Shown: one piece after another, positions 1 through 64,000 of the stretch | How the letters are laid out: every line of letters starts with the position of its first letter | Position numbering within the stretch: position 1 is the stretch's first letter | From: Tubulanus polymorphus | Taxonomy: Eukaryota > Nemertea > Palaeonemertea > Tubulaniformes > Tubulanidae | Direction: 5' to 3' | Assembly: GCF_964204645.1 (NCBI RefSeq) | Contig: NC_134036.1 | Location: 5,465,600 to 5,529,599, forward strand | Length of the DNA stretch: 64,000 bases | The notes under the pieces: generated by a model | What the model was told of the DNA's origin: nothing | Databases searched by the model: none | What the model saw: only the letters and a program-made list of their open reading frames with translations | Position numbers and translations under genes: made by a program

Positions 1-1240
1 TTATTTCAACACAACAGAAATAACGAGTTGAAATTTCTTAAAATCACGAAATTTCGAGGCAGGTTTTCGCGTACCAATAGCCAACGCGAAAGTCCATAGA
101 AATCGTGACAACGAACAGATCTCGAAGCCGCTACTGCTACTGCATGCTTCCCCGATCGGCGCGACGGACTAAGCCGCCCGGATATCGGCTGAACTAATTA
201 CCGCCTGGGTTCGACAGCATCCGTTGTTACGATTAGCCCCGCGGTGGTGAGGTGTTTTATTTTTCACGCGCGCGCGCGAGCTAGAAAAGGCTGAACCGGT
301 GGCTACTGTCAAGTGCAGTTATATTTATGATTATTGGCGCGGCGGTGGCCGGCGGGTAAAATTCGTTATCATCGCCGCGCGGTTTACTATGGCTTAACTA
401 CGATGATATATAAACCATTGATGAAACACTTTTTTTCGGCGTTGTAGCCCAACACGAGAAATACGAAGTTCGTAAAGTTTCCTTCGAAAATGAGGGACAA
501 ATGACGAATTTAGAAAAGTTTCCTGTAAGCTATTAATGTTTTGATTCGATGTTTCGACCATAACTTCACATTCTTATCAATACATTGATAATAAGGCTAC
601 TTATATGCATGGATGCGATGTGCACTACGTCATCAATATTGCAGCTTCAAATTAACGATAATTTTGTTGATTAATGAATTTTGACTCGATGTGCACTACG
701 TCATCAAAACTGCCGTTTCAAAACAACAATCGCAATTATGATTTTGGCATTCGTTTCGCGATTAGATATATTTCACAACCCTTATTTCAAATCGAATAAA
801 CTATCGTATATCTTCGGTTGTAAATTTTGAGCCGATGATCTGCATTTCGTCATCAATATCGGAGCTTCAGTGGAGTAAATCACGTGTACGCGCGAATGGG
901 CCGCGAACATGTGCGAACGATGAGCGTGATGAGACACGATATCCATTTTGACACAACGAAATACTAATTAGCCGAGATGTTAATTGACGAGGCAGTGTGA
1001 AGCGATGGCGTCGATTAGTTGATTACCTTTCGCACGGTGTTTGTTCGGTTAGTTAATTATTTAGTAATTTTTTAGCTAGCTATCGAATAGGCGTCTTAAT
1101 GAGAAAAAAATCCATTCCTTTTTACATGTGTTTCAAATGAAATAGTTAAGAGGGTTTAGGCGCATTCTTACAGCGCTAAAATATATACCGCACCAAAACA
1201 AAAATATAACGATATTCACCCCAATACTACTATATCTACT
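1..1240. other. Non-coding stretch with degenerate repeats
   Basis: No exon with convincing splice sites or protein-like reading was seen. The only structure is a degenerate unit of about 100 bp containing GCACTACGTCATCAA. It occurs near 615-650 and 690-725, diverged again near 835-870, and a fourth relative lies near 2,848-2,885. The rest is AT-rich with small CpG-rich islets. Confidence 0.5.
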
Positions 1241-1385
1241 CAAAGCCCTGACCCCTGTTTCGTTCTCGGCAGGTGTGGTGGGTCTGTAACGAACACTCAA
1301 TCGAAATATTCAAACGAAATTTACCAACCAAATTAATAACAGGGTCAATCCCTACAATCCCTATTTTAAGATCCGAAACAAATTT
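1240..1385 (+). repeat. Dispersed repeat R, copy 1
   Basis: This segment of about 120-140 bp contains GGCAGGTGTGGTGGGTCTGT, then ACACTCAATCGAAA, then a stretch ending CAATCCCTATTTT. Near-identical sequence recurs at 41,205-41,335 in the same orientation. Reversed copies lie at 13,790-13,895, 33,890-33,990 and more weakly at 53,860-53,925. It behaves like a short interspersed element or a 3' fragment of a larger one. No terminal repeats or poly-A tail were recognised, so the class is open. Confidence 0.6.
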
Positions 1386-3420
1386 AAACCCTAATCCAAG
1401 ACCACGCCACCTGCACTGCGCGTTTCGTTTGCTTTACTTTGCTTCATCATTTTACTCACCACCTGTACGGAATCGTCCCGGGGGGCACGCGTAAAATGAG
1501 TAAATATCTGAGGCCAGTTGCTCAAATGTTAGTTTAGTTTTACCAGTGATCGTTGGCATAGTGACGATTAAAAAAGTTCGTCGTAACTATACATTGTTTA
1601 TCCGCCGGATATCTTTTTAGCGACTGGCGCCTCGTCAGCGGATTTAAAAGAAAAGAAATTAATTTCAGGCGTTTTGCTGATGAGATATACAACTCGTCAG
1701 AAACAAACTCGATATAGCGATGCGAATATTTTTGTTTTCTAATTATTTCGAAGAGAATCGTCGTCGTTCGAAAATCGAAATCTGTTTTCATGAATTATGA
1801 ATTCATTACGAAACATGAAATACAAACGTCCAGGGGCCGGTTGCATAGCCATGCCTCAGACTTAAGACCGCTGTAAGACCATTTAAGTTCTATGGCCAAT
1901 CTTACAACCTGAGACCAGTCTTAAGATTTAAGACCACTTTTGGACCAGGGGGTCAGTTGCTCAGTGGTTGGTTCAAGATAACCGATGGGTAATTATGAGT
2001 CACTATGCAATTTCAAATGTTACTATGTCAACTATGTATCCACTGGTGGACTCGGACAAACTTTTGAGCAACCACAGCCCCAGGCGCCATTTTAACAAAT
2101 CAAAGTACTTTCCATTCGATTTCTAACCAATAATATCTGATGAAAATTAACCTAATTCCTTTTTTTTTATTCAAAAATCTAATATTCATGTTTTTTGCTC
2201 AAGCCCTACGGAACACACTGTACCTCTGGCATTTCAACAATGGATTTCAATTTTTTACATATACGGCATTTTATCCCTGACATTTCGTGATTACCGCATA
2301 ACATCCGTGTTAAAACTACATCGCGCGCGCATTCCCCGTAACTAGCGTTCATCGTTAACAAAAATATTTTGCGATAACACATAATTTCGAAGCCGGACAT
2401 ACAATTTTTTTACGCTCCATTCATTCACGCTAGATACGACCGTGTATTTTTCGTTTAATTTCGTGATTGCGTAGCAAAACAACGCTATCGCCGCACAATG
2501 CGCGTTCCGGCGACCCGCACGGAGCCCCGGACGACGCCGCGTCGGTTTAGAATATTTGCTTAAAATATCATATCGGGCGCCGAAATAAAAGCGCGCGAAC
2601 AAAAGCTCCATTCGAGCGCGCGAACGCGTCGCACACCCACGGATGTTTTCATAGTCTATATAGCGACTTATCATCGTTTTTTCGGTAACTCGATATTACA
2701 ATTAATTCGATCAATATGACGCATACGGCGGTGAGCTCGAATTTCGACTGCGAGCCGGCTTTTAGGACTCCGTAAAAACCGTTACAAAAATGTTTATAAA
2801 CGTTGATAGTTAATATCCGTGATTCGGAAGGGGCTCCGCGCGAGTCGACGCGCACTACGTCATCGATATCGGCGTTCCGAAATAGAAATCGCAATCGAGA
2901 ATTTAAGTGTTTAATTCGTCTCACAATTCGTACATTCGATTAATTTTTATAACCGCTTTTTTAAGAAATAGTCTAGTCAAACGTAATAGCACACGAGTTG
3001 GCAGTCGTTGCGCTTTTTACCTACATTGCACCTACTTTATGAAATTTGGGGGATTTGTACCCCGAAATATTCTCGAAGCTCGGACACTTTCACCTTTTAA
3101 ATCGCGTCTAAACAACTTTTATTAAAACGTAAAAAATTGTACGCTGTCTTCTTTTTGTCTAATTGTCTACTTCATCTGAAACAGTTTCTGAAATATTTGT
3201 CCAATAAAGTGAAATGATTATGTTACTAGACAGTGGTATAAGCAAAATAAATTATCCATCATTTATGAATGAAATAAACGAACTCAAACGCGAAGAACTG
3301 ATAATAAGATGAAAATCATCCATTATATACTGATTTAAAAGTTTCATAATCGAGAATATTCGTAGAGTAGCCGTGTTAAGCTGGTTTAAAATAAGAAACG
3401 AGACGAGTAGTACTATAAGG
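1386..3420. other. Gene-free stretch
   Basis: No supported gene. Around 1,855-1,945 there are several TTAAGACC-type words. The same degenerate TTAAGACCAG theme returns at 44,440-44,830 and 46,985-47,200. At 2,480-2,640 there is a GC-rich patch, and at 2,848 a further copy of the CACTACGTCATC unit. Open frames here overlap on the same strand and look random. Confidence 0.4.
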
Positions 3421-3427
3421 GTTAACC

Positions 3428-3500
3428 ATTTATTTGACGCACGAGCTTTCGCTTCTAATGTATAGAAGCTTCATCAGGTGAATGAGTGCAGCCAATAGAA
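3428..3500 (-). ncRNA. Hammerhead-ribozyme-like segment, possible Penelope-type element end
   Basis: On the minus strand this reads CTGATGA (3471-3477), then a hairpin of AGAAGC and GCTTCT arms with a 7-nt loop (3451-3469), then GAAA (3447-3450), then a short GC-rich hairpin and GTC (3436-3438). That is the order of a hammerhead core: CUGAUGA, stem II, GAAA, stem III, cleavage triplet. Penelope-like retroelements are known to carry hammerhead motifs in their terminal repeats. Stem III appears to need a bulged G, and stem I is weak by eye, so this copy may be decayed. No reverse transcriptase of that class was found beside it. Confidence 0.4.
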
Positions 3501-4094
3501 AAACAACAGTATATTTAGGTAGACTGACGTTTATTAGAGAGAACTGAGTGACAAGAGAAATTACAAATAAATGATGAGTCACATGATAAGTAATAACTAA
3601 GTGAGTGCGTAGATAATTAATTAATTAAGGAGCAACAAACTAAAACAAATCACAGAGAAATAAATCAAAATGAAACTATATCGAAGTAAAATAAACGGAT
3701 GAGAGCATTGGATAACAAGAAATGGAAGTCCGAGATAAGTCCAGATACAACGAATAACAAACGAAATTACGTTCCGTAGTGGGACATGAATCCTAGATCG
3801 CGATTAGAGCCAAGATAGTATCACCGCGTTGAATAGGTTTTTGTTCCATGATCTCGCGCGAATGCTCGTTAGAAGCGTTCATTTTACGTAACGCGGTCAC
3901 TTTTAGGTCACTGATGGTGCGGTTCGGAAGATTGAAATGTTCGCCGAATCGAGAATGTATGAATCGATCAGAAATTAATTGAAAAATATCTTATATCAAT
4001 TTCGATTGATTGATCTAATCAATTTTTAAATATGTAAATAGTTGGTTTTTATATCATTGCTATTATCTTTTTATTATCATCAAATTATTATCAT
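3500..4094. other. AT-rich, no gene seen
   Basis: AT-rich DNA with no convincing frame. The part to about 3,900 may be the remainder of the retroelement that contributed the hammerhead-like segment, but no protein homology was recognised in it. Confidence 0.3.
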
Positions 4095-4160
4095 TCATTA
4101 TAATTAAAACGTAATTCTCCCCCGGGTAGAGATGACTTGTACGTGGTTTTATACTCGTGT
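4095..4160 (+). repeat. Fragment resembling the SINE core at 29,150
   Basis: The segment TTCTCCCCCGGGTAGAGATG followed by ACTTGTACGTGG and a TATA-rich tail matches, with changes, the central part of the SINE-like element at 28,960-29,290 (TTCTCCCCTGGGAGAGATG, then ACTGATACATG). No B box remains, so it is a truncated relic. Confidence 0.4.
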
Positions 4161-4392
4161 CGACTAAAAAGTATTCATATTCTAGACTTTTCTCAATTCC
4201 TCGGATTAGCGTGAACTTAAGATGAACTTAATGCGTTCGTTTGAATATTACAAATGTTTTCGTAATGAGGCATCCTAATTTTCCGATATTGATTTTCGTG
4301 CGAACCGTTCGTTAGAAGACTAACGAACTTTCTACACGGCGGGCGTTGTCCGCGTTCATCGCAACGATTATAAAAACGGTTGCTATTTGAAG

Positions 4393-4587
4393 TTAAATCA
4401 GTCGTAATACGTGATAGATAACATCTAGTTCGTAGACGCTTTGTGGCGAAGATTCTGGATCTACTTGAAGCGCGAAATATCGCAACAAGTGCGCGGTACG
4501 ATCTTCATCGGCGGTAGAAACTTCGGCCGCACCCGACGAAGCTACCGTTCGCTCATTCATATGCACAGCGTTGATATCCGTTAACAT
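4393..4587 (-). CDS. Candidate small open frame, unrecognised
   Basis: A 64-codon ATG-to-stop frame with a balanced, protein-like composition: acidic and Ser/Ala-rich first half, then a Leu/Tyr-rich C-terminus. It has no signal peptide, no Cys and no motif I can name. An in-frame TAA lies five codons upstream of the first ATG codon block, so the frame does not extend. TTTTATA (minus TATAAAA) lies only about 20 bp upstream of the ATG, too close for a standard promoter. It could be a small gene, a terminal exon or chance. Confidence 0.2.
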   Translation of the reverse strand: MLTDINAVHMNERTVASSGAAEVSTADEDRTAHLLRYFALQVDPESSPQSVYELDVIYHVLRLI

Positions 4588-4821
4588 TCGAATCTTAATT
4601 GGCGTTTTTTATACCCCGAAACCTTTGAACGCCGCGTAGGTCGCGTTATTAGCGGGATCTGCGTTTCTTTTCTTTTTAAATCCCAATTAAATAAACGGAG
4701 GGAGGAGACCGCACGAAAGAACCTCCACCGAAGAATCTCTTTTAATAACAATGATATAATATTAATTTACATTCTTACGAAGCTCCTACGAATTGCTGTT
4801 AATCACGACGTTTAAAATATG

Positions 4822-4848
4822 AAAAATATATATATATATATACATGCA
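4822..4848. repeat. TA microsatellite
   Basis: A short run of alternating T and A, followed by ATGCACATGGCG. Similar TA tracts lie at 17,697-17,742, about 25,967-25,985 and 46,344-46,370. Confidence 0.9.
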
Positions 4849-4964
4849 CATGGCGTATGTATTTTTAAAGCTTAATACCTCGCGCTAGATTAATCACCGA
4901 GCGCCTGTCATATTCATAAACCGTTAATTTGTACTTGTCGCGCGCTTTCGAGGAGATAAGTTCC

Positions 4965-5275
4965 AGTGAGGAAAGGAGGCGGGGAATGGCAGAGGGATGG
5001 GGGAAGAGGGTTGTGCGGAATGGGTAAGGGGATGGGAGGGGATTAGCAGATGGAGAGGGAGAGGGGGAGCAAGTGAGAGAGGGAGAGGGATTAATAGAGG
5101 GAGAGGGAGAGTGAGAGGGAAAGATGGTAGAGCGAGAGGGAGAGAGAGGGAGTGAGAAAGAGGAACAGCAATAGGGAGAGAAAGAGGGAGAAGAGGGAGA
5201 GCAAGAAGGAGGGAGAGAGTCGGGGAGAGTAAGAAAGAGGAAGAGCAAGAGGGAAAGAGGAGCGAGAGGTTTTAA
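4965..5275 (+). repeat. Polypurine GA/GGGA tract, about 300 bp
   Basis: The plus strand is almost pure purine, made of GAGAGGGA, GGAGAG and AAGAGG words with few pyrimidine interruptions. The long Ser/Leu/Pro-rich frames on the minus strand are artefacts of this composition. Such tracts can adopt triplex (H-DNA) structures and are replication-slippage prone. Confidence 0.85.
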
Positions 5276-7530
5276 CTTTCAATCAATATTACCACGACGA
5301 TCATGCATCGGTAAAAATATAGCTTTTGGGTCGTGTGTGACCAGCGCGTGAACCTGTGCGCATAGACACGAAATGCGATAGGAGAAAATCCACCTTTCAT
5401 CTTCGCAAGGCGATCTTTAGAATCAGATTCCAAAAACGCGCTTTGATATCGAATCGGCGCGAACGCCCGATTTTATTAATTTTTTTTTTTTTTTTTAGAA
5501 AAAAATGCGTAACGTAAGTCAACGATTACGTCGTTTAGTCGAACGTCAACGTGGCGTTGTAACGTGTACGATGAAACGACATCCGATCCGAACGACGGCT
5601 CGAATTTCGCGCATTTCGCGAGAAAAAGACTAATCGTTTCTGTCGGCATTCGATATTCATATTTTCAATCGGAATGAACCTTCGACCGATTGAATCGACG
5701 CGTTTTTTTTCCCTAAATCACGACACGTGTATAGATTAGATAGATAGAAAGATAGATTAATTGCTAACAAAATTTGCAAATTTGCGAAGAGCAAAAGCCA
5801 GTTACAAGATACTTAGTTATACAAAATACAGACAATGAAAATTGACGGTACATACAATTGGTGGATGCGCTACGAGTGCTTTATCTGGCCTTTATAACAC
5901 TGCACTTAGGTAACAAAGTATCTTAAACATTTATTATATATAAAATGAGGTTTTTGTTTTTAATTTTACTCAAGTTGTACAAAATAACTCTTTAAAAATG
6001 TATGCGATGTAGGATTGTTTATAAAATATCGCTTGGCATACTTCCTGCGCTGGTCATTGAAAAAAAAGGACAAATAGATATAAAGCGAAATTCATCACAT
6101 AAAAGAACGGGCCCGGTTACCGCGAAGCGTCTCGACCTTCGTCGAGGCGCGGAACGGATCCGGTTGTGGATTAAGACGGCGGTAAAGCGATGGCAAAGCG
6201 TCTCGGGTTTATCAATCAGCTTTTGAGATGAGAACGTTCGATTCGAATACGCGTTTACAGCTAAGAATCGGAAAATAATCCGACTCGTCGCCAGATGGCG
6301 CTACTAACAACTAGGGTCCCGTTTATGTTTTTAGAAAGCTTTTATTTTCGAAAATAAACATGATTATTTTTCCCCTCCATGATATGCGATCGAAGTGGTA
6401 GGAGTGTAAAAAACCTATCTCTAAACAAGATGCCATCGATTAAGCTAAGCGTAAATGTAAAAAATGTATGATATAATATATTAGTATCGGCCATTATCAA
6501 CTATCTGCAGTCTGGGCAGTCTTAATCGCTACTATAATTGTTTATCATTAAAAAAGTATTTCTGCAAGATATTCATCGGCAGACTTTTAAGGAGTGATGT
6601 CTACACTTGACAATTATCTTCAGAACTTCGCCGGAGCCATTTCCAATCGAAAATGAACTACAAACGCCAGCCATTAGACATTTTATCAGCGCGCTTGCAA
6701 AAAAAGCATATCGTCTAACACTTCGCTGAGACATTATTATTTGAAAATGAACTAAGAACATTATATTATGTTAAATATTCTAGCAGCTTACTTTTAAAAA
6801 CCGATCGCCAACGATTTACATATTGTGACCACCTCAGACAACGAACTACAAACACCGGACATTCTGTCAACACATTTTCGATAAATGATCGCCCACACTT
6901 TACGTCTTTACGTGCGTTCAGTACTTCGCCTTTTTATTCGGAAATGAACTACAAACACGCGGTATTGAGAATTAATCAACGCACTGAAAAACTGTTCACT
7001 TCGACTTGAGAACGGAACGAGATTGATGATAATTACAACGCATGAATCGATAAATTATTTCGGTAGATTTTCGGCTACCGCGTTCGTGATTGATGCTAGC
7101 GAATCTGATGTAACCTATACGCTTTCCACAATCGCGAGTGGAACCCTCCACTGTAATCTCAGCTGCGGCGGCGTTTTATATCGCGCGATCTATAATCGCT
7201 ATCACACATCAAACGGACCGGAGTATCGATAGAAGACGGCTCGGAATAAAACGATAAGTCGACATTTCAATCAACACTGACGCGAAACGAAGAAAAACGA
7301 CTTCTGAAAATTATAACGAGCCCCGAGGCGGAGAGCGAGCGCCGGAGAATCGAGCGGGTAAAAATTAAAACTAATTACTTAAACCAATAAAAAATACAAC
7401 GTTTACGATATAACGAGATCTGCTTCGATTAAACATCGTTCGTAAATCGTGTCGGTAAAAAAAGAAAACAAATGAAAGTTTTAGCAAAAAGTAATGGGTA
7501 ACTTCTGACTCTATATATAACTTAAGTAAT
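5276..7530. other. Gene-free stretch with degenerate repeats
   Basis: No supported gene. A T17 run lies near 5,480 and a GATA-like tract at 5,735-5,758. From about 6,560 to 6,970 a diverged unit containing GAAAATGAACTACAAACACC recurs about every 100-120 bp (near 6,648, 6,740, 6,838 and 6,940), which looks like an old tandem array. Confidence 0.4.
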
Positions 7531-8056
7531 TCTGTATAATTATGATTAGTTACTAATGACGACCTTCTCATTCTCAAATAACTTCAACGATTTAGAGAAA
7601 ACTATGATTAATTACTTAATGACTACCTTCTCATTCTTAATAACTTGAACGATTCAGTAAAATTATGATTAGTTACTGATGACGACCTTCTCGTTCTCGA
7701 TGACTTCAACGATTCAGTAAAATTATGACTAGTTACTAATGACGACCCTCCCATTCTTAATAACTTGAACGATTCAGTAAAATTATGATTAGTTACTAAT
7801 GACTACCTTCTCGTTCTCGATAACTTCAACGATTCAGTAAAATTATGATTAGTTACTAATGACGACCTTCTCGTTCTCGATAACTTCAACGATTCAGTAA
7901 AATTATGATTAGTTACTAATGACGACCTTCTCGTTCTCGATAACTTCAACGATTCAGTAAAATTATGACTAGTTACTAATGACGACCGTCTCGTTCTCGA
8001 TAACTTCAACGATTAGGAAAATTATGACTAGTTACTAATGACGACCTTCTTATTTA
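7531..8056 (+). repeat. 60-bp minisatellite A, array 1
   Basis: About nine head-to-tail units of 60 bp containing GATTAGTTACTAATGACGAC, then CTTCTC, then AACTTCAACGATTCAGTAAA. Because the unit is 60 bp, the minus strand gives an artefactual 20-residue repeating frame, which is not a protein gene. Sister arrays in the same orientation lie at 21,705, 40,335, 42,865, 52,755 and 60,590. Confidence 0.95.
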
Positions 8057-8059
8057 CTA

Positions 8060-8884
8060 CGTATCCACAATATATTTCTAGATCAAACGGGATTTCCTAA
8101 TGGCTACTGATATATTTCAAAATCACAATCGTTGCAATAGGGACTTGTTGGTCGCCGATAAGTAATCGATACCTGGTTCCAGAGTGTTTACATTAAACTG
8201 TTTATATTTTGACTGGTTCGATAATCGACTCGAAGGAAAGAAACTCTAATCGATCGCGGGGTGTTTAATTTCTTCAGTGTCAATTATAGAAAACAACCAG
8301 ACACAGAAATACTACAAATCGAATCGTTTTTAGAACTTAAACCGTTATAGCCGCGAGTTACAGCGTCGTCGAAGTCGCGGCCGTCGCGGCGTAGATAAAT
8401 ATTAGCAGTTCGGCGTTTCGTTTTGTCGAGCGAATATCGCCGAACGTGTTCGGTTACGAAGCGCCGGTTCGTTTTTCTTAGCGCGACTCGTGCGGTCGGT
8501 AATTGTGTGGAGTCGGCGGATAATTAACCGATCGATATCGACTCTTAGGTTTAGTTATTTAGGCGGTTACGCGCGCGCGCAGGTGTTCGGTTGTAGCTGA
8601 TCTTTAATTTCGGGTTTGGTTACGGGATTTGACTTTTGTTCCAGTTTCACAATATTGTGCGGTTGATTGACTCTCCTGGCTCGATTTTTGCAGCGCCCGA
8701 GAGATTCTCAAAATTGAATTCAAAAACCACCCCGACAGGTCACAAGGAATACCTGATTTTCATCACTAGAAGATTTTTAGGTCTAGATATTCTTTGTCGT
8801 GTTTTCTTGGTTTCTTGTCGATGTGGTGGGATTCCTATTCCGGGGGATGAACTCTACAATTATATAAATCAAGCTTGACTGCAG
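8060..8884. other. No gene seen; CpG-rich patch
   Basis: Bases 8,340-8,600 are CpG-rich, including a GCGCGCGCGC run near 8,570, and could be an old promoter-like region. No TATA box, initiator or coding exon could be tied to it. The open frame at 8,636-8,878 has no splice boundaries or recognisable motif. Confidence 0.35.
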
Positions 8885-9270
8885 GCCAAGTTCCACAGCT
8901 ATGTGGGTTCATTTTGACTTTGAATCCAGTTCCAGAGCTACGTGGGTTTAATTTGGCTCTAGTTTGACTCTAGTTCTTCCACAGTCATGTGGGATTTATT
9001 TGACTTTTCGACTCCAGATTTAGTTCCACGGTTGCGTGGGTTCAATTGGACTCTTGGCCCAGTTCCACGGGTTTGTGGGCACAGTTTTGTGGATCTAATT
9101 TGTCAATGGATCCAGTTACCCAGTTGAGTGCGTTTAATCTGACTGGATCCAGTTCCAACTGTTGTATGCATCCAGGTCCAAAGTTGCACGGGCTTAATTT
9201 GACACTGAATCCAGTCCCACAGTGGTACGCCTTTAATTTGTCCCTAGATCAAGTACAGCTCCGGCGTAAA
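8885..9270 (+). repeat. Degenerate tandem array, about 55-60 bp units
   Basis: Repeats of the theme CAGTTCCACAG, GTGGGTTTAATTTG and ACTCTGGATCCAG, six or seven copies with much drift. Related words (CCCAGTTCCACAGTTGTG) reappear in the inverted repeat at 28,485-28,600. Confidence 0.7.
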
Positions 9271-9894
9271 GGTTTATAAGCACGGGACAGCTTTATTTCC
9301 AACCGGTTAACCGGCATGATTATAGGCGCTACGAAAATAAGCGTGAAATATTGTCCTCCTCGATGACATAACGCGCGATACCTGTCACCGGCTTGACTAT
9401 ACATACGGCCCCGGTGCGGCCATTCACACTACACCGCCGCGGCGTTTGACGGTAATCAAACCCACGCTGAATACATCATCATCACGGCGTTATACCCGTC
9501 ATCGGCGGTGCGGAGAAGCCATCGAACGATCGGTCCATCTCGGTCGTTCGGTCGGTCGGTCAGTTTTGCGTCGACGCGGACGAAGCTAATTCCGATGTCA
9601 TTTTCAGTTACGTCGGTCATTATACAACTAACGACCGTGACTGACGTGTGTAAGGAACGCGCTTGTCAGCAGTGCGGTCATTAGGGTATTTTTGTACCGC
9701 AATAATCGTGCTAACGGCTCGAGTCCTTTAAGAACTATTCGTGTTATCGCTATAGTCGTGTTTTGCGTTCTAAAAGAGGTTCCTTTTCTTTCGAATTTTT
9801 AACTTGAAATAGATATCGTTAGACGTGTTGTTTCATAAGATAGTTCATGGTAATGGATTCATGTTTATTTACGTAGAGTGTCCATTGCTAAAGA
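9271..9894. other. No gene seen
   Basis: Moderately CpG-rich from 9,400 to 9,620, with a GGTC/GTCG run near 9,545. No coding exon was recognised. Confidence 0.35.
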
Positions 9895-10180
9895 TCTTAA
9901 AAGGACCGAATTGAGGATTCCCGAGGAAGACCTTCACCCGACTGAATCGAGGATTTCTCCGGGAGATACCTTCACCCGACAGAATTGAGGATTTCTCGGG
10001 GAAGACCTTCACCCGACAGAATTGAGGATGTCCCGGAGAAGACCATCACCCGACCGAATTTAGGATTTCCGGAGATATACCTTTACCCTCCAGGTATGGG
10101 GATTCCCGTGGTAGACCTTAAGATCTTCGCCTGACAGAATTAAGGATTCCTGCGCCGAAGATCTTCACCCGAACGAAAGT
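9895..10180 (+). repeat. Tandem array of about 50-bp units
   Basis: Five to six units containing ACCTTCACCCGACAGAATTG and AGGATTTC, with increasing divergence toward the right. No coding sense. Confidence 0.8.
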
Positions 10181-10499
10181 TCACCCAACATGTGCCGTTA
10201 TACGTGCGCATGTAAGTAGTCCGTAGCTCTAACGAATCGGTGGCATTAAACCGGAGATTAGACTGGTATTAAATACCGTTGATTAAAACACATCACGCGG
10301 CCGCCCACTGGCGCGCAGTCGAGCATACGCGGCCGCCTCCGGATGAAATATTACGCGTAAGAAAATAAATGCTGGTTTTCGAATCGGTTAATCGAAAACG
10401 AATTGAGCTGTATGTATGTGATTACGGTTTCGAACCCTAGACAACCAGCGGGGTCAATTATGGACATCCACACGTAATACAGAATGGGGTACCCGCAGT

Positions 10500-10540
10500 A
10501 CTACTGTGGCAATCGAGGATTCCACGTATGGCAGGCGAAG
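10500..10540 (+). repeat. Dispersed motif TGTGGCAATCGAGGATTCC
   Basis: A short word also found at 17,968-18,000, 27,190-27,225 and 56,729-56,765, and reversed at 27,795-27,832. It is usually followed within about 15 bp by AGG and CGCT. The family is unknown. Confidence 0.5.
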
Positions 10541-10699
10541 ATCCGCCAGGCGCGCTAGTAGATAGTTGGTCGTCCACGTTATATCGCCAGTACATGCTCA
10601 TCCGCGTCAGGTTTGCCGCAAAAAAAAAACTTGCGGCACCGATCAGATCGCTCGTTGTATAATCGACGAGAAAACAATATAAACGGCGTATCTAAACGG

Positions 10700-10775
10700 G
10701 CTAGTGTGGCAGGGTTTCGTGCCGTGGCTGAGCCAGGTTTGAATCCCTGCCGGGGGAGGATGGCAATCGATCGAA
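10700..10775 (+). repeat. B-box-containing dispersed element
   Basis: Contains GTGCCGTGGCTGAGCCAGGT, TTGAATCCCTGCC and GGGGGAGGATGG. The middle resembles a pol III B box (GGTTYGAATCC). The same module forms both arms and the centre of the palindrome at 30,939-31,053. It is not a foldable tRNA as it stands. Confidence 0.5.
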
Positions 10776-11504
10776 TTTACTGAATTGCAGGGAGCTAAAT
10801 AAAACTCACTAGGAAGTGTCTCTCTTGGCGGATATTAATATAATTTATGCGATATTGAAGACGCACAAATTAACTTCAAGGTCGCATAGGTTTTATGGAA
10901 AGTTACGCTAAAAATTACTTTAAAATACCGACAATGAAAGGGATCTAAATGGAAATTCATGAATCGAAATTTATACTTGCGGTTTTAGTTTTCGAATATA
11001 AAAGATAATGGTTGCAATATAAACCGCAACAGTCTTCTCGTATCCGCTTAGTCAGCGAAATTGAATAAACTATATCGCGTTTCAGGACGTGTTCTGGATC
11101 GCGTATCTATCTATAGATTACATAATTTCCGTTGTAAAAAAAGTATTACCGAAGATGACTTTCTACGGTCGACATTTCGAAATACACTACTAGTTAAACG
11201 ATCCCATTCGGACTCATCTTTCCATTTTTCATTTGTTTTGTCCGTATTTACCGTATCATCACTACAAAACGGACTAAAAACCATACAGGAAAGGGTACAC
11301 AGTACTCAACGGAAATATGGACTGTTTCAGCGAGACATTGCGCTTGGTAAACTCCGTCGACTGAGGTTTAGATTCTGTATCAAGTGAATACAATACAATC
11401 ACTACTACGATGATACTTAAGTAAAAAAAAAAACGTGAAACTGTTAGAATAGGGAATAAACAAGGTATTAGGCGGTATCGCGGAATTGTCATTTTTCCTG
11501 CGCA
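10776..11504. other. No gene seen
   Basis: AT-rich. The 108-codon frame at 11,061-11,387 has no splice sites, signal or motif, and is overlapped by another open frame on the opposite strand, so I do not call it. Confidence 0.3.
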
Positions 11505-11765
11505 TTAGTCCTGGCCTGCCTGGTCAACGAAATACCGGGTTCGAATTATGTCTGGTCTATCTAGGAATTCAAAACGGTATATTATCTCGTCCTTTTTCCG
11601 GTCATCGAAATACCGAGTTCGAATTTTGTTCGAACATTTTGGAAAAAAAAGTCTATCTTGTCCGCCCTGGTTAACGAAATACCGAGCTCGGTTTTTGATC
11701 AAACAATTTGAAAAAAAAAAACTTAGTTCATCGGGGCCGAATAGCGAATTCGAGTAACGAACTAC
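11505..11765 (+). repeat. Degenerate tandem repeat, about 70-80 bp units
   Basis: Three to four copies of the theme CGAAATACCGRGTTCGAATT preceded by a CCTGG or TCATCG word. GTTCGAATT is B-box-like, suggesting tandem copies of a tRNA-related element. The frames through it on both strands are repeat artefacts. Confidence 0.5.
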
Positions 11766-12149
11766 GTTAGGGGACTCGGATACGCGTAAGTCGGTTTTCG
11801 ACTATTTTCTGGCTCTACCCGTATTCCAAATTGCACTAATATGTAGATAATTACTATGCGACCTTGTTAATCTCTTTGCAATAGAATATGATATTGAAAT
11901 GCAGAACGAATTCGTTAATTCATGCGTGCAGTAAAACCCTTGATTGATAAGATTCAACTGAATTTGATCTTGAAGCGATTTTAGAAATACGTTAAACTAT
12001 TACTTCCTACTCGGCGAAGATGAGGCGCGCGAAATTGTATCGAATCTGACATGATTGATGATGTATCTTACTCGGTCAAGAAGTTGCGCTTTATTATCAA
12101 TTCGGTGTTGCTTAGAAATTTCTAATAACGAATCGGTGTCAATTAGTGA

Positions 12150-12800
12150 TTAAGTGTTTGGAAAAAATATAGTAGAATCTTACTGCGGTAGAATTGGGAC
12201 TGGTAAAATTCTACCCCGAGTTGGTGTCAAATACTGAGTAAGAGTTTGTGAAATACAGTAGGCACTGCCTCCTACTGCGGTAAAGTTGAGATCGGTAAAA
12301 TTCAACCTCGAGTTGGTGTCAAATACCGAGTAAGAATTTGTGAAATACAGTAGACTCTGTCTCTTACTGTGGTAAAGTTGACACTGGTAAAATTCAACCT
12401 CGAGTTGGTGTCAAATACCGAGTAAGAATTTGTGAAATACAGTAGACTCTGTCTCTTATTGCGGTAAAGTTGAGACTGGTGAAATTCAACCTCGAGTTGG
12501 TGTCAAATACCGAGTAAGAGTTTGTGAAATACAGTAGACTCTGTCTCTTACTGCGGTAAAGTTGAGACTGGTAAAATTCAACCTCGAGTTGGTGTCAAAT
12601 ACCGAGTAAGAATTTGTGAAATACAGTAGACTCTGTCTCTTACTGCGGTAAAGTTGAGACTGGTGAAATTCAATCTCGAGTTGGTGTCAAATACCGAGTA
12701 AGAATTTGTGAAATACAGTAGACTCTGTCTCTTATTGCGGTAAAGTTGAGACTGGTGAAATTCTATATACGGCTCAGTTTAGATTCTTGAAATTCTACCC
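12150..12800 (+). repeat. 92-bp minisatellite B, array 1
   Basis: About six or seven units at 92-bp spacing, for example CCTCGAGTTGGTGTCAAATA at about 12,306, 12,398 and 12,490, each with CAGTAGACTCTGTCTCTTA and GGTAAAGTTGAGACTGG. Two further arrays, both in this orientation, lie at 26,400-26,790 and 58,630-58,990. Confidence 0.95.
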
Positions 12801-13785
12801 CGAGATTGGGTGCAAAACTAATGACAGTACAGTACGATAGACTCTGATTCCTAGCCGCCGCCGCCGCAATTCTATGCGGCGCGGCCTTGGCAAAAAATCG
12901 CGGAGTATTCGCGAAAAAATGCACATAATGAATATCACCGTCGTCATCAAACATATAAAACAAATGCCATTCGATAGAGACACCTCTTTGTTGCATTTCT
13001 CTAAGTGTCATCATCCGAACGCGACGAGAACCAGAGCACGGAATCAACGATACCCCCACAGCCCCCGAGGCGCGACTAGTAACTGTTACATTAAGCGAAC
13101 AATAAATCGACGGTGCAGCGGCGGCGGCGGCGGCGGTGGTGCGGTATCGGTGATGCTATTTCGTACGAATTGTCATCGAGTCCCCGCGGTATTGAATTTC
13201 CATTTAGTGGCGGCTCGCGCGCGTTCGTCATTTCGCCTCATTCGATTTTCGTTTTGCCGTATTGACGTCGTTATTTTCCGTACGGAAACGCGAAAAATGA
13301 TGATGATGATGATGATGGCGGCGGTGATGATTTGACGCCCGGTGTTGATGACGTCACCGATTTGGCTGCCAGTCTCCGGAGATAGGGACTCATTTTCGGA
13401 CGAAAGCTGCAGGTGAAAATCGTATACTTTTCGGATGAAATTTGGGATTCGAACCCGCGTGTCCGGTTTCAGCTCAGCTTGCTGATTACTGGAGACCCCA
13501 TCGAAACTGCACCATAGTCGACGTCTCGACTTTTTTCTATAACACTCACGGACAACAAGGGTCGGGTCGATTATCTCAGGACCATTTTTACGTTTTAAAA
13601 ATCATCCCGATTGGCTTGTCAGCTCCTAGGTAATCGGTTATTTTAATTTCAAGTTGTTTACATAGTTATTGCGCCATCGGCATTTCACCATTTTCGTATT
13701 CACTACAAAATACCACATGTTTTCGATTTTTCATCGCATAGTTTTGTCCAAAGATTCTGAGATTCCTTTTCCGAAAATGAACTAT
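12801..13785. other. No supported gene; CG-rich and triplet repeats
   Basis: Contains a GGC run near 13,118-13,138 and an ATG/GAT run at 13,297-13,317. A full cAMP-response-element-like TGACGTCA sits near 13,348. GGGATTCGAACCC near 13,443 is B-box-like. The minus-strand frame at 12,763-13,059 reads fairly protein-like but is partly made of minisatellite B and has no other support. Confidence 0.3.
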
Positions 13786-13789
13786 GACA

Positions 13790-13895
13790 TTTTTGTATTA
13801 AATGCCCCTTACAAACCCACAAGGCAAATGTGCCGGGAACGAAACAGGCGGTTTGATTTCGATTTCATTGTGGTTTTTTTTTTCTTAAAATAGGG
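13790..13895 (-). repeat. Dispersed repeat R, copy 2
   Basis: A reversed copy of repeat R: GCCCCTTACAAACCCACAAG, then TGCCGGGAACGAAACAG, ending with AAAATAGGGATCG. See copy 1 at 1,240. Confidence 0.55.
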
Positions 13896-13899
13896 ATCG

Positions 13900-15060
13900 T
13901 TGGCCCTCCTATTTGATTGCTAGATTAAATCAACATCTGATTTTCGTAATCGGAAATCGAAGTACAGATATAATTGTGTGATCGGCGGTCGCATTTACAG
14001 AATTTTCTATTTTCTATTCAACTCGAAGTACACTATCGATGAAACATCATAACGCAACAGTTCGCGGAAACGTGCGCAGCAGCTGCGCGGTAAGTAAGCA
14101 AACCACAGCGTGCGGCGATGCGCGCGCATACGACCGCGACTTCTGCGCTCAATCAGAAAGTTATCAGTTTTCGCGTAAACTTATTCAAATTCGATTCGCC
14201 GACAATTTCCCGATTCTATTGTGGCGAAATTAGCGCCAGTGCGCGGCGACGATTCTCAATCTCTCCGAGCGGCTTTCAACGCGCGCGAATTAAGCCACTC
14301 TCTCTGTCTCACTTCGTTCGCGTTTATTTAACGATCTCGTCGAAAACGACGACGGCGGCGGCGCTTTTTATCGTCGAATCGCGATAGAACCATCGACGAA
14401 ACATAAGATCTAGTCTTACAGTCGAAATTGTGTTCAATGAAATCTGAAAACATATCTATTTCATATCATCTATTCTCGCATCTTTTGTTGAATATAACTT
14501 GCTTTTTAACGTTAAGAAAAGCGCTTATACGGTATTTGGTAGTCGAAATCATTCATCCTTAGTTGTTGATAACTCACTTGTTATTGCCTATATTACTTTT
14601 GTAAAACATCTAGGCCATTTTGTTGGCAGTAAGTAGCGATAATCATGTCATTAATATAGTGAATGATTTATATGTAAAATTTAACTGCATTAGTAAATGA
14701 ATCTTCGATGCCGGTCCCTATATCCGATACTTTATATGTCGTACTTACTGCTAATCCCTGGAAGGATCGGTACTTATTGAGTTTTTTTATGTTTTTGAAA
14801 AGAAAAAATTCTGAACTCACATCCTGCAACCCATAATGAAATTCTTCCTCTACTTTGACATGATGAAACCATTTAAGTTCAATTGCATCGCATTTTTTGG
14901 AAAGTAAATTTCTATCTTTTATTTTCGAAGCGAGTTCGAACTGTTTTCTTAGTCTAGGTTATGATAGTAATGATATTATTATTCATATCTATGGTAAACC
15001 GAGCTAGAGTCCGCTTTAAAGCGAGTCAATAACCGAAGAACGTACAGTTTAGTTAGCATA
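13900..15060. other. No gene seen
   Basis: Bases 14,040-14,390 are CpG-rich with overlapping open frames. ATG at 14,039 followed by a GTAAGT at 14,091 is possible but encodes no signal peptide or motif. The remainder is AT-rich. Confidence 0.3.
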
Positions 15061-15134
15061 GTTTCACTGGGGTTCGAACCCAACACCTCCCGCTACAGGT
15101 CAGTGACATCCTTCACCACCGAGTCACGAAGGCA
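15061..15134 (-). repeat. tRNA-like element or tRNA pseudogene
   Basis: The minus strand contains TCGGTGGTGAAGGATG, loosely A-box-like, and about 35 nt later GGGTTCGAACCCC, a good B box with a paired T arm. The 5' GCCTTCG does not pair with the 3' end, so there is no acceptor stem and it is not called as a functional tRNA. It is more likely a SINE head. Confidence 0.45.
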
Positions 15135-15889
15135 ACGAAAAATTAATTCCTTTTTTGCAACGCGATGTCATTTACGATCGAATTGCCGCGCGGCTTTTAA
15201 AAGAATTTAGAATTAAACGTCCCCACGCGACAAATTTGCTAAAATTTAGATATCTTATTTCGACTCTTCGCGGCGCGATGGTCTATTTCTATATCGCTCA
15301 CACCTGACTCTCTCCGAAACTTTATTAAATCTATTGTCGTAAAATTTCATTCAATAAACGAGCTTCATTCGAACGCGAAATCAACGCCGTCGTCGGTGGC
15401 GATTACTTTTCGATTTCACCGTTTATTCGCGGAAATAGCGTTCGGGAGGAAAATCAATTTCAATCTGCGAACGGGCGGGAAAAATTCCGGCCTGATTTTT
15501 TTTTGCGAACAGCCTCCAGGACAGATCGTTCGTTTTTTTCGCTTTTTACCAGAAATGGCATTTCAAATTCGGTAAATGTTTACACAATTCAAATGATAGA
15601 GAAATTTATGACATTACTGCTTTTTCAACATATGTCAAAAGGGAACTTAATGCATCAACGCTTGACCTAAATTATAATTATAATTATTATTATTATTGTT
15701 ATTATTATTGTTCTTATTTATTTAATTGTTACAGGTTTAGGCTATTCACTTTAATACGCACACTTTATACAGGATTTAAAAGATTAAAAACGAATTTCGT
15801 CTATCAAGAACTAGAATTTAAAAAAAACGCGACTTTTTAAACTCTCGCTCGAGATCAACGTCAGGCGTCACACCTGACGACGATCTCAA
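15135..15889. other. No gene seen; ATT microsatellite
   Basis: The only clear structure is an imperfect (ATT)n run at 15,671-15,715. The rest is AT-rich without a protein-like reading. Confidence 0.4.
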
Positions 15890-16340
15890 GCGGGTTCTAA
15901 AGATTCCAGATTTAATTCATCGCTCCAGAAATTATAAAATTTCATCGAGCACAAGATACCAAAAAAAATAAACAGTTTACAATATACAAATACAGTTACT
16001 CCAGTTACATTTACAATATACAGTAACAGTTTTTTCTTCTTTAAAAAGCCCATACATTTCATTATACACGCAATAAAGACGTGAGTGCACAGCGATGGCT
16101 TGATGAGGCTATGTCCCTCTTTCAATAAATACTGCTAGCTTTCCTAAGATGTTTGGGTCTTGTGATTTAAAAAGATTCATAAATTTTCTTAAGTTGGGGA
16201 AATTTACTAGAGTTTTTGCGGTATGTAGCGACCTCTTAAACATTCGAAAAAGTACACTCCATTATGAAATGGTATTCGTCTCCACGCCAGAGTGTACGAT
16301 CATTTCTACCAATAAATGTTTAGGTTGTTTTTCTCCAAGT
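15890..16340 (-). mobile_element. Non-LTR retrotransposon 3' fragment (LINE copy 1)
   Basis: On the minus strand a decayed frame ends at a TAG at 16,109-16,111. It contains GDEYHF, a short C-rich stretch, RGRYIP and, near the end, KLAVFIERG. This is the typical C-terminal layout of CR1/RTE-like reverse transcriptase ORFs: C, then GDExHFLFxC, then LxKFIxxGL. A 3' untranslated part of about 200 bp follows toward 15,890. Stops interrupt it, and only the 3' end is present. A similar end is at 35,513-35,728. Confidence 0.6.
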
Positions 16341-16753
16341 TGTAAGTACGCAAAACAGTTTTTTTTTCATAATAATATTAATAATGATATCGATGATTAA
16401 CAACAATAATCATAACGAAACTAATTCTATCAATCATGATATTGATGATTAGATGATAATTTACTTTCTTCATAAAGCGCAATATCTAAACTCTGCCCTT
16501 TACACATGAAATATGGGGAGATAGATTGAAAATGTAATCATCGGTGAAATACTCGACACCGAGACCGCGAATGATATATCGCTGCCAATTTCCTAACGAT
16601 GTTAAGACGAAAAGACTTGTTTTTAGATTCGATTTAAAAGTAACGACTGTATATTATATAGGACCGTATCGACTTCACCAGATTCGTGACTATGATCTGT
16701 TCGATATGATATTTGTATGATAGTAGTGGTGGGTGGATCCAAAGGAATCTAAG

Positions 16754-17148
16754 CGGCCCGGACCGACTATCTTTCGTCAAGCAAGCAGGGTTTTTTTTAA
16801 GATAACACCTTGATTACCAATAATATTGTCCGAAAGATGCCCAGGGAAGTTGCTGCTAAAGGGTCTATTTCCAAAGTTTTTACACAGGACGATGTCCAGA
16901 TTACCCTCCCAAAAATGCCTCGTACTCGCCTTGTCCGAATTCAAAAGATTCGGCCCGGACCGACTATCTTTCGTCAAGCAAGCAGGGTATTTTTTTAAGA
17001 TAACACCTTGATTTCCAATAATATTGTCCGAAAGATGCCCAGGGAAGTTGCTTCTAAAGGGTCTATTTCCAAAGTTTTTACACAGGACGATGCCCAGATT
17101 ACCCTCCCAAAAATGCCTCGCGCTCGCCTTGTCCGAATTCAAAAGATT
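16754..17148 (+). repeat. Recent tandem duplication, unit about 197 bp
   Basis: Two nearly identical copies start with CGGCCCGGACCGACTATCTT at 16,754 and 16,951. They differ at only a handful of positions, so the duplication is young. The minus-strand frame across both copies (16,777-17,211) is a repeat artefact without motif. Confidence 0.9.
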
Positions 17149-17149
17149 T

Positions 17150-17697
17150 ATGATTAATTGACAAAAACGACTACGTACAATATTACTAAATAACTCAAGA
17201 ACTAAAATCACGATTTAAGGTAGAAGTAATGGCCTATCGATCGAAAATTCCCGAAAACGCCACAGAAACGATATCGAATACGACCAATAGGTTCAAGATC
17301 CCCGCTCGCTTCGAGGGGGGGGGGGGGCTTCCCGATCGATTGTCGCGCCGGTGAAGCAGGAGTCATAATACCGCGTACCGCGAGTTCGGCCTTCGTTATT
17401 TTTTTTTCTCTCAAAAGGCGCCGCCGACACGTCAAACACGCGTGAAACTCGAACCGCAATTTGTTGCCGCAGACGGCGACGATCTTCATCGCGACGCGCG
17501 GTGTCAACAAACACCGAAACACCTCCGGCTATATATGTACATCCGTACATATAGATTTCGGCGACGTGATTCGCCGCGTGTTCCGTCGTAAGACTTCGGC
17601 AATCATATTTCCAGAGGGAACAGCAAGCAGCAGCGGCAGCGGATGACGCGTCTCGCCGATTGAAGACCGCTAATTGGTATTAGAAACGCGAATGTAC

Positions 17698-17744
<47 letters not shown>

Positions 17745-18370
17745 TCTCGACGAAGCGGGCTTCTTTTTTTCGAGACGATCGTTTAACGATTTAATTGCCG
17801 CCGGACTGGCGTGTCGTCTGTCCCGACACGATCCCGACCGACCGTGTTGGGTTTTTCAAGTCGGATTAATCAACAAACCCTCGGCGACGTATAGTTCCGT
17901 ATAGCGCACGTTAAGATTTTAATAACCCACGCTTAAGTAATCGATGTTTAAACCCTGCAACGCTTCTGTGGCAATCGAGGATCCGACAGGTGTCGCTGTA
18001 GTAGTTTCCCGTTCGTCCGCAGTCAATTTCTTCTCCATCTCATTCAAAATCCAATTAACCTTTCTTTTAGAAATGGATTGAAATTTGAAAATGTATTTCC
18101 ATTGGTTGTTTTATTGGAAATAGCGTACGGAATCAACCAATGGGGAAGTGCAACATTAAGTTGTCGCGCCAATTGGCCTGACGAACACTCAGTCACTCGT
18201 TGTCAATATTAGTTCTTTTTCAATGAATTTCAAACTGAATTTTCAGGCTCTCGAATCCGTATATTATCACATAGCCTACCGAATATAAACAGAATCAATT
18301 TTCTTCGAAGGTATGCGTATAATCATCAATTATGATTATCTATTTTAGAGAAAAAAAAGTTCATTCGGTT
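17150..18370. other. No gene seen; homopolymer and TA tracts
   Basis: Contains a G13-14 run near 17,316-17,329, a (TA)n tract at 17,697-17,742, and a copy of the TGTGGCAATCGAGGATCC motif at 17,968-18,000. The area 17,430-17,650 is CpG-rich. No exon was recognised. Confidence 0.4.
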
Positions 18371-19460
18371 TTCATTGAAATGTAGAAGAAATTCAACGCA
18401 AGATGAACGAGTTACTACTAGCGAACCTGGCGGATCCCCTCGCTTGCCGCGGAAGCGTTGGATGTTCCCGTTACTAAATACGTTACTTACGTTAGTAATT
18501 CAAACTATATTCGTCGCGTCCAGTGTGCGCCATTTTTGCATCTCCGCACACCAGGTCGCTGTAGAGCGTACCGCAGTGTGTTTTTACACTTTTTTTAAAC
18601 GTTCGAAAAAGGACTCGATTTCATTGCTAAAGCACTATCCATTTTGTAAAGATGATTCCGAAATTTTTCCGCGCGCCAATATTCATTCGACGTTTTGACG
18701 TGTATATTCATCTCAACAGGATTACCTTAAACTTTTTGAATTCTTCGATTCTCTTTGTTCTCAGTATATGGGAGCCAATGTAATCTACGGAATGGAGCCA
18801 AACCATTGGAACCTGGTCGTGTACGAATGTATTACGGACTCTGGTCTCATTCATCAGATCAAACCATCAACTCAACCGTTAAGAACGATTTAACGACGAC
18901 AAAGAATCCACGACGAGAATTTCTAGGGCTGTTTTACCATCTCTCGAAGAAATCCTTTCTTTCGCCATCCTTTTTTCTCTGCGAGAGACGACGGGTTTTT
19001 CTGTACTCGTCGTCGCACGCTCGAGCGCGCCCGAACGCGGTCAAACGGCTCAAACGGAGCGGCCGGAAAGCCGTCGTAAAGCCGCGCGTAGTTCGGCGTC
19101 GACGATCCGTTCATCGTCGGCGTCGCCGGCGGCTGCGGCTCGGCACGGCTCGCCGAACATCGGCACGGCTCGATTCACACGCGTCCTCTACTCGACCGGC
19201 GCTGATATCGCCTTATGTTTCGATGATTTCGACGATTTCTGCGCGCGGGTCGGTGGCGACTCATTCATCATTCGTACAGATCGACGTGAGCGACGTCATC
19301 GAATGCTCGCATGACGGATCGTCTGCTGGCCACGGTGACGTCAGACGTGATGACCACGTGATCTCTGTTGATTTGAATAAATTATCGAATCTATATGTAT
19401 TTTTTTTATCGATGCATATTTATCTAGTTGAGAAATGATATCCATTTGACTCGCAATTTC
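18370..19460. other. CpG-rich stretch with a full CRE, no exon called
   Basis: A frame of 227 codons opens at 18,755 but is mostly Arg/Ser/His from CG-rich DNA, with no domain or signal sequence. Several frames are open in parallel, as expected for a CG-rich, stop-poor region. TGACGTCA at about 19,338 and ACCACGTGAT shortly after are promoter-type sites. This could be an unannotated promoter or 5' UTR, but I cannot tie it to an exon. Confidence 0.3.
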
Positions 19461-19464
19461 GTAA

Positions 19465-20595
19465 GCCGCGTTCACGCTATGACTTTACCGTTTGAAACGA
19501 AGATTTGGAACGGCCAAATTCGGAACGGACCTAATCGGAGTGTACGTTCACGCACGCGTTGCTCAATAGGCAATATGTCGTTCTGACTTGCCCAACAAGA
19601 TTTTACCCCGAAATTCAATGTTAAATCTGAACGATTTTAGATTTATGAGTCTCGGTCTGTTATCAACTTCAAAAATATTGATAATTGCAGTTCATCGTTT
19701 TATCAGGGCACATCAATCTATGGTAAATTCAAGGACGTTTTCAACAAAAAAAAAATGCGCGGACAACACAAGCGAGGCTCGGTGTCACCGGCGGGGTTGA
19801 CTGTGATTGACACTTGACGTTAACCAGCGAATCAACGAGGAATTATCGGTTACTGGCGCGCGCGCGCCCGCTGAGAGCTGTCGGGGCTAAATACGACACA
19901 CTCCAAACCAGCAGACAGTCGACAGTAGACAGTCGACGGTAGACTCACTGGAGAGCGTGTGGCAATATACGAAAGCGCTTTGGAGATCGATGTCATTCTC
20001 TGCTCCTCGACACGAGGGCGGGGGAGGTGTAAGGAAAAAGTACAAGATGAACGGAATTTGGAGAAATGAAAGGAGCGAAAAGATAGGGAGAATATATGAA
20101 ATGAGGAGAAGAATATTGGCGGGTGAGATAGGGATGAGATGAGAGATTATGAAATGACTACAGGAAAGAGAGATAAAGGGAGAGAAGGGAGAGGATAGAG
20201 CGAGAGAGGAATAGATATATAGGGTGAACATAAAATTTTACTCTTAGACTAAAGGGTTCTACCGTATAGGCCCGATCATGAGAGACGCTTTTTCGAGAGT
20301 TCTTTGAAGAACTCTTTTTGAAGGGTCCTCTGAAGAGTCCGTTGGAATGGTTCATAAAAAGTGGGATTGGTTTGCGAAATGAAAAATAAAAACGTAGTCG
20401 CTATGCATAGTAAAATAGACATGGCGTCGACAAAGTGATTGACCCGACTTGGCACGGCGGTCAAGAGGAGAACCATGACGCACGGCGTGCGTGGGAGTCT
20501 AATCAATGTTCCTTAATAAGTTCGGAGAGCTTCGTTTCTTATGACGACGACGAAAATATATACTTAAATTATAGGAATTTATAGCTATTATTGGT
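19465..20595. other. No gene seen
   Basis: Bases 19,465-19,560 run from GCGTTCACGCTATGAC to GTACGTTCACGC and contain GGAACGG words. They may be related to the inverted-repeat element at 29,560-29,725. Bases 20,040-20,215 are purine-rich. No exon was recognised. Confidence 0.3.
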
Positions 20596-20599
20596 ATGT

Positions 20600-20995
20600 G
20601 TAAACAAGGGTTTCAACACTATGATACAGGAGTCAGTTACAGAAAGGTTGTTTAATGTAAACCAGTGTTTAAATACCGCGGTACAGGGGCCAGTTACTGA
20701 AAGGTTGTTTAATGTAAACCAGTGTTTAAATACCGCGGTACAGGGATCAGTTACTGAAAGATTGTTTAATCTAAACCAGTGTTTAAATACCGCGGTACAG
20801 GGGTCAGTTACTGAAAGGTTGTTTAGTGTAAACCAGTGTTTAAATACCACGGTACAGGGGTCTGTTACTGAAAGGTTGTTTAATGTAGACAAGTGTTTAA
20901 ATACTGCGGTACAGGGGTCAGTTACAGAAAGGTTGTTTAGTGTAAACCAGTGTTTGAATACCGCAGTACAGGTGTCAGTTACAGAAGGTTCAAAG
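20600..20995 (+). repeat. 57-bp minisatellite C, array 1
   Basis: About seven units at 57-bp spacing, each with CAGTTACTGAAAGGTTGTTT, then AACCAGTGTTTAAATACCGC and GGTACAGGGG. The palindrome TACCGCGGTA is in every unit. The unit length is a multiple of 3, so a 19-residue repeat frame stays open on both strands; I treat this as an artefact. The second array, at 39,515, is inverted. Confidence 0.9.
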
Positions 20996-20999
20996 TACC

Positions 21000-21704
21000 G
21001 AAGAAACGTCACACTGAAAATAGCTTAATTTTCCCAAAATACATTTATTCTCCGAAGAATTCACTTGTTATCGATATTTTAACGCGATAGCGTCGTCGAA
21101 TCCCGCCAGTCGAATAATGGCGAACAGTGGCGAAATACGATATCGGTATTTACTACTCCATTAATCGCGAGCCGCGATTCAAAGCGACGCGGCTTCGGTT
21201 TGTTTAGACGTATAGACGTTCGGTTCGCACGCTGTGTTAATTAATCAACGCATTATCGCGTAAAATCACCGGCGAAATTATATAACATAACTTCAAACAG
21301 TCGGTTTATTTATAGGCGGCCGATTGAAATCCGAAATCGGCGAAATTAATTAAATTCGAAAAACATCGAAATGGAAAGTCGATTTTTTTCGACGAAATAT
21401 TATAACGCGGCGTTTCTTTTAGAAATTTGCGGACGTGTTTAATTAAGGTTTTTGTTCGCGCGCGCGCGCGTCTGGAAAAAGGGATAGTGCGAAATTCGCG
21501 CTATAAATAAAGTATTAACGGTTTTAGAAAAAAAAAAACATTAACGAAGCAGGTGATTTTTTTGCCCAAACCGAATAGAACGTAAACTTTCACACGGAAA
21601 CTAAGCCGATTAAGTATGGATTCGAGTGAAATTTGATTTTTTTATTCCGTAACGGTTTGATGGCTGTTTAACTCCCAATAACTTTAGCTGTTCGTATATA
21701 AAGT
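21000..21704. other. No gene seen
   Basis: AT-rich with CpG-rich islets and a CGCGCGCGCG run near 21,459. No coding evidence. Confidence 0.35.
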
Positions 21705-22165
21705 TAGTAATGTTGCTAATAATGAACTTCTCATTCTTGACGACTTCAAGTTACTTCCTAGTTACTAATGACGACCTTCTCGTCCACAATAACTTCAACG
21801 ACCCAGTAAAATTATGATTAGTTACTAATGACGACCTTCTCATTCTCGATAACTTCAACGATTCAGCAAAATTATGATTAGTTACTAATGACGACCTTCT
21901 CATTCTCGATAACTTCAACGATTCAGTAAAATCATGATTAGTTACTAATGACGACCTTCTCATTCTCGATAACTTCAACGATTCAGTGAAATTATGATTA
22001 GTTACTGATGACGACCTTCTCATTCTCAATAAATTTCAAATTCGGCAAATTCAACAATTCAACAAATTATAATTTCTAATGACGACCTTCTCGTGCCCAA
22101 TTACTTCGACGATCAAGTAAACATATGATTAGTTACTAATGAGGACCTTCTCATTCTCTATAATT
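21705..22165 (+). repeat. 60-bp minisatellite A, array 2
   Basis: About seven or eight units of the same 60-bp sequence as at 7,531, in the same orientation. The middle units are nearly identical and the edges are degenerate. Confidence 0.95.
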
Positions 22166-22169
22166 TTGA

Positions 22170-23350
22170 GAACATTTTGAGCATTCTTATACATATCATA
22201 GCCAACATTAGTGATAGACTTTATAATGATATCGATAATGATAATAATAAACATGGAGTAATTGATAGCGCATTTATTGATGAGAAAAAGTGGACAATAA
22301 CTTTTTATTCGAAGTGTGACATTTACGAGAAACGCATAAACACTGAGTCCGATTGCAGAACGGCAGATCTAAGTCGCAATATTTCTCGTGCCTGTCATTC
22401 GTGTGCGCGCATTATATCGCGCACAAATCATCGCGCGCCGCGAATAAATACCGTCGATGTCGTCGTTACCATCAATATCTCGGCCGCTAATTACCGAAAT
22501 AAAACGTTCTCAACGACAACCGTCACGAGACGACGACACTTCGCGCACGGTCGTCGGCCGGTGACCCCGATGCGCCGCGGCGCGCGCGCGCGCGATGTTC
22601 AATGATTTGTGGACGACGACTAATCGCGCTAATTACCGCTGTAAACGATAATTGACACGCTCTCGAGAATTGCGCGGGTAGAGGTTTGTTGAACTGGCGG
22701 GTCGGGTTACCGCGACTGGTGCGTGACGACCGCCGCGCTCGTCGCTATTAACCGGCGCCGAGGCGTTGATTTATGCCGGGCTCGGTCGACGACGGCGGCG
22801 CGATAACGACGACGACGACGACTCGAAGGCCGGCTCGAAAATAAACTTTTAAATTAACGTTTCGTGCCGCTTTCGTCGGTTATTACATTTATTTCCTATA
22901 AACTCGGGTCATTTACACACACGGAAAATCAAGGCGTGTTAGAAGGGTGATAAATTGTACACGCGGAATGAAATATGAGGCTATGAACTCGGTCGCAGGT
23001 ACAAGTATAACTGACAGCAGAAGCTTTACGGAACTTTAGCTGAGACCTAATTTTTTTTTTGGTCTTTTTTATAACAAGAGAGTTACGTTCCATAGTTTGT
23101 AATGATACCAAAACCGGCTTCATTGAAAGCCCACTCGTGAACATCCAGTAATTTACGAGCTTTGACCAATCATTACTGTTACCTATTCCGCGCTGCCCGA
23201 CGGCCATTGGGCAGCATCTGGTTCCGTTTTTGATATAATACGGCGTCATGTACTGCGCTATTAGTAACGCAATGTTGTTACGTATCTGCGGGTGAATAAA
23301 AATACCATCCGTTAATTCATTGATTGTTCTATTCGCTGTAGCTATGAGCT
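22170..23350. other. No gene seen; CpG-rich
   Basis: Bases 22,390-22,840 are CpG-rich, with CGCGCGCGCG near 22,580 and a GAC triplet run near 22,808. The 142-codon frame at 22,177-22,605 has no splice sites or motif. Confidence 0.3.
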
Positions 23351-23354
23351 TTAC

Positions 23355-23850
23355 TGAGAACCCTGTATGTTCTACTCGCCGCTCTCCCGCTACAGCGGTG
23401 AGACGAGAAGGTTCGCTGAGAGCCCCTTGCTTAGTTAGTCAACTCGCTAAACTCCCGCTACAGCTGTGATGAGAGAGGGTTCGCCGAGAACCTATTGCGT
23501 CTGTTCATGGACGTATGAACTAGTTTGTACGTCCATGGTCTGTTCTACTCGCTGCTCTCCCGCAACAGCTGCGAGGAGAGTGGGTTCACCGAGAACCTAT
23601 TGCGTCTGTTTTACTCGCAGCTCTCCCGCTACAGCTGTGAGGAGAGGGGGTTCATCGAGAACCTATTGCGTCTGTTTTACTCGCAGCTCTCCCGCTACAG
23701 CTGTGAGGAGAGGGGGTTCATCGAGAACCTATTGCGTCCGTTCCACTCGCCGCTCTCCCGCTACAGCTGTGAGGAGAGGGGGTTCATCGAGAACTAATTG
23801 CCTCTGTTCTGCTCGTTGCTTTCCCGCTTCAGCTGCGAGGAGCGCGGGCC
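23355..23850 (+). repeat. 66-bp minisatellite D, array 1
   Basis: Units at 66-bp spacing containing CTCTCCCGCTACAGCTGTGA, GGAGAGGGGGTTCATCGAGA and ACCTATTGCGTCTG. Three central copies are nearly identical (about 23,560-23,790). The unit is a multiple of 3, so long frames on several readings are artefacts. An inverted array lies at 54,340-54,650. Confidence 0.9.
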
Positions 23851-24003
23851 TCATTGATAGTAAAATAATAGCTGTTACGTTCACACCGCTATCACCATCA
23901 ACGAATATGGTTTCCAGAGGAAATTAACAATGCATTAACACCGCGTAACGCAATCCACGATACACGTATACACCTAACACCTTACATATCATTCGCTCTC
24001 AAC

Positions 24004-24052
24004 GCGGCTTTTTTCTTCTCTCGCTCGTTTTTTCGAACGAGCGAAAAGCCGC
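24004..24052. repeat. Long imperfect hairpin
   Basis: GCGGCTTTT (24,004-24,012) pairs with AAAAGCCGC (24,044-24,052). Inside it CGCTCGTT (24,022-24,029) pairs with AACGAGCG (24,036-24,043). There is a short loop and a CT-rich bulge on the left arm. It could form a cruciform or RNA stem. No gene end is nearby, so its role is unknown. Confidence 0.6.
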
Positions 24053-24759
24053 AATTTACGATACCGCTGTCGCATTCCGACGCCGTCGTCCGGCCGCGTT
24101 TACTGCACCGCAAATTGGCGGCGGAGTGGACGAACGGACCACGTTAATCACGCGGCTAGTCCCAACGAAATGACCACTCGAAAACCGGATTGCGTTGATA
24201 ACGCCACGGAATTATAAGCGCAATTTCGTGAAGGCGAAGATATATTCTTGTTAAACCAGTATAGGTCGGGTCTCCCCAAGAATGTCGAAATGAACGCGAT
24301 ATTGAAAGGCTGTTAATTCGACTGTGGCATGCGAGCATCCACCAGGTTCTTCGTGGTTTGCATTCCGACAGCGATGCCGCAGCCCTTCTCAGATTCGATA
24401 AAAATTCGATTCATATTTTCTCAAATAACGTCGAATTTTCGACAAAAATCGCGCTTTATCGCGTGAACTCTTATCTATATCTGAGTAGATCATGACCTGG
24501 ACCTTTAAAAAGGAGGGTAAAAAAGATCTAGATGAAATTGCATCGAAAATGAACTAGATTTTGACCGACTAAAGACAAGATAAGATTGGATAAATTCTCA
24601 TTATATTGTGTACGCCATCTAGCGGGAAAGCTGGCTGACAGGGTCGTCATTAGTGGGACGGATATTGGAGTGACTACTTCGTCGCTTGTCACGAGTGGAA
24701 TCCTCGATTCGATACTTGAATTAAAGGTTTTATTTTCCTCTTATTTATTCTACTTTCAG

Positions 24760-25003
24760 ACGATGACGATAACGACGACGATACGCGGCGAACGATACAA
24801 CAGCTCACAGAGAAACTGCACGTCATACAACAGATTTTACGGCTACACCAACAGGCGGCGCTGCGAGCGCGGCAACTGCCCGGACTGTCCCGGTCGACGT
24901 CCGCGTCCGTAGCGTCGAAGCGAGGCGGCGTCGGCAGCTGTATCGTCGGCTGCTTGAAGCGAAAAACGTTAAATTTTCTGGGCTGCAAAAACATGTGTCA
25001 CTG
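24760..25003 (+). CDS. Internal exon of a probable secreted peptide precursor (unrecognised)
   Basis: A 244-nt segment bounded by a pyrimidine-rich acceptor (TATTCTACTTTCAG) and a consensus donor (CTG/GTGAGT). It reads as 80 codons plus 2 nt at each end. The product starts with an acidic run (DDDNDDDT) and RR, then a Leu/Gln-rich amphipathic segment (TIQQLTEKLHVIQQILRLHQ). A Ser-rich part leads to a dibasic KR, followed by a 4-Cys segment with CxxxC spacing twice, separated by KRK. Dibasic sites plus a compact Cys pattern resemble neuropeptide or prohormone precursors, but I recognise no family. The signal-peptide exon was not found. If joined to an acceptor at 25,806/25,807 the split codon becomes TGA. 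The minus strand is also open here but lacks a donor. Confidence 0.45.
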
Positions 25004-25019
25004 GTGAGTACGAGCGGGG

Positions 25020-25660
25020 TGGACCTGTGTTCTGATTAAGGTCGGGGCGCAACCAAAATAGGGCTATTATTAGAGTTAAAAAGGCACCTGATAAGTAGAC
25101 TTTCGGTCGCCTAAACATCGAACAAAAACAAAGCTTTAAATTATGAATGCTTGAGTAAAACATCAATAAAGCCATTGAACAAAATATTCTAGCTATTTCC
25201 GGATGGAAAATCGTCGTATTCGCCATCTATCGGAGTAAATAGGAATACAACTTAACTGTCTGTACGTTATCAGGATTTGTAATCACATAATCTTTCACGC
25301 TGCTTGGAAGTCGAATTCGAAACCGAAGAATATATTTTGAATGGAAAATCCGTCCAAGATTTCGACATCTATCGGAATAAATCGGATCACAATTGACAGC
25401 AGTCGAAATATGTAGTCACATAATTTCTTGGAATTTTAAGTTCGACGAATTCTCCATCAATCGGTTTCGATGGCAACATACAATAAGACTGATATCAAAA
25501 CCATAATAAACAAGTTCTAGCGAAATATTTTCAAGATCGACGAGTTCGCCATCTATCGGACTAGATTGCAAAATGACATAAGACTGATATCAAAACAACA
25601 ATAAACAAGTATTTTCGCTAATATGTGAAATAAGTATGTGTCTTATTTTCAACTCCCGTT
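25020..25660 (+). repeat. Degenerate repeats around CGCCATCTATCGG
   Basis: Four diverged copies of a unit of about 100-140 bp with the word TTCGCCATCTATCGGAGTA (near 25,218, 25,365, 25,450 and 25,548). If the exon at 24,760 is real, this lies in its downstream intron. Confidence 0.5.
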
Positions 25661-26399
25661 GCAAAACTAATGACGAAAAACCAATAAAGATTAGATTGAA
25701 ATAGAATTTTAAGTTAAATTTAAACTTAATTTAGTTTAATTTAAAGTTGAAGTTAAATTTTGAATTGTTCAAAGTTTCTTAAATTTTCCTTTTTCGCTTC
25801 TTTCAGACGAAAGCGTCGCACACACGTTGCGCTCACGTGACGGGTCGAACCGGACGACAACTACTCGACGCATTGAGATAGATATCGTTACGCACCCGAA
25901 AAAGAAGCCGCCGACCGAACCGAATAACAACCCCATGAGAACTATTTTTCTTAACAAAAAAAAAATATATATATATATATATATGTATACATGATATATA
26001 GATACGAAAACGCGACGCACTTTTCACGATCGGCAAAAAGCTCTGTAGACACGAATGGAGTGATTTAAATCATTCTCGAAAATAATTTAAAAATATGAAG
26101 GTGGATTTGTATTTTTCGGACCCTGACTGGCACGAAACCCACAAACACGACGTCATATCACGATTTAGTATAATTTTTCATTGGTTTCTATGATGTTAGA
26201 TTATTCTTGTCTGGTTTTGTTTTTTCGTTCGACCTTTATGTTAACGATGAATTTTGACTGATGATAATTTAACCGAATTTAAAGTCTCTAGTTTAGAGTG
26301 AGGGTTAAACACCGACAGTGTCGTTTTAAGATAGACTTTGCGGCCTTTACGTTAAGTGGTTTAGTTTCTAGTGCCATAGTTCTTCTTTCCTGAAGCCGA
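25661..26399. other. No gene called; possible 3' exon of the peptide-like gene
   Basis: A pyrimidine-rich acceptor TTTTTCGCTTCTTTCAG ends at 25,806 and could open a last exon for the candidate precursor at 24,760. The following sequence has no long frame. A TA tract sits at about 25,967-25,985. Confidence 0.25.
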
Positions 26400-26790
26400 A
26401 TACCGACTCAGAGTTTTAGAAATATGTAATAGTACGCTATTACCCTTACTGCGCTAGAGTTGAGCCTGTTGAAAATTCATTCCTGAGTTTCTGTCAAATA
26501 CTGTGTAAGAGTTTGTGAGAAACAGTAGACTCTGTCTCTTAATGCGGTAAAGTTGAGACTGGTAAATTTCTACCCCGAGTTGGTGTCAAATACTGAGTAA
26601 GAGTTTGTGAAAAATAGTAGACTCTGTCTTGTCCCTTACTGCGGTAAAGTTGAGACTGGTAAATGTCTACCCCGAGTTGGTGCCAAATACTGTGTAAGAG
26701 TTTATGGACTATACGGTAGGCTCTGTCTCGTACTGCGTTGAAATAGAGTAATCTGTTTGTCTCTTGTTGAGGTAACAGTAGACGCTCGAC
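26400..26790 (+). repeat. 92-bp minisatellite B, array 2
   Basis: About three and a half to four diverged units of the 92-bp repeat (CCCCGAGTTGGTGTCAAATA, then CAGTAGACTCTGTCTC), in the same orientation as the arrays at 12,150 and 58,630. Confidence 0.9.
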
Positions 26791-26857
26791 ACTAACTTCC
26801 AGGGCCAAGTAGCCATGACATTTAAATTGGAAAATTACAAAAAAAAATGTAACTTAC

Positions 26858-26909
26858 ATTTCTAGCGACTCGTTGATGTCGTCATTAGTTCCGATCGGTG
26901 CAACTTCGT
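26858..26909 (-). CDS. Small internal exon of an unidentified minus-strand gene
   Basis: Read on the minus strand, a strong acceptor (TTTGTCTTTATTTTTCAG) precedes 52 nt followed by a perfect donor (AT/GTAAGT). The exon gives 16 full codons reading EVAPIGTNDDINESLE, with a 2-nt remainder at each end. The peptide is acidic, polar and probably disordered. I could not find neighbouring exons of the same gene. Splice signals support it more than the peptide does. Confidence 0.45.
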
Positions 26910-28480
26910 CTGAAAAATAAAGACAAATAGAATTACAATTTTGAGAAACCGGAAATGCAGTATCTAAGTTACCTATTCGAAGTATGAAGCTATGTTTGAC
27001 CGACTGGGGGTCGGATACGGCTGAGGTAGTATACACTACACAGACAAAAGTCTCTAATGTAATTGTGATTTAGGCAGTCGCGAGTAGACCTAAACGTCCG
27101 CCGCCTAAAAAAGTGGAAGATCCCTTTCATCGATACGTCCTTAGCGCAATTAATAAGTCGAAAATCGCGCGAAGGGACCGGGACAACGTTACTGTGGCAA
27201 GCGAGGATCAACGAGGTTCGCTATTTACTTCGATAATCCACGCTTCGAATTGCGATCAACGAGAAAGCGAAATTTTTTCATTTAATGAATCAAAATTCGG
27301 TGACAGGGCCATATTCGAAATCTCAACACAAACAATCGTAAATACTTTGCATCTTTCGAATTCGTATAATCGATTTTATCGTAAAATACCGGCAGTTTAC
27401 GATGGTGTAAGTGTAAACTATTTTATCAATAGAAAGCCGACCGTTGATAGCTGCAACTGTATAGCTGCCGTATCGCGGTGCTGCGTTGAAAATGAACCAA
27501 CATCCAAAAAAAATAAAAGAAAAGCACATAATTCCAAATGTGCGTCTTTAAATGCGTTCATCTTTTGTTAGCTATTTACAATTCGGCTATGACTAGTCAT
27601 TATTTCCATTATAACCAGCTATTCGGCTAGATGACGTGCATATATTATTATAATGAGACAACTACTCTCAACGAATCGGTCATTCGAAATTTCATTCGAG
27701 AAATCATGCCGGTATAGATTTTAATCGAATCCGAGAAGAATTCCGTCAGCGTTGTCCGAATATACGCGTTTATTGGCGAACCCTCGCGGATCCTCGCTTG
27801 CCCGAAGCGGAATCCTCGATTGCCACAGTCGATCACTATGCCAGATTCGTAGAGGCTTCATTGTTAATGTTTAAGTTTAAACCGGATACTACTAAACACA
27901 AATTATCATCGTTTGTTTACACAATTAGCGAGGCCCGTTCGCTTCACCGGTGCTTTTATATGTCATTATATATTGGTTTATCGAGTTAAGCTAGGCTTGA
28001 ATTTCACTACGAATACACACGATGCGATAAAGCCACGATTAGAAACAAATAACGAAACGACTATCCTTGTATATAAAACAATTGTACAAAAATAAAGAGT
28101 ATAATTTATTTTGTCAGTCTCCGAGCTGGACGTGAAAAACGCATCATCGAGTCGAGTGTTGGTCGATTTTTGGTTCTTTTTTGGTTTCATGGGATTTCTT
28201 GTGAGTTCGGTCTCTTCGGTCACCAACTGACGTCTATCTGGCCCTGTGGCGGTAACGCCGTACATGCCCAAAGCGGGAGCAGGGCCTCCCAGATATTTAA
28301 AAAAAGTACCCTTATTGTAAATATCATTGTTATAGCCAATAAAACAGTACTTTTTTCTGGACCATCTTCCCCTACAAAAAAATATCCTGGATCTCCTCAA
28401 CAAGTCGAAATGCTGGGTACGGCCCCGCCGAAAACATACAGTCATGCATGACGTGCCTACATCTTTTAAAATCAAAGCTT
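26910..28480. other. No gene seen; dispersed motif copies
   Basis: Contains the TGTGGCAAGCGAGGATC motif at 27,190-27,225 and its reverse at 27,795-27,832. The 152-codon plus frame (27,113) and the 165-codon minus frame (27,978-28,475) lack motifs and splice sites. The latter overlaps AT-rich, repeat-like sequence around 28,270-28,400. Confidence 0.3.
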
Positions 28481-28484
28481 TAAC

Positions 28485-28600
28485 CCTGGACCCAGTTCCA
28501 CAGTTGTGAGTTAAGATTTAACTCAGAGTTAACTCATTGAAAATGAACTAATTTTAACTCAGATCTAACACTAACTCAGAAATGTGGAACTGGATCTTGG
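28485..28600. repeat. Short inverted repeat
   Basis: CCAGTTCCACA near 28,490 and TGTGGAACTGG near 28,583 form the outer arms. Between them GTTAA/TTAAC and ACTCAG words continue the symmetry. It may be a tiny fold-back element related to the array at 8,885. Confidence 0.5.
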
Positions 28601-28959
28601 CCTAAATCCAGATATACGTTTAAAAACGGAATGCGTATAATGAACATTAATTCAGAATGATTCATTCAATTAACGATTGAATTAATGAACGATAATTCAT
28701 TTTTCAATGCATCTCTAAAGACGGCTAACACGAGGATTCGACCCGGAACGTCGGATTCATTGTTATATTCGTTATTTATGGTCAACGTCGCTGATATTTC
28801 ACGCACACACTATACGCGAACTGCTATTAGATCGAGATATGATTTATTAGTACACAGCGATGTTTATAATCGTAAAGTCCGAGGCGAAATACGATCCATC
28901 TTAAGCGTAAACCGTATTTATAAAGGAGTTACTAAGGGTTGGCTACTTTTATGAGACTC

Positions 28960-29290
28960 GCGCTTTTCCGCGACTTTTCTCTGACTATTTCTCTGACTCT
29001 GGGAAGCCAGGTCGTGGGTTCGAACCCCGTACATTGCCGTAGTGTCCTCGGGCAAGACACTTATCCTCATTGCCTCTCTCCATCCAGGAGTAAATGGGTT
29101 CCTGGCCTCATTGCTGACTCCTGAGCGTTTGTTGGCAGCTCGGTAATACTTCTCCCCTGGGAGAGATGACTGATACATGTTAGAGTATAAAATTGGCCGG
29201 GGTAATAATATCGAAAAATGTAAAACACTCTGAGCAGCCGGGCTGGATTTAGCGCTATATAAGACACATATTATTATTATTATTATTCCA
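28960..29290 (+). mobile_element. SINE-like element with (ATT)n tail
   Basis: A B box (GTGGGTTCGAACCCCG) at about 29,015 is followed by a body with GTAGTGTCCTCGGGCAAGAC, then CTCCATCCAGGAGTAAATGG. A second block follows (TTCTCCCCTGGGAGAGATG), then GCGCTATATAAGACAC, and it ends in a (TTA)n/(ATT)n tail at 29,269-29,288. A tRNA-like head, conserved centre and microsatellite tail make a classic SINE. The A box is not clear. Confidence 0.75.
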
Positions 29291-29374
29291 TGACATTAAC
29301 GAATACCGGCGAATGATTTGATGGAAGACAATGGAATTCGTGCGCAGTTGCTGCCATATTACATTTTCGACCAG

Positions 29375-29511
29375 TTCTACGGTTTCGCAAATACGCGATT
29401 TACGAGACAGACTCTCGTCTATTATGAATAAAATCGAATTCGCAAAAATGTCTAAACCTGGCGGAGGATCGAATCGGTCAAATGAAGAATGTCTTGCTGT
29501 ACTTGGAATCT
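29375..29511 (+). CDS. Candidate exon, both strands open
   Basis: Bounded on the plus strand by ATTTTCGACCAG and by T/GTAAGT, giving 45 codons. The reading starts TVSQIRDLRDRLSSIMNKIE and continues to a Gly/Ser-rich stretch (KPGGGSNRSNEE). The minus strand is also open for 90 codons and reads protein-like, so strand is uncertain. It begins about 85 bp after the SINE tail. I recognise no family. Confidence 0.25.
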
Positions 29512-29559
29512 GTAAGTTAGACTTCATCTAGGCCCAGTTAATTACATTTAACAGATAGC

Positions 29560-29725
29560 GACAACTCGTTGGCCCGGTGACAAGCGATTTTATCAACGCG
29601 TGTCAAAACGCCGCGTGAACGCTCACCAAAATTTGGTCCGGTCTAAATTTGGACCGGACCAGGTACGGACCCATTTAGACCGGTCTAACTAGTTGTCGTG
29701 TGAACGCGTCATCGTGTATGACAAA
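29560..29725. mobile_element. Possible small inverted-repeat element
   Basis: CGCGTGAACGC near the left edge and GTGTGAACGCGTCA at the right, with an inner GGTCCGGTCTAAATTTGGAC and ACCGGACC making internal symmetry. A related sequence may lie at 19,465-19,560. No transposase is present. The class is a guess (MITE-like). Confidence 0.35.
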
Positions 29726-29729
29726 TCTG

Positions 29730-30938
29730 CACAGCATTGGTTTGCAAACGGACTATGGCGTGACGTGCACGAATTATATATTTGATTTAGGCCCTGTGGA
29801 AAATCTGCGGAAATAATCATACGGCCGTTTCTTCAACATAGTTCTCCGCTTTTCGATGACTCGGGTCGAAATTGATACGGCATATTCGAGACCATATAAT
29901 TATGTAGATCGGGCCTTCTTAACCATTTATCAATTATCATTTATTAATCAATTCGACCATATACCACATCATATCTTAAACCATTATATACAGCGCCTTA
30001 AAAGAATCATTAAGCCGTAAGAATTCACATCTTTCGAATAATCGATGGTATAAACAGAGTCAAATACTTCATAGTCTATGTATGAGTATCGAGCGCTGAA
30101 ACTTTCAGTTACAATATCAAACCAAGAACTTTATAGCATTATGTATTGATTAAAAAAAACTCAAACGCCTTTCAGGCATCAATTTACTCCACTGACCATT
30201 TTCAAGGAGGGGCTGTCCACTTGAAGATTTGTAGGTCCTTTTTCCGAGCAACATTGCTCATCATGATATTTTAGAACTGCTTTGTAAACAGCTCATTACC
30301 ACTAGAATGTTCGACTTCGAATTTTCTTCCGAAAATATTCAGGCCGTCTTTCCTTTTTTTGGGGGGGGGGGGGGTGGTATTTGCAGAGGACGTTAAAATT
30401 TCAGTTGGGTGTCTGGACAAATTCGTATCCGCCACTGTTGCGTTCTTGCTCGTCAACATGATTATAACTATGTCGCCATTGTTGTTGTTGTACTCGCTCG
30501 ACGAGAACTATTACTTATCAATACTAATCGCAATCATCGCAAACAATTGACACGAATACATTCGCCGTAGTTAATGCTATACATTACTGTGTCTAGTTGT
30601 GTACACAATGTCTATAGCATACATCGCCATTTATATGTCACATCATTCATTCACGTAACTACCGTCAATAAATATAGCATATATATTGCATTTATATATT
30701 TGCGCCAAGCCTATTCACGTATTTTATGACATTTGAAAATTTGAATATTTTGCACATATAGTGGCTTTTCATCGTATAATCGTAATCGTTATCTACAATA
30801 AATAGTAGGATCGAGCCCAAGGCCGACACAGCCTTGGTTACCTACACCGATAGATAAAGTCGCGTGTTTAAAGTAATCATTTTCGTTTACTTATAAGTTC
30901 ATTAAGATGAACGAATGGCGCGTACATGCTGATGAGAA
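29730..30938. other. No gene seen
   Basis: AT-rich DNA with a G15 run near 30,361-30,375. Bases 30,190-30,300 contain GGAGGGGCTGTCC words similar in style to the dispersed repeat at 32,770. No exon was recognised. Confidence 0.35.
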
Positions 30939-31053
30939 CATCCTCCCCCGGCAGGGATTCGAACCTGATGGCATCGAGATTGCCACGGCACGGTTCGTGC
31001 CGTGGCTGAGTGTAGCGATGCCATCAGGTTCGAGTCCCTGCAGAGGGAGGATG
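30939..31053. repeat. Nested palindrome built from B-box modules
   Basis: The left arm 30,939-30,976 and right arm 31,016-31,053 are 38 bp each and complementary with 3 mismatches. Each arm carries a pol III B-box-like core (GGTTCGAATCC or GGTTCGAGTCC). The 39-bp centre contains GCCACGGCACG and CGTGCCGTGGC as a second hairpin. One arm plus centre resembles the single copy at 10,700-10,775, so it may have arisen by head-to-head joining of two copies. Confidence 0.8.
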
Positions 31054-32765
31054 GATGAGAAGGGCTATAACAAGACCTGCGCGGAACAAGCGCCGTAGCC
31101 ACGAAGCCGAAAAACGGGTATCCGCATTTAGGAACTTCATCGCATCTTTGCAAAAAGAGCGCAGGAAAATTGCGCCGAGAACGCCTGCTCGCGTGTGTGA
31201 GTCCACCCGCGCTCGGGGTCGCGCGTGTCACCAAGCGCGCAGTCGACGCTGTCTATATCGGCGCGCGAGGTCACTCGTGCCAGGCGAGAGAGCACGCGCA
31301 GCGAGTGTCATCGACGTAGCCGACTACTACTACGCCGAGATAACCGAACTTCGAAGTTCATTGACGCCTTGAAAATCGAAAAGGATAAATCGAAGATAGC
31401 ATTACACGAGCCACTCGAAACCAATGTGACGTAATATTCATGAAATTCAACGTAATGATAAACCTTGGAGTAATTATTTGAATACTCCAAGGATAAACAC
31501 AGCCGTATACATTTTGAACCGTCCCTATATTGATGGCGTGGGCGCTCGCATCGACTCACACCTCGCACACCTCGCATCGACTCACACCTCGCACACTATC
31601 CTCCAACGTATAGAAGCTAGCGATCTAGGCATTAACCACGGTGGCCCACTGTCCACCCATTTACTAAATCCTGAATTTTCCCTGAATTTTTAATCTGGTT
31701 TCAAAAAATTCCTAGAGTGAATCAAGAGAAATTTCTAGGTTTTATCTGTTTCGATTCGTTCTTTTGTCGGGAAATCACGTACTGATAAAGAAACACGCGG
31801 TCAATGTCATTATCCGAGTTTTCCAGGTCTTCGGCCAAATTTGTGAAACTCCCCGGGTTTTCCCCCGATTTTTTCTATATTTATTTACCCATTCCCGGGT
31901 TTCCCAGATAAGCGGCCGCCCTGCTGTTACCGCTATCAATTCGGATCGGGATGATCTATTGAAAAGCAACCTCTGAGCCGATGAACGAAGCAGGCTGTGT
32001 ATAAATGCCACTATCGGGTCTTTCAAGGACCCAAGGGTTCTCGGAGAAGCTTTATGGTTCTTCGAAAACATAGAATGCAGATTGGAGTTTTTCCAGACGT
32101 TTATAGGTTTTTGACGAAGAACCTTGAACTGATTTCGAATAATGTAAAGTTAAATGAAGTTTGTAGATCGGCCGCGGGCCACTTGGGACCGTGTTTAAAT
32201 GTTTACAGTGCGATATACCCCTCCCCCGACTATACCCACCCCCGACATTGGTGACGGTTTTTATGACTTAAACAAAACAAATCGAGAGCGCTATGTTTAG
32301 AAACCGCGCGCGCGTACGCCAACCAACCCGACACGATTACGACGCAGCGCTGCCGTGTCGCTAGGGTTTACAGTACTGACTGTGTTCACATAGCGCGTAT
32401 GTGTGTGTTTGGGTTTACCCGGCAACGACGCTGTAGTAGTAATCGCTGAAATATCGGCCGCGACGGAAATTAATTAACCGAGGTTTACTATCTATCAACA
32501 CGCAAGCACCTGTAGCGAGCGACTGCTGCTGCTGGGGACGGAATAACGCCGCCCGTGCTTAATTGATTACGCATAACTATATATATATACAGGTAGGAAG
32601 CGATTTCAATACATGTGACAGATATTATATGCAGAAATGTTCATTACTGCCGGGTTGACATGTGTCTATGCACATTGCTGTGCAGGATCTAATCTATGGT
32701 ATTGCAGTGTATGGACTAGACTTTTTGTAATGCATACCGTAGACATTCTAAGCGGCTGATTTTTT
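31054..32765. other. No gene seen; CpG-rich start
   Basis: Bases 31,070-31,340 are CpG-rich with overlapping Arg-rich frames on both strands and no motif. The duplicated phrase GACTCACACCTCGCACAC is at 31,551-31,600. The rest has no protein-like reading. Confidence 0.35.
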
Positions 32766-32769
32766 TTAG

Positions 32770-33060
32770 CCAGGCACAGTGCCGAGCTTTTTGAGGGGCA
32801 GCTCTATTTCAAGTAAAAGGCATTTTTTCACCGTGATAAGGGGCGCTTTCCTATTGAAAAAGTCAGGTCCTAAATATGAAATACTGAATGAAACATTTTG
32901 AGATCGGTTTACTTTTCATTTTCACCCAAAGAAAAACATCAAAATTGTATCCAAATTTCCGAGAATATTGACCAAAATTTTTCGACTGACTTGCACTTGC
33001 GAAGGGCACTTGCGGGTGGGGCATTTTAGGGGGGGGGTGTGTTCGCTTCAACCGACCCCC
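32770..33060 (+). repeat. Dispersed repeat M, copy 1
   Basis: Runs from TTTTTGAGGGGCAGCTCTAT through ATTGTATCCAAATTTCCGAG to GAAGGGCACTTGCGGGTGGG. The same order of blocks is found reversed at 50,040-50,330. The ends are G-rich (GGGGGGG at 33,031). It is probably a non-autonomous element of about 280 bp, with no coding content. Confidence 0.55.
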
Positions 33061-33654
33061 GGCACAGGCCTGGGGGCATGCACCCGTGTGGTCTTCGCGG
33101 TATCACAACTCGGGAAAACCACACGCATGCGTGACGATTACCAACTAATAAATGCTCCAATTAGGTTAACGGACACGAATCGAAAAGCTAGTATGACATT
33201 CTGGTATACAGAAATAAATTCCCCATGATTTAAGGGTATTATGAAATATTTGCGAATTAAAAAGCGAAACATGTCTTTAATGTTTTCCAATCCTTCGGGC
33301 TCAGATTGCGTAACGTTATAAAGTATTAATCAACTACGTATGCGTGTTCGTTGTTTTGCCTAATAACGACCTAACTTGCTGGAACTCGTATCAAGTTTTA
33401 CGTTATGGCCGTTGGATTTAGATATGACTTATCGCGCGCATTCCGGCACCGGCGCTAGTTCGTCTTAGATTGATTTGAAAAAGGGGCTGATCCTTGGAAT
33501 ACTGTTTAGGGTAGCACAAATTTCTGAATCAGTTTGATATTTTTCGTTTCCTGTGAAACTTCAGCGCAACAACACTTGGGGGATGCGTATCCCCTTGCAC
33601 CCTTCCCTTTAATAGGCTCCTGTCGTACATATTTACAAGGGGCTGGAACCATAA
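33061..33654. other. No gene seen
   Basis: Nothing beyond AT-rich DNA and G/C-rich words (33,060-33,120 and 33,580-33,610) that may belong to repeat M relatives. Confidence 0.35.
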
Positions 33655-33890
33655 AGGGGTTTAGCTGATTAGGATTTTATTTACACTCTAACCATTTTTA
33701 TGGTACATGGAGGGAGACTTAATATTTACAATTAACAGAAAATTTAAACTTGTCTCAATAAAATATCACAAAGTTATTAACAATATATGCATACACTATT
33801 TACATCATACTAATTATTGGAGGGATCTATGTAAATCTAAGCCTTTTTTTATGAATCTTGCAAATTGGATTGTAGGATTTTTTAATCTTA
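33655..33890 (-). mobile_element. Non-LTR retrotransposon 3' fragment (LINE copy 2)
   Basis: Read on the minus strand it contains ACATAGATCCCTCCAATAAT and CTCCCTCCATGTACCAT, then TTAGAGTGTAAATAAAATCC and a short TAATC tail near 33,668. This matches the 3' end at 45,240-45,425. Only the untranslated 3' end and a decayed piece of the reverse transcriptase C-terminus remain. A copy of repeat R directly abuts it. Confidence 0.6.
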
Positions 33891-33990
33891 AAATAGGGAT
33901 TTTCCCTGTTATTTATTCGGTTGGTAAATCTCATTTGATTTGTCCCTTACAGACCTACCACACCTGCCCGGAGCGAAACAGGGGGTTTGA
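33890..33990 (-). repeat. Dispersed repeat R, copy 3
   Basis: Reversed copy with AAAATAGGGATTTTCCCTGT, then TCCCTTACAGACCTACCACA and CCTGCCCGGAGCGAAACAGG. It is adjacent to LINE copy 2. Confidence 0.6.
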
Positions 33991-35095
33991 TTTTTAAATT
34001 GTAGAATTTTTAGAATATCAAGATCTTATCTATATACGCGCCATGTAGCGGGATATTCGGTAGCGCGAGGTTCTCATTGAATTCCATCATTAAAATGGAA
34101 GGAAAATAGCCCCCGAGTCAAGTGGCGGTCCATTATCACAGTCACGTCACTCGTAGATGAGTCTTTGCAGTTCGTTTCCTTACTTCGCGATTCGCAAAGA
34201 TTAAACAACGCGATTTGTGTCTATTCGAGACAAAACAACGACGTCGCCGGACGAGAATTCCGCGAATCGTGTCGATATCGGTATTTCCGGCGAGTCAAGA
34301 CCAGGAAATGAACGATGAATGAAAGAGAAAAAAAAGGATGTGTAACCTCTTATGATGACCCGTTCTAGTAACATAGTTTGTGGACATAAATTAGCCTTCC
34401 GCGCGCAAAAGCAAATATGCGGAACCGAGACCAACTTTTCGGTTGTAGTCCAGATTTAAAAGGCCACTTTGTATTCTGCGCACGCAGGGAATTATTAACC
34501 TTTCAACGGCCACAGTCCGTATTGCATCATTTAGGGAACCCTGCACATTGTTTAAATGGAGAATCTTTGTTTAAATCTTGGAGAATAGGGGGTTTAAATG
34601 ACGCTTTACGGACCCAACTGATCAGTGTAATGTCGTTTTAAACCCCCTACACATCGATGTAATGCCTTATCTTGAAGTGTGGGGGGTCTAAATGACGCTA
34701 CTCGTACCCACCTGGTATGCGGCCGCAAAAAGGTTCTACCCTGCGCAGAATATAAGATCTCATAGACTGTTTTCTAAAATACGTTGAAACCAACGACCTG
34801 GATGTGCGTGGAAAAAGCATTTTTTTTCAATCGTTGCTATATTCAGGAATACGTTGACTATATACACGCCTGGGTGGATTCGATATTTTACCAGCTCGAT
34901 TCTGAACAAACGGATATAAAGGCATCGATGCGGTACCGAACGATCGTCGTATAGTGATGGGACAATCGTTGATATCGCTCGGTTGTTTGTTACGGGTTGC
35001 CTAGGACGCGACGACGAAGAAACGCGTATCCATCGTGCATATATAAGAAGCATAGCGTTCGATTTGGATTTCATCGCGTATTTTTTTGTCGTCAG
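33991..35095. other. No gene seen; short repeats at 34,500-34,720
   Basis: Two diverged tandem copies containing GGGGGTTTAAATGACGCT (34,588) and GGGGGGTCTAAATGACGCTA (34,681) lie about 95 bp apart. Between them CGTTTTAAACCCCCTA (34,633) is the inverse. No protein-like exon was recognised. Confidence 0.4.
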
Positions 35096-35099
35096 GACG

Positions 35100-35215
35100 C
35101 GCCGTAATAACGAACCAAGGCCGTTTCCAAGGACTCGAACTAGCTTGTCACCCGATAGCGAATGCAGCGGCATCGCGCCTTATCCCGCTGAGTTACTTAA
35201 GATATGGAAAGGATT
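35100..35215 (-). repeat. tRNA-related element
   Basis: The minus strand has TAACTCAGCGGGATAAGGCG (A-box-like, D-arm-like) and, about 40 nt later, TAGTTCGAGTCC (B-box-like). The acceptor arms do not pair, so this is a SINE head or tRNA pseudogene, not a functional tRNA. Confidence 0.45.
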
Positions 35216-35299
35216 ATAACTCACATAATCTTACCCCCATAATCTGACACGCTGGATGCGATAATAAATTCATTTCACTCCAATAACTACAGAATGAGT

Positions 35300-35735
35300 T
35301 GGAGGCGGTAAGAATTAGGAATCAGGAATCAAGAATTAGAAATAAAGAATTAGGAACATCATTTACACTCCAACCATTTCCATGGTATATGGAGGAAAAC
35401 TATTACACATGTATATACAAATATTTACAAAACAACACTGAAGTGATTAAAATTTAGAGAATGAAAACGTAACAAAATATATATACATCAACTATTTACA
35501 ATACTATATATACTATTGGAGGGATCTATATATGTCTAAGCCGGTCTTAATGAATTTAGCTAATTTGACCGTTGGGTTTTTCAGAATATCAAGGGTATTT
35601 AAGGTATTCAAATTCAAATAGTTTTTGCGGGGTTCGTGAAGTAGGGTACAGTCAAACAGAAAATGGGATTCGTCACCTAAAGTATTACAAGTGTGGCATA
35701 TTCTATCGGCTCCTTCTAAATAGCACACCGATCGC
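35300..35735 (-). mobile_element. Non-LTR retrotransposon 3' end (LINE copy 3)
   Basis: The best preserved copy. On the minus strand a 71-codon frame (35,513-35,728) ends the reverse transcriptase ORF: ICHTCNTLGDESHFLFDC, then a Leu/Asn-rich stretch, then KLAKFIKTGLDIY and a stop. The CxxC...GDExHFLFxC arrangement is the usual C-terminus of CR1/RTE-like LINEs. The 3' UTR follows and ends in a tandem tail of CTAATTC/CTGATTC words (35,305-35,355). Everything 5' of the C-terminus is missing. Confidence 0.75.
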
Positions 35736-37680
35736 TCGTCACGCCGTCCGACGGTATAGCCGGTGTCGCGGTCGGTTCTGCTTCATTCACGAAATAAAAG
35801 TAACGAGATGCGTAACGGAATACGCGAAACCGATACACTCCGGCTCGTCTAGGCGGTGTCAGATTTCAAATAATAACCCCGGGCACCGAGCCCTTCATCG
35901 CAAACACCTCGACAATATACGATCTGATCAGCGGAATCGATAAGCTGCCGATATTGATCGACGCTCAAAACAAACAAAAGCAAACAACATCCAAAATCAT
36001 TTTTCTTTTTCTAAATTTAACTCGTCTATAACTGATGTGTTTAATCCTTTATGCTGTTCTTCAGCCCAATCATTTTACGATTATTTAATGATTGAATTTG
36101 GAAATGGAATCGAATCGGACGCGATAAGGAATAAACTTCCTTATTACCGAGTCTTTATACGGAATTGTGCGGTTGTCAAAAATACGTCGAACCGCGTAAT
36201 GTTATATGTTCTCTACGGGATTGACAATCAACGTATGAATAAATTCACAATTTAAGTAAAGCGTTGAAGCTACGAATTAAAACGAGGAATTAAAGGAATT
36301 AACTGAATTTCGCTTAAACTAGCGCGAATCCCGTAGCCCGTACACTCCGACGTGGAGAAACGATAATAAGTATAAAACCCATATACACAACAGAAAAAAT
36401 ATTAAAAGTAAATTTTATTTCTCACTAGTGATTGTTCGAAACGTCGTGTCTTTTGATTTTAATTCTTGATAAACGAAACTTTCTATACATATAATCTTTT
36501 GGATTTGGCTTCAGTGGATTTTCAACTCATAAGTCGTATTCCCTCGTGCACTATCCTTCAAATGCAGGGTCATTACCACCCCACCACCCCCCCCCCCCAA
36601 TCATGTCGCATTTAATGTTTGCGGATTTATATCACTCGCGACTAAACTTCAGCAATTCCTAACATTAAAGTCGTTTCTCAAAGGTTTTATTTTCCGTTGA
36701 TTAGCCGTGTGTAAAATATCAACTTCGACGCTTCTCGTAAACTTGTACAATAGAGACTAGTTTACAAATACACGATCATAACTCTCGACGAAATTACGCA
36801 ATTATGTAACGTTAACTTCTGATATGCACGCCTTCGAAGGGGCGAGCGCGCGTACCGCTACTAGAAAACCGGTTTTTCGCTTTCTACAAACCGCCCTGTT
36901 TACCTATTCATTCGTATATTTTTGCGCGGTTTTGTTCGGCGCGTGCATAACGGCTTGACTTACGGACTTTAGGCTCGTACGGTGCCGACTCGGTACGAAT
37001 TGTTCTCTAAATAAGACATATCTACGCTTATAATAATAATATGTAAACAGAGTTGCGATGTTTATACCTGGGAATCAAAGACAAGTCACGGATTTTTTTT
37101 TTGCTTTAGACGAATCAGGGAATTGTCGGTGAACTTTGTTGAGATACGCGCGTATATTCAAGTAGTTTTTTCTTCAACGTTCTATGCATCGCGAGTTAAA
37201 ACTAGTTAACAGCGAATGTACAGATACATTATCAACACGGTTTAAATCGGAAACATGAAAATCAAAAATTCTTTGATTTCTTCATAAATGAATAGAATCG
37301 AAGGAATTACTTGCTTTGAAATATTTTTCAAAATTCGGAAAATAGTTAGATATTTTACCTTATTTAGGGATTTTTTTTTCAATAGGGTAACGTTATCTCA
37401 CCGACTATCAGATCATTATCCTGAAAGCGAATTTGGACACTTATAGTTGTCGATCAACGATCGGTTAAAGAAGGGATTGCCCTGAAACCGCTGCCAGCCG
37501 ACGATATAAATAACGTATTATGGATTTTCGTTGTTGTAAAGATTTCAACGATTTTTCGGCGTTTAACGAAAATATTGCAAAAATAGATATCATACGCGGT
37601 AAACCAAACCGCCGGAGCCCCGGCTCCTTTTTTCTAAAAGACTGCAACTGAAGCCCGATTATTCAACTGATATCAGGTTT
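35736..37680. other. No gene seen
   Basis: AT-rich. There is a C13-14 run near 36,585-36,598. The short frames at 35,572 and 36,037 have no motif, and the first is the antisense of the LINE fragment. Confidence 0.35.
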
Positions 37681-37684
37681 TTTG

Positions 37685-38200
37685 AAACTGTTTAAAAGAT
37701 GTTTAATATATATCTAATGTGTGTAGCCTTGTTCGTTTTAAATTAGAAATGTCTCAGGTGAAATACTGAACGCATGTGGAATGTGGACGCGTTCAGTTTT
37801 TGAAAGTGAGCTAAAATGAGATAAAATGTCTAATATCTAGTATTTGTAGTTCGTTTTAGATTAGAAATGTCTCAGATGAAGTACTGAACACATAATGAAG
37901 TGTGGACGATCAGTTTTTGAAAGTGTGCCGATAAAATATCTAATGTCTGGTTCGGTGTTTGAAGTTAATTTTCAATTTGAAATGTCTCAGGTGAAGTTCT
38001 GAACACTTGTGAAGAATGGACGGTCAGCTTTTAAAAATGTGCTGGTGGTATTAATGTCAGGTGTCGTGTTTGTAGTTCGATTTCAAGTGAGGTGTGGCCA
38101 GACGATCAATTTCCGAATGCGCGCCGATAAAGTGTCTGATTTCTGGCGTTTGTGTGTATAGGCGCATTGTCAGTTGAATTCCGTCTTAAACACGGATGAA
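37685..38200 (+). repeat. Degenerate tandem array, about 115-bp units
   Basis: Four drifted copies with AGAAATGTCTCAGGTGAAAT, ACTGAACACATG, GTGGACGxTCAGTTTTTGAAA and ATAAAATGTCTAATxTCTGG. The clearest starts are near 37,740, 37,861 and 37,976. Confidence 0.75.
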
Positions 38201-39514
38201 ACCTTTGACAAAATATTCGAACATAAGTAAACAGAAATGCGATACGGATGAAAGCCGAATAGATGAAGCACGATCTGAATATGAAACTCGGGGCGTCAAC
38301 GCTAAAACGTCGAAATGGATTTTGTCGTTGTGTTTGGTTGACGCCTCGGGACTCAATAATGATAAATAACGTATATGTATATATGCAAGAGCTAATAAAT
38401 GCGCGCGAATGTATACGATTCAGATAAAAAGAGTAAAAAGAGTAACAGCAATTTCTACCAGCCGCGTCGAACGCCTAGATAAATGCCGTGCCTATATACA
38501 TGTCGAAGTTTCTGGTTTCCGTTACAAGATTTTGAAATAGATATTGAAAAAAGCAAACAATTTCAATTGGCTTCTATTTCATACCACGGGCTTCCGATAG
38601 CGTAAGAAAACTTTCATTGGTCGATTGGTAATGACCGCTAGCGCCGAGCTCTTCAGAACCTCAACTTTACCGGTAAACTTGATATTGGAGTATGGAAAGT
38701 GTCCTTTCGCAACAGTAACAGCAATAAGTCAACCACCCAGATAGCAATTGAAGTACTAAATAGCTAAATGCTGTAGACTTGTCGCCAGTCGAAAGATGGA
38801 TAGATCGATAAGATGACAGACAGGAAGGCGAATAGGCATATTGCGTAGACAGACAGACAGATCGACAGCCTGACAGACAATATGTGCCATAACCATCAAT
38901 CAGACTTCAATCCGACGCCTGGAACGACCCCTTAAGGCATTCGTTACAGCAGGGAGAAGCTCACTTTTTCAAACTTGATGTTATATCGAATGTCTCTTGT
39001 TGTCGGTCATTTTCATTTAAAAAAAGCCTAAAAAGGTAAGGCGTCGAACACGCGAGAGGCCACGATCTTGATTGGGAAACAAATTGCGAGAGAGTATATC
39101 GTATGTCAAGGTCTGAGGCAATGGGTCCAGGCTGCCTTTTGATAACGGTAATCTTCTAATAGGAAAATCATTTTTCCATTCAATAGAAAAAAAAGAATAT
39201 ATATCTCGCTATATTATCAATTTATCCAGCATAAGCAACGTATATATAGCCTATGCTTTATACATTTGTTATATACTCTATCTCTGTGATGTACATGTTT
39301 TCTATTTGAATTCGTTCACTCAATGTCGATAGGTTTAAAACAAATACACGACTCAACCACACACACCGTACACACATCGACAGCTGATGATCACTGATAA
39401 ATCAGCCCTGCATGTCGAATTTCGATATATCAAAACAGACAATATAAACCGAACTGAATCGATATAAATTTCGCAATTATTCAAATAGCTATCTACAGTC
39501 TTGTGTTCACGATC
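38201..39514. other. No gene seen; GACA-type microsatellite
   Basis: Imperfect GATA/GACA repeats at 38,792-38,880. No exon was recognised. Confidence 0.4.
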
Positions 39515-39875
39515 GCCCCTTTTAGTAACTGACCCCTGGACCGTGGTATTTAGGCACTGGTTTATACATTAAACAACCTTTCAATAACTGACCCCTGTAC
39601 CGCGGTATTTAAACACTGGTTTACATTAAACAACCTTTCAGTAACTGACCCCTGTACCGCGGTATTTAAACAACGGGTTTACATTAAACAACCTTTCAGT
39701 AACTGACCCCTGTACTGCGGTATTTGAACACTGGTTTACATTAAACAACCTTCCAGTAACTGACCCCTGTACCGCGGTATTTAAACACTGGTTTTTATTA
39801 AACAACCTTTCACTAACTGACCCCTGTACCGCTGTATTTAAACACTGATTAACGATAAACAAGCTTTCGGTAGAT
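39515..39875 (-). repeat. 57-bp minisatellite C, array 2 (inverted)
   Basis: Six units of the same repeat as at 20,600 but in reverse orientation: AACTGACCCCTGTACCGCGG, then TATTTAAACACTGGTTTACA and TTAAACAACC. The minus-strand frame is the same 19-residue repeat artefact. Confidence 0.9.
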
Positions 39876-39879
39876 CGTG

Positions 39880-40334
39880 AAGACAAATTGAAACTGTATG
39901 AACATTACAATGAAGTAGCCTTTTAGCCCACAACGAGAGCCTAATATATTTAAGCAGGTCTTTGAGGCGTTTGATTTGTTTTTCTATGCGGTGCAGAATC
40001 TAATAATTTCATACACAGTCGCGCAGCAGTTTGAAGTGTTTTCGTATGGAAAACGCCAGCTGCGCAATTCAGAGACTATTGCTCGAAATGAATAAAATAT
40101 AGGTGAATTTGAAATACCTATTTTTATATCCGTCGTTTTTCCGATACCTCGTAATATATTCATACAGGCCACAGCTTCGATAAAGTGTTCGCCTGATTGA
40201 GAACTAGCAGCGCCGTCGAGCGTACAACGGCAAGCGCAGATTTACTGCAAAAACGAAAGTATTTTTTTTTTGAGATGAGATGTGGTAATCGTTACAACGA
40301 TAAACCACGGAACACATCCCCTTATTTGGTTATA
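39880..40334. other. No gene seen
   Basis: Short gap between arrays C2 and A3 with no coding signal. Confidence 0.35.
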
Positions 40335-40815
40335 TATGATTAGTTACTAAATGACGATGAAATTCTCATTGTCGATAACATCGACGATTCAGTAAAATTA
40401 TGATTAGTTACTTATGACGACCTTCTCATTCTCAATAACTTCAACGATTCAGTAAGATAATGATTAGTTAGCAATGACGCCCTTCTCATTCTCAGTAACT
40501 ACAAGGATTCAGTAAAATTATGATTAGTTACTAATGACGACCTTCTCATTCTCAATAACTTCAACGATTCAGTAAAATAATGATTAGTTAGCAATGACGA
40601 CCTTCTCATTCTCGATAACTTCAACGATTCAGTAAAATTATGATTAGTTACAAATGGCGACCTTCTCATTCTCAATAACTTCAACGATTCAGTAAAATTA
40701 TGATTAGTTACTAATTACGACCTTCTCATTCTCGATAACTTCAACGATTCAGTAAAATTATGATTAGTTACCAATGAAGCCCTACTCATTCTCAGTAACT
40801 TCAACGATTCAAAAT
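40335..40815 (+). repeat. 60-bp minisatellite A, array 3
   Basis: Eight units of the 60-bp repeat, in the same orientation as all other A arrays. Confidence 0.95.
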
Positions 40816-41204
40816 TATTATTTCAAATATCACATGAATTCAGAATATAACAGAAATACCACGTGTTGATAATGTTTACTTATCCCGGTCGAAAAAAATG
40901 CTAACTGTAATACGAAACGCTGATTGTGAACGGACAATTTAATTTATTTCTGACTTTGAATAATCAAATGCAGGATTATCAGTATATAGATTAAAGAATA
41001 AAATGATGTTATGCCTCATCGGTAAGTGAAAAAAAAAATATTTGCATGATAAATTTTTCGTTGCAAAGTCTATAACTTTCTGGCCTCCTGAAAAGCGCAT
41101 CAGAATATCACGTGAATGTCCAAACTTTCGGGCTAAAACGTAAGCATAGCGGAGGCCGGGCGTATCAACAACCCGGAAGTAACATCCAACCCATCCACAA
41201 ACTC

Positions 41205-41335
41205 CTGTGCTAAAAACCCCCAGTTTCGCTCCCGGCAGGTGTGGTGGGTCTGTAAGGGACACTCAATCGAAAAATCTAACGAAATTTACAAACCAAATAA
41301 ACAACAGGGACAATCCCTATTTTCAGATCAAAAAA
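41205..41335 (+). repeat. Dispersed repeat R, copy 4
   Basis: TTTCGCTCCCGGCAGGTGTG, then GTGGGTCTGTAAGGGACACT, then CAACAGGGACAATCCCTATT. It is the cleanest copy of the family in this window. Confidence 0.65.
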
Positions 41336-42486
41336 CCTCGAGCGCGGTTTTTGTGGTCCGATCTCCCTTTGGCCACAAAAATCTTAATCATGATGACATA
41401 CAGTCGTAGCGAATTCAATACGGTAGAGAAGGTGAAACATTTAATTTTTTGTGAAGAGAACACGCGTGCGAATTTTATCTTCGAATGGTATAGCCTTAGT
41501 CGGTTCGACGCAAATACTAACTAAAGTTCTTTTTACCATCGACTTTGTTTAACGCAACGTTCTGGCGAGTGTGACATAGTCACATCGCCAACAAAAACCG
41601 ATTTCACTCGTTCTATTTATGTTTTATACCCAACGAACGGGGAAAAAAACTGCCGTCTCTAAAAGCGACCTTTTGATCCGAAGGAAATCGATATGATTTT
41701 CCCTTTTGTCGTCACCAACTAAAGAAAACCGGTTTGCCTTGCATTGCGGGAACCTAACGTTTGGCAAAAAAGTTTCAATTCCAGAAAATGGCCCGATAAT
41801 AGCTTGTAAATAAAAATCCTTAGAAAAATCGCTCGCTACCAACTGATAATTGTGGCATTGAGCGACCCGGGTTTCGTGGTTGCTACAAATATGGGGTACA
41901 CGCAGGCATTGTCCGATTTAACTGGGTCACTAGGTCGTACCAAATATATATCTGGTTCTATTTTAGAGAGAAGGAATACGCGTTATTTTCGAGAAAAAAA
42001 AACATATCAACCCGATGCAAGGACGTTTTTTGAATATAATGAAAGCCGCATCGGAATCGGTTTTTAGAAAATGATAACAAAATTGACCGAGTAGTACGCG
42101 ACAAAAGTATCCTAATAAGGTTACTGGCTAGGGGGCTTTAGCTCGTGTAAGACGGTTTATCCTGCGAATTTTCAGGGTTGGAGGATGGAATTTGAGTCAA
42201 CTTGGGCATAAAATCGTTCTGTGCAGCCACGAAATATGATATTTTGACGTGTAAAGAAATAGCATTCATTGAAATACAAAGTTTACCCATTTTAAAATAT
42301 TCGAATTGGCCATTTTATATTGTTTCTACCAAAATTTAAAAAACGAAAGGCGTTTCTAAAATCGTGAGTACCGCTCAAGCGGTAGGGGCGGTAAGCTGGA
42401 TCCACCACTGTTTACGGTTATAGTCAGTTCACGTGATATATGAGATATTACGCTAATTCTAGTTTTCTAATTGTCTTCTATTGCAG
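41336..42486. other. Upstream flank of the calpain exon, no exon seen
   Basis: No coding or clear promoter signal. Since the first visible calpain exon starts with an acceptor (TCTATTGCAG ending at 42,486), a non-coding first exon must lie further upstream, but I cannot place it. Confidence 0.4.
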
Positions 42487-42796
42487 ACACCCCGATCAGC
42501 ACCGAGCACCGGCGCTTCGTGGAATATGTAACTTCGACGTCCGGAACGAAGTGCGCCGCAAAACCGCTCAAAACATCGCAAACACAAGAACATCTCAGAA
42601 CCGAACCATCGCGCGCGAGATTTAGTTCGGAATCATCGTCAAAATGGTGAAACAATTTCAGAATCAGAGTTTCGGCTCGATTCGCAAAGAAGCGGCCGGC
42701 AAAGGAGAGCTGTGGGTCGACCCGTTATTCCCGCCGAATAGCAAGTCGCTGTTCTTCAGCAAAGTCGATCGAGAAATCGAATGGAAGCGTCCCGGG
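42487..42796 (+). CDS. Calpain exon 1 (5' UTR plus residues 1-51)
   Basis: The acceptor ends at 42,486. The 5' UTR runs 42,487-42,643 and coding 42,644-42,796, ending in phase 0 before GTAAGT. It encodes the N-terminal anchor helix region and the [16 protein letters not shown] and EWKRPG motifs that open calpain cores. Confidence 0.9.
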
Positions 42797-45700
42797 GTAA
42801 GTGAGTTTGTTTTCTCGATTCAAAACGAGCATGTGTGGATACTGAGAGTTGCGTTATTATCGTGATTCAGTAAAATGAATGTATGAATGGTTCGGGCCTT
42901 CTTGAGTTATTCGGTAAAATTATGATTAGTTACTAATGACGACCTTCTCATTGTCAATGACTTTAACGATTCAGTAAAATTATGATTATTAACTTATAAC
43001 TACCTACTCATTCCCAATGAATTAAATGATTCAGGAAGATTATGATTAGTTACTAGTGACGACCTTCTCTTTCCCAATAACTTCAACGATTCAGTAAAAT
43101 TATGATTAGTTACTAATGACGACCTTCTAGGTCTCGATAACCTTAACGATTCAGTAAAGTTATGATTGGTTACTAATGACGACCTTCTCATTCTCAATAA
43201 CTTCAACGATTCAGTAAAGTTATGATTGGTTACTAATGACGACCTTCTCATTCTAAACAACTTTAACGATTCAGTAAAATTAAAATAAGTTCTTATGTAT
43301 AGACAAAATCAATACCAGTTCCCATAGACAACCCTCTCGAACGATTCGACAACCAATATCATGGCCTAGAAAAAAAGTCGACCACTATTAAAACGCTATA
43401 AGGAAATGTGGGCAGATTTTCTAGAAAATGTTTTCGTAATAAAACGCGACTGGTTCGGTGCGAATTGAAAGGTTATTAGGGCAACGCGTCGAAATAAAAG
43501 AATTCGGATGTTCGATTTCCCGTCAGAAACACAATACTTCCCATCTCTTCCTGGCGTCTTATCGAATCTTATCATCACCAGCAACTCCCATTCCGCGAGC
43601 GTGTACATGAAACGTGGCCGCCTCCACGATGGCCACAACGACGTCATCGAAATGATTTAGGATATCGGCTTCTAGATACCTATTTAAAGCAAAATCCATG
43701 CATAGTCGAAGCTATAAATCAGTTTGATCACAATATCCTTGATCGAACAAAGAACGTACTATGCAAAAATTGTTGAATGATTTTACAAGGAGTGCTTGGC
43801 CGAGTCCACGATGGCCACAATGACGTCATCGAAATGATTTAGAATGTCGGCTTCTAGATACTATTTAAAGCAAAAACCATATATAGTCGAAGCTATAAAT
43901 CAGTTTCATCACGATATCCTTGATAAAAAAATGAACGTACTATCCAAAATTTGTTGACTGATTTTACAAGGAATTTTTGAAGATACTAGAAATATTTCGG
44001 GTGGTTTCTATATACCGCCCTTTTCAGTCTAATAATCGAGATTTTCAGACGAGGAAGGGGCTAGGAACTGTCGTAAATCTTCCAAATAAACATTTCAAGG
44101 TTGTTCAACGATTGCTGGATATCTAAATTCATCCAAGCTATTTTCGTCGACTTGCAGGAACTGTGCAAATGCCCGCAGCTGGTTGTGAACGGGGTCAGCA
44201 CGGAGGATTTGAACGAAGGCGAATTGGGCAACGGCTGGTTCGTCGCCGCTTGCTCGAGTCTGGCTCGCGAGCCAAACATGTGGAACAAGGTAATTCAGGC
44301 GTCAATCATTGCTCCGGCAAAAAATATGGATTGAATTCATATACAGATTTAAGCCTATTTTTGGTATGTGAGCTATCCTACTTATTGCAAGGCTCAGTTT
44401 GGTTCAATAATAGCCATTGAAACAACTTGAGGCCAGTTATTTTCGTTCCAAAAAGAATATAAGGACATAAGGCCAGTGAAAGCTCATTTATGTGCTATAA
44501 CCGTTCTAACAATTTAAGACCAATCTAAGCTCATTCGTTTCTTTAATCCAACACTTAAGACCAGTTTAAGCTCACGTTTGTTCCACGAACAATCCAAGAA
44601 CTTATGACCAGTCTAAGCTCATTTTGGTCGACGAGCATTCTAACAATTTAAGACCAGCCTAAGCTTATTTTGATTCTACGATCAAGTACCTTAGAAGACC
44701 GGTCAAAGCTTATTTTGAATCTGCAACCAATCTATCTACCTAGGACCTGTCGAAAGCTAATTTTTGGTGTCATAACCAATCTAAAAACCTACGCCTATTT
44801 TCATTCTATAGCCAACCCTACAAACTAAGACAAACCTATTCTAATTATGGTTCTATAAGCGAACAGTCATTAGACTTTCATGAGATCAAATTTCACCTAG
44901 ATGCATTACGAATTCTCCACCCCGACATATATGCCCCTAGGAAACTAAAATCGCTGGTTTCTTTTTTTTACGAACAGGTAATCGTCGACTATAAGGGACA
45001 GGAATGGTCGGAGAAGAACACGTACGCCGGCGTGTTTCACTTCGCGTTCTGGCGTTACGGAGAGTGGATCGACGTCGTCGTCGACGACTTGTTGCCGACG
45101 AAAGACGGCGAGCTGATATTCTGCCACTCGAAATCGAAAAGCGAATTCTGGTCGGCGTTGCTGGAAAAAGCGTACGCCAAGTAGGTCGAACGACGCGTCG
45201 GTCGTCACTTAGTACATAATTATTACATTTCATCGCCACTAGATGGCGTACTAAATAGATATAGATCCCTCCAATAATTAGTATGTTGTAAATCGTGTAT
45301 GTATATATTGTTAATAACTTTGTTATATTTTATCAAAACAAGTTTATACTTTCTGTTAAGTCTCCCTCCATGTACCATAGAAATTGTTAGAGTGTAAATA
45401 AAATCCTAATCCTAATCCTAATTCTAATCCTGATTCTCACCCGACCAACACCTTCAAAAAACCGTGTCCAGAATAGCTATAATAATCCGATATACATCGA
45501 TTTATGGCAATATAGAAAATTGATCTTAAATTAGTGAGGTATTTTGGTGAACTTCATGTCGATTTAGTTATTAGTTCATTCTAATTTAGAATTCGGTCTT
45601 ATCTTTTGCCTGTGAATAGATTATCAAACCTTCAGTTTCAAAAATATAGAAATCGTAGATTATGTTTCGCTTGTAATGTTTTAGGTGATGAATATAATTT

Positions 45701-48700
45701 TCAATTTCACTCTACTGAATAAAATCGGTGAAAACTATGTGAATCTTGGTATTCTAAAAAAATTTAAACAACCCAGTAAGCTAAATTCATCGAAATAGGT
45801 TTAGATGTATCCGGATCCCTTCAATACATTGTAAATAGTATATTTTGAAAAACTAACCTATGTTTTATTAAGCAAAGTTCATATTTTCCGTTCTTTTGTA
45901 ATCATTGCTTCACATACTCGCTGAATTTATTTCTAATTAAGGGTTTTTCCCCGATTTAATTATTGACAACCGATTGACCGAATTATAACTTTCTCATTCG
46001 CAGACTTTACGGGGATTACGAACACCTGAAAACCGGTTTCATCGCCGACGCGCTGGTCGACTTCACCGGCGGAGTCGCCGAGAAAATCGACCTGTCGAAA
46101 AAAGACCTACAAGAAAACGACGAACACAAATATCTATTCTTCAACGATCTGATGTCGTCGGTCGACAATCATTCTCTAGCCGTTGCCTATATCGACGTAG
46201 GTTGTTTTCCGGTTATTTTTTTCGAATGCAAATCTACCCCTCTTTCGCCTATAGATTTTCATCTCCATTTGTCGAAAGCGTTTCGGCCGATCGGAATGAA
46301 AGTTTCAGGCATTACGTGAACCTGGGCCCCAAAAACGATTCGAATATATATATATATATATATATATATGTCTTACATTATGGCTAAAAATAAGAGATAC
46401 CTTGTTTCTCCAAATCGGCCGGGTCATTTCGTAAACTGCAAAACAATGTAATCAGTTCATTTTTTCTATAGCTGCCGGGTCTGTCATGGTGAGCTTGATC
46501 ACGATACGTATCATATCTTACCGTTTTCGGAGTCATCGAAGAAGGCCAATTGGCCTATAATTTGACTGCCACGGTGTTTCACCTAAGTTGCCAGGTATTG
46601 CCAGCACTTCGGTATTAGCGAAAAATATAACAATTATCGTGAATTCTAGGAAACGTTCGGGTCCAAATTAGAAGTAATGTACGGGGTAGATAGGCGTCTG
46701 GCCGTGTCAACGTTTAAGCTCAGCAGAAACGAGAAACGAGGTATTAATTTCTAGCCTTACGTTTCCCCCTCAATTTCTGTTTATTTCCGATAAATCCAAC
46801 GCCAAACGTAGATTTATTTTCCCTTATGATATATATTTTTTTCTTCTAATTTCGATTTCGATTCAGGATTTATACGGTCGTTTGTTCGGCAGCGTAAGTG
46901 TCCCTTCGCCTATTCAAACCCCCGAGTGAAATTAAATGACCCGGAAAAATTATGTCGAATTCATTTAACATCGGGCCACGTGCACGCGGGCCTAGCTTAG
47001 ATTTAAGACCGCTCTAAGATCGCCTCGGTTTTACGGCCGGTCCCAACAACTTAAGACCAGTGACCGTGGAACCGGGCACATTTTTTTCTAGTGGAAATGT
47101 GTTCTTGGATACTATCTCAAATCTTATAGCTGGTCTCGACTTGTAGTAACATTGGCTGCCAGTACTCAGACTGGTCTTATATCATAAGTCATGATTGTGC
47201 GACCGGTCCCCAGATTCTGGGGCGCTATCTCGTCCTAGAGACATTTCTACCATTTTAGCAAGCGAGGACGCGACGAGTCGCTGAGTCCTAAGTTAATCAA
47301 TAACCAATAAGAACTTAACTAAACTTTGTAAAACGAAACAAAATATATATCCTCTAACGTTTGTTTGTGACTCCTATTTCGATTTGGGAACCTTGAAATT
47401 GAATACGCAAAGTTAGTTTCCAAAGTGAACTAACTTCTTGACTAAACGCCAGACCCACTGCTCTAGTCACTCGCTATGCGATGGCATGGCCCGCAGGTTT
47501 AATGTCGACCGGGATAATGAATTCGATTTCTCCGCCAGGTCGAAAATTCTGCATTCTAATAAACCACTTTCCTCTCTCCCTTCAGCTACTGCGGGATGGC
47601 CTTTTCCTATACTTTTCTCTAAACTTTTAAGTTTGCAGTTGATATCCTAGAATGCATGCATTAGGCTAGATCTACAGGTCTTAAGGCTGCATATCATATC
47701 GATATATCGCCTCATATTTCAACATCTCTGTTCGATTTTTAAGCAGTATGACGTATACTGTTTCTCATTCTAACGACATTTTTTTTCCGATGTTAGACAC
47801 AAAACCTCGCCTAAAAAAACTAACCCAAATTCGTGTCCTATACGTTAGAATGAATCTAATAGAAACTGTCATATTTTCATTCTCGGTTTGTATTTCGCGT
47901 TGCCTAACTATATGTTATTTCCCCTGGTAATTGGCTCTGTCGACTTCAATTCGTAACCTACGATTCTCACGCGTGACGCTAACTTCGGGACGGGAATGAA
48001 AAGAACTAATTTCTTTCTTCGTTGGTAACATCTCAGAAAATGCTTGATCAGATTTTCCCGCGTATAGAAATGCTTCGTGACTTACCTTTCGAAAATCCCT
48101 GGCGCGACTTCTATCTCATCTTAAGGAGAAGCTTCTATTTCCTTTCTCGAAATCTAGAATTAAGGAATAGCAAATATAGAAGTCGAGTTTGAAAAAGAAA
48201 AAGGAAAATAAGTCAGGTGTAACGATTTAGACGTGTATCGTTTCCTAATCGTAACACTACGGATACGTGCTAGAACATTGCCCCGAAAACGAAATGTACA
48301 TTCATCCTAGAATATTCAAAATTCCAGAATTAGCCACAATTGATACAGTTTCGTATAAACCAAATTCCGTTTTAGAAAAAAAAATCACTTATATAGTCAA
48401 TTTAGATCTGTTTCTTTAAGAAATTTCAAGAAAATCTAGGATACTATGAAAATACGTGTTTTTAAGTATCGAACGATTTCCTAAAAAATACAAGGCGTGA
48501 AATTGTTTAAAATTCTATTTCAAATATCTGCTGATACAATTCACATCGATGTTAGACATTTTTTTCAAATGCTATTTTTGTCATCCGTTTCGAAAAGCAA
48601 AAAATAATCAACTCATTCGAGATTTTTTTTCTCAAGTGGACGTAAATTTCGATGAAAATTACTTGTACGAATAGAAAATAGAATTAAAATTCCTGATCGT

Positions 48701-51700
48701 TGATGTCCATTTGAAATATTTTCTAAGACAAGTTCACGTCGATGTGGGGTCATATTAGAAATGCTTATTTCTGCTGATTTTCTGTCGTTTCTGTTCGGCT
48801 GTGTGTGTATAGTGCGCGACGAACGAGGCCGGCAAGGAACACGGTCAGGGGCTGATCAAAGGTCGCGGCTACAACGTGACGAGCGTCAAAACGATACGAC
48901 CCCCCGCCAACCTCGGCATACCGACCACCAATATGATCCGGCTGAACTACCCGTGGGGCGAGTCGCTGTGGACGGGACCGTGGTGCGAAAAGTAAGTAAC
49001 AAAAATAATCAGAAATGTTTCGTTGAGCTTTTAAATCTATAGCGGTTCGACTATATCCTAATTGCGAAAAGTAAGTAAAGCCGATTATCACGATCGAAAC
49101 CGTTGATAATACGAGATCCTTCCTATGGAAAAAAAACCAAAAAAATGTCAGACATTGTTTATTCAAATTCATTCGACGTTTCGACTCCATCCTAGTTGCA
49201 AAAAAGTAAGTAAGACCGATTATTACGATATAACCGTTATCACGAATGGATGGATAGATTTCTTCGACTTTCTACATATTAACTCACTATTCAAAATTTA
49301 TGGATCCGCCCCTGTTCGTAGGTAATTCAAAGTTCTAGCTTACGCCGCGGCTTTGAAAAATGCATGCCCGCGCGTCGCGTGCGACGTCAACGATCGATTC
49401 ATCGACGATTTTAATGCCAAACAAACAGAAAAAGCGATCGTTTAATCGCGAATTATTCGATACTTAAAAGCGTGCGATGTTCTTAAGTTCGGAGTCGTCG
49501 TCGCGCGTATACCGAACACGCTAACGCATCTTCGACCGCGGATACATATTTTTAGCTATAGATATTACGCGGCGTATATAGCGCTATTATTACTGGGTGT
49601 GGCCCTTCGTTGTTAAAAGTGAATTCACGATTACGTATATGTATATACATGATCTGATATTGTATAGACGCGCGATAAAACAGCGGCGTCTAGTATGACT
49701 TGATTTGAAGCAGGCGAGCTCGTAAAAGGCTTTTGAATCATTATTAAAGACTCAACCTTTTAGACAAAAGTTTACTTAATTGGTCTAGACTTTTACTGAT
49801 GCCGTACTAGTTAAATCTTTTTTGCACTATATATTGTGCTTGAAATTATAATCTAAATCTCTACTTCTTTTAGATTCTGTAAAACGCCTTTTAGAGGCCT
49901 TTGAAATAATGCGCTGTACAAGTTTTATGAAATAATCATCGCTTGATAATAACCCTGTAGCCAAACGTAGCTAAAGATATTTCGAATATGAATCCGAACA
50001 ACAGCTAGCGAAGGTCTTAAAAAGTTTTTGCAACATTATTTGGGGTCGGTTTTATGAGAAAACCTACCATTTCTACGGGGCTTCCGAACCAACGTCTTAG
50101 AATTAACAAAGTCCCCTCCAAAGTTGGGGTACCGAACAAACCCCACAGAAGTGCCCTTCAAAGTCGGTGTCGATTTTTTGTCAAGCTTTTTCGAAATTTG
50201 GATACAATTTTCGTGTCTTTGGAAAACGGAAAGCAATTAATTCTAGAATCAATCATTTACGGACACTTTTCCACCGTGAGAAGTGTCATTTTTAAATAAA
50301 ACAGCCCCTCAAAATGCGCGGAGCGGGCCCACCTTCTCTGGGTTTTTGTCATAGAAATATGGGCTGTTTTTGTGGTCTTTCACTCAATTAGTGTCAATGT
50401 CAGCTGTCAATGAAAACTATATATACGTTTGTCAGCTGCCGTGACCCGAAACCGCATGTCCAATAGATGGCGAGCTAATCAATCCTGCCTGTTCAAACTG
50501 CATCACCATGGTATAGTGCTGTTTTACAAACATTTAAATGCACTTAGAGAGGGGGGCTTGCAGTGGTTGATTTTTGTTTTTTAAAGCGTAAACTGAACAT
50601 ATAGGCCTACCACTGGTATAATTCATTATGATCCGGAATTATTACTTACAGTAGCTGAGTTCAACTTTAACCTAGACTGCATATGGCTCAAAGATTCCGA
50701 TTCAAGTTTTGACTCAAAAAAAGCTACTAATTCGATTTAATTTAGAGAGAGCAACACGTGCAACCGTGGGTTTTTACTATACTTATCGGTAAGATTGACT
50801 CAACACCGTGAGTTGTCCATATTAAGATACAGGTGGGCGCATCCCTTGGAAAAGTTGCGAAATCCTGACTTAATCCTGGGTTTTAAGATGTTAGGCTGGT
50901 CGTATACAACGAAGTCGATTTATAGGATTGATATAAAATCTCTACACCATATAAACCGTATGTACTAAGCACTTGACATTCATACTTCACCAGTCCACCG
51001 ACGCGAAGTCCTGCAACTTATATAGAAATTCTTGCACATTTCTCTAAGTTTCCTATGACATCCTAGAATTCCTATCGAAAGTTATAGACTTGTAAATAAT
51101 AGTATATACCTGCTAATTGAACTCACGCGCGGAACACCAATGTCACTGCATCCAACCATAAGTCGATATAATCGTGTACCTACGATCGAAGCTGACCCAG
51201 AAAGACGCACAACCTGAGCGCGCTGTATTGTAATATCGATTGATCGGCGACCTTAATCTGGTGTAGTGTTGAATTCGTAGAAGAATTCGGATTTTGGTTT
51301 GAACCCGCGGTGCGCCGTGCACGCGTGTATTCAAAAACGAAATGTAAGATACGCATTATTCATCGATATAGACATATGGTCGATATGGGAATATTTCTAG
51401 TTAGAAATATTGATTTTGGATGGCCATTTCCGCGTAGGTTTTTGAAATTTTTTAGATATCATCCTTATACCTTTAATTTGCCTTCACCAAAAAATGATCG
51501 AATAAAAAATCACGGACGTTTCATACACATAGCGTTGGTCCCAGTCGTGACTTCATTCCAAAAATTCTTCTTAAGTCTGGTGTTAAGTCGTTAGATCGGT
51601 TAAATAGAACTAAGATAGAATCGGACCTGACTTACACCGTGTATACACAAAGCTTTCTCGACTGATGTCCAACCGACCCCTGGAATTGCCTCGAGTGAAT

Positions 51701-54700
51701 TAGCCTAAATGTAAATTTAGAATCGTTGCTATGTCTATGAATTGTGTCATTTATGCGTAATGTTACAAGAAAAAACATAGTACGAATAAAAATCATTTTA
51801 ATAATGAAATACGTAAATAAATAAAATATGATATTTCCGAAGATGACTATTAAGATAGTCCAAACGTTGCAATGAACTGCTTGCTCGGGAAACATTTCGG
51901 ACTCTTTCGGATTCTTTATTTGAAAATTGTAAAGATTTTCCATTCATTTTCGCGGCGGGATTTTACATATCATCTTAACATAATACGTACAGAGTTGGTT
52001 TTCCATAGGCAAGTGGCTGTCTGAATTCGATAAGTTAATAAACCGACAATTGGAGATAGTTTTAATGTTTCAACTCAATTCTATGAGCCATTTTCACAAT
52101 ACTTTTAAAATCGCTCATAAAATTGGGTTGAAACGATACAACTTTATCTTAGTTTTTCTTATAATTGTGGGTTTATCAACTTAACGTACAGAGCGTTTCA
52201 TCAATAAAAATATCTTAATATCTTGTCTAAACGAAGGCATTAATCATTTCACACCATTTCAAATCTTTTTACTGGTTTTACACCATTTTTAAACGTACAC
52301 TATTTTGAGTGATAATTTTGCATTTTATCAATGGTTGTAAAAAAATCCAAATGCCTAAAACGATGCATACATCATTTTTGATAAATTTTGATAGAATTTT
52401 GATAATTTTTTTTTCTCATGAGCAGGTCAGAAGAATGGCAGAAGCTGCCGATGAACGAACGCAGCAAACTGGGAATGAAATTCGCCACCGAATGCGAGTT
52501 CTGGATGACTTTCGACGATTTCCTGGCGAATTTCACGCACATCGAAATCTGTCACATCGTCAACACGTCGATATTCAGCCTGAAGAAAACCTGGCACGAG
52601 AAAGTGTTCACCGGCAAGTGGTCGAAAGGGTCGCGCGAGGCCGGCAAAGACCGCAGCGGCGGCAGCGACAAGCACGAAACGTTCTTGAACAATCCTCAGG
52701 TGAACAGATAAAACGCTATGTGACTGTATATTACGACCTTTCTCCATAAGTTCTTACATTTAGTAAAGAACTGAGATAAGTTACTTATGACGACCTTATC
52801 ATTCTCAATGACCTCAACGATTCACTGAAATTATAATTAGTTACTAATACAAATTTTCTCATTTTTATGACTTCAACGATTTAGTAAAATTATAATTAGT
52901 CACTTAATTAGTTAATGACGACCTTCTCATTCTCAATGACTTCAGTAGTTCAATAAATTATGATTGGTCACTTATTACGGCCTTAATGACCTTCTCATTC
53001 TCAATAAATTCAACGATTCAGTAAAATAATTATTAGTTACTAATGATGACCTTCTCATTCTCAATTAATCCAATAATTCAGTCAAATATTATCGATTTCA
53101 ACGATTCAGTTTAATCATGATTAGTTACTAATAACTACTTTCCGTTTACCAAATAAATGCTGCCATCATATTATGGTGTAATTGGTTACTAATCATTTCG
53201 AATGAAAAATCAACACAATGTTCCTAATTCAATTTACAACGATATTCACGTTTTAGTACGTATTCGACGTGACGTCACTACGCGACACGATCATGGTATC
53301 GCTGGAACAAAACGATATTCGCGCCGATCGAATGGAAGCCGAAATCAACAAAATAGGATTCTCGATTATAAAGGTACCGCTGGGTCCGGGTGGCCGACGT
53401 CGTGGACAGGCTGGGTGATTCAACGCAACTGCGATCGTTATAACGGGTTTTCTGTTTCAAACGTCATTATTTTCTCTCCCAAGGTCGAAGAAAACCGCAA
53501 GTTCAGAGTACACGGCGTCGACGAGAAGGTGATGACGTCGGAATACACGAAAAGTCGGAACATATTCCAGAAGGTGGGGCTGACGAAAGGACGCTACGTC
53601 GTCATTCCGACCACCGAGGAGCCGGGTATAGTCGGCGACTATCTGTTGCGTATTTATACATCGCAGGGTTCGGGAGCTGGGTGAGTGTAGTAACTTTACC
53701 GAAATGTAGTTCTTATCTTTAGAAACTTTAGAAAAATAAGAGAAATTGATAGTTGCCTGCTAAAACCACCGGGCCCGCAGAGCCGATAACGCCTACGTAT
53801 TTGACGGCTTCTAATTGCTGCGTAGAATATTCTAATGCGAGAAAACGACTGTCGTAATTCGGTGTCCCTCATAAACCCACCTCACCTACCTACCGAGACC
53901 GGAACAGAGCGTTGAAAAAAACGACTGTTAGACCATACGATCATAAATCGGTTGTTTGCAAAGGCTGAAAATCGAAATTTTGTTCAAATTTTCGTTTCGA
54001 TATTTTCTAAGTCACAGGTACGACAAATACGACTCTCTGGACCACCACAACGACAGTACGCTGTCCGTAGGCACCATGGGCACCATGGTCGATCGTTTCC
54101 GCGATAACAAGGGTTTCCACGCGTAAGATTCCTATCTATAGCGCTACCACTATATCATATATAGTCCATATATATGTCCGTTCTATATGTACACAAATGG
54201 CGTCATTATATTAAATTGTATTGAAAACCCATATATAGCCCGATAAACCCCGTACCATTTACCGAGTATACGCATGGCCACGAAATATCTTTTAAAACTC
54301 CCAGCAATCGCAGTTGTAGCTGGAGAATTGATACAATATGTTCTCGGCGAACCTATATCCTCACGGCTGTAGCGAGAGAACCGCGAGTTGAACAGATACG
54401 ATAGGTTCTCGGTGAACCCTCTCTCCCTACAGCTGTAGCGGAAGATCAGCGAGTAGAATAGACAAGACAGGTCCTCTCTCCTCACAGCTGTATAGCGGGA
54501 GAGCAGCGAGTAGAAGAGATGCAATAGGTTCTCGGTGAACCCTCTCCCCTCACAGGTGTGGCGATCGAAGAGACACGATAGGTTCTTGTCGAACCGTTGG
54601 CAGCAAAAGCCACATCGTAAACACATCCCCACAGCTGTGGAAAGCATCTAAGCTGCGTTTAGACAATATCATCCTTCATCACCACTTTTGAAAATAAATC

Positions 54701-57700
54701 CTCCATGATTTCTTCTATTATCTCCACAAATTTAGCGACGGACCGAAGAACTGCGGAGGTAGCATTTTATCGATATCCAGTTTCATCGACAAATTCGTCG
54801 AAAGCCCCGGAGAATGGCTGTAAGAACGAACCCCTAGAATAACCATATTTAACGCTCGTTTGTCCCCCTGGTGTCGGATTCGTGTACTTATTAACCATAG
54901 GTGACGGACTAGGTATTGAAGCATGCTGTTCCCTTTACGGATTGCTGACTAGTTCGTTCTTGTTTCGTGTTTTTCTCTGGCCTTGACTTACATAATATAC
55001 TAGAAACAATTTAACAGCGGTTGAGTACGCGTTAAAATTCTGTTTCGCTTGAAGATGCCATGGGTTATATTGGCCTCTTTTTGTGAAGATTGATGAAGAA
55101 GTTAGCTGTCAAATTTAATTGGAGTTACATTCTATGAACGCTAACTGGCGGGTAAAAAAACATATAATAAAGATAGCCGCAAAGCAGCGATATCGGTTGT
55201 TCTCCACTGTTTGTTTGAATTCAAACATAATAGTTTAAACTTTAACTCTATGGACCTGAGTCATAGAGGCCTCCAAAATTTAATTCGATCGACCGTTCCG
55301 ATTTTTCGTTAGATTTCCCACAATTTTGCCCTTCTCGTTACGAAATGGTCGACGTATTTTACTACGTATTTCATTGTTTTTTTTTTCACCAGCAGAGGTT
55401 GAGGCACGTATATACACATTGTATGCATGGAAAACCTCTTAACTCAGTAAGCTACTGTACAACGTAACCTGCATGAGAAATGGCAAATAACAGCTTAAAC
55501 GCTTTCGGAAAATAAACTAATATTATCATCTTTAGCTTGAAGTATCATCTGGTCTGTTTCGATAATGATGCTGGTTGATTCGGGCAAACAACGGGGTTAA
55601 AAGGGAGTCACGTACTGAACTGTAGACCCAAGTAACCATGGTCAAAATTTCATCTGTATTTCACTGAGGAGGATTGGGTGGGAGTTCAATTATAGAGAAA
55701 ATTCTAGATTATCTCCTGATATTCTGATGTAAATGTAAATTGGGCATCCACCTTCTTAAAAAGAAGAAAACGAAGGTCAACCATCATCGGGTTCGAATCC
55801 AGCTACGCAGTCCAGATATAGGTCAATTTTGAGGCTATGAAAACACGGTTGTTTTCTTTTTTTATGTTGACCAAACTCAAAAAGTCTTTTTTCATCAAAT
55901 CTAAAACGCCTCGAAAATAATCTTAAATCTCGGCTGCTGCCTAAACCACGCCCCCTGGTGAACGAAAACACCAACAGCTTATAATATGCTAATAATTATA
56001 CCTAACGCTCGAGACGCTTTCTTTCTTTTCGAATCTATCGTTTTTTAACGTTTCTGATCGTTTGTGTGTTTGTTCTTCCTCTTTTCCTGCTTGCTCGTTT
56101 TTCAAACAACCGCGCAGTCATCCCTCTGTGATGGACAACGTCACGTAAGTATACCATTTTATTTCACTAATCTACAACATTAATAGCGAAACTTTTTTAT
56201 TTACTCAACTATCCTCCTTTTTGTATACGTATATCGATTCGAATAATCATTTTCTTCTCTGTTTTTATCATTCATTTTGAAACAATTACTTAATAGTTTC
56301 AATAATTTCATTACAATAAATTTCTGAAATTGATTGATTTTTATTCAAAAATAAATGAATTAATCTTTTAAATTCGAACCGGTAGAATCAATTTTTAGAA
56401 TCAATTTAATGATATGATATTGATATGATAAGAAATCATTCAATTAATTCTAAGCTAAACAATAATGTTATGCGCAATTCTCTTTATCTTCTATTCATAT
56501 CTAATTTCAAATGTGTTCCATTTTACGATCCCAACAATAAATGTCTTGATATTAAATATCTCCAAAATATTTCTTTCTACAGAAAAATGTGTTCTGACTT
56601 TTGCATTATACTGCGTCATATATATTCAGTAATTTCTTACGCCAAGTTTTGATAATGTTTTTCGTTTAATGCGAAGCTCATTTGGTGATAATCCGCTGAT
56701 CTTATTCATTGGCCAAACGATTAAACAACTGTGGCAATCGAGGATCCACTAGGATCGCTGTTCTGGCAACACGCGTGAAATCAGGCTTCCGCCGTGTTGA
56801 GACTTTGACGATCCATATAATAATCAATCCAACATTTCCCTTATACTAACTAAGAGTTCTTGCCCTATTTTTCGCGATGGCGCCCTCGTCGTGCATAGTA
56901 CCCCGCCGGGCAACGAAACGGGAAGTCTGAACGAATCGCGCGAGCTCGAGGACTTCGACGATACCGCTAGCATGGCGACATCTAGCGGCACGCTTCAGCG
57001 TAAACAACGCCGCGAGCAATATCTGCCATCGATGAATCAATTACGGTAACCACCGAGTCGTCAAACGCCACCCAGCAGGTGTAACTTTCACATTCACTCG
57101 ACGTAGTAACCTTGTCGTTTGCTACTGATTAAAGATGGCTGCAAAGCAGTTTTATACTTAAAATTCGACTTAACATGAATATCTTATTGTCTTAGGAGAA
57201 AATTATTAGCCTTGTCGATTAGATATGGCCACAAAGCAGTCATATTTGTGAAATAGCAGACGAAATACCGTTGTGTCACTTTTTGTCCTTGTAGTTCGAA
57301 AGATATATCAACACAGGTCGAAAGATTTAAGAAACAAAAAATAACAGATGTTTACACGCACTCACTTGACGTATTAGCTATAACTGTTTTCAATTGGTAC
57401 TGAATAAATACGGCCACAAAGCGGTATGATCGATTGAATTCGATTTGGTGCGTCGTGCTTCTATCGGTATTGGTAACCGTATCGCGATTTGATATTGAAA
57501 AAAGTTAGTAAATTCGAAAGAAACCATAGAAGTTACCTCAATTTCACTTAGTGTAGTAGCTGTGACACTTTAATTAGGAGCTAAATGAATATAGCCGCGA
57601 AGCAATCTTATTGGTGAGATATGGGACCTGCATCGTTGTACCGCTATTGGTAACCATTTTGGGAATTAGATATTAACCACAACCGAATCGGATACATATC

Positions 57701-59917
57701 TATCGGTCGTCTCAACGGAAAGAAGGGTTGTTACGATCGACACAATGCGAAATTATTTATATTTCAACCGAGCAGGAAAATAGTTTCCGGAACGCAGAAC
57801 ATTCCAACGGATGCAAGTGATCAGGTTTTAAGTCTATTGGCGAATCGAATCCCCAAAAAATCAAATTTTTCGCCTCGATCTAAGCGCGCTTCATTTTACA
57901 TTTGAAACCTACACGAAAAAAAAAGTCACTGCGTTTTCTATTCGTTGTAATTGCTTTTGGTCAACTGAAAATCGTTTACTTAGCACTTTTTGATAACCTT
58001 TGTTGGTTGTACTTTCGATTTTTTTTTCAAACGGTTCACTCGCAAGTATATAATCTCACACTTTTATATATTCGTTTTATTTTCTAATGTTGTCTAAATT
58101 TGATTTTAAAAATTGGGTCCATGTCAGTATGTTTCATTATCGAATAACATTATACACTATTCGTACCTCGTAGTAATAAGTTCTCGAATACACAGTCAAT
58201 ATAATAAACAGTTCCTAAATCGTCGATTCATATTTGACAGAAAGTTCAGATACAATTTGAAATTTACACAAAATTCTAACTGTATCGCCGAGTTGTGGAA
58301 CTCGGTTTTTGCTTATTTCGATATCCTTATATTTAAAAAACTCATTCGTTCTATATTCTAAGAATTAAATTTTGACTTGGTGTTTTGATATTCCTTTTTT
58401 AATTGCTTATAGCGAATTGTCGAAAGAATACCCGAAGCCGTTTCTGCCTTGCTTTCCCAATCATCGCATGGTGACCCAGGTCACCGTCGTGCAAGCTACA
58501 GATCTGGCCAAGTCGGACAACCCTAAAGAAAGTAAGCTATGGCAATTCATCCAACGCGGATTTTATTTCGAGGCGGGAATATTCCAATTGAAGGCCGCAT
58601 TAAACCGATAAAGAGTTAATGAAATACGGTTTAGACTTTGTTTGTTACTGCGGTCAAGTTGAGACTGGTAAAATTTTATCCTGGTTTGGTGTTTAATACT
58701 GAGTACAAATTTGGATCAAATACAGTAGACTCTGTTCCTTGCTGCGGTTGAGTTTGATAAAATACTACCCCGAGTACGAAGCTGTAAAATAATGAGTAAG
58801 AGTTTATAAAGTACATTGTCTCTGCCTCTGTCGAGTTGGAGTCAAATACTGAGTACGAGTTTGCGAAATACAGTAGACTCTGTCTCTGTCTCTTACTGCG
58901 GTTAAGTTGGGACTGGTAAAATTCTATTCCGAGTTGGTGTCAAATACCGAGTAAGAGTGAGAAACAAGGACCGTGTCTTACTGTGGTATAGACCATTGAA
59001 ATGACATTTGGAACCGAATATCCTAAGAAACCCTTTCTTTCTTTCTTTCTTTCAGCGGTAGATCCGTTCGTAGTGATCAAGGGCGAGGGCGACTCGGTGA
59101 AAGGGATCGTAGCGGAGAACACCACTAACCCGGTATGGAACACTCGAGGCGTGTTTTACCGAAAGAAACCCGACGACAAGCCAATCATTATCGAGGTCGG
59201 TAAAGAAATATACATATAAATATAGCCGCAAGGCAGCATAATCGTATAAAATACACACTTCTTCGTAATATAGCTGCTAGGTGGCGTTAAGTTTCGAAAA
59301 TAATAGGAAAGTCAAAATCATAGTCATTGCACAACATTAAGAGTATCGAAGCAATGTGAAATAGATTAAATCTAAATATCGCTACCAGGCAGCGTAATGG
59401 TATGAAATAGGAAAACGTTAATTAAGCCGACTGGCATTTCGGATATAAATGTTTGTCGGAAAAAAATGGTTTGAAAATACAAATGTCCTCAAATAGCGCC
59501 AAGGCCGCTTCAGAGTGTAGAAAATATTTGCAGGTGGTGATCTGGATTCAATACTTAAAGCGATTGAACGATTTCCATTTTCCATATTTTCTTCATTCAA
59601 TACTTACTGATTGAAGAGTCATTTCGAACGTTTCCGGCGATAGCGATTGCTCGTTATCTAAGACTTGACAATTATTATCCCATATTATCAAAAAAAAAAA
59701 CAAATATTGAACAAGCGATTTTATTTTTCGCCAGGTCTGGAACAAGCAACGCATGATCAACGATTTCATGGGCATGTGCGAAGTGGCGACGCTCGGCAAC
59801 GAAGAGGGCGTCACCGAGAAGATACCGCTCACCGGCAAAGGCAGCGAGAGCGAAGTGGCAAAACCCGGTATACTGACCATCATCGTCAAGTCGAGCACCG
59901 ACCTCGAATATTTCTAA
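42487..59917 (+). CDS. Calpain-5/TRA-3-type calpain with C2 domain, predicted catalytically dead
   Basis: Fifteen coding exons join in frame to about 750 residues; human CAPN5 has 640. Domain order: protease core PC1 (about 1-200) and PC2 (about 200-345), beta-sandwich CBSW (about 350-483), an extra linker (about 484-604) and a C2 domain (about 610-745). Marks of the CAPN5/CAPN6/TRA-3 group are the missing EF-hand domain, the C-terminal C2, and words such as [40 protein letters not shown] and [10 protein letters not shown]. Active enzymes are cytosolic Ca-dependent Cys proteases that make limited cuts. Here active-site Cys is G77, His is R245, Asn is Y273 and the oxyanion Gln is E71. It should therefore fold but not cleave, perhaps acting as a scaffold as reported for CAPN6. 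The start ATG at 42,644 has A at -3, G at +4 and an in-frame TAG seven codons upstream. No gene symbol is assigned because orthology to CAPN5 versus a paralogue cannot be settled here. Confidence 0.9.
42865..43285 (+). repeat. 60-bp minisatellite A, array 4 (calpain intron 1)
   Basis: Six to seven units inside intron 1, in the same orientation as the gene and as all other A arrays. It starts about 70 bp after the exon 1 donor. Confidence 0.95.
43615..43975 (+). repeat. Tandem duplication of about 180 bp (calpain intron 1)
   Basis: Two copies beginning TCCACGATGGCCACAACGAC (about 43,623) and the diverged TCCACGATGGCCACAATGAC (about 43,804), both ending in ATTTTACAAGG. They are roughly 90 percent alike by eye. 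Confidence 0.85.
44158..44289 (+). CDS. Calpain exon 2 (residues 52-95), active-site Cys replaced
   Basis: 132 nt, phase 0-0, between TTGCAG and GTAATT. It encodes the active-site helix: [18 protein letters not shown] where active relatives have QG...[13 protein letters not shown]. Codon GGC at 44,233-44,235 gives Gly77 in place of the nucleophile Cys. GAA at 44,215-44,217 gives Glu71 in place of the oxyanion-hole Gln. The Trp and the rest of the helix are retained. Confidence 0.92.
44390..44880 (+). repeat. Degenerate tandem array TTAAGACCAGTCTAAGCTCA (calpain intron 2)
   Basis: Seven or so drifted units of about 60-65 bp with AATTTAAGACCAGTCTAAGC, TCATTTTxGTTC and CGAxCAATC. Related words are at 1,855-1,945 and 46,985-47,200. 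Confidence 0.7.
44978..45180 (+). CDS. Calpain exon 3 (residues 96-163)
   Basis: 203 nt, phase 0 in and 2 out (AA/GTAGGT). Encodes the rest of PC1, including [26 protein letters not shown] and [14 protein letters not shown], all strongly conserved in the CAPN5 group. Confidence 0.92.
45240..45425 (+). mobile_element. Non-LTR retrotransposon 3' end (LINE copy 4, calpain intron 3)
   Basis: TAGATCCCTCCAATAATTAG, a 3' UTR with TCCCTCCATGTACCATAG, then AGAGTGTAAATAAAATCC and a tandem tail of TAATCC units (45,400-45,435). It begins 60 bp after the exon 3 donor and is inserted in the sense direction. Confidence 0.7.
45590..45900 (+). mobile_element. Second LINE 3' fragment (calpain intron 3)
   Basis: A decayed reverse transcriptase C-terminus ([15 protein letters not shown], then stop-interrupted [10 protein letters not shown]) precedes a 3' UTR beginning ATGTATCCGGATCCCTTCAA. 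It belongs to the same family as the copy at 35,300 but is older. Confidence 0.6.
46004..46196 (+). CDS. Calpain exon 4 (residues 164-227)
   Basis: 193 nt, phase 2 in and 0 out. Completes [12 protein letters not shown] and carries [17 protein letters not shown], the PC1/PC2 junction conserved in the family, ending SLAVAYID before GTAGGT. Confidence 0.92.
46344..46370. repeat. TA microsatellite (calpain intron 4)
   Basis: (TA)n run of about 26 bp. Confidence 0.9.
46867..46893 (+). CDS. Possible 27-nt calpain microexon
   Basis: A pyrimidine-rich acceptor (TTTTTTCTTCTAATTTCGAT region ending TTCAG) and a perfect GTAAGT donor enclose 27 nt reading DLYGRLFGS, phase 0-0. It lies in intron 4 between two phase-0 boundaries, so inclusion keeps the frame. 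Without it the protein aligns to human CAPN5 with no gap, so it would be an optional 9-residue insertion just before the former His loop. It could be chance. Confidence 0.35.
46985..47210 (+). repeat. Degenerate TTAAGACC repeats (calpain intron 4)
   Basis: Words such as AGATTTAAGACCGCTCTAAG and AACTTAAGACCAGTGACCG recall the array at 44,390 but are few and diverged. Confidence 0.45.
47211..48812. other. Calpain intron 4, distal part
   Basis: AT-rich intronic sequence without repeats or exons that I could support. Confidence 0.5.
48813..48991 (+). CDS. Calpain exon 5 (residues 228-287), His and Asn replaced
   Basis: 179 nt, phase 0 in and 2 out (AA/GTAAGT). It encodes [18 protein letters not shown] where active relatives have KGHAY, so His is Arg245 (CGC, 48,864-48,866). 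It also encodes [17 protein letters not shown] where relatives have LRNPWGE, so Asn is Tyr273 (TAC, 48,948-48,950). Spacing is unchanged at both sites, so these are substitutions and not indels. Confidence 0.92.
48992..52425. other. Calpain intron 5
   Basis: A 3.4-kb intron, the longest in the gene. Apart from dispersed repeat M at 50,040-50,330 and AT-rich DNA I see no exon or named element. A diverged duplication near the 5' end repeats AAGTAAGTAA and CCGATTATCACGAT words (49,070-49,230). Confidence 0.5.
50040..50330 (-). repeat. Dispersed repeat M, copy 2 (calpain intron 5)
   Basis: Reverse orientation of the 32,770 element: minus strand ATTGTATCCAAATTTCGAAA, GAAGGGCACTTCTGTGGGGT and, at the start, TTTTGAGGGGCTGTTTTATT. 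Confidence 0.55.
52426..52699 (+). CDS. Calpain exon 6 (residues 288-378)
   Basis: 274 nt, phase 2 in and 0 out. Begins [12 protein letters not shown] and contains [20 protein letters not shown] and [17 protein letters not shown]. It closes PC2 and enters the beta-sandwich domain, with a basic Gly/Ser-rich loop ([19 protein letters not shown]). Confidence 0.92.
52755..53175 (+). repeat. 60-bp minisatellite A, array 5 (calpain intron 6)
   Basis: Six or seven diverged units filling most of the 557-bp intron 6, in the same orientation as the gene. Confidence 0.85.
53257..53373 (+). CDS. Calpain exon 7 (residues 379-417)
   Basis: 117 nt, phase 0-0. [18 protein letters not shown] aligns with the CAPN5 beta-sandwich strand, and the exon ends IGFSIIK. 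Confidence 0.9.
53484..53680 (+). CDS. Calpain exon 8 (residues 418-483)
   Basis: 197 nt, phase 0 in and 2 out (GG/GTGAGT). [15 protein letters not shown] and [20 protein letters not shown] are near-canonical CAPN5-group sequence. It ends the beta-sandwich domain with [13 protein letters not shown]. Confidence 0.92.
54018..54122 (+). CDS. Calpain exon 9, linker cassette 1
   Basis: 105 nt, phase 2-2. Encodes a polar stretch ([20 protein letters not shown], then [12 protein letters not shown]). It has no counterpart in human CAPN5. Skipping it keeps the frame. Confidence 0.85.
54340..54650 (-). repeat. 66-bp minisatellite D, array 2 (inverted, calpain intron 9)
   Basis: About four to five units in the reverse orientation to the 23,355 array: GGTTCTCGGTGAACCCTCTC, CTCACAGCTGTAxAGCGGGA and GAGCAGCGAGTAGAA. 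Confidence 0.88.
54736..54819 (+). CDS. Calpain exon 10, linker cassette 2
   Basis: 84 nt, phase 2-2 between TTTAG and GTAAGA. Encodes a Gly/Ser stretch then a short helix-like piece ([17 protein letters not shown]). Frame continuity with exons 9 and 11 supports it. Confidence 0.78.
54990..55260. repeat. Degenerate GCCGCAAAGCAG repeat (calpain intron 10)
   Basis: AAGATAGCCGCAAAGCAGCG at 55,170. The same theme occurs at least four times in 57,130-57,620 and three times in 59,215-59,400 with about 100-180 bp spacing, suggesting a dispersed degenerate array. Confidence 0.45.
55261..56117. other. Calpain intron 10, distal part
   Basis: A B-box-like TCGGGTTCGAATCCAGC lies at about 55,786. No exon was seen. 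The last 20 nt before 56,118 are only moderately pyrimidine-rich. Confidence 0.4.
56118..56144 (+). CDS. Calpain exon 11, 27-nt linker microexon
   Basis: 27 nt, phase 2-2, bounded by CCGCGCAG and a perfect GTAAGT. With the flanking bases it encodes [10 protein letters not shown]. Frame agreement on both sides is the main support. Confidence 0.65.
56145..56898. other. Calpain intron 11
   Basis: Very AT-rich, with a copy of the TGTGGCAATCGAGGATCC motif at 56,729-56,765. No other element was recognised. Confidence 0.45.
56899..57045 (+). CDS. Calpain exon 12, linker cassette 4
   Basis: 147 nt, phase 2-2 between GTGCATAG and GTAACC. Encodes an acidic then basic Ser/Thr-rich region ([18 protein letters not shown], then [11 protein letters not shown]). 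It is probably disordered and phosphorylatable. It is absent from human CAPN5. Confidence 0.8.
57120..57660 (+). repeat. Degenerate GCCACAAAGCAG array (calpain intron 12)
   Basis: Four diverged copies of TATGGCCACAAAGCAGTxAT about 105-180 bp apart (57,135, 57,225, 57,412 and 57,590), with shared flanks such as CACTTGACGTAxTAGC. Confidence 0.55.
58413..58531 (+). CDS. Calpain exon 13 (residues 604-643)
   Basis: 119 nt, phase 2 in and 1 out (A/GTAAGC). [19 protein letters not shown] matches the CAPN5 segment before the C2 domain. [18 protein letters not shown] is C2 strand 1 and the first Ca-loop region. Confidence 0.92.
58630..58990 (+). repeat. 92-bp minisatellite B, array 3 (calpain intron 13)
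   Basis: About four diverged units, in the same orientation as the arrays at 12,150 and 26,400, between exons 13 and 14. Confidence 0.88.
59056..59195 (+). CDS. Calpain exon 14 (residues 644-690)
   Basis: 140 nt, phase 1 in and 0 out. [37 protein letters not shown] and DDKPIIIE are C2-domain strands. The acceptor tract is a (CTTT)n microsatellite. The donor used must be GAG/GTCGGT, because the stronger-looking GTAAAG 4 nt downstream would break the frame into exon 15. Confidence 0.9.
59215..59425 (+). repeat. Degenerate GCCGCAAGGCAG copies (calpain intron 14)
   Basis: TATAGCCGCAAGGCAGCATA, ATAGCTGCTAGGTGGCGTTA and ATCGCTACCAGGCAGCGTAA, related to the array at 57,120. Confidence 0.45.
59735..59917 (+). 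CDS. Calpain exon 15 (residues 691-750) with stop
   Basis: 183 nt including TAA at 59,915-59,917. [20 protein letters not shown] and [17 protein letters not shown] complete the C2 domain. The length and end agree with CAPN5 family C-termini. Confidence 0.93.
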   Translation, partial: VWNKQRMINDFMGMCEVATLGNEEGVTEKIPLTGKGSESEVAKPGILTIIVKSSTDLEYF

Positions 59918-60589
59918 ACGGGCGGACGGTGCACGATTTCTTTTTTTTTTCGTTTCTGTATGTGGATGGATACGATACTCGAAAATGGAGGCGTTCACCG
60001 GATATTCAATTGTATGTTAAACTGTTTGTACGACACGAGGCTAAGTCCCCACCAGTTCGGATGCCGGCTCAAATCACCAGGACGCAGCTAAACTTTTACT
60101 CGAACGAAAAAATCGTCCGATTCCGATTCGGCCTTGGTCTGATTTCTTACCGATTTTAGAAATCAGTGAATATAAGGAAGCGCCGAGAAAGGCCTAAGGA
60201 GGCGTTAGCGATTGAGAAAAACGAAACGTTGGCTTCGTTATTTCTCTGAGCCAGAGTAGTTCAGTTTCGACCGCGTTATGCGCATACAAATACTTCAAAT
60301 ATTATTTGGACTAGTAATTCAGATAAGCCCCGACGCACACGAGGCAACGCGGGAAATGCGGAATTAAAAGAAAGAACATTTGTTTTCGAGGGTTTCCAAT
60401 GAGACGTTTACGAAAAACGAGGAAATTTCTTTCGGCAACAACGTTTCCGTGATCAATCCTGTGATTATTTTGAAAATCGTCAGTTATGAACATGGTTTCC
60501 CATTGTTTCGATTGTGGTTGTAATCCCAGATTGAATATTGGGGATAACTAAGGATAACTTTGATACTCAGTCTATGAAACCGGGCTCAT
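59918..60589 (+). other. Calpain 3' UTR and flank
   Basis: No AATAAA occurs here. ATTAAA at about 60,363 is the nearest plausible poly-A signal, and a canonical AATAAA-like word appears only near 61,500. The 3' end is therefore not fixed. The plus frame at 59,665-60,159 overlaps exon 15 in the wrong frame. Confidence 0.4.
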
Positions 60590-60755
60590 TCTCGACGAGT
60601 TCAACAATTCAGTGAAATTGGAATTAGTTACTAACGACGGCGTTTTCGATCCCAATAACTTCAACGATTCAGTGAAATTATGATTAGTTACTACCGACGA
60701 CCTACTCATTCTCGATAACTTCAACAATTCAGCACAATTATGATTATTCATTCCC
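60590..60755 (+). repeat. 60-bp minisatellite A, array 6
   Basis: Nearly three units, in the same orientation as the five other A arrays. Confidence 0.9.
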
Positions 60756-62321
60756 TTTTAAATTCAAGGATAAGTGAATTTATTTACATTAATCTTATTA
60801 GTTTCACAATTACAATTTCCCTGCATCAAATCTAAATCGTTCCACTGTAATCAATCATTTGTGTGATTATCACGCGCGTTAGAAACTTTCCGTTTTCCTC
60901 ATTCACATTAATTTATGTTTATGTCACAATCTACTAGTTTTGGTCATTAATTGACATGCTATTTCATTTCGTCATTCTCACTAATGTTGTTTCATTTTCG
61001 AGAATGAACTGTTGAAAACTTTATCGATGTAACTGCCACGTTGTCGCGTAGTTCTCGGGTTCGAATCCCGGAATTCAGCGACATTTAACGCTATTTTCAT
61101 TAAGTTTATATGTTTATGCATTAAGCGTTTTTCTTCTTATTTTGTGTGTTACATTTATTATTTTGTGTTAGGCAGAGTTGCAACGATGCCATCGGATTCA
61201 CCGATGAGGTAGCGTAGTCTCGCGATACCATCGAGGCTAGAATCCTCGCGATAGGAATAACTATGAGCCTGACATTTTTCATGGTGTCATCGGGCGGGTT
61301 CGAATCCCGAAAATCGAGTAGTGATATGCAATATATATGGCAGTAAACACACTATATATACAACAATAACTGTGATAATAAGTGATTAGTAAATATTCTA
61401 TGTATATAAACCAATGTATGTACGTGTATCTAACTGTACAATATGAAATGTTATACTATGTTGTTATTATCAAAACACGAATTCGCATGCAATAATTGAA
61501 ATAAAATCACGCAAACGTCGTTATAAAGAAAGTTAACTCGTAGTTTCTCGTTCATACTTTCTCTAAAGTCACAACCTACATGCTTCGTTAAGCGATTAAA
61601 CTCAAGTTATAGAAATTAACTGATGATAACAAATCGTTATGCATAATGTATCGGCACATTAATTAGGAGAAACAATGTATCATTTTTGTTTAGCCCTAAT
61701 ACCGATAACGCTAGTGTCCAGGGACCTGGTTTATAGACTGCTATTATCTTAAACCAGTGGGTTGACTTAATTGAAATTTAGCCCCAGGTTTTAAGTTCAT
61801 ACTTGTCCACAAAACCGGGCCCAGGAATTCAAGCGGCTCCTATACCGACGAGCAATTATAGTCGTGATTCACAAAAAAATGTCTATTTATTTTTTTTCCT
61901 CACTGCCATCTCGAATTTAAACAAGCCGCCAGCCTGTAAGCAAGGCTTGCGAGACAATGCTTGGCATTTACAAGGTACACATAAAACATTCGACATATTT
62001 ACAACTGAAATCCATTTCAGAAAGAGAAACCGTGGAACTATAAGCGAAATAGATGTTGTAGACTGGTTGCCGGTCTCTATTCTTAATTTAGCGTTTTTCA
62101 TTGAATGATTTGTTTAAGTCTACCAAATCTTGAAAAACGGTAATATTCAATGCTCGTGACGTGACGTCACGGAGTTGACCTTCCCTTTCGATTATAGTTC
62201 TATGGCGAAACTCACTTATTTTTTTTTTGAATATTTTTCTATTCATCATTATATGGACAAGATATGTTTCTAAATTTCCTGAAGGGTTTTGATACAAACA
62301 TCGACACGGGCTACTTCGCGT
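60756..62321. other. Intergenic gap between the two genes, with B-box modules
   Basis: CTCGGGTTCGAATCCCGG (61,053) and GGGCGGGTTCGAATCCCGA (61,295) are B-box-like. GATGCCATCGGATTCACCG (61,188) and GATACCATCGAGGCTAG (61,226) resemble the palindrome arms at 30,939. TTTATT at about 61,885 (minus AATAAA) is a possible poly-A signal for the methyltransferase. TGACGTCA lies near 62,163. No exon was recognised. Confidence 0.4.
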
Positions 62322-62491
62322 TCATGAGATTTTCTGCAAGTGGGCCACGATAGCGGAAGCTGCCATGCGTATTACGCCATTTTCGCCGAGTGGTACTTTT
62401 TCCATATAAACACCGAACGCGTCGTCCATGAACTCGGCTAGTTTCGATTCGGGAATTTTTTTCGCGTGCGGCAAAAGTGCGCTGAACCATG
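62322..62491 (-). CDS. Methyltransferase last exon with stop
   Basis: 170 nt, phase 1 in, with acceptor TGTTCGTTTGCAG. The reading runs from WFSALLPHAKKIPESKLAEF to ASAIVAHLQKIS and TGA at 62,322-62,324. Confidence 0.88.
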
Positions 62492-63796
62492 CTGCAAACG
62501 AACACGATTTATAATAATAAGGAATACATAGTTTTGCTTCGATCGAACTTTTAACTTTTGATGAATGCGTACTTTTTCGCGTCTCACTCGGCCCGGATTC
62601 GACCCCATGGCATCGCGAGATTTGGTCATGAAACCTCGCCGTATTGTCCGTAGATACACAGGTACACATCCGAATTGACTGTTTAATAATCGCCGTGCTA
62701 AATCGACGGATAGATTGGGGTTAAATATACGAGATATGAAATTGTGGCGAGGTGCACGAGTAAGTAAGTATTGGTGGTTTTTATAGCGACTTGCTGTTTT
62801 GTGTAAAATTCAATTTGCCGGTCCCGAGCGAGGGGAAATTTTAATAACTATATTCGGGCAAGTGATGCAGGGTTTCAGATCGTGGCTCGCGTCGCCATCG
62901 TGTTAGGATACCTACCCGCCGAGTGTGCAACGTCACGAGACTCTCGCGACGCCATCGGGTTCGAATCCGTGGCCGATGGAGGATGCGTTCGGTAACGGTT
63001 TTACTTACGTTTTGCAGATTGTAGATCGGAATATACATATTCGTAGTTATTGGTTGTACACTGTTTAACGGTCAACCCCAATGATTCGGCCATACGTCGA
63101 TATCCGGTGACTACATCCGGAGACCTGTACTCGCTGTATTCCTCCCAGCCCGGCTCAAACGACCAGTCGGGAGTAAATCCCTGCAGGAAAATAACGCATC
63201 GTTAGATCTGTTATTAGAAAATCTGATACTTTTCGGAATAGAATTTCACAATAAAGAAATGCATCATTAGAAAGGTATATTTTTGTTCTATCGATAGGAT
63301 TTCGTGGTTTCAAAATGATACATTTCAACATATAAAATTCGAATTGTGGGCTCCTTCGGTTATCTGATAATATATGTAAATCGATAGAACAGTTTAGGAG
63401 CTAGCTATAGGCCTCCAGAGAGAACTATCAATATCAGCATAATCTGAACCCATGACCTCGGCGCTCAGAGAGTTATAACGTTTTACGCAGATGAATGAGT
63501 CATACCTGGAAATACGGAGACCATTTTTCCAATTTGGCTACATCGCACATGTGAACCAGCGTCGTTGACGTAATCAACACCAGTACGACTTCCCCGTTGG
63601 CGGAGAGCAGACGTTTTATATTTTCCAAGTTCTTATATTGATTCGGAGTCCAGTGAAGAACCATGAACGACGTGATCAAGTCGAATTTCCGTCGCCAGTC
63701 CGCTCCGTACGAGTCGGGATCGGTCACGTCGGCGACCAGGTATTCGATTTTAGGATTCGGATTTTTCGCTCGGGCGAATTCGACCATAGATTCGTA
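62322..63796 (-). CDS. JHAMT-like SAM-dependent methyltransferase, C-terminal 210 residues (5' part off the right edge)
   Basis: Three exons join in frame on the minus strand. The visible part begins just after SAM motif I, inside motif II (YESMVEFARAKNPNPKIEYL, VADVTD). It continues through FDLITSFMVLHWTPNQYKNL and the post-motif strand LLSANGEVVLVLIT, then a C-terminal cap (PGWEEYSEYRSPDVVTGY, PWFSALLPHAKKI). The layout matches the class I family of insect juvenile hormone acid methyltransferase, which methylates a farnesoate or JH-acid carboxyl. JHAMT-like genes also occur in non-insect invertebrates with uncertain substrates. About 70 N-terminal residues with the GxGxG loop are missing because the window ends. 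It is convergent, tail to tail, with the calpain. Confidence 0.85.
62575..62990 (-). repeat. B-box modules in a methyltransferase intron
   Basis: GATTCGACCCCATGGCATCG (62,587) and CGACGCCATCGGGTTCGAAT, then CCGTGGCCGATGGAGGATG (62,948), belong to the same loose family as the palindrome at 30,939, in opposite orientations. Confidence 0.5.
63009..63180 (-). CDS. Methyltransferase exon (second from last)
   Basis: 172 nt, phase 0 in and 1 out, with acceptor TTCCTGCAG and donor AAC/GTAAGT. Starts GFTPDWSFEPGWEEYSEY and ends YEYVYSDLQSAK. Confidence 0.88.
63506..63796 (-). CDS. Methyltransferase exon (third from last)
   Basis: 291 nt, phase 0-0, with acceptor ATTCCAG and donor CAG/GTATGA on the minus strand. 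It encodes the Rossmann core from motif II to the post-motif strand and ends EKWSPYFQ. Confidence 0.88.
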
Positions 63797-64000
63797 CTGG
63801 AATGCGATGGTAAAGTAATAAAACCATTGGAAAAATCCGATGTTTTTTAATCTAGAATTCATTACTTTTGATTCATTGCCTGCGTTTCTAGCAGGTCGGA
63901 CATTTTATGGTACAGCAAACATACAGCAAACATGCGCAAAAATATGACCTCAAGTACAGACCGTGGTTGGATCCCGGTTTGGCCATTTTCCCAATTTACA
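63797..64000 (-). other. Methyltransferase intron, running off the window
   Basis: No further exon is visible. The SAM-binding motif I exon must lie beyond position 64,000. Confidence 0.6.

Follow-up and report, generated by a model that had tools for sequence, protein, structure and literature searches.

The window, a 64,000-nucleotide stretch of the genome of the nemertean Tubulanus polymorphus, contains a calpain gene in which the catalytic Cys, His and Asn and the oxyanion-hole Gln have all been replaced. Judged from its sequence, this gene probably (about 0.78) encodes a full-length, conserved, non-proteolytic CAPN5-type calpain that acts by binding and represents, in Tubulanus, an old second CAPN5 paralogue. 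Here we define this paralogue as "b" and the canonical CAPN5 copy as "a". The preliminary description of the locus had proposed an invertebrate pseudocalpain, and the predicted lack of proteolysis stands, but it did not foresee that the protein belongs to a paralogue shared by several phyla, in which loss appears to have recurred.

Gene structure and replaced residues

The gene model, read from the DNA, spans 42644-59917 on the forward strand and has 11 coding exons for 629 amino acids, with GT-AG at all exon junctions and neither a stop nor a frameshift in the 629 codons (Table 1). The intact frame described earlier is therefore borne out, though over these 11 exons; the 15 exons placed within 44215-48950 were an error, as that interval begins within exon 2 and ends within exon 5. 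In addition, the NCBI model P0001 (isoform X2) of the same assembly has two further short in-phase exons of 84 and 27 nt, and carries the same E71, G77, R245 and Y273. The name isoform X2, together with seven other b sequences that sit on contigs of 2-4 kb, suggests transcripts. Scans of the window for tRNA and Rfam families gave no match, nor did an NCBIfam search with the calpain.

Table 1. Features of the Tubulanus polymorphus calpain gene, in window positions; the ends of the cassette exons were derived here from P0001 peptide positions and flanking AG/GT.
Feature	Positions	Strand	Content	Basis
Coding exon 1	42644..42796	+	start Met, residues 1-51; N-terminus matches CAPN5	gene model
Coding exon 2	44158..44289	+	PC1; bears E71 and G77	gene model
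E71 (GAA)	44215..44217	+	replaces oxyanion-hole Gln	DNA reading and alignment
G77 (GGC)	44233..44235	+	replaces nucleophile Cys	gene model and alignment
Coding exon 3	44978..45180	+	PC1; Ca2+ site 1 residue E151 retained	gene model
Coding exon 4	46004..46196	+	PC2	gene model
Coding exon 5	48813..48991	+	PC2; bears R245, Y273, and L279/E286 at Ca2+ site 2	gene model and alignment
R245 (CGC)	48864..48866	+	replaces catalytic His	gene model and alignment
Y273 (TAC)	48948..48950	+	replaces catalytic Asn; next P274 W275 retained	gene model and alignment
Coding exon 6	52426..52699	+	PC2 end and domain III start	gene model
Coding exon 7	53257..53373	+	domain III / CBSW	gene model
Coding exon 8	53484..53680	+	domain III / CBSW	gene model, Pfam Calpain_III
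Cassette exon, NCBI isoform X2	54736..54819	+	84 nt	P0001 peptide at 54740-54820, flanking AG/GT
Second cassette exon, NCBI isoform X2	56118..56144	+	27 nt	P0001 peptide at 56122-56145, flanking AG/GT
Coding exon 9	58413..58531	+	linker and C2 start	gene model
Coding exon 10	59056..59195	+	C2	gene model, Pfam C2
Coding exon 11	59735..59917	+	C2, end, stop codon	gene model

Reading the DNA confirms the replacement of Gln, Cys, His and Asn amid conserved flanks, as had been described, and the window protein lacks the Cys-His-Asn triad with oxyanion Gln that defines active members of peptidase family C2. To put these changes in proportion, 53 sequences from outside the b clade were used to define a conserved set, namely the 114 alignment columns with conservation of 97% or more. 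Of these columns the window protein keeps 97 and alters 17; the 17 include every one of the four catalytic columns, more than chance would give (hypergeometric 3.6e-4). Because the other conserved sites are mostly retained, the changes are focused.

Peptidase_C2, Calpain_III and C2 exceed the Pfam cut-offs on P0001, with no other domain at E 0.001, and their order (PC1-PC2, domain III, C2, without EF-hands) is the CAPN5/TRA-3 architecture. The best PDB match of the 287-residue core is calpain-5 (6p3q, E 3.7e-83), followed by CAPN2 (6.9e-61). By this comparison the window protein is closest to CAPN5 among calpains; the trees below, which took in CAPN5/6-type proteins only, with no classical calpain and no nematode TRA-3, do not bear on this point. 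When the Ca2+-site residues listed in PMC4631099 are mapped through the CAPN2 alignment, the site 1 residues are retained (V61, G63, D68, E151), whereas at site 2 the Glu has become L279 and the Asp E286, with E311 retained.

A paralogue with intact catalytic residues is present in the same genome, where the preliminary description had advised looking for an active one: a canonical CAPN5 on a separate contig (C9), with the motifs GNCW, KGHAY and NPWGE. It shares the domains of the window protein and 42% identity, and of the ten introns in the window gene, nine fall no more than one alignment column from an intron of the canonical gene, the tenth being eight columns off in the linker before C2. 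The canonical gene differs in having one intron more and, like the spiralian a copies generally, in keeping C, H, N and Q wherever the alignment covers them. Nine other calpain-bearing places of the genome were inspected, this gene among them; the Cys motif was seen in eight and not located at the ninth (L029), and His and Asn were not located at every one of the nine.

A second CAPN5 paralogue with apparently recurrent loss

The b set was drawn from lists of the 120 best-scoring sequences out of at most 8000 candidates, and at this depth b is present in nemerteans, molluscs, annelids and one brachiopod; the sampling says nothing on absence from cephalopods, bryozoans, flatworms, ecdysozoans or other groups. 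Among the 36 b sequences so obtained, the Cys is lost in 31, the Gln in 19, the His in 17 and the Asn in one, the window protein, which is also the only one to have lost all four. The nemertean relative Lineus_b and Mactra_b retain all four residues, and losses are partial in Liolophura, Owenia and Solemya. Within the same candidates, the Ca2+ site 1 residues G63, D68 and E151 are each kept in 35 of 36 and V61 in 33 of 36. The window protein has the b-type residues V/I60, G/D234, G246 and E309, and retains A81 where 33 of the 36 have T or S. A Bulinus fragment (P0232), with T for the Cys and Q for the His, and fragments from Octopus and Tegillarca were left out of these counts. A Mytilus sequence, P0235, joins the base of b (UFBoot 100) but has the full catalytic set of four and is canonical at positions 60, 81, 234 and 246; we regarded it as a canonical-type duplicate on a long branch and excluded it from the b counts and from the 53 sequences outside the clade. 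Should it truly belong to b, the clade has 37 members from the same best 120 of at most 8000 candidates, with Cys lost in 31.

In the 69-sequence tree, which includes 31 of the 36 b sequences (a 90-sequence FastTree has all 36), UFBoot support is 100 for b, 99 for a and 100 for the window protein with Lineus_b, the supports being read as bipartitions without re-rooting. Mapped on the tree, the Cys requires at least 6 gains or losses, one of which may be a regain, or 9-10 losses if return is barred, a figure that leans on Mactra_b being real and correctly placed. The Asn requires a single change by unordered parsimony; another count scored the gap of Paralvinella_a as a change. Catalytic residues in b therefore appear, from the alignment and tree, to have disappeared on several separate occasions. 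In the literature searched, no description of this recurrently inactivated CAPN5-b lineage was found.

Possible function

The window protein is predicted to carry out no proteolysis and to work by binding, as a scaffold, or by competing with or regulating the canonical calpain at membranes or on the cytoskeleton. Its C2 domain would target it to the membrane, and Ca2+-dependent closing of the core is probably weakened, since residues of site 2 have changed and those of site 1 have not. Of the two functions first proposed, scaffolding fits this picture, whereas substrate trapping seems the less likely because Ca2+ site 2 is altered as well. A variant that overlaps with the preferred reading, possible but rather unlikely, is that the protein serves mainly as an inhibitor or decoy of canonical CAPN5 through its substrates or partners and not as an independent scaffold. 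It would suit the retained domains and the finding of both copies, by name, in at least 17 species among the matches listed, but the altered site 2 and the active-site Arg and Tyr disfavour the trapping of substrates. The b paralogue is kept beside canonical CAPN5 in several spiralian phyla, but the present evidence does not extend a non-proteolytic role to all of b, because Lineus_b and Mactra_b keep all four residues.

Constraint or decay

It is improbable that the gene is a decaying pseudogene, that is, a redundant copy whose active-site changes are the first signs of neutral decay. A canonical CAPN5 in the same genome is what this would predict, and conservation of the protease core between the two nemerteans is much lower in b than in a (60 versus 83% in PC1, 51 versus 79% in PC2). 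In addition, one of five Tajima tests of the window protein against Lineus_b, each with a different outgroup, suggests acceleration (window faster, p 0.019), while the other four are not significant (p 0.65-1.0). However, the uninterrupted frame and regular splice sites described above, a coding-like GC3 (0.716, against an intron GC of 0.369), 54-56% identity to Lineus_b and the retention of 97 of the 114 otherwise conserved columns all argue against decay. Moreover, domain III of b is conserved about as in a (57 versus 61%) and C2 only slightly less (57 versus 65%).

An assembly or base-calling error at the four catalytic codons is less probable still. Each codon is one base from the canonical one (TGC to GGC, CAC to CGC, AAC to TAC, CAA to GAA), yet four independent errors exactly at catalytic codons would be very unlikely, nearby Ca2+ site 2 and flanking positions are altered too, and related b genes mostly lack the Cys, with His or Gln absent from many.

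Origin of the paralogue

AU tests were run in IQ-TREE on 37 sequences with full searches and 10000 replicates. They refute, at this sampling, a nemertean-only duplicate or CAPN6 relative with a single catalytic loss: CAPN6 does show that loss of the Cys is possible in a CAPN5-type calpain (PMC3731218), but a nemertean-only duplication (p 7e-10) and a grouping of b with CAPN6 (p 0.0004) were both rejected. CAPN6 orthology of the window protein is thereby rejected, and the independence from CAPN6 suspected at the outset is supported; in keeping with it, the chicken, tuatara, kiwi and gar CAPN6 sequences in our alignment set retain the Cys, and an intact triad has been reported for marsupial and avian CAPN6 (PMC3731218).

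The relationship of a and b is another matter. Their sisterhood has no support, the grouping receiving a UFBoot of 66 in the 69-sequence tree and being absent once P0235 is removed, when a joins the arthropods (78), a grouping that the free tree of the AU analysis also shows. The tree with a and b both monophyletic, the free tree and a tree with b outside protostomes were equal in likelihood. A fast-search run, with 5000 replicates (too few according to the IQ-TREE warning), repeated both rejections and placed the tree with a and b each monophyletic at borderline rejection (p 0.047). The a/b duplication may hence belong either to the spiralian stem or to an older ancestor, with a copy lost or unseen elsewhere.

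As for the course of events within b, we give even odds to a history in which the essential role of b left cutting behind in the ancestor of the clade. Pocket and Ca2+-site changes (A246G, E234G/D, D309E, F60V/I) would have come first, before catalytic loss, after which Cys, Gln and His drifted; repeated loss in brachiopod, annelid, nemertean, bivalve and gastropod lineages would then have produced parallel pseudoenzymes, with Ca2+ site 1, domain III and C2 kept throughout. Going by its predicted protein, Tubulanus is the most complete case seen: none of the four residues remains, and the Ca2+ site 2 chemistry is partly gone.

Comparison with known inactive calpains

Inactive calpains are already known, and non-proteolytic calpain roles have long been discussed. 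Such inactive proteins are reported in trypanosomes (PMC3731218) and are said to be widespread, with 344 remaining of 1234 aligned UniProt proteins in one survey (PMC3315469) and 337 of 3795 homologues in another (PMC4631099). Some, such as Drosophila CalpC, share a calpain fold without the full triad; in the descriptions on which this comparison is based, none is placed in the CAPN5 C2-domain lineage. The best-known animal case is CAPN6 (calpamodulin), a CAPN5 paralogue of the same architecture whose active-site Cys was lost in eutherians, a single event in placental mammals, and for which an action on microtubules and Rac1 has been reported (PMC3731218). A non-proteolytic role of this kind may be common to the window protein, which unlike CAPN6 belongs to the separate b lineage and has lost Gln, Cys, His and Asn, and b losses recur across phyla. 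In Aplysia, two C2-domain Tra calpains, AplTra1 and AplTra2, have been described in one mollusc (PMC5650170) and are likely a and b; the passages on them, our only basis for comparison, make no remark on catalytic residues.

In summary, b adds to CAPN6 a second CAPN5-type lineage, independent of it, in which parallel losses of catalysis appear to have happened several times. Many b genes are labelled "calpain-5-like" or "Calpain-5" in databases, and because of these names they may be mistaken for active proteases. With intact (Lineus, Mactra), partial (Liolophura, Owenia, Solemya) and full-loss (Tubulanus) forms beside a canonical paralogue, the b series offers a natural route to ask which calpain functions need cutting and what the remaining surfaces bind.

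A calpain gene with replaced catalytic residues and its canonical paralogue

The window (G000:C12:5465600-5529599, in a genome of 267.8 Mb) contains a calpain-5-like gene for which a preliminary description had claimed four catalytic replacements (E71, G77, R245 and Y273, for Gln, Cys, His and Asn), all confirmed here as written. The reading frame is likewise free of stops, as had been proposed, but the earlier count of 15 exons and the extent given were wrong and are replaced by those in the table. The NCBI calpain-5-like isoform X2 from the nemertean Tubulanus polymorphus (P0001) agrees with our model except for two additional short exons, and both of these cassette peptides were located in the window DNA. 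P0001 has Peptidase_C2, Calpain_III and C2 domains, and the best sequence match of the window protein's protease core among solved structures is calpain-5 (6p3q, E 3.7e-83).

Positions of the calpain genes and other features (window coordinates unless a contig is named)
Feature	Position	Strand	Remarks
Window calpain gene	42644-59917	+	11 coding exons, 629 aa; every junction GT-AG; stop-free
Open stretch	56801-57046		acidic serine-rich peptide
60-bp unit arrays	7529-8050, 21759-22163, 40363-40811, 42909-43282, 60600-60746		ATTCAGTAAAATTATGATTAGTTACTAATGACGACC...
57-bp unit arrays	20625-20990, 39518-39872
Roughly 92-97-bp unit	12178-12763, 26445-26737
Canonical CAPN5	contig C9, about 12.73-12.75 Mb	-	GNCW, KGHAY, NPWGE intact

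The open stretch lies in the big intron preceding the C2 exons, outside both the gene model and isoform X2; it may be a missed exon or have arisen by chance. Among the tandem repeats, the five 60-bp arrays are apparently built of one unit, and the two 57-bp arrays are apparently reverse complements of one another.

The preliminary description had suggested looking for an active paralogue in the same genome, and the canonical CAPN5 on contig C9, judged by its motifs, is a candidate; the NCBI calpain-5-like protein P0121 is 99% identical to its joined exons. Nine of the ten window-gene introns fall within one alignment column of introns in this gene, and the tenth, situated in the linker, is displaced by eight columns; the canonical gene contains a single additional intron. 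These common positions rule out a retrocopy, and the window gene is therefore a DNA-level duplicate. A Cys motif was seen at eight of nine other calpain-bearing loci of the genome, canonical CAPN5 counted, and was not located at the ninth (L029).

A spiralian CAPN5-b clade

Among the matches listed, the nearest relatives of the window protein are nemertean, mollusc, annelid and brachiopod proteins and not canonical CAPN5: 31 sequences (P0002-P0032) score above all arthropod and vertebrate CAPN5, and four or five more score intermixed with these. In a tree of 69 sequences this set forms clade b (UFBoot 100) and the canonical spiralian copies form clade a (UFBoot 99), all trees being built without nematode TRA-3 and classical calpains. 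By name, at least 17 species among the matches listed have both copies. Tree tests rejected a nemertean-only duplication as well as a grouping of b with CAPN6, which upholds the independence from CAPN6 proposed earlier.

Sisterhood of a and b has a support of 66 in the 69-sequence tree; without the mussel protein P0235, a groups with arthropods (support 78), and a free 37-sequence tree places b outside a group made up of a and arthropods. The placements tested did not differ in likelihood. With the position of b varying by tree, the duplication could date from the spiralian stem or from an earlier time. P0235 (Mytilus galloprovincialis) is a long-branch, triad-intact CAPN5 that joins the base of b without most b-type residues, and its removal shifts the attachment point of b. 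Three additional fast-evolving b copies, all without the Cys (P0028, P0224 and P0233, from Gigantopelta, Babylonia and Mytilus), suggest further duplication inside the clade.

Recurrent and focused loss of catalytic residues

Counts for b refer to 36 sequences, the best matches listed in ranked searches. Cys is replaced in 31 of them (T 13, S 10, A 3, G 2, V 2, M 1), Gln in 19, His in 17, Cys and His together in 16, and Asn in one; only the window protein has lost all four residues, and only the Lineus and Mactra proteins keep all four. Canonical a copies retain the four wherever aligned. Mapping on two trees puts the minimum for Cys at six changes, rising to 9-10 under irreversible loss, and that for His at six, rising to 10. 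Because Cys-retaining members are scattered over nemerteans (Lineus), annelids (Owenia), chitons (Liolophura) and bivalves (Solemya, Mactra), the natural reading is that Cys would have been lost several times independently within b. Six of the 36, from bivalves or limpets (e.g. P0010, P0011, P0024 and P0027), have Thr for Cys with Gln, His and Asn kept, and thus lack the nucleophile only.

Of the 114 columns whose conservation across 53 other CAPN5/6 sequences is 97% or more, those of Cys77, Gln71 and His245 rank 8th, 10th and 11th in change within b (7, 5 and 8 different residues), and Asn273 and Trp275 rank 55th and 99th. The window protein is altered at 17 of the 114, all four catalytic positions included (hypergeometric 3.6e-4). 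Lineus_b, the triad-intact nemertean b protein, retains 103, of which the window protein has altered ten: the four catalytic positions, E279 and D286 of Ca2+ site 2, S285 and G310 (neighbours of these two in the sequence or at the site), and also P98 and D578. Change in the window protein is focused, not general. The b-typical A246G (adjoining His), E234G, F60I and D309E already occur in Lineus_b, and therefore probably preceded the catalytic losses.

Constraint on the window gene

The intact frame, a GC3 of 0.716 against an intron GC of 0.369, and Tajima tests against Lineus_b (equal rates with four of five outgroups, p 0.65-1.0; window protein faster with P0023, p 0.019) are indirect signs that the gene is still under constraint. 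Between Tubulanus and Lineus, conservation of b is far below that of a in both halves of the protease core (PC1 60 v 83%, PC2 51 v 79%), somewhat lower in C2 (57 v 65%) and little lower in domain III (57 v 61%). This fits a movement of constraint from the protease core to the other domains, but relaxed constraint on the core would give the same picture.

Inactive calpains and a proposed function

Inactive calpains are widespread: two surveys give 344 left of 1234 aligned (PMC3315469) and 337 of 3795 (PMC4631099). Cys loss in CAPN6 is reported to be confined among vertebrates to placental mammals (PMC3731218), and two Aplysia Tra calpains are listed elsewhere without comment on catalysis in the text available (PMC5650170). 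No description of an inactivated CAPN5-b lineage was found in the literature searched, which took in few subscription papers and no supplementary tables, and the lineage may already be listed somewhere.

Lacking nucleophile, base, Asn and oxyanion Gln, the window protein would not be expected to cleave peptides; Cys-to-Ser alone is reported to have abolished autolysis of an Aplysia classical calpain (PMC5650170). By the Ca2+ site residues listed in PMC4631099, those of site 1 are retained in nearly all 36 b proteins. At site 2 the window protein carries replacements, so Ca2+-driven closure of its core is probably weakened. Its domain III and C2 are retained. By analogy, the window protein is best read as a binding protein that does not cut and probably associates with membranes or the cytoskeleton, the main variant being that it would regulate canonical CAPN5. 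Relatives in b with Thr or Ser for Cys and His/Asn kept may be residual or altered hydrolases, but with Gly, Arg and Tyr at its catalytic positions the window protein is not expected to be one. For its predicted binding role the model is CAPN6, which is reported to act in microtubule stabilisation and in the regulation of Rac1 (PMC3731218).
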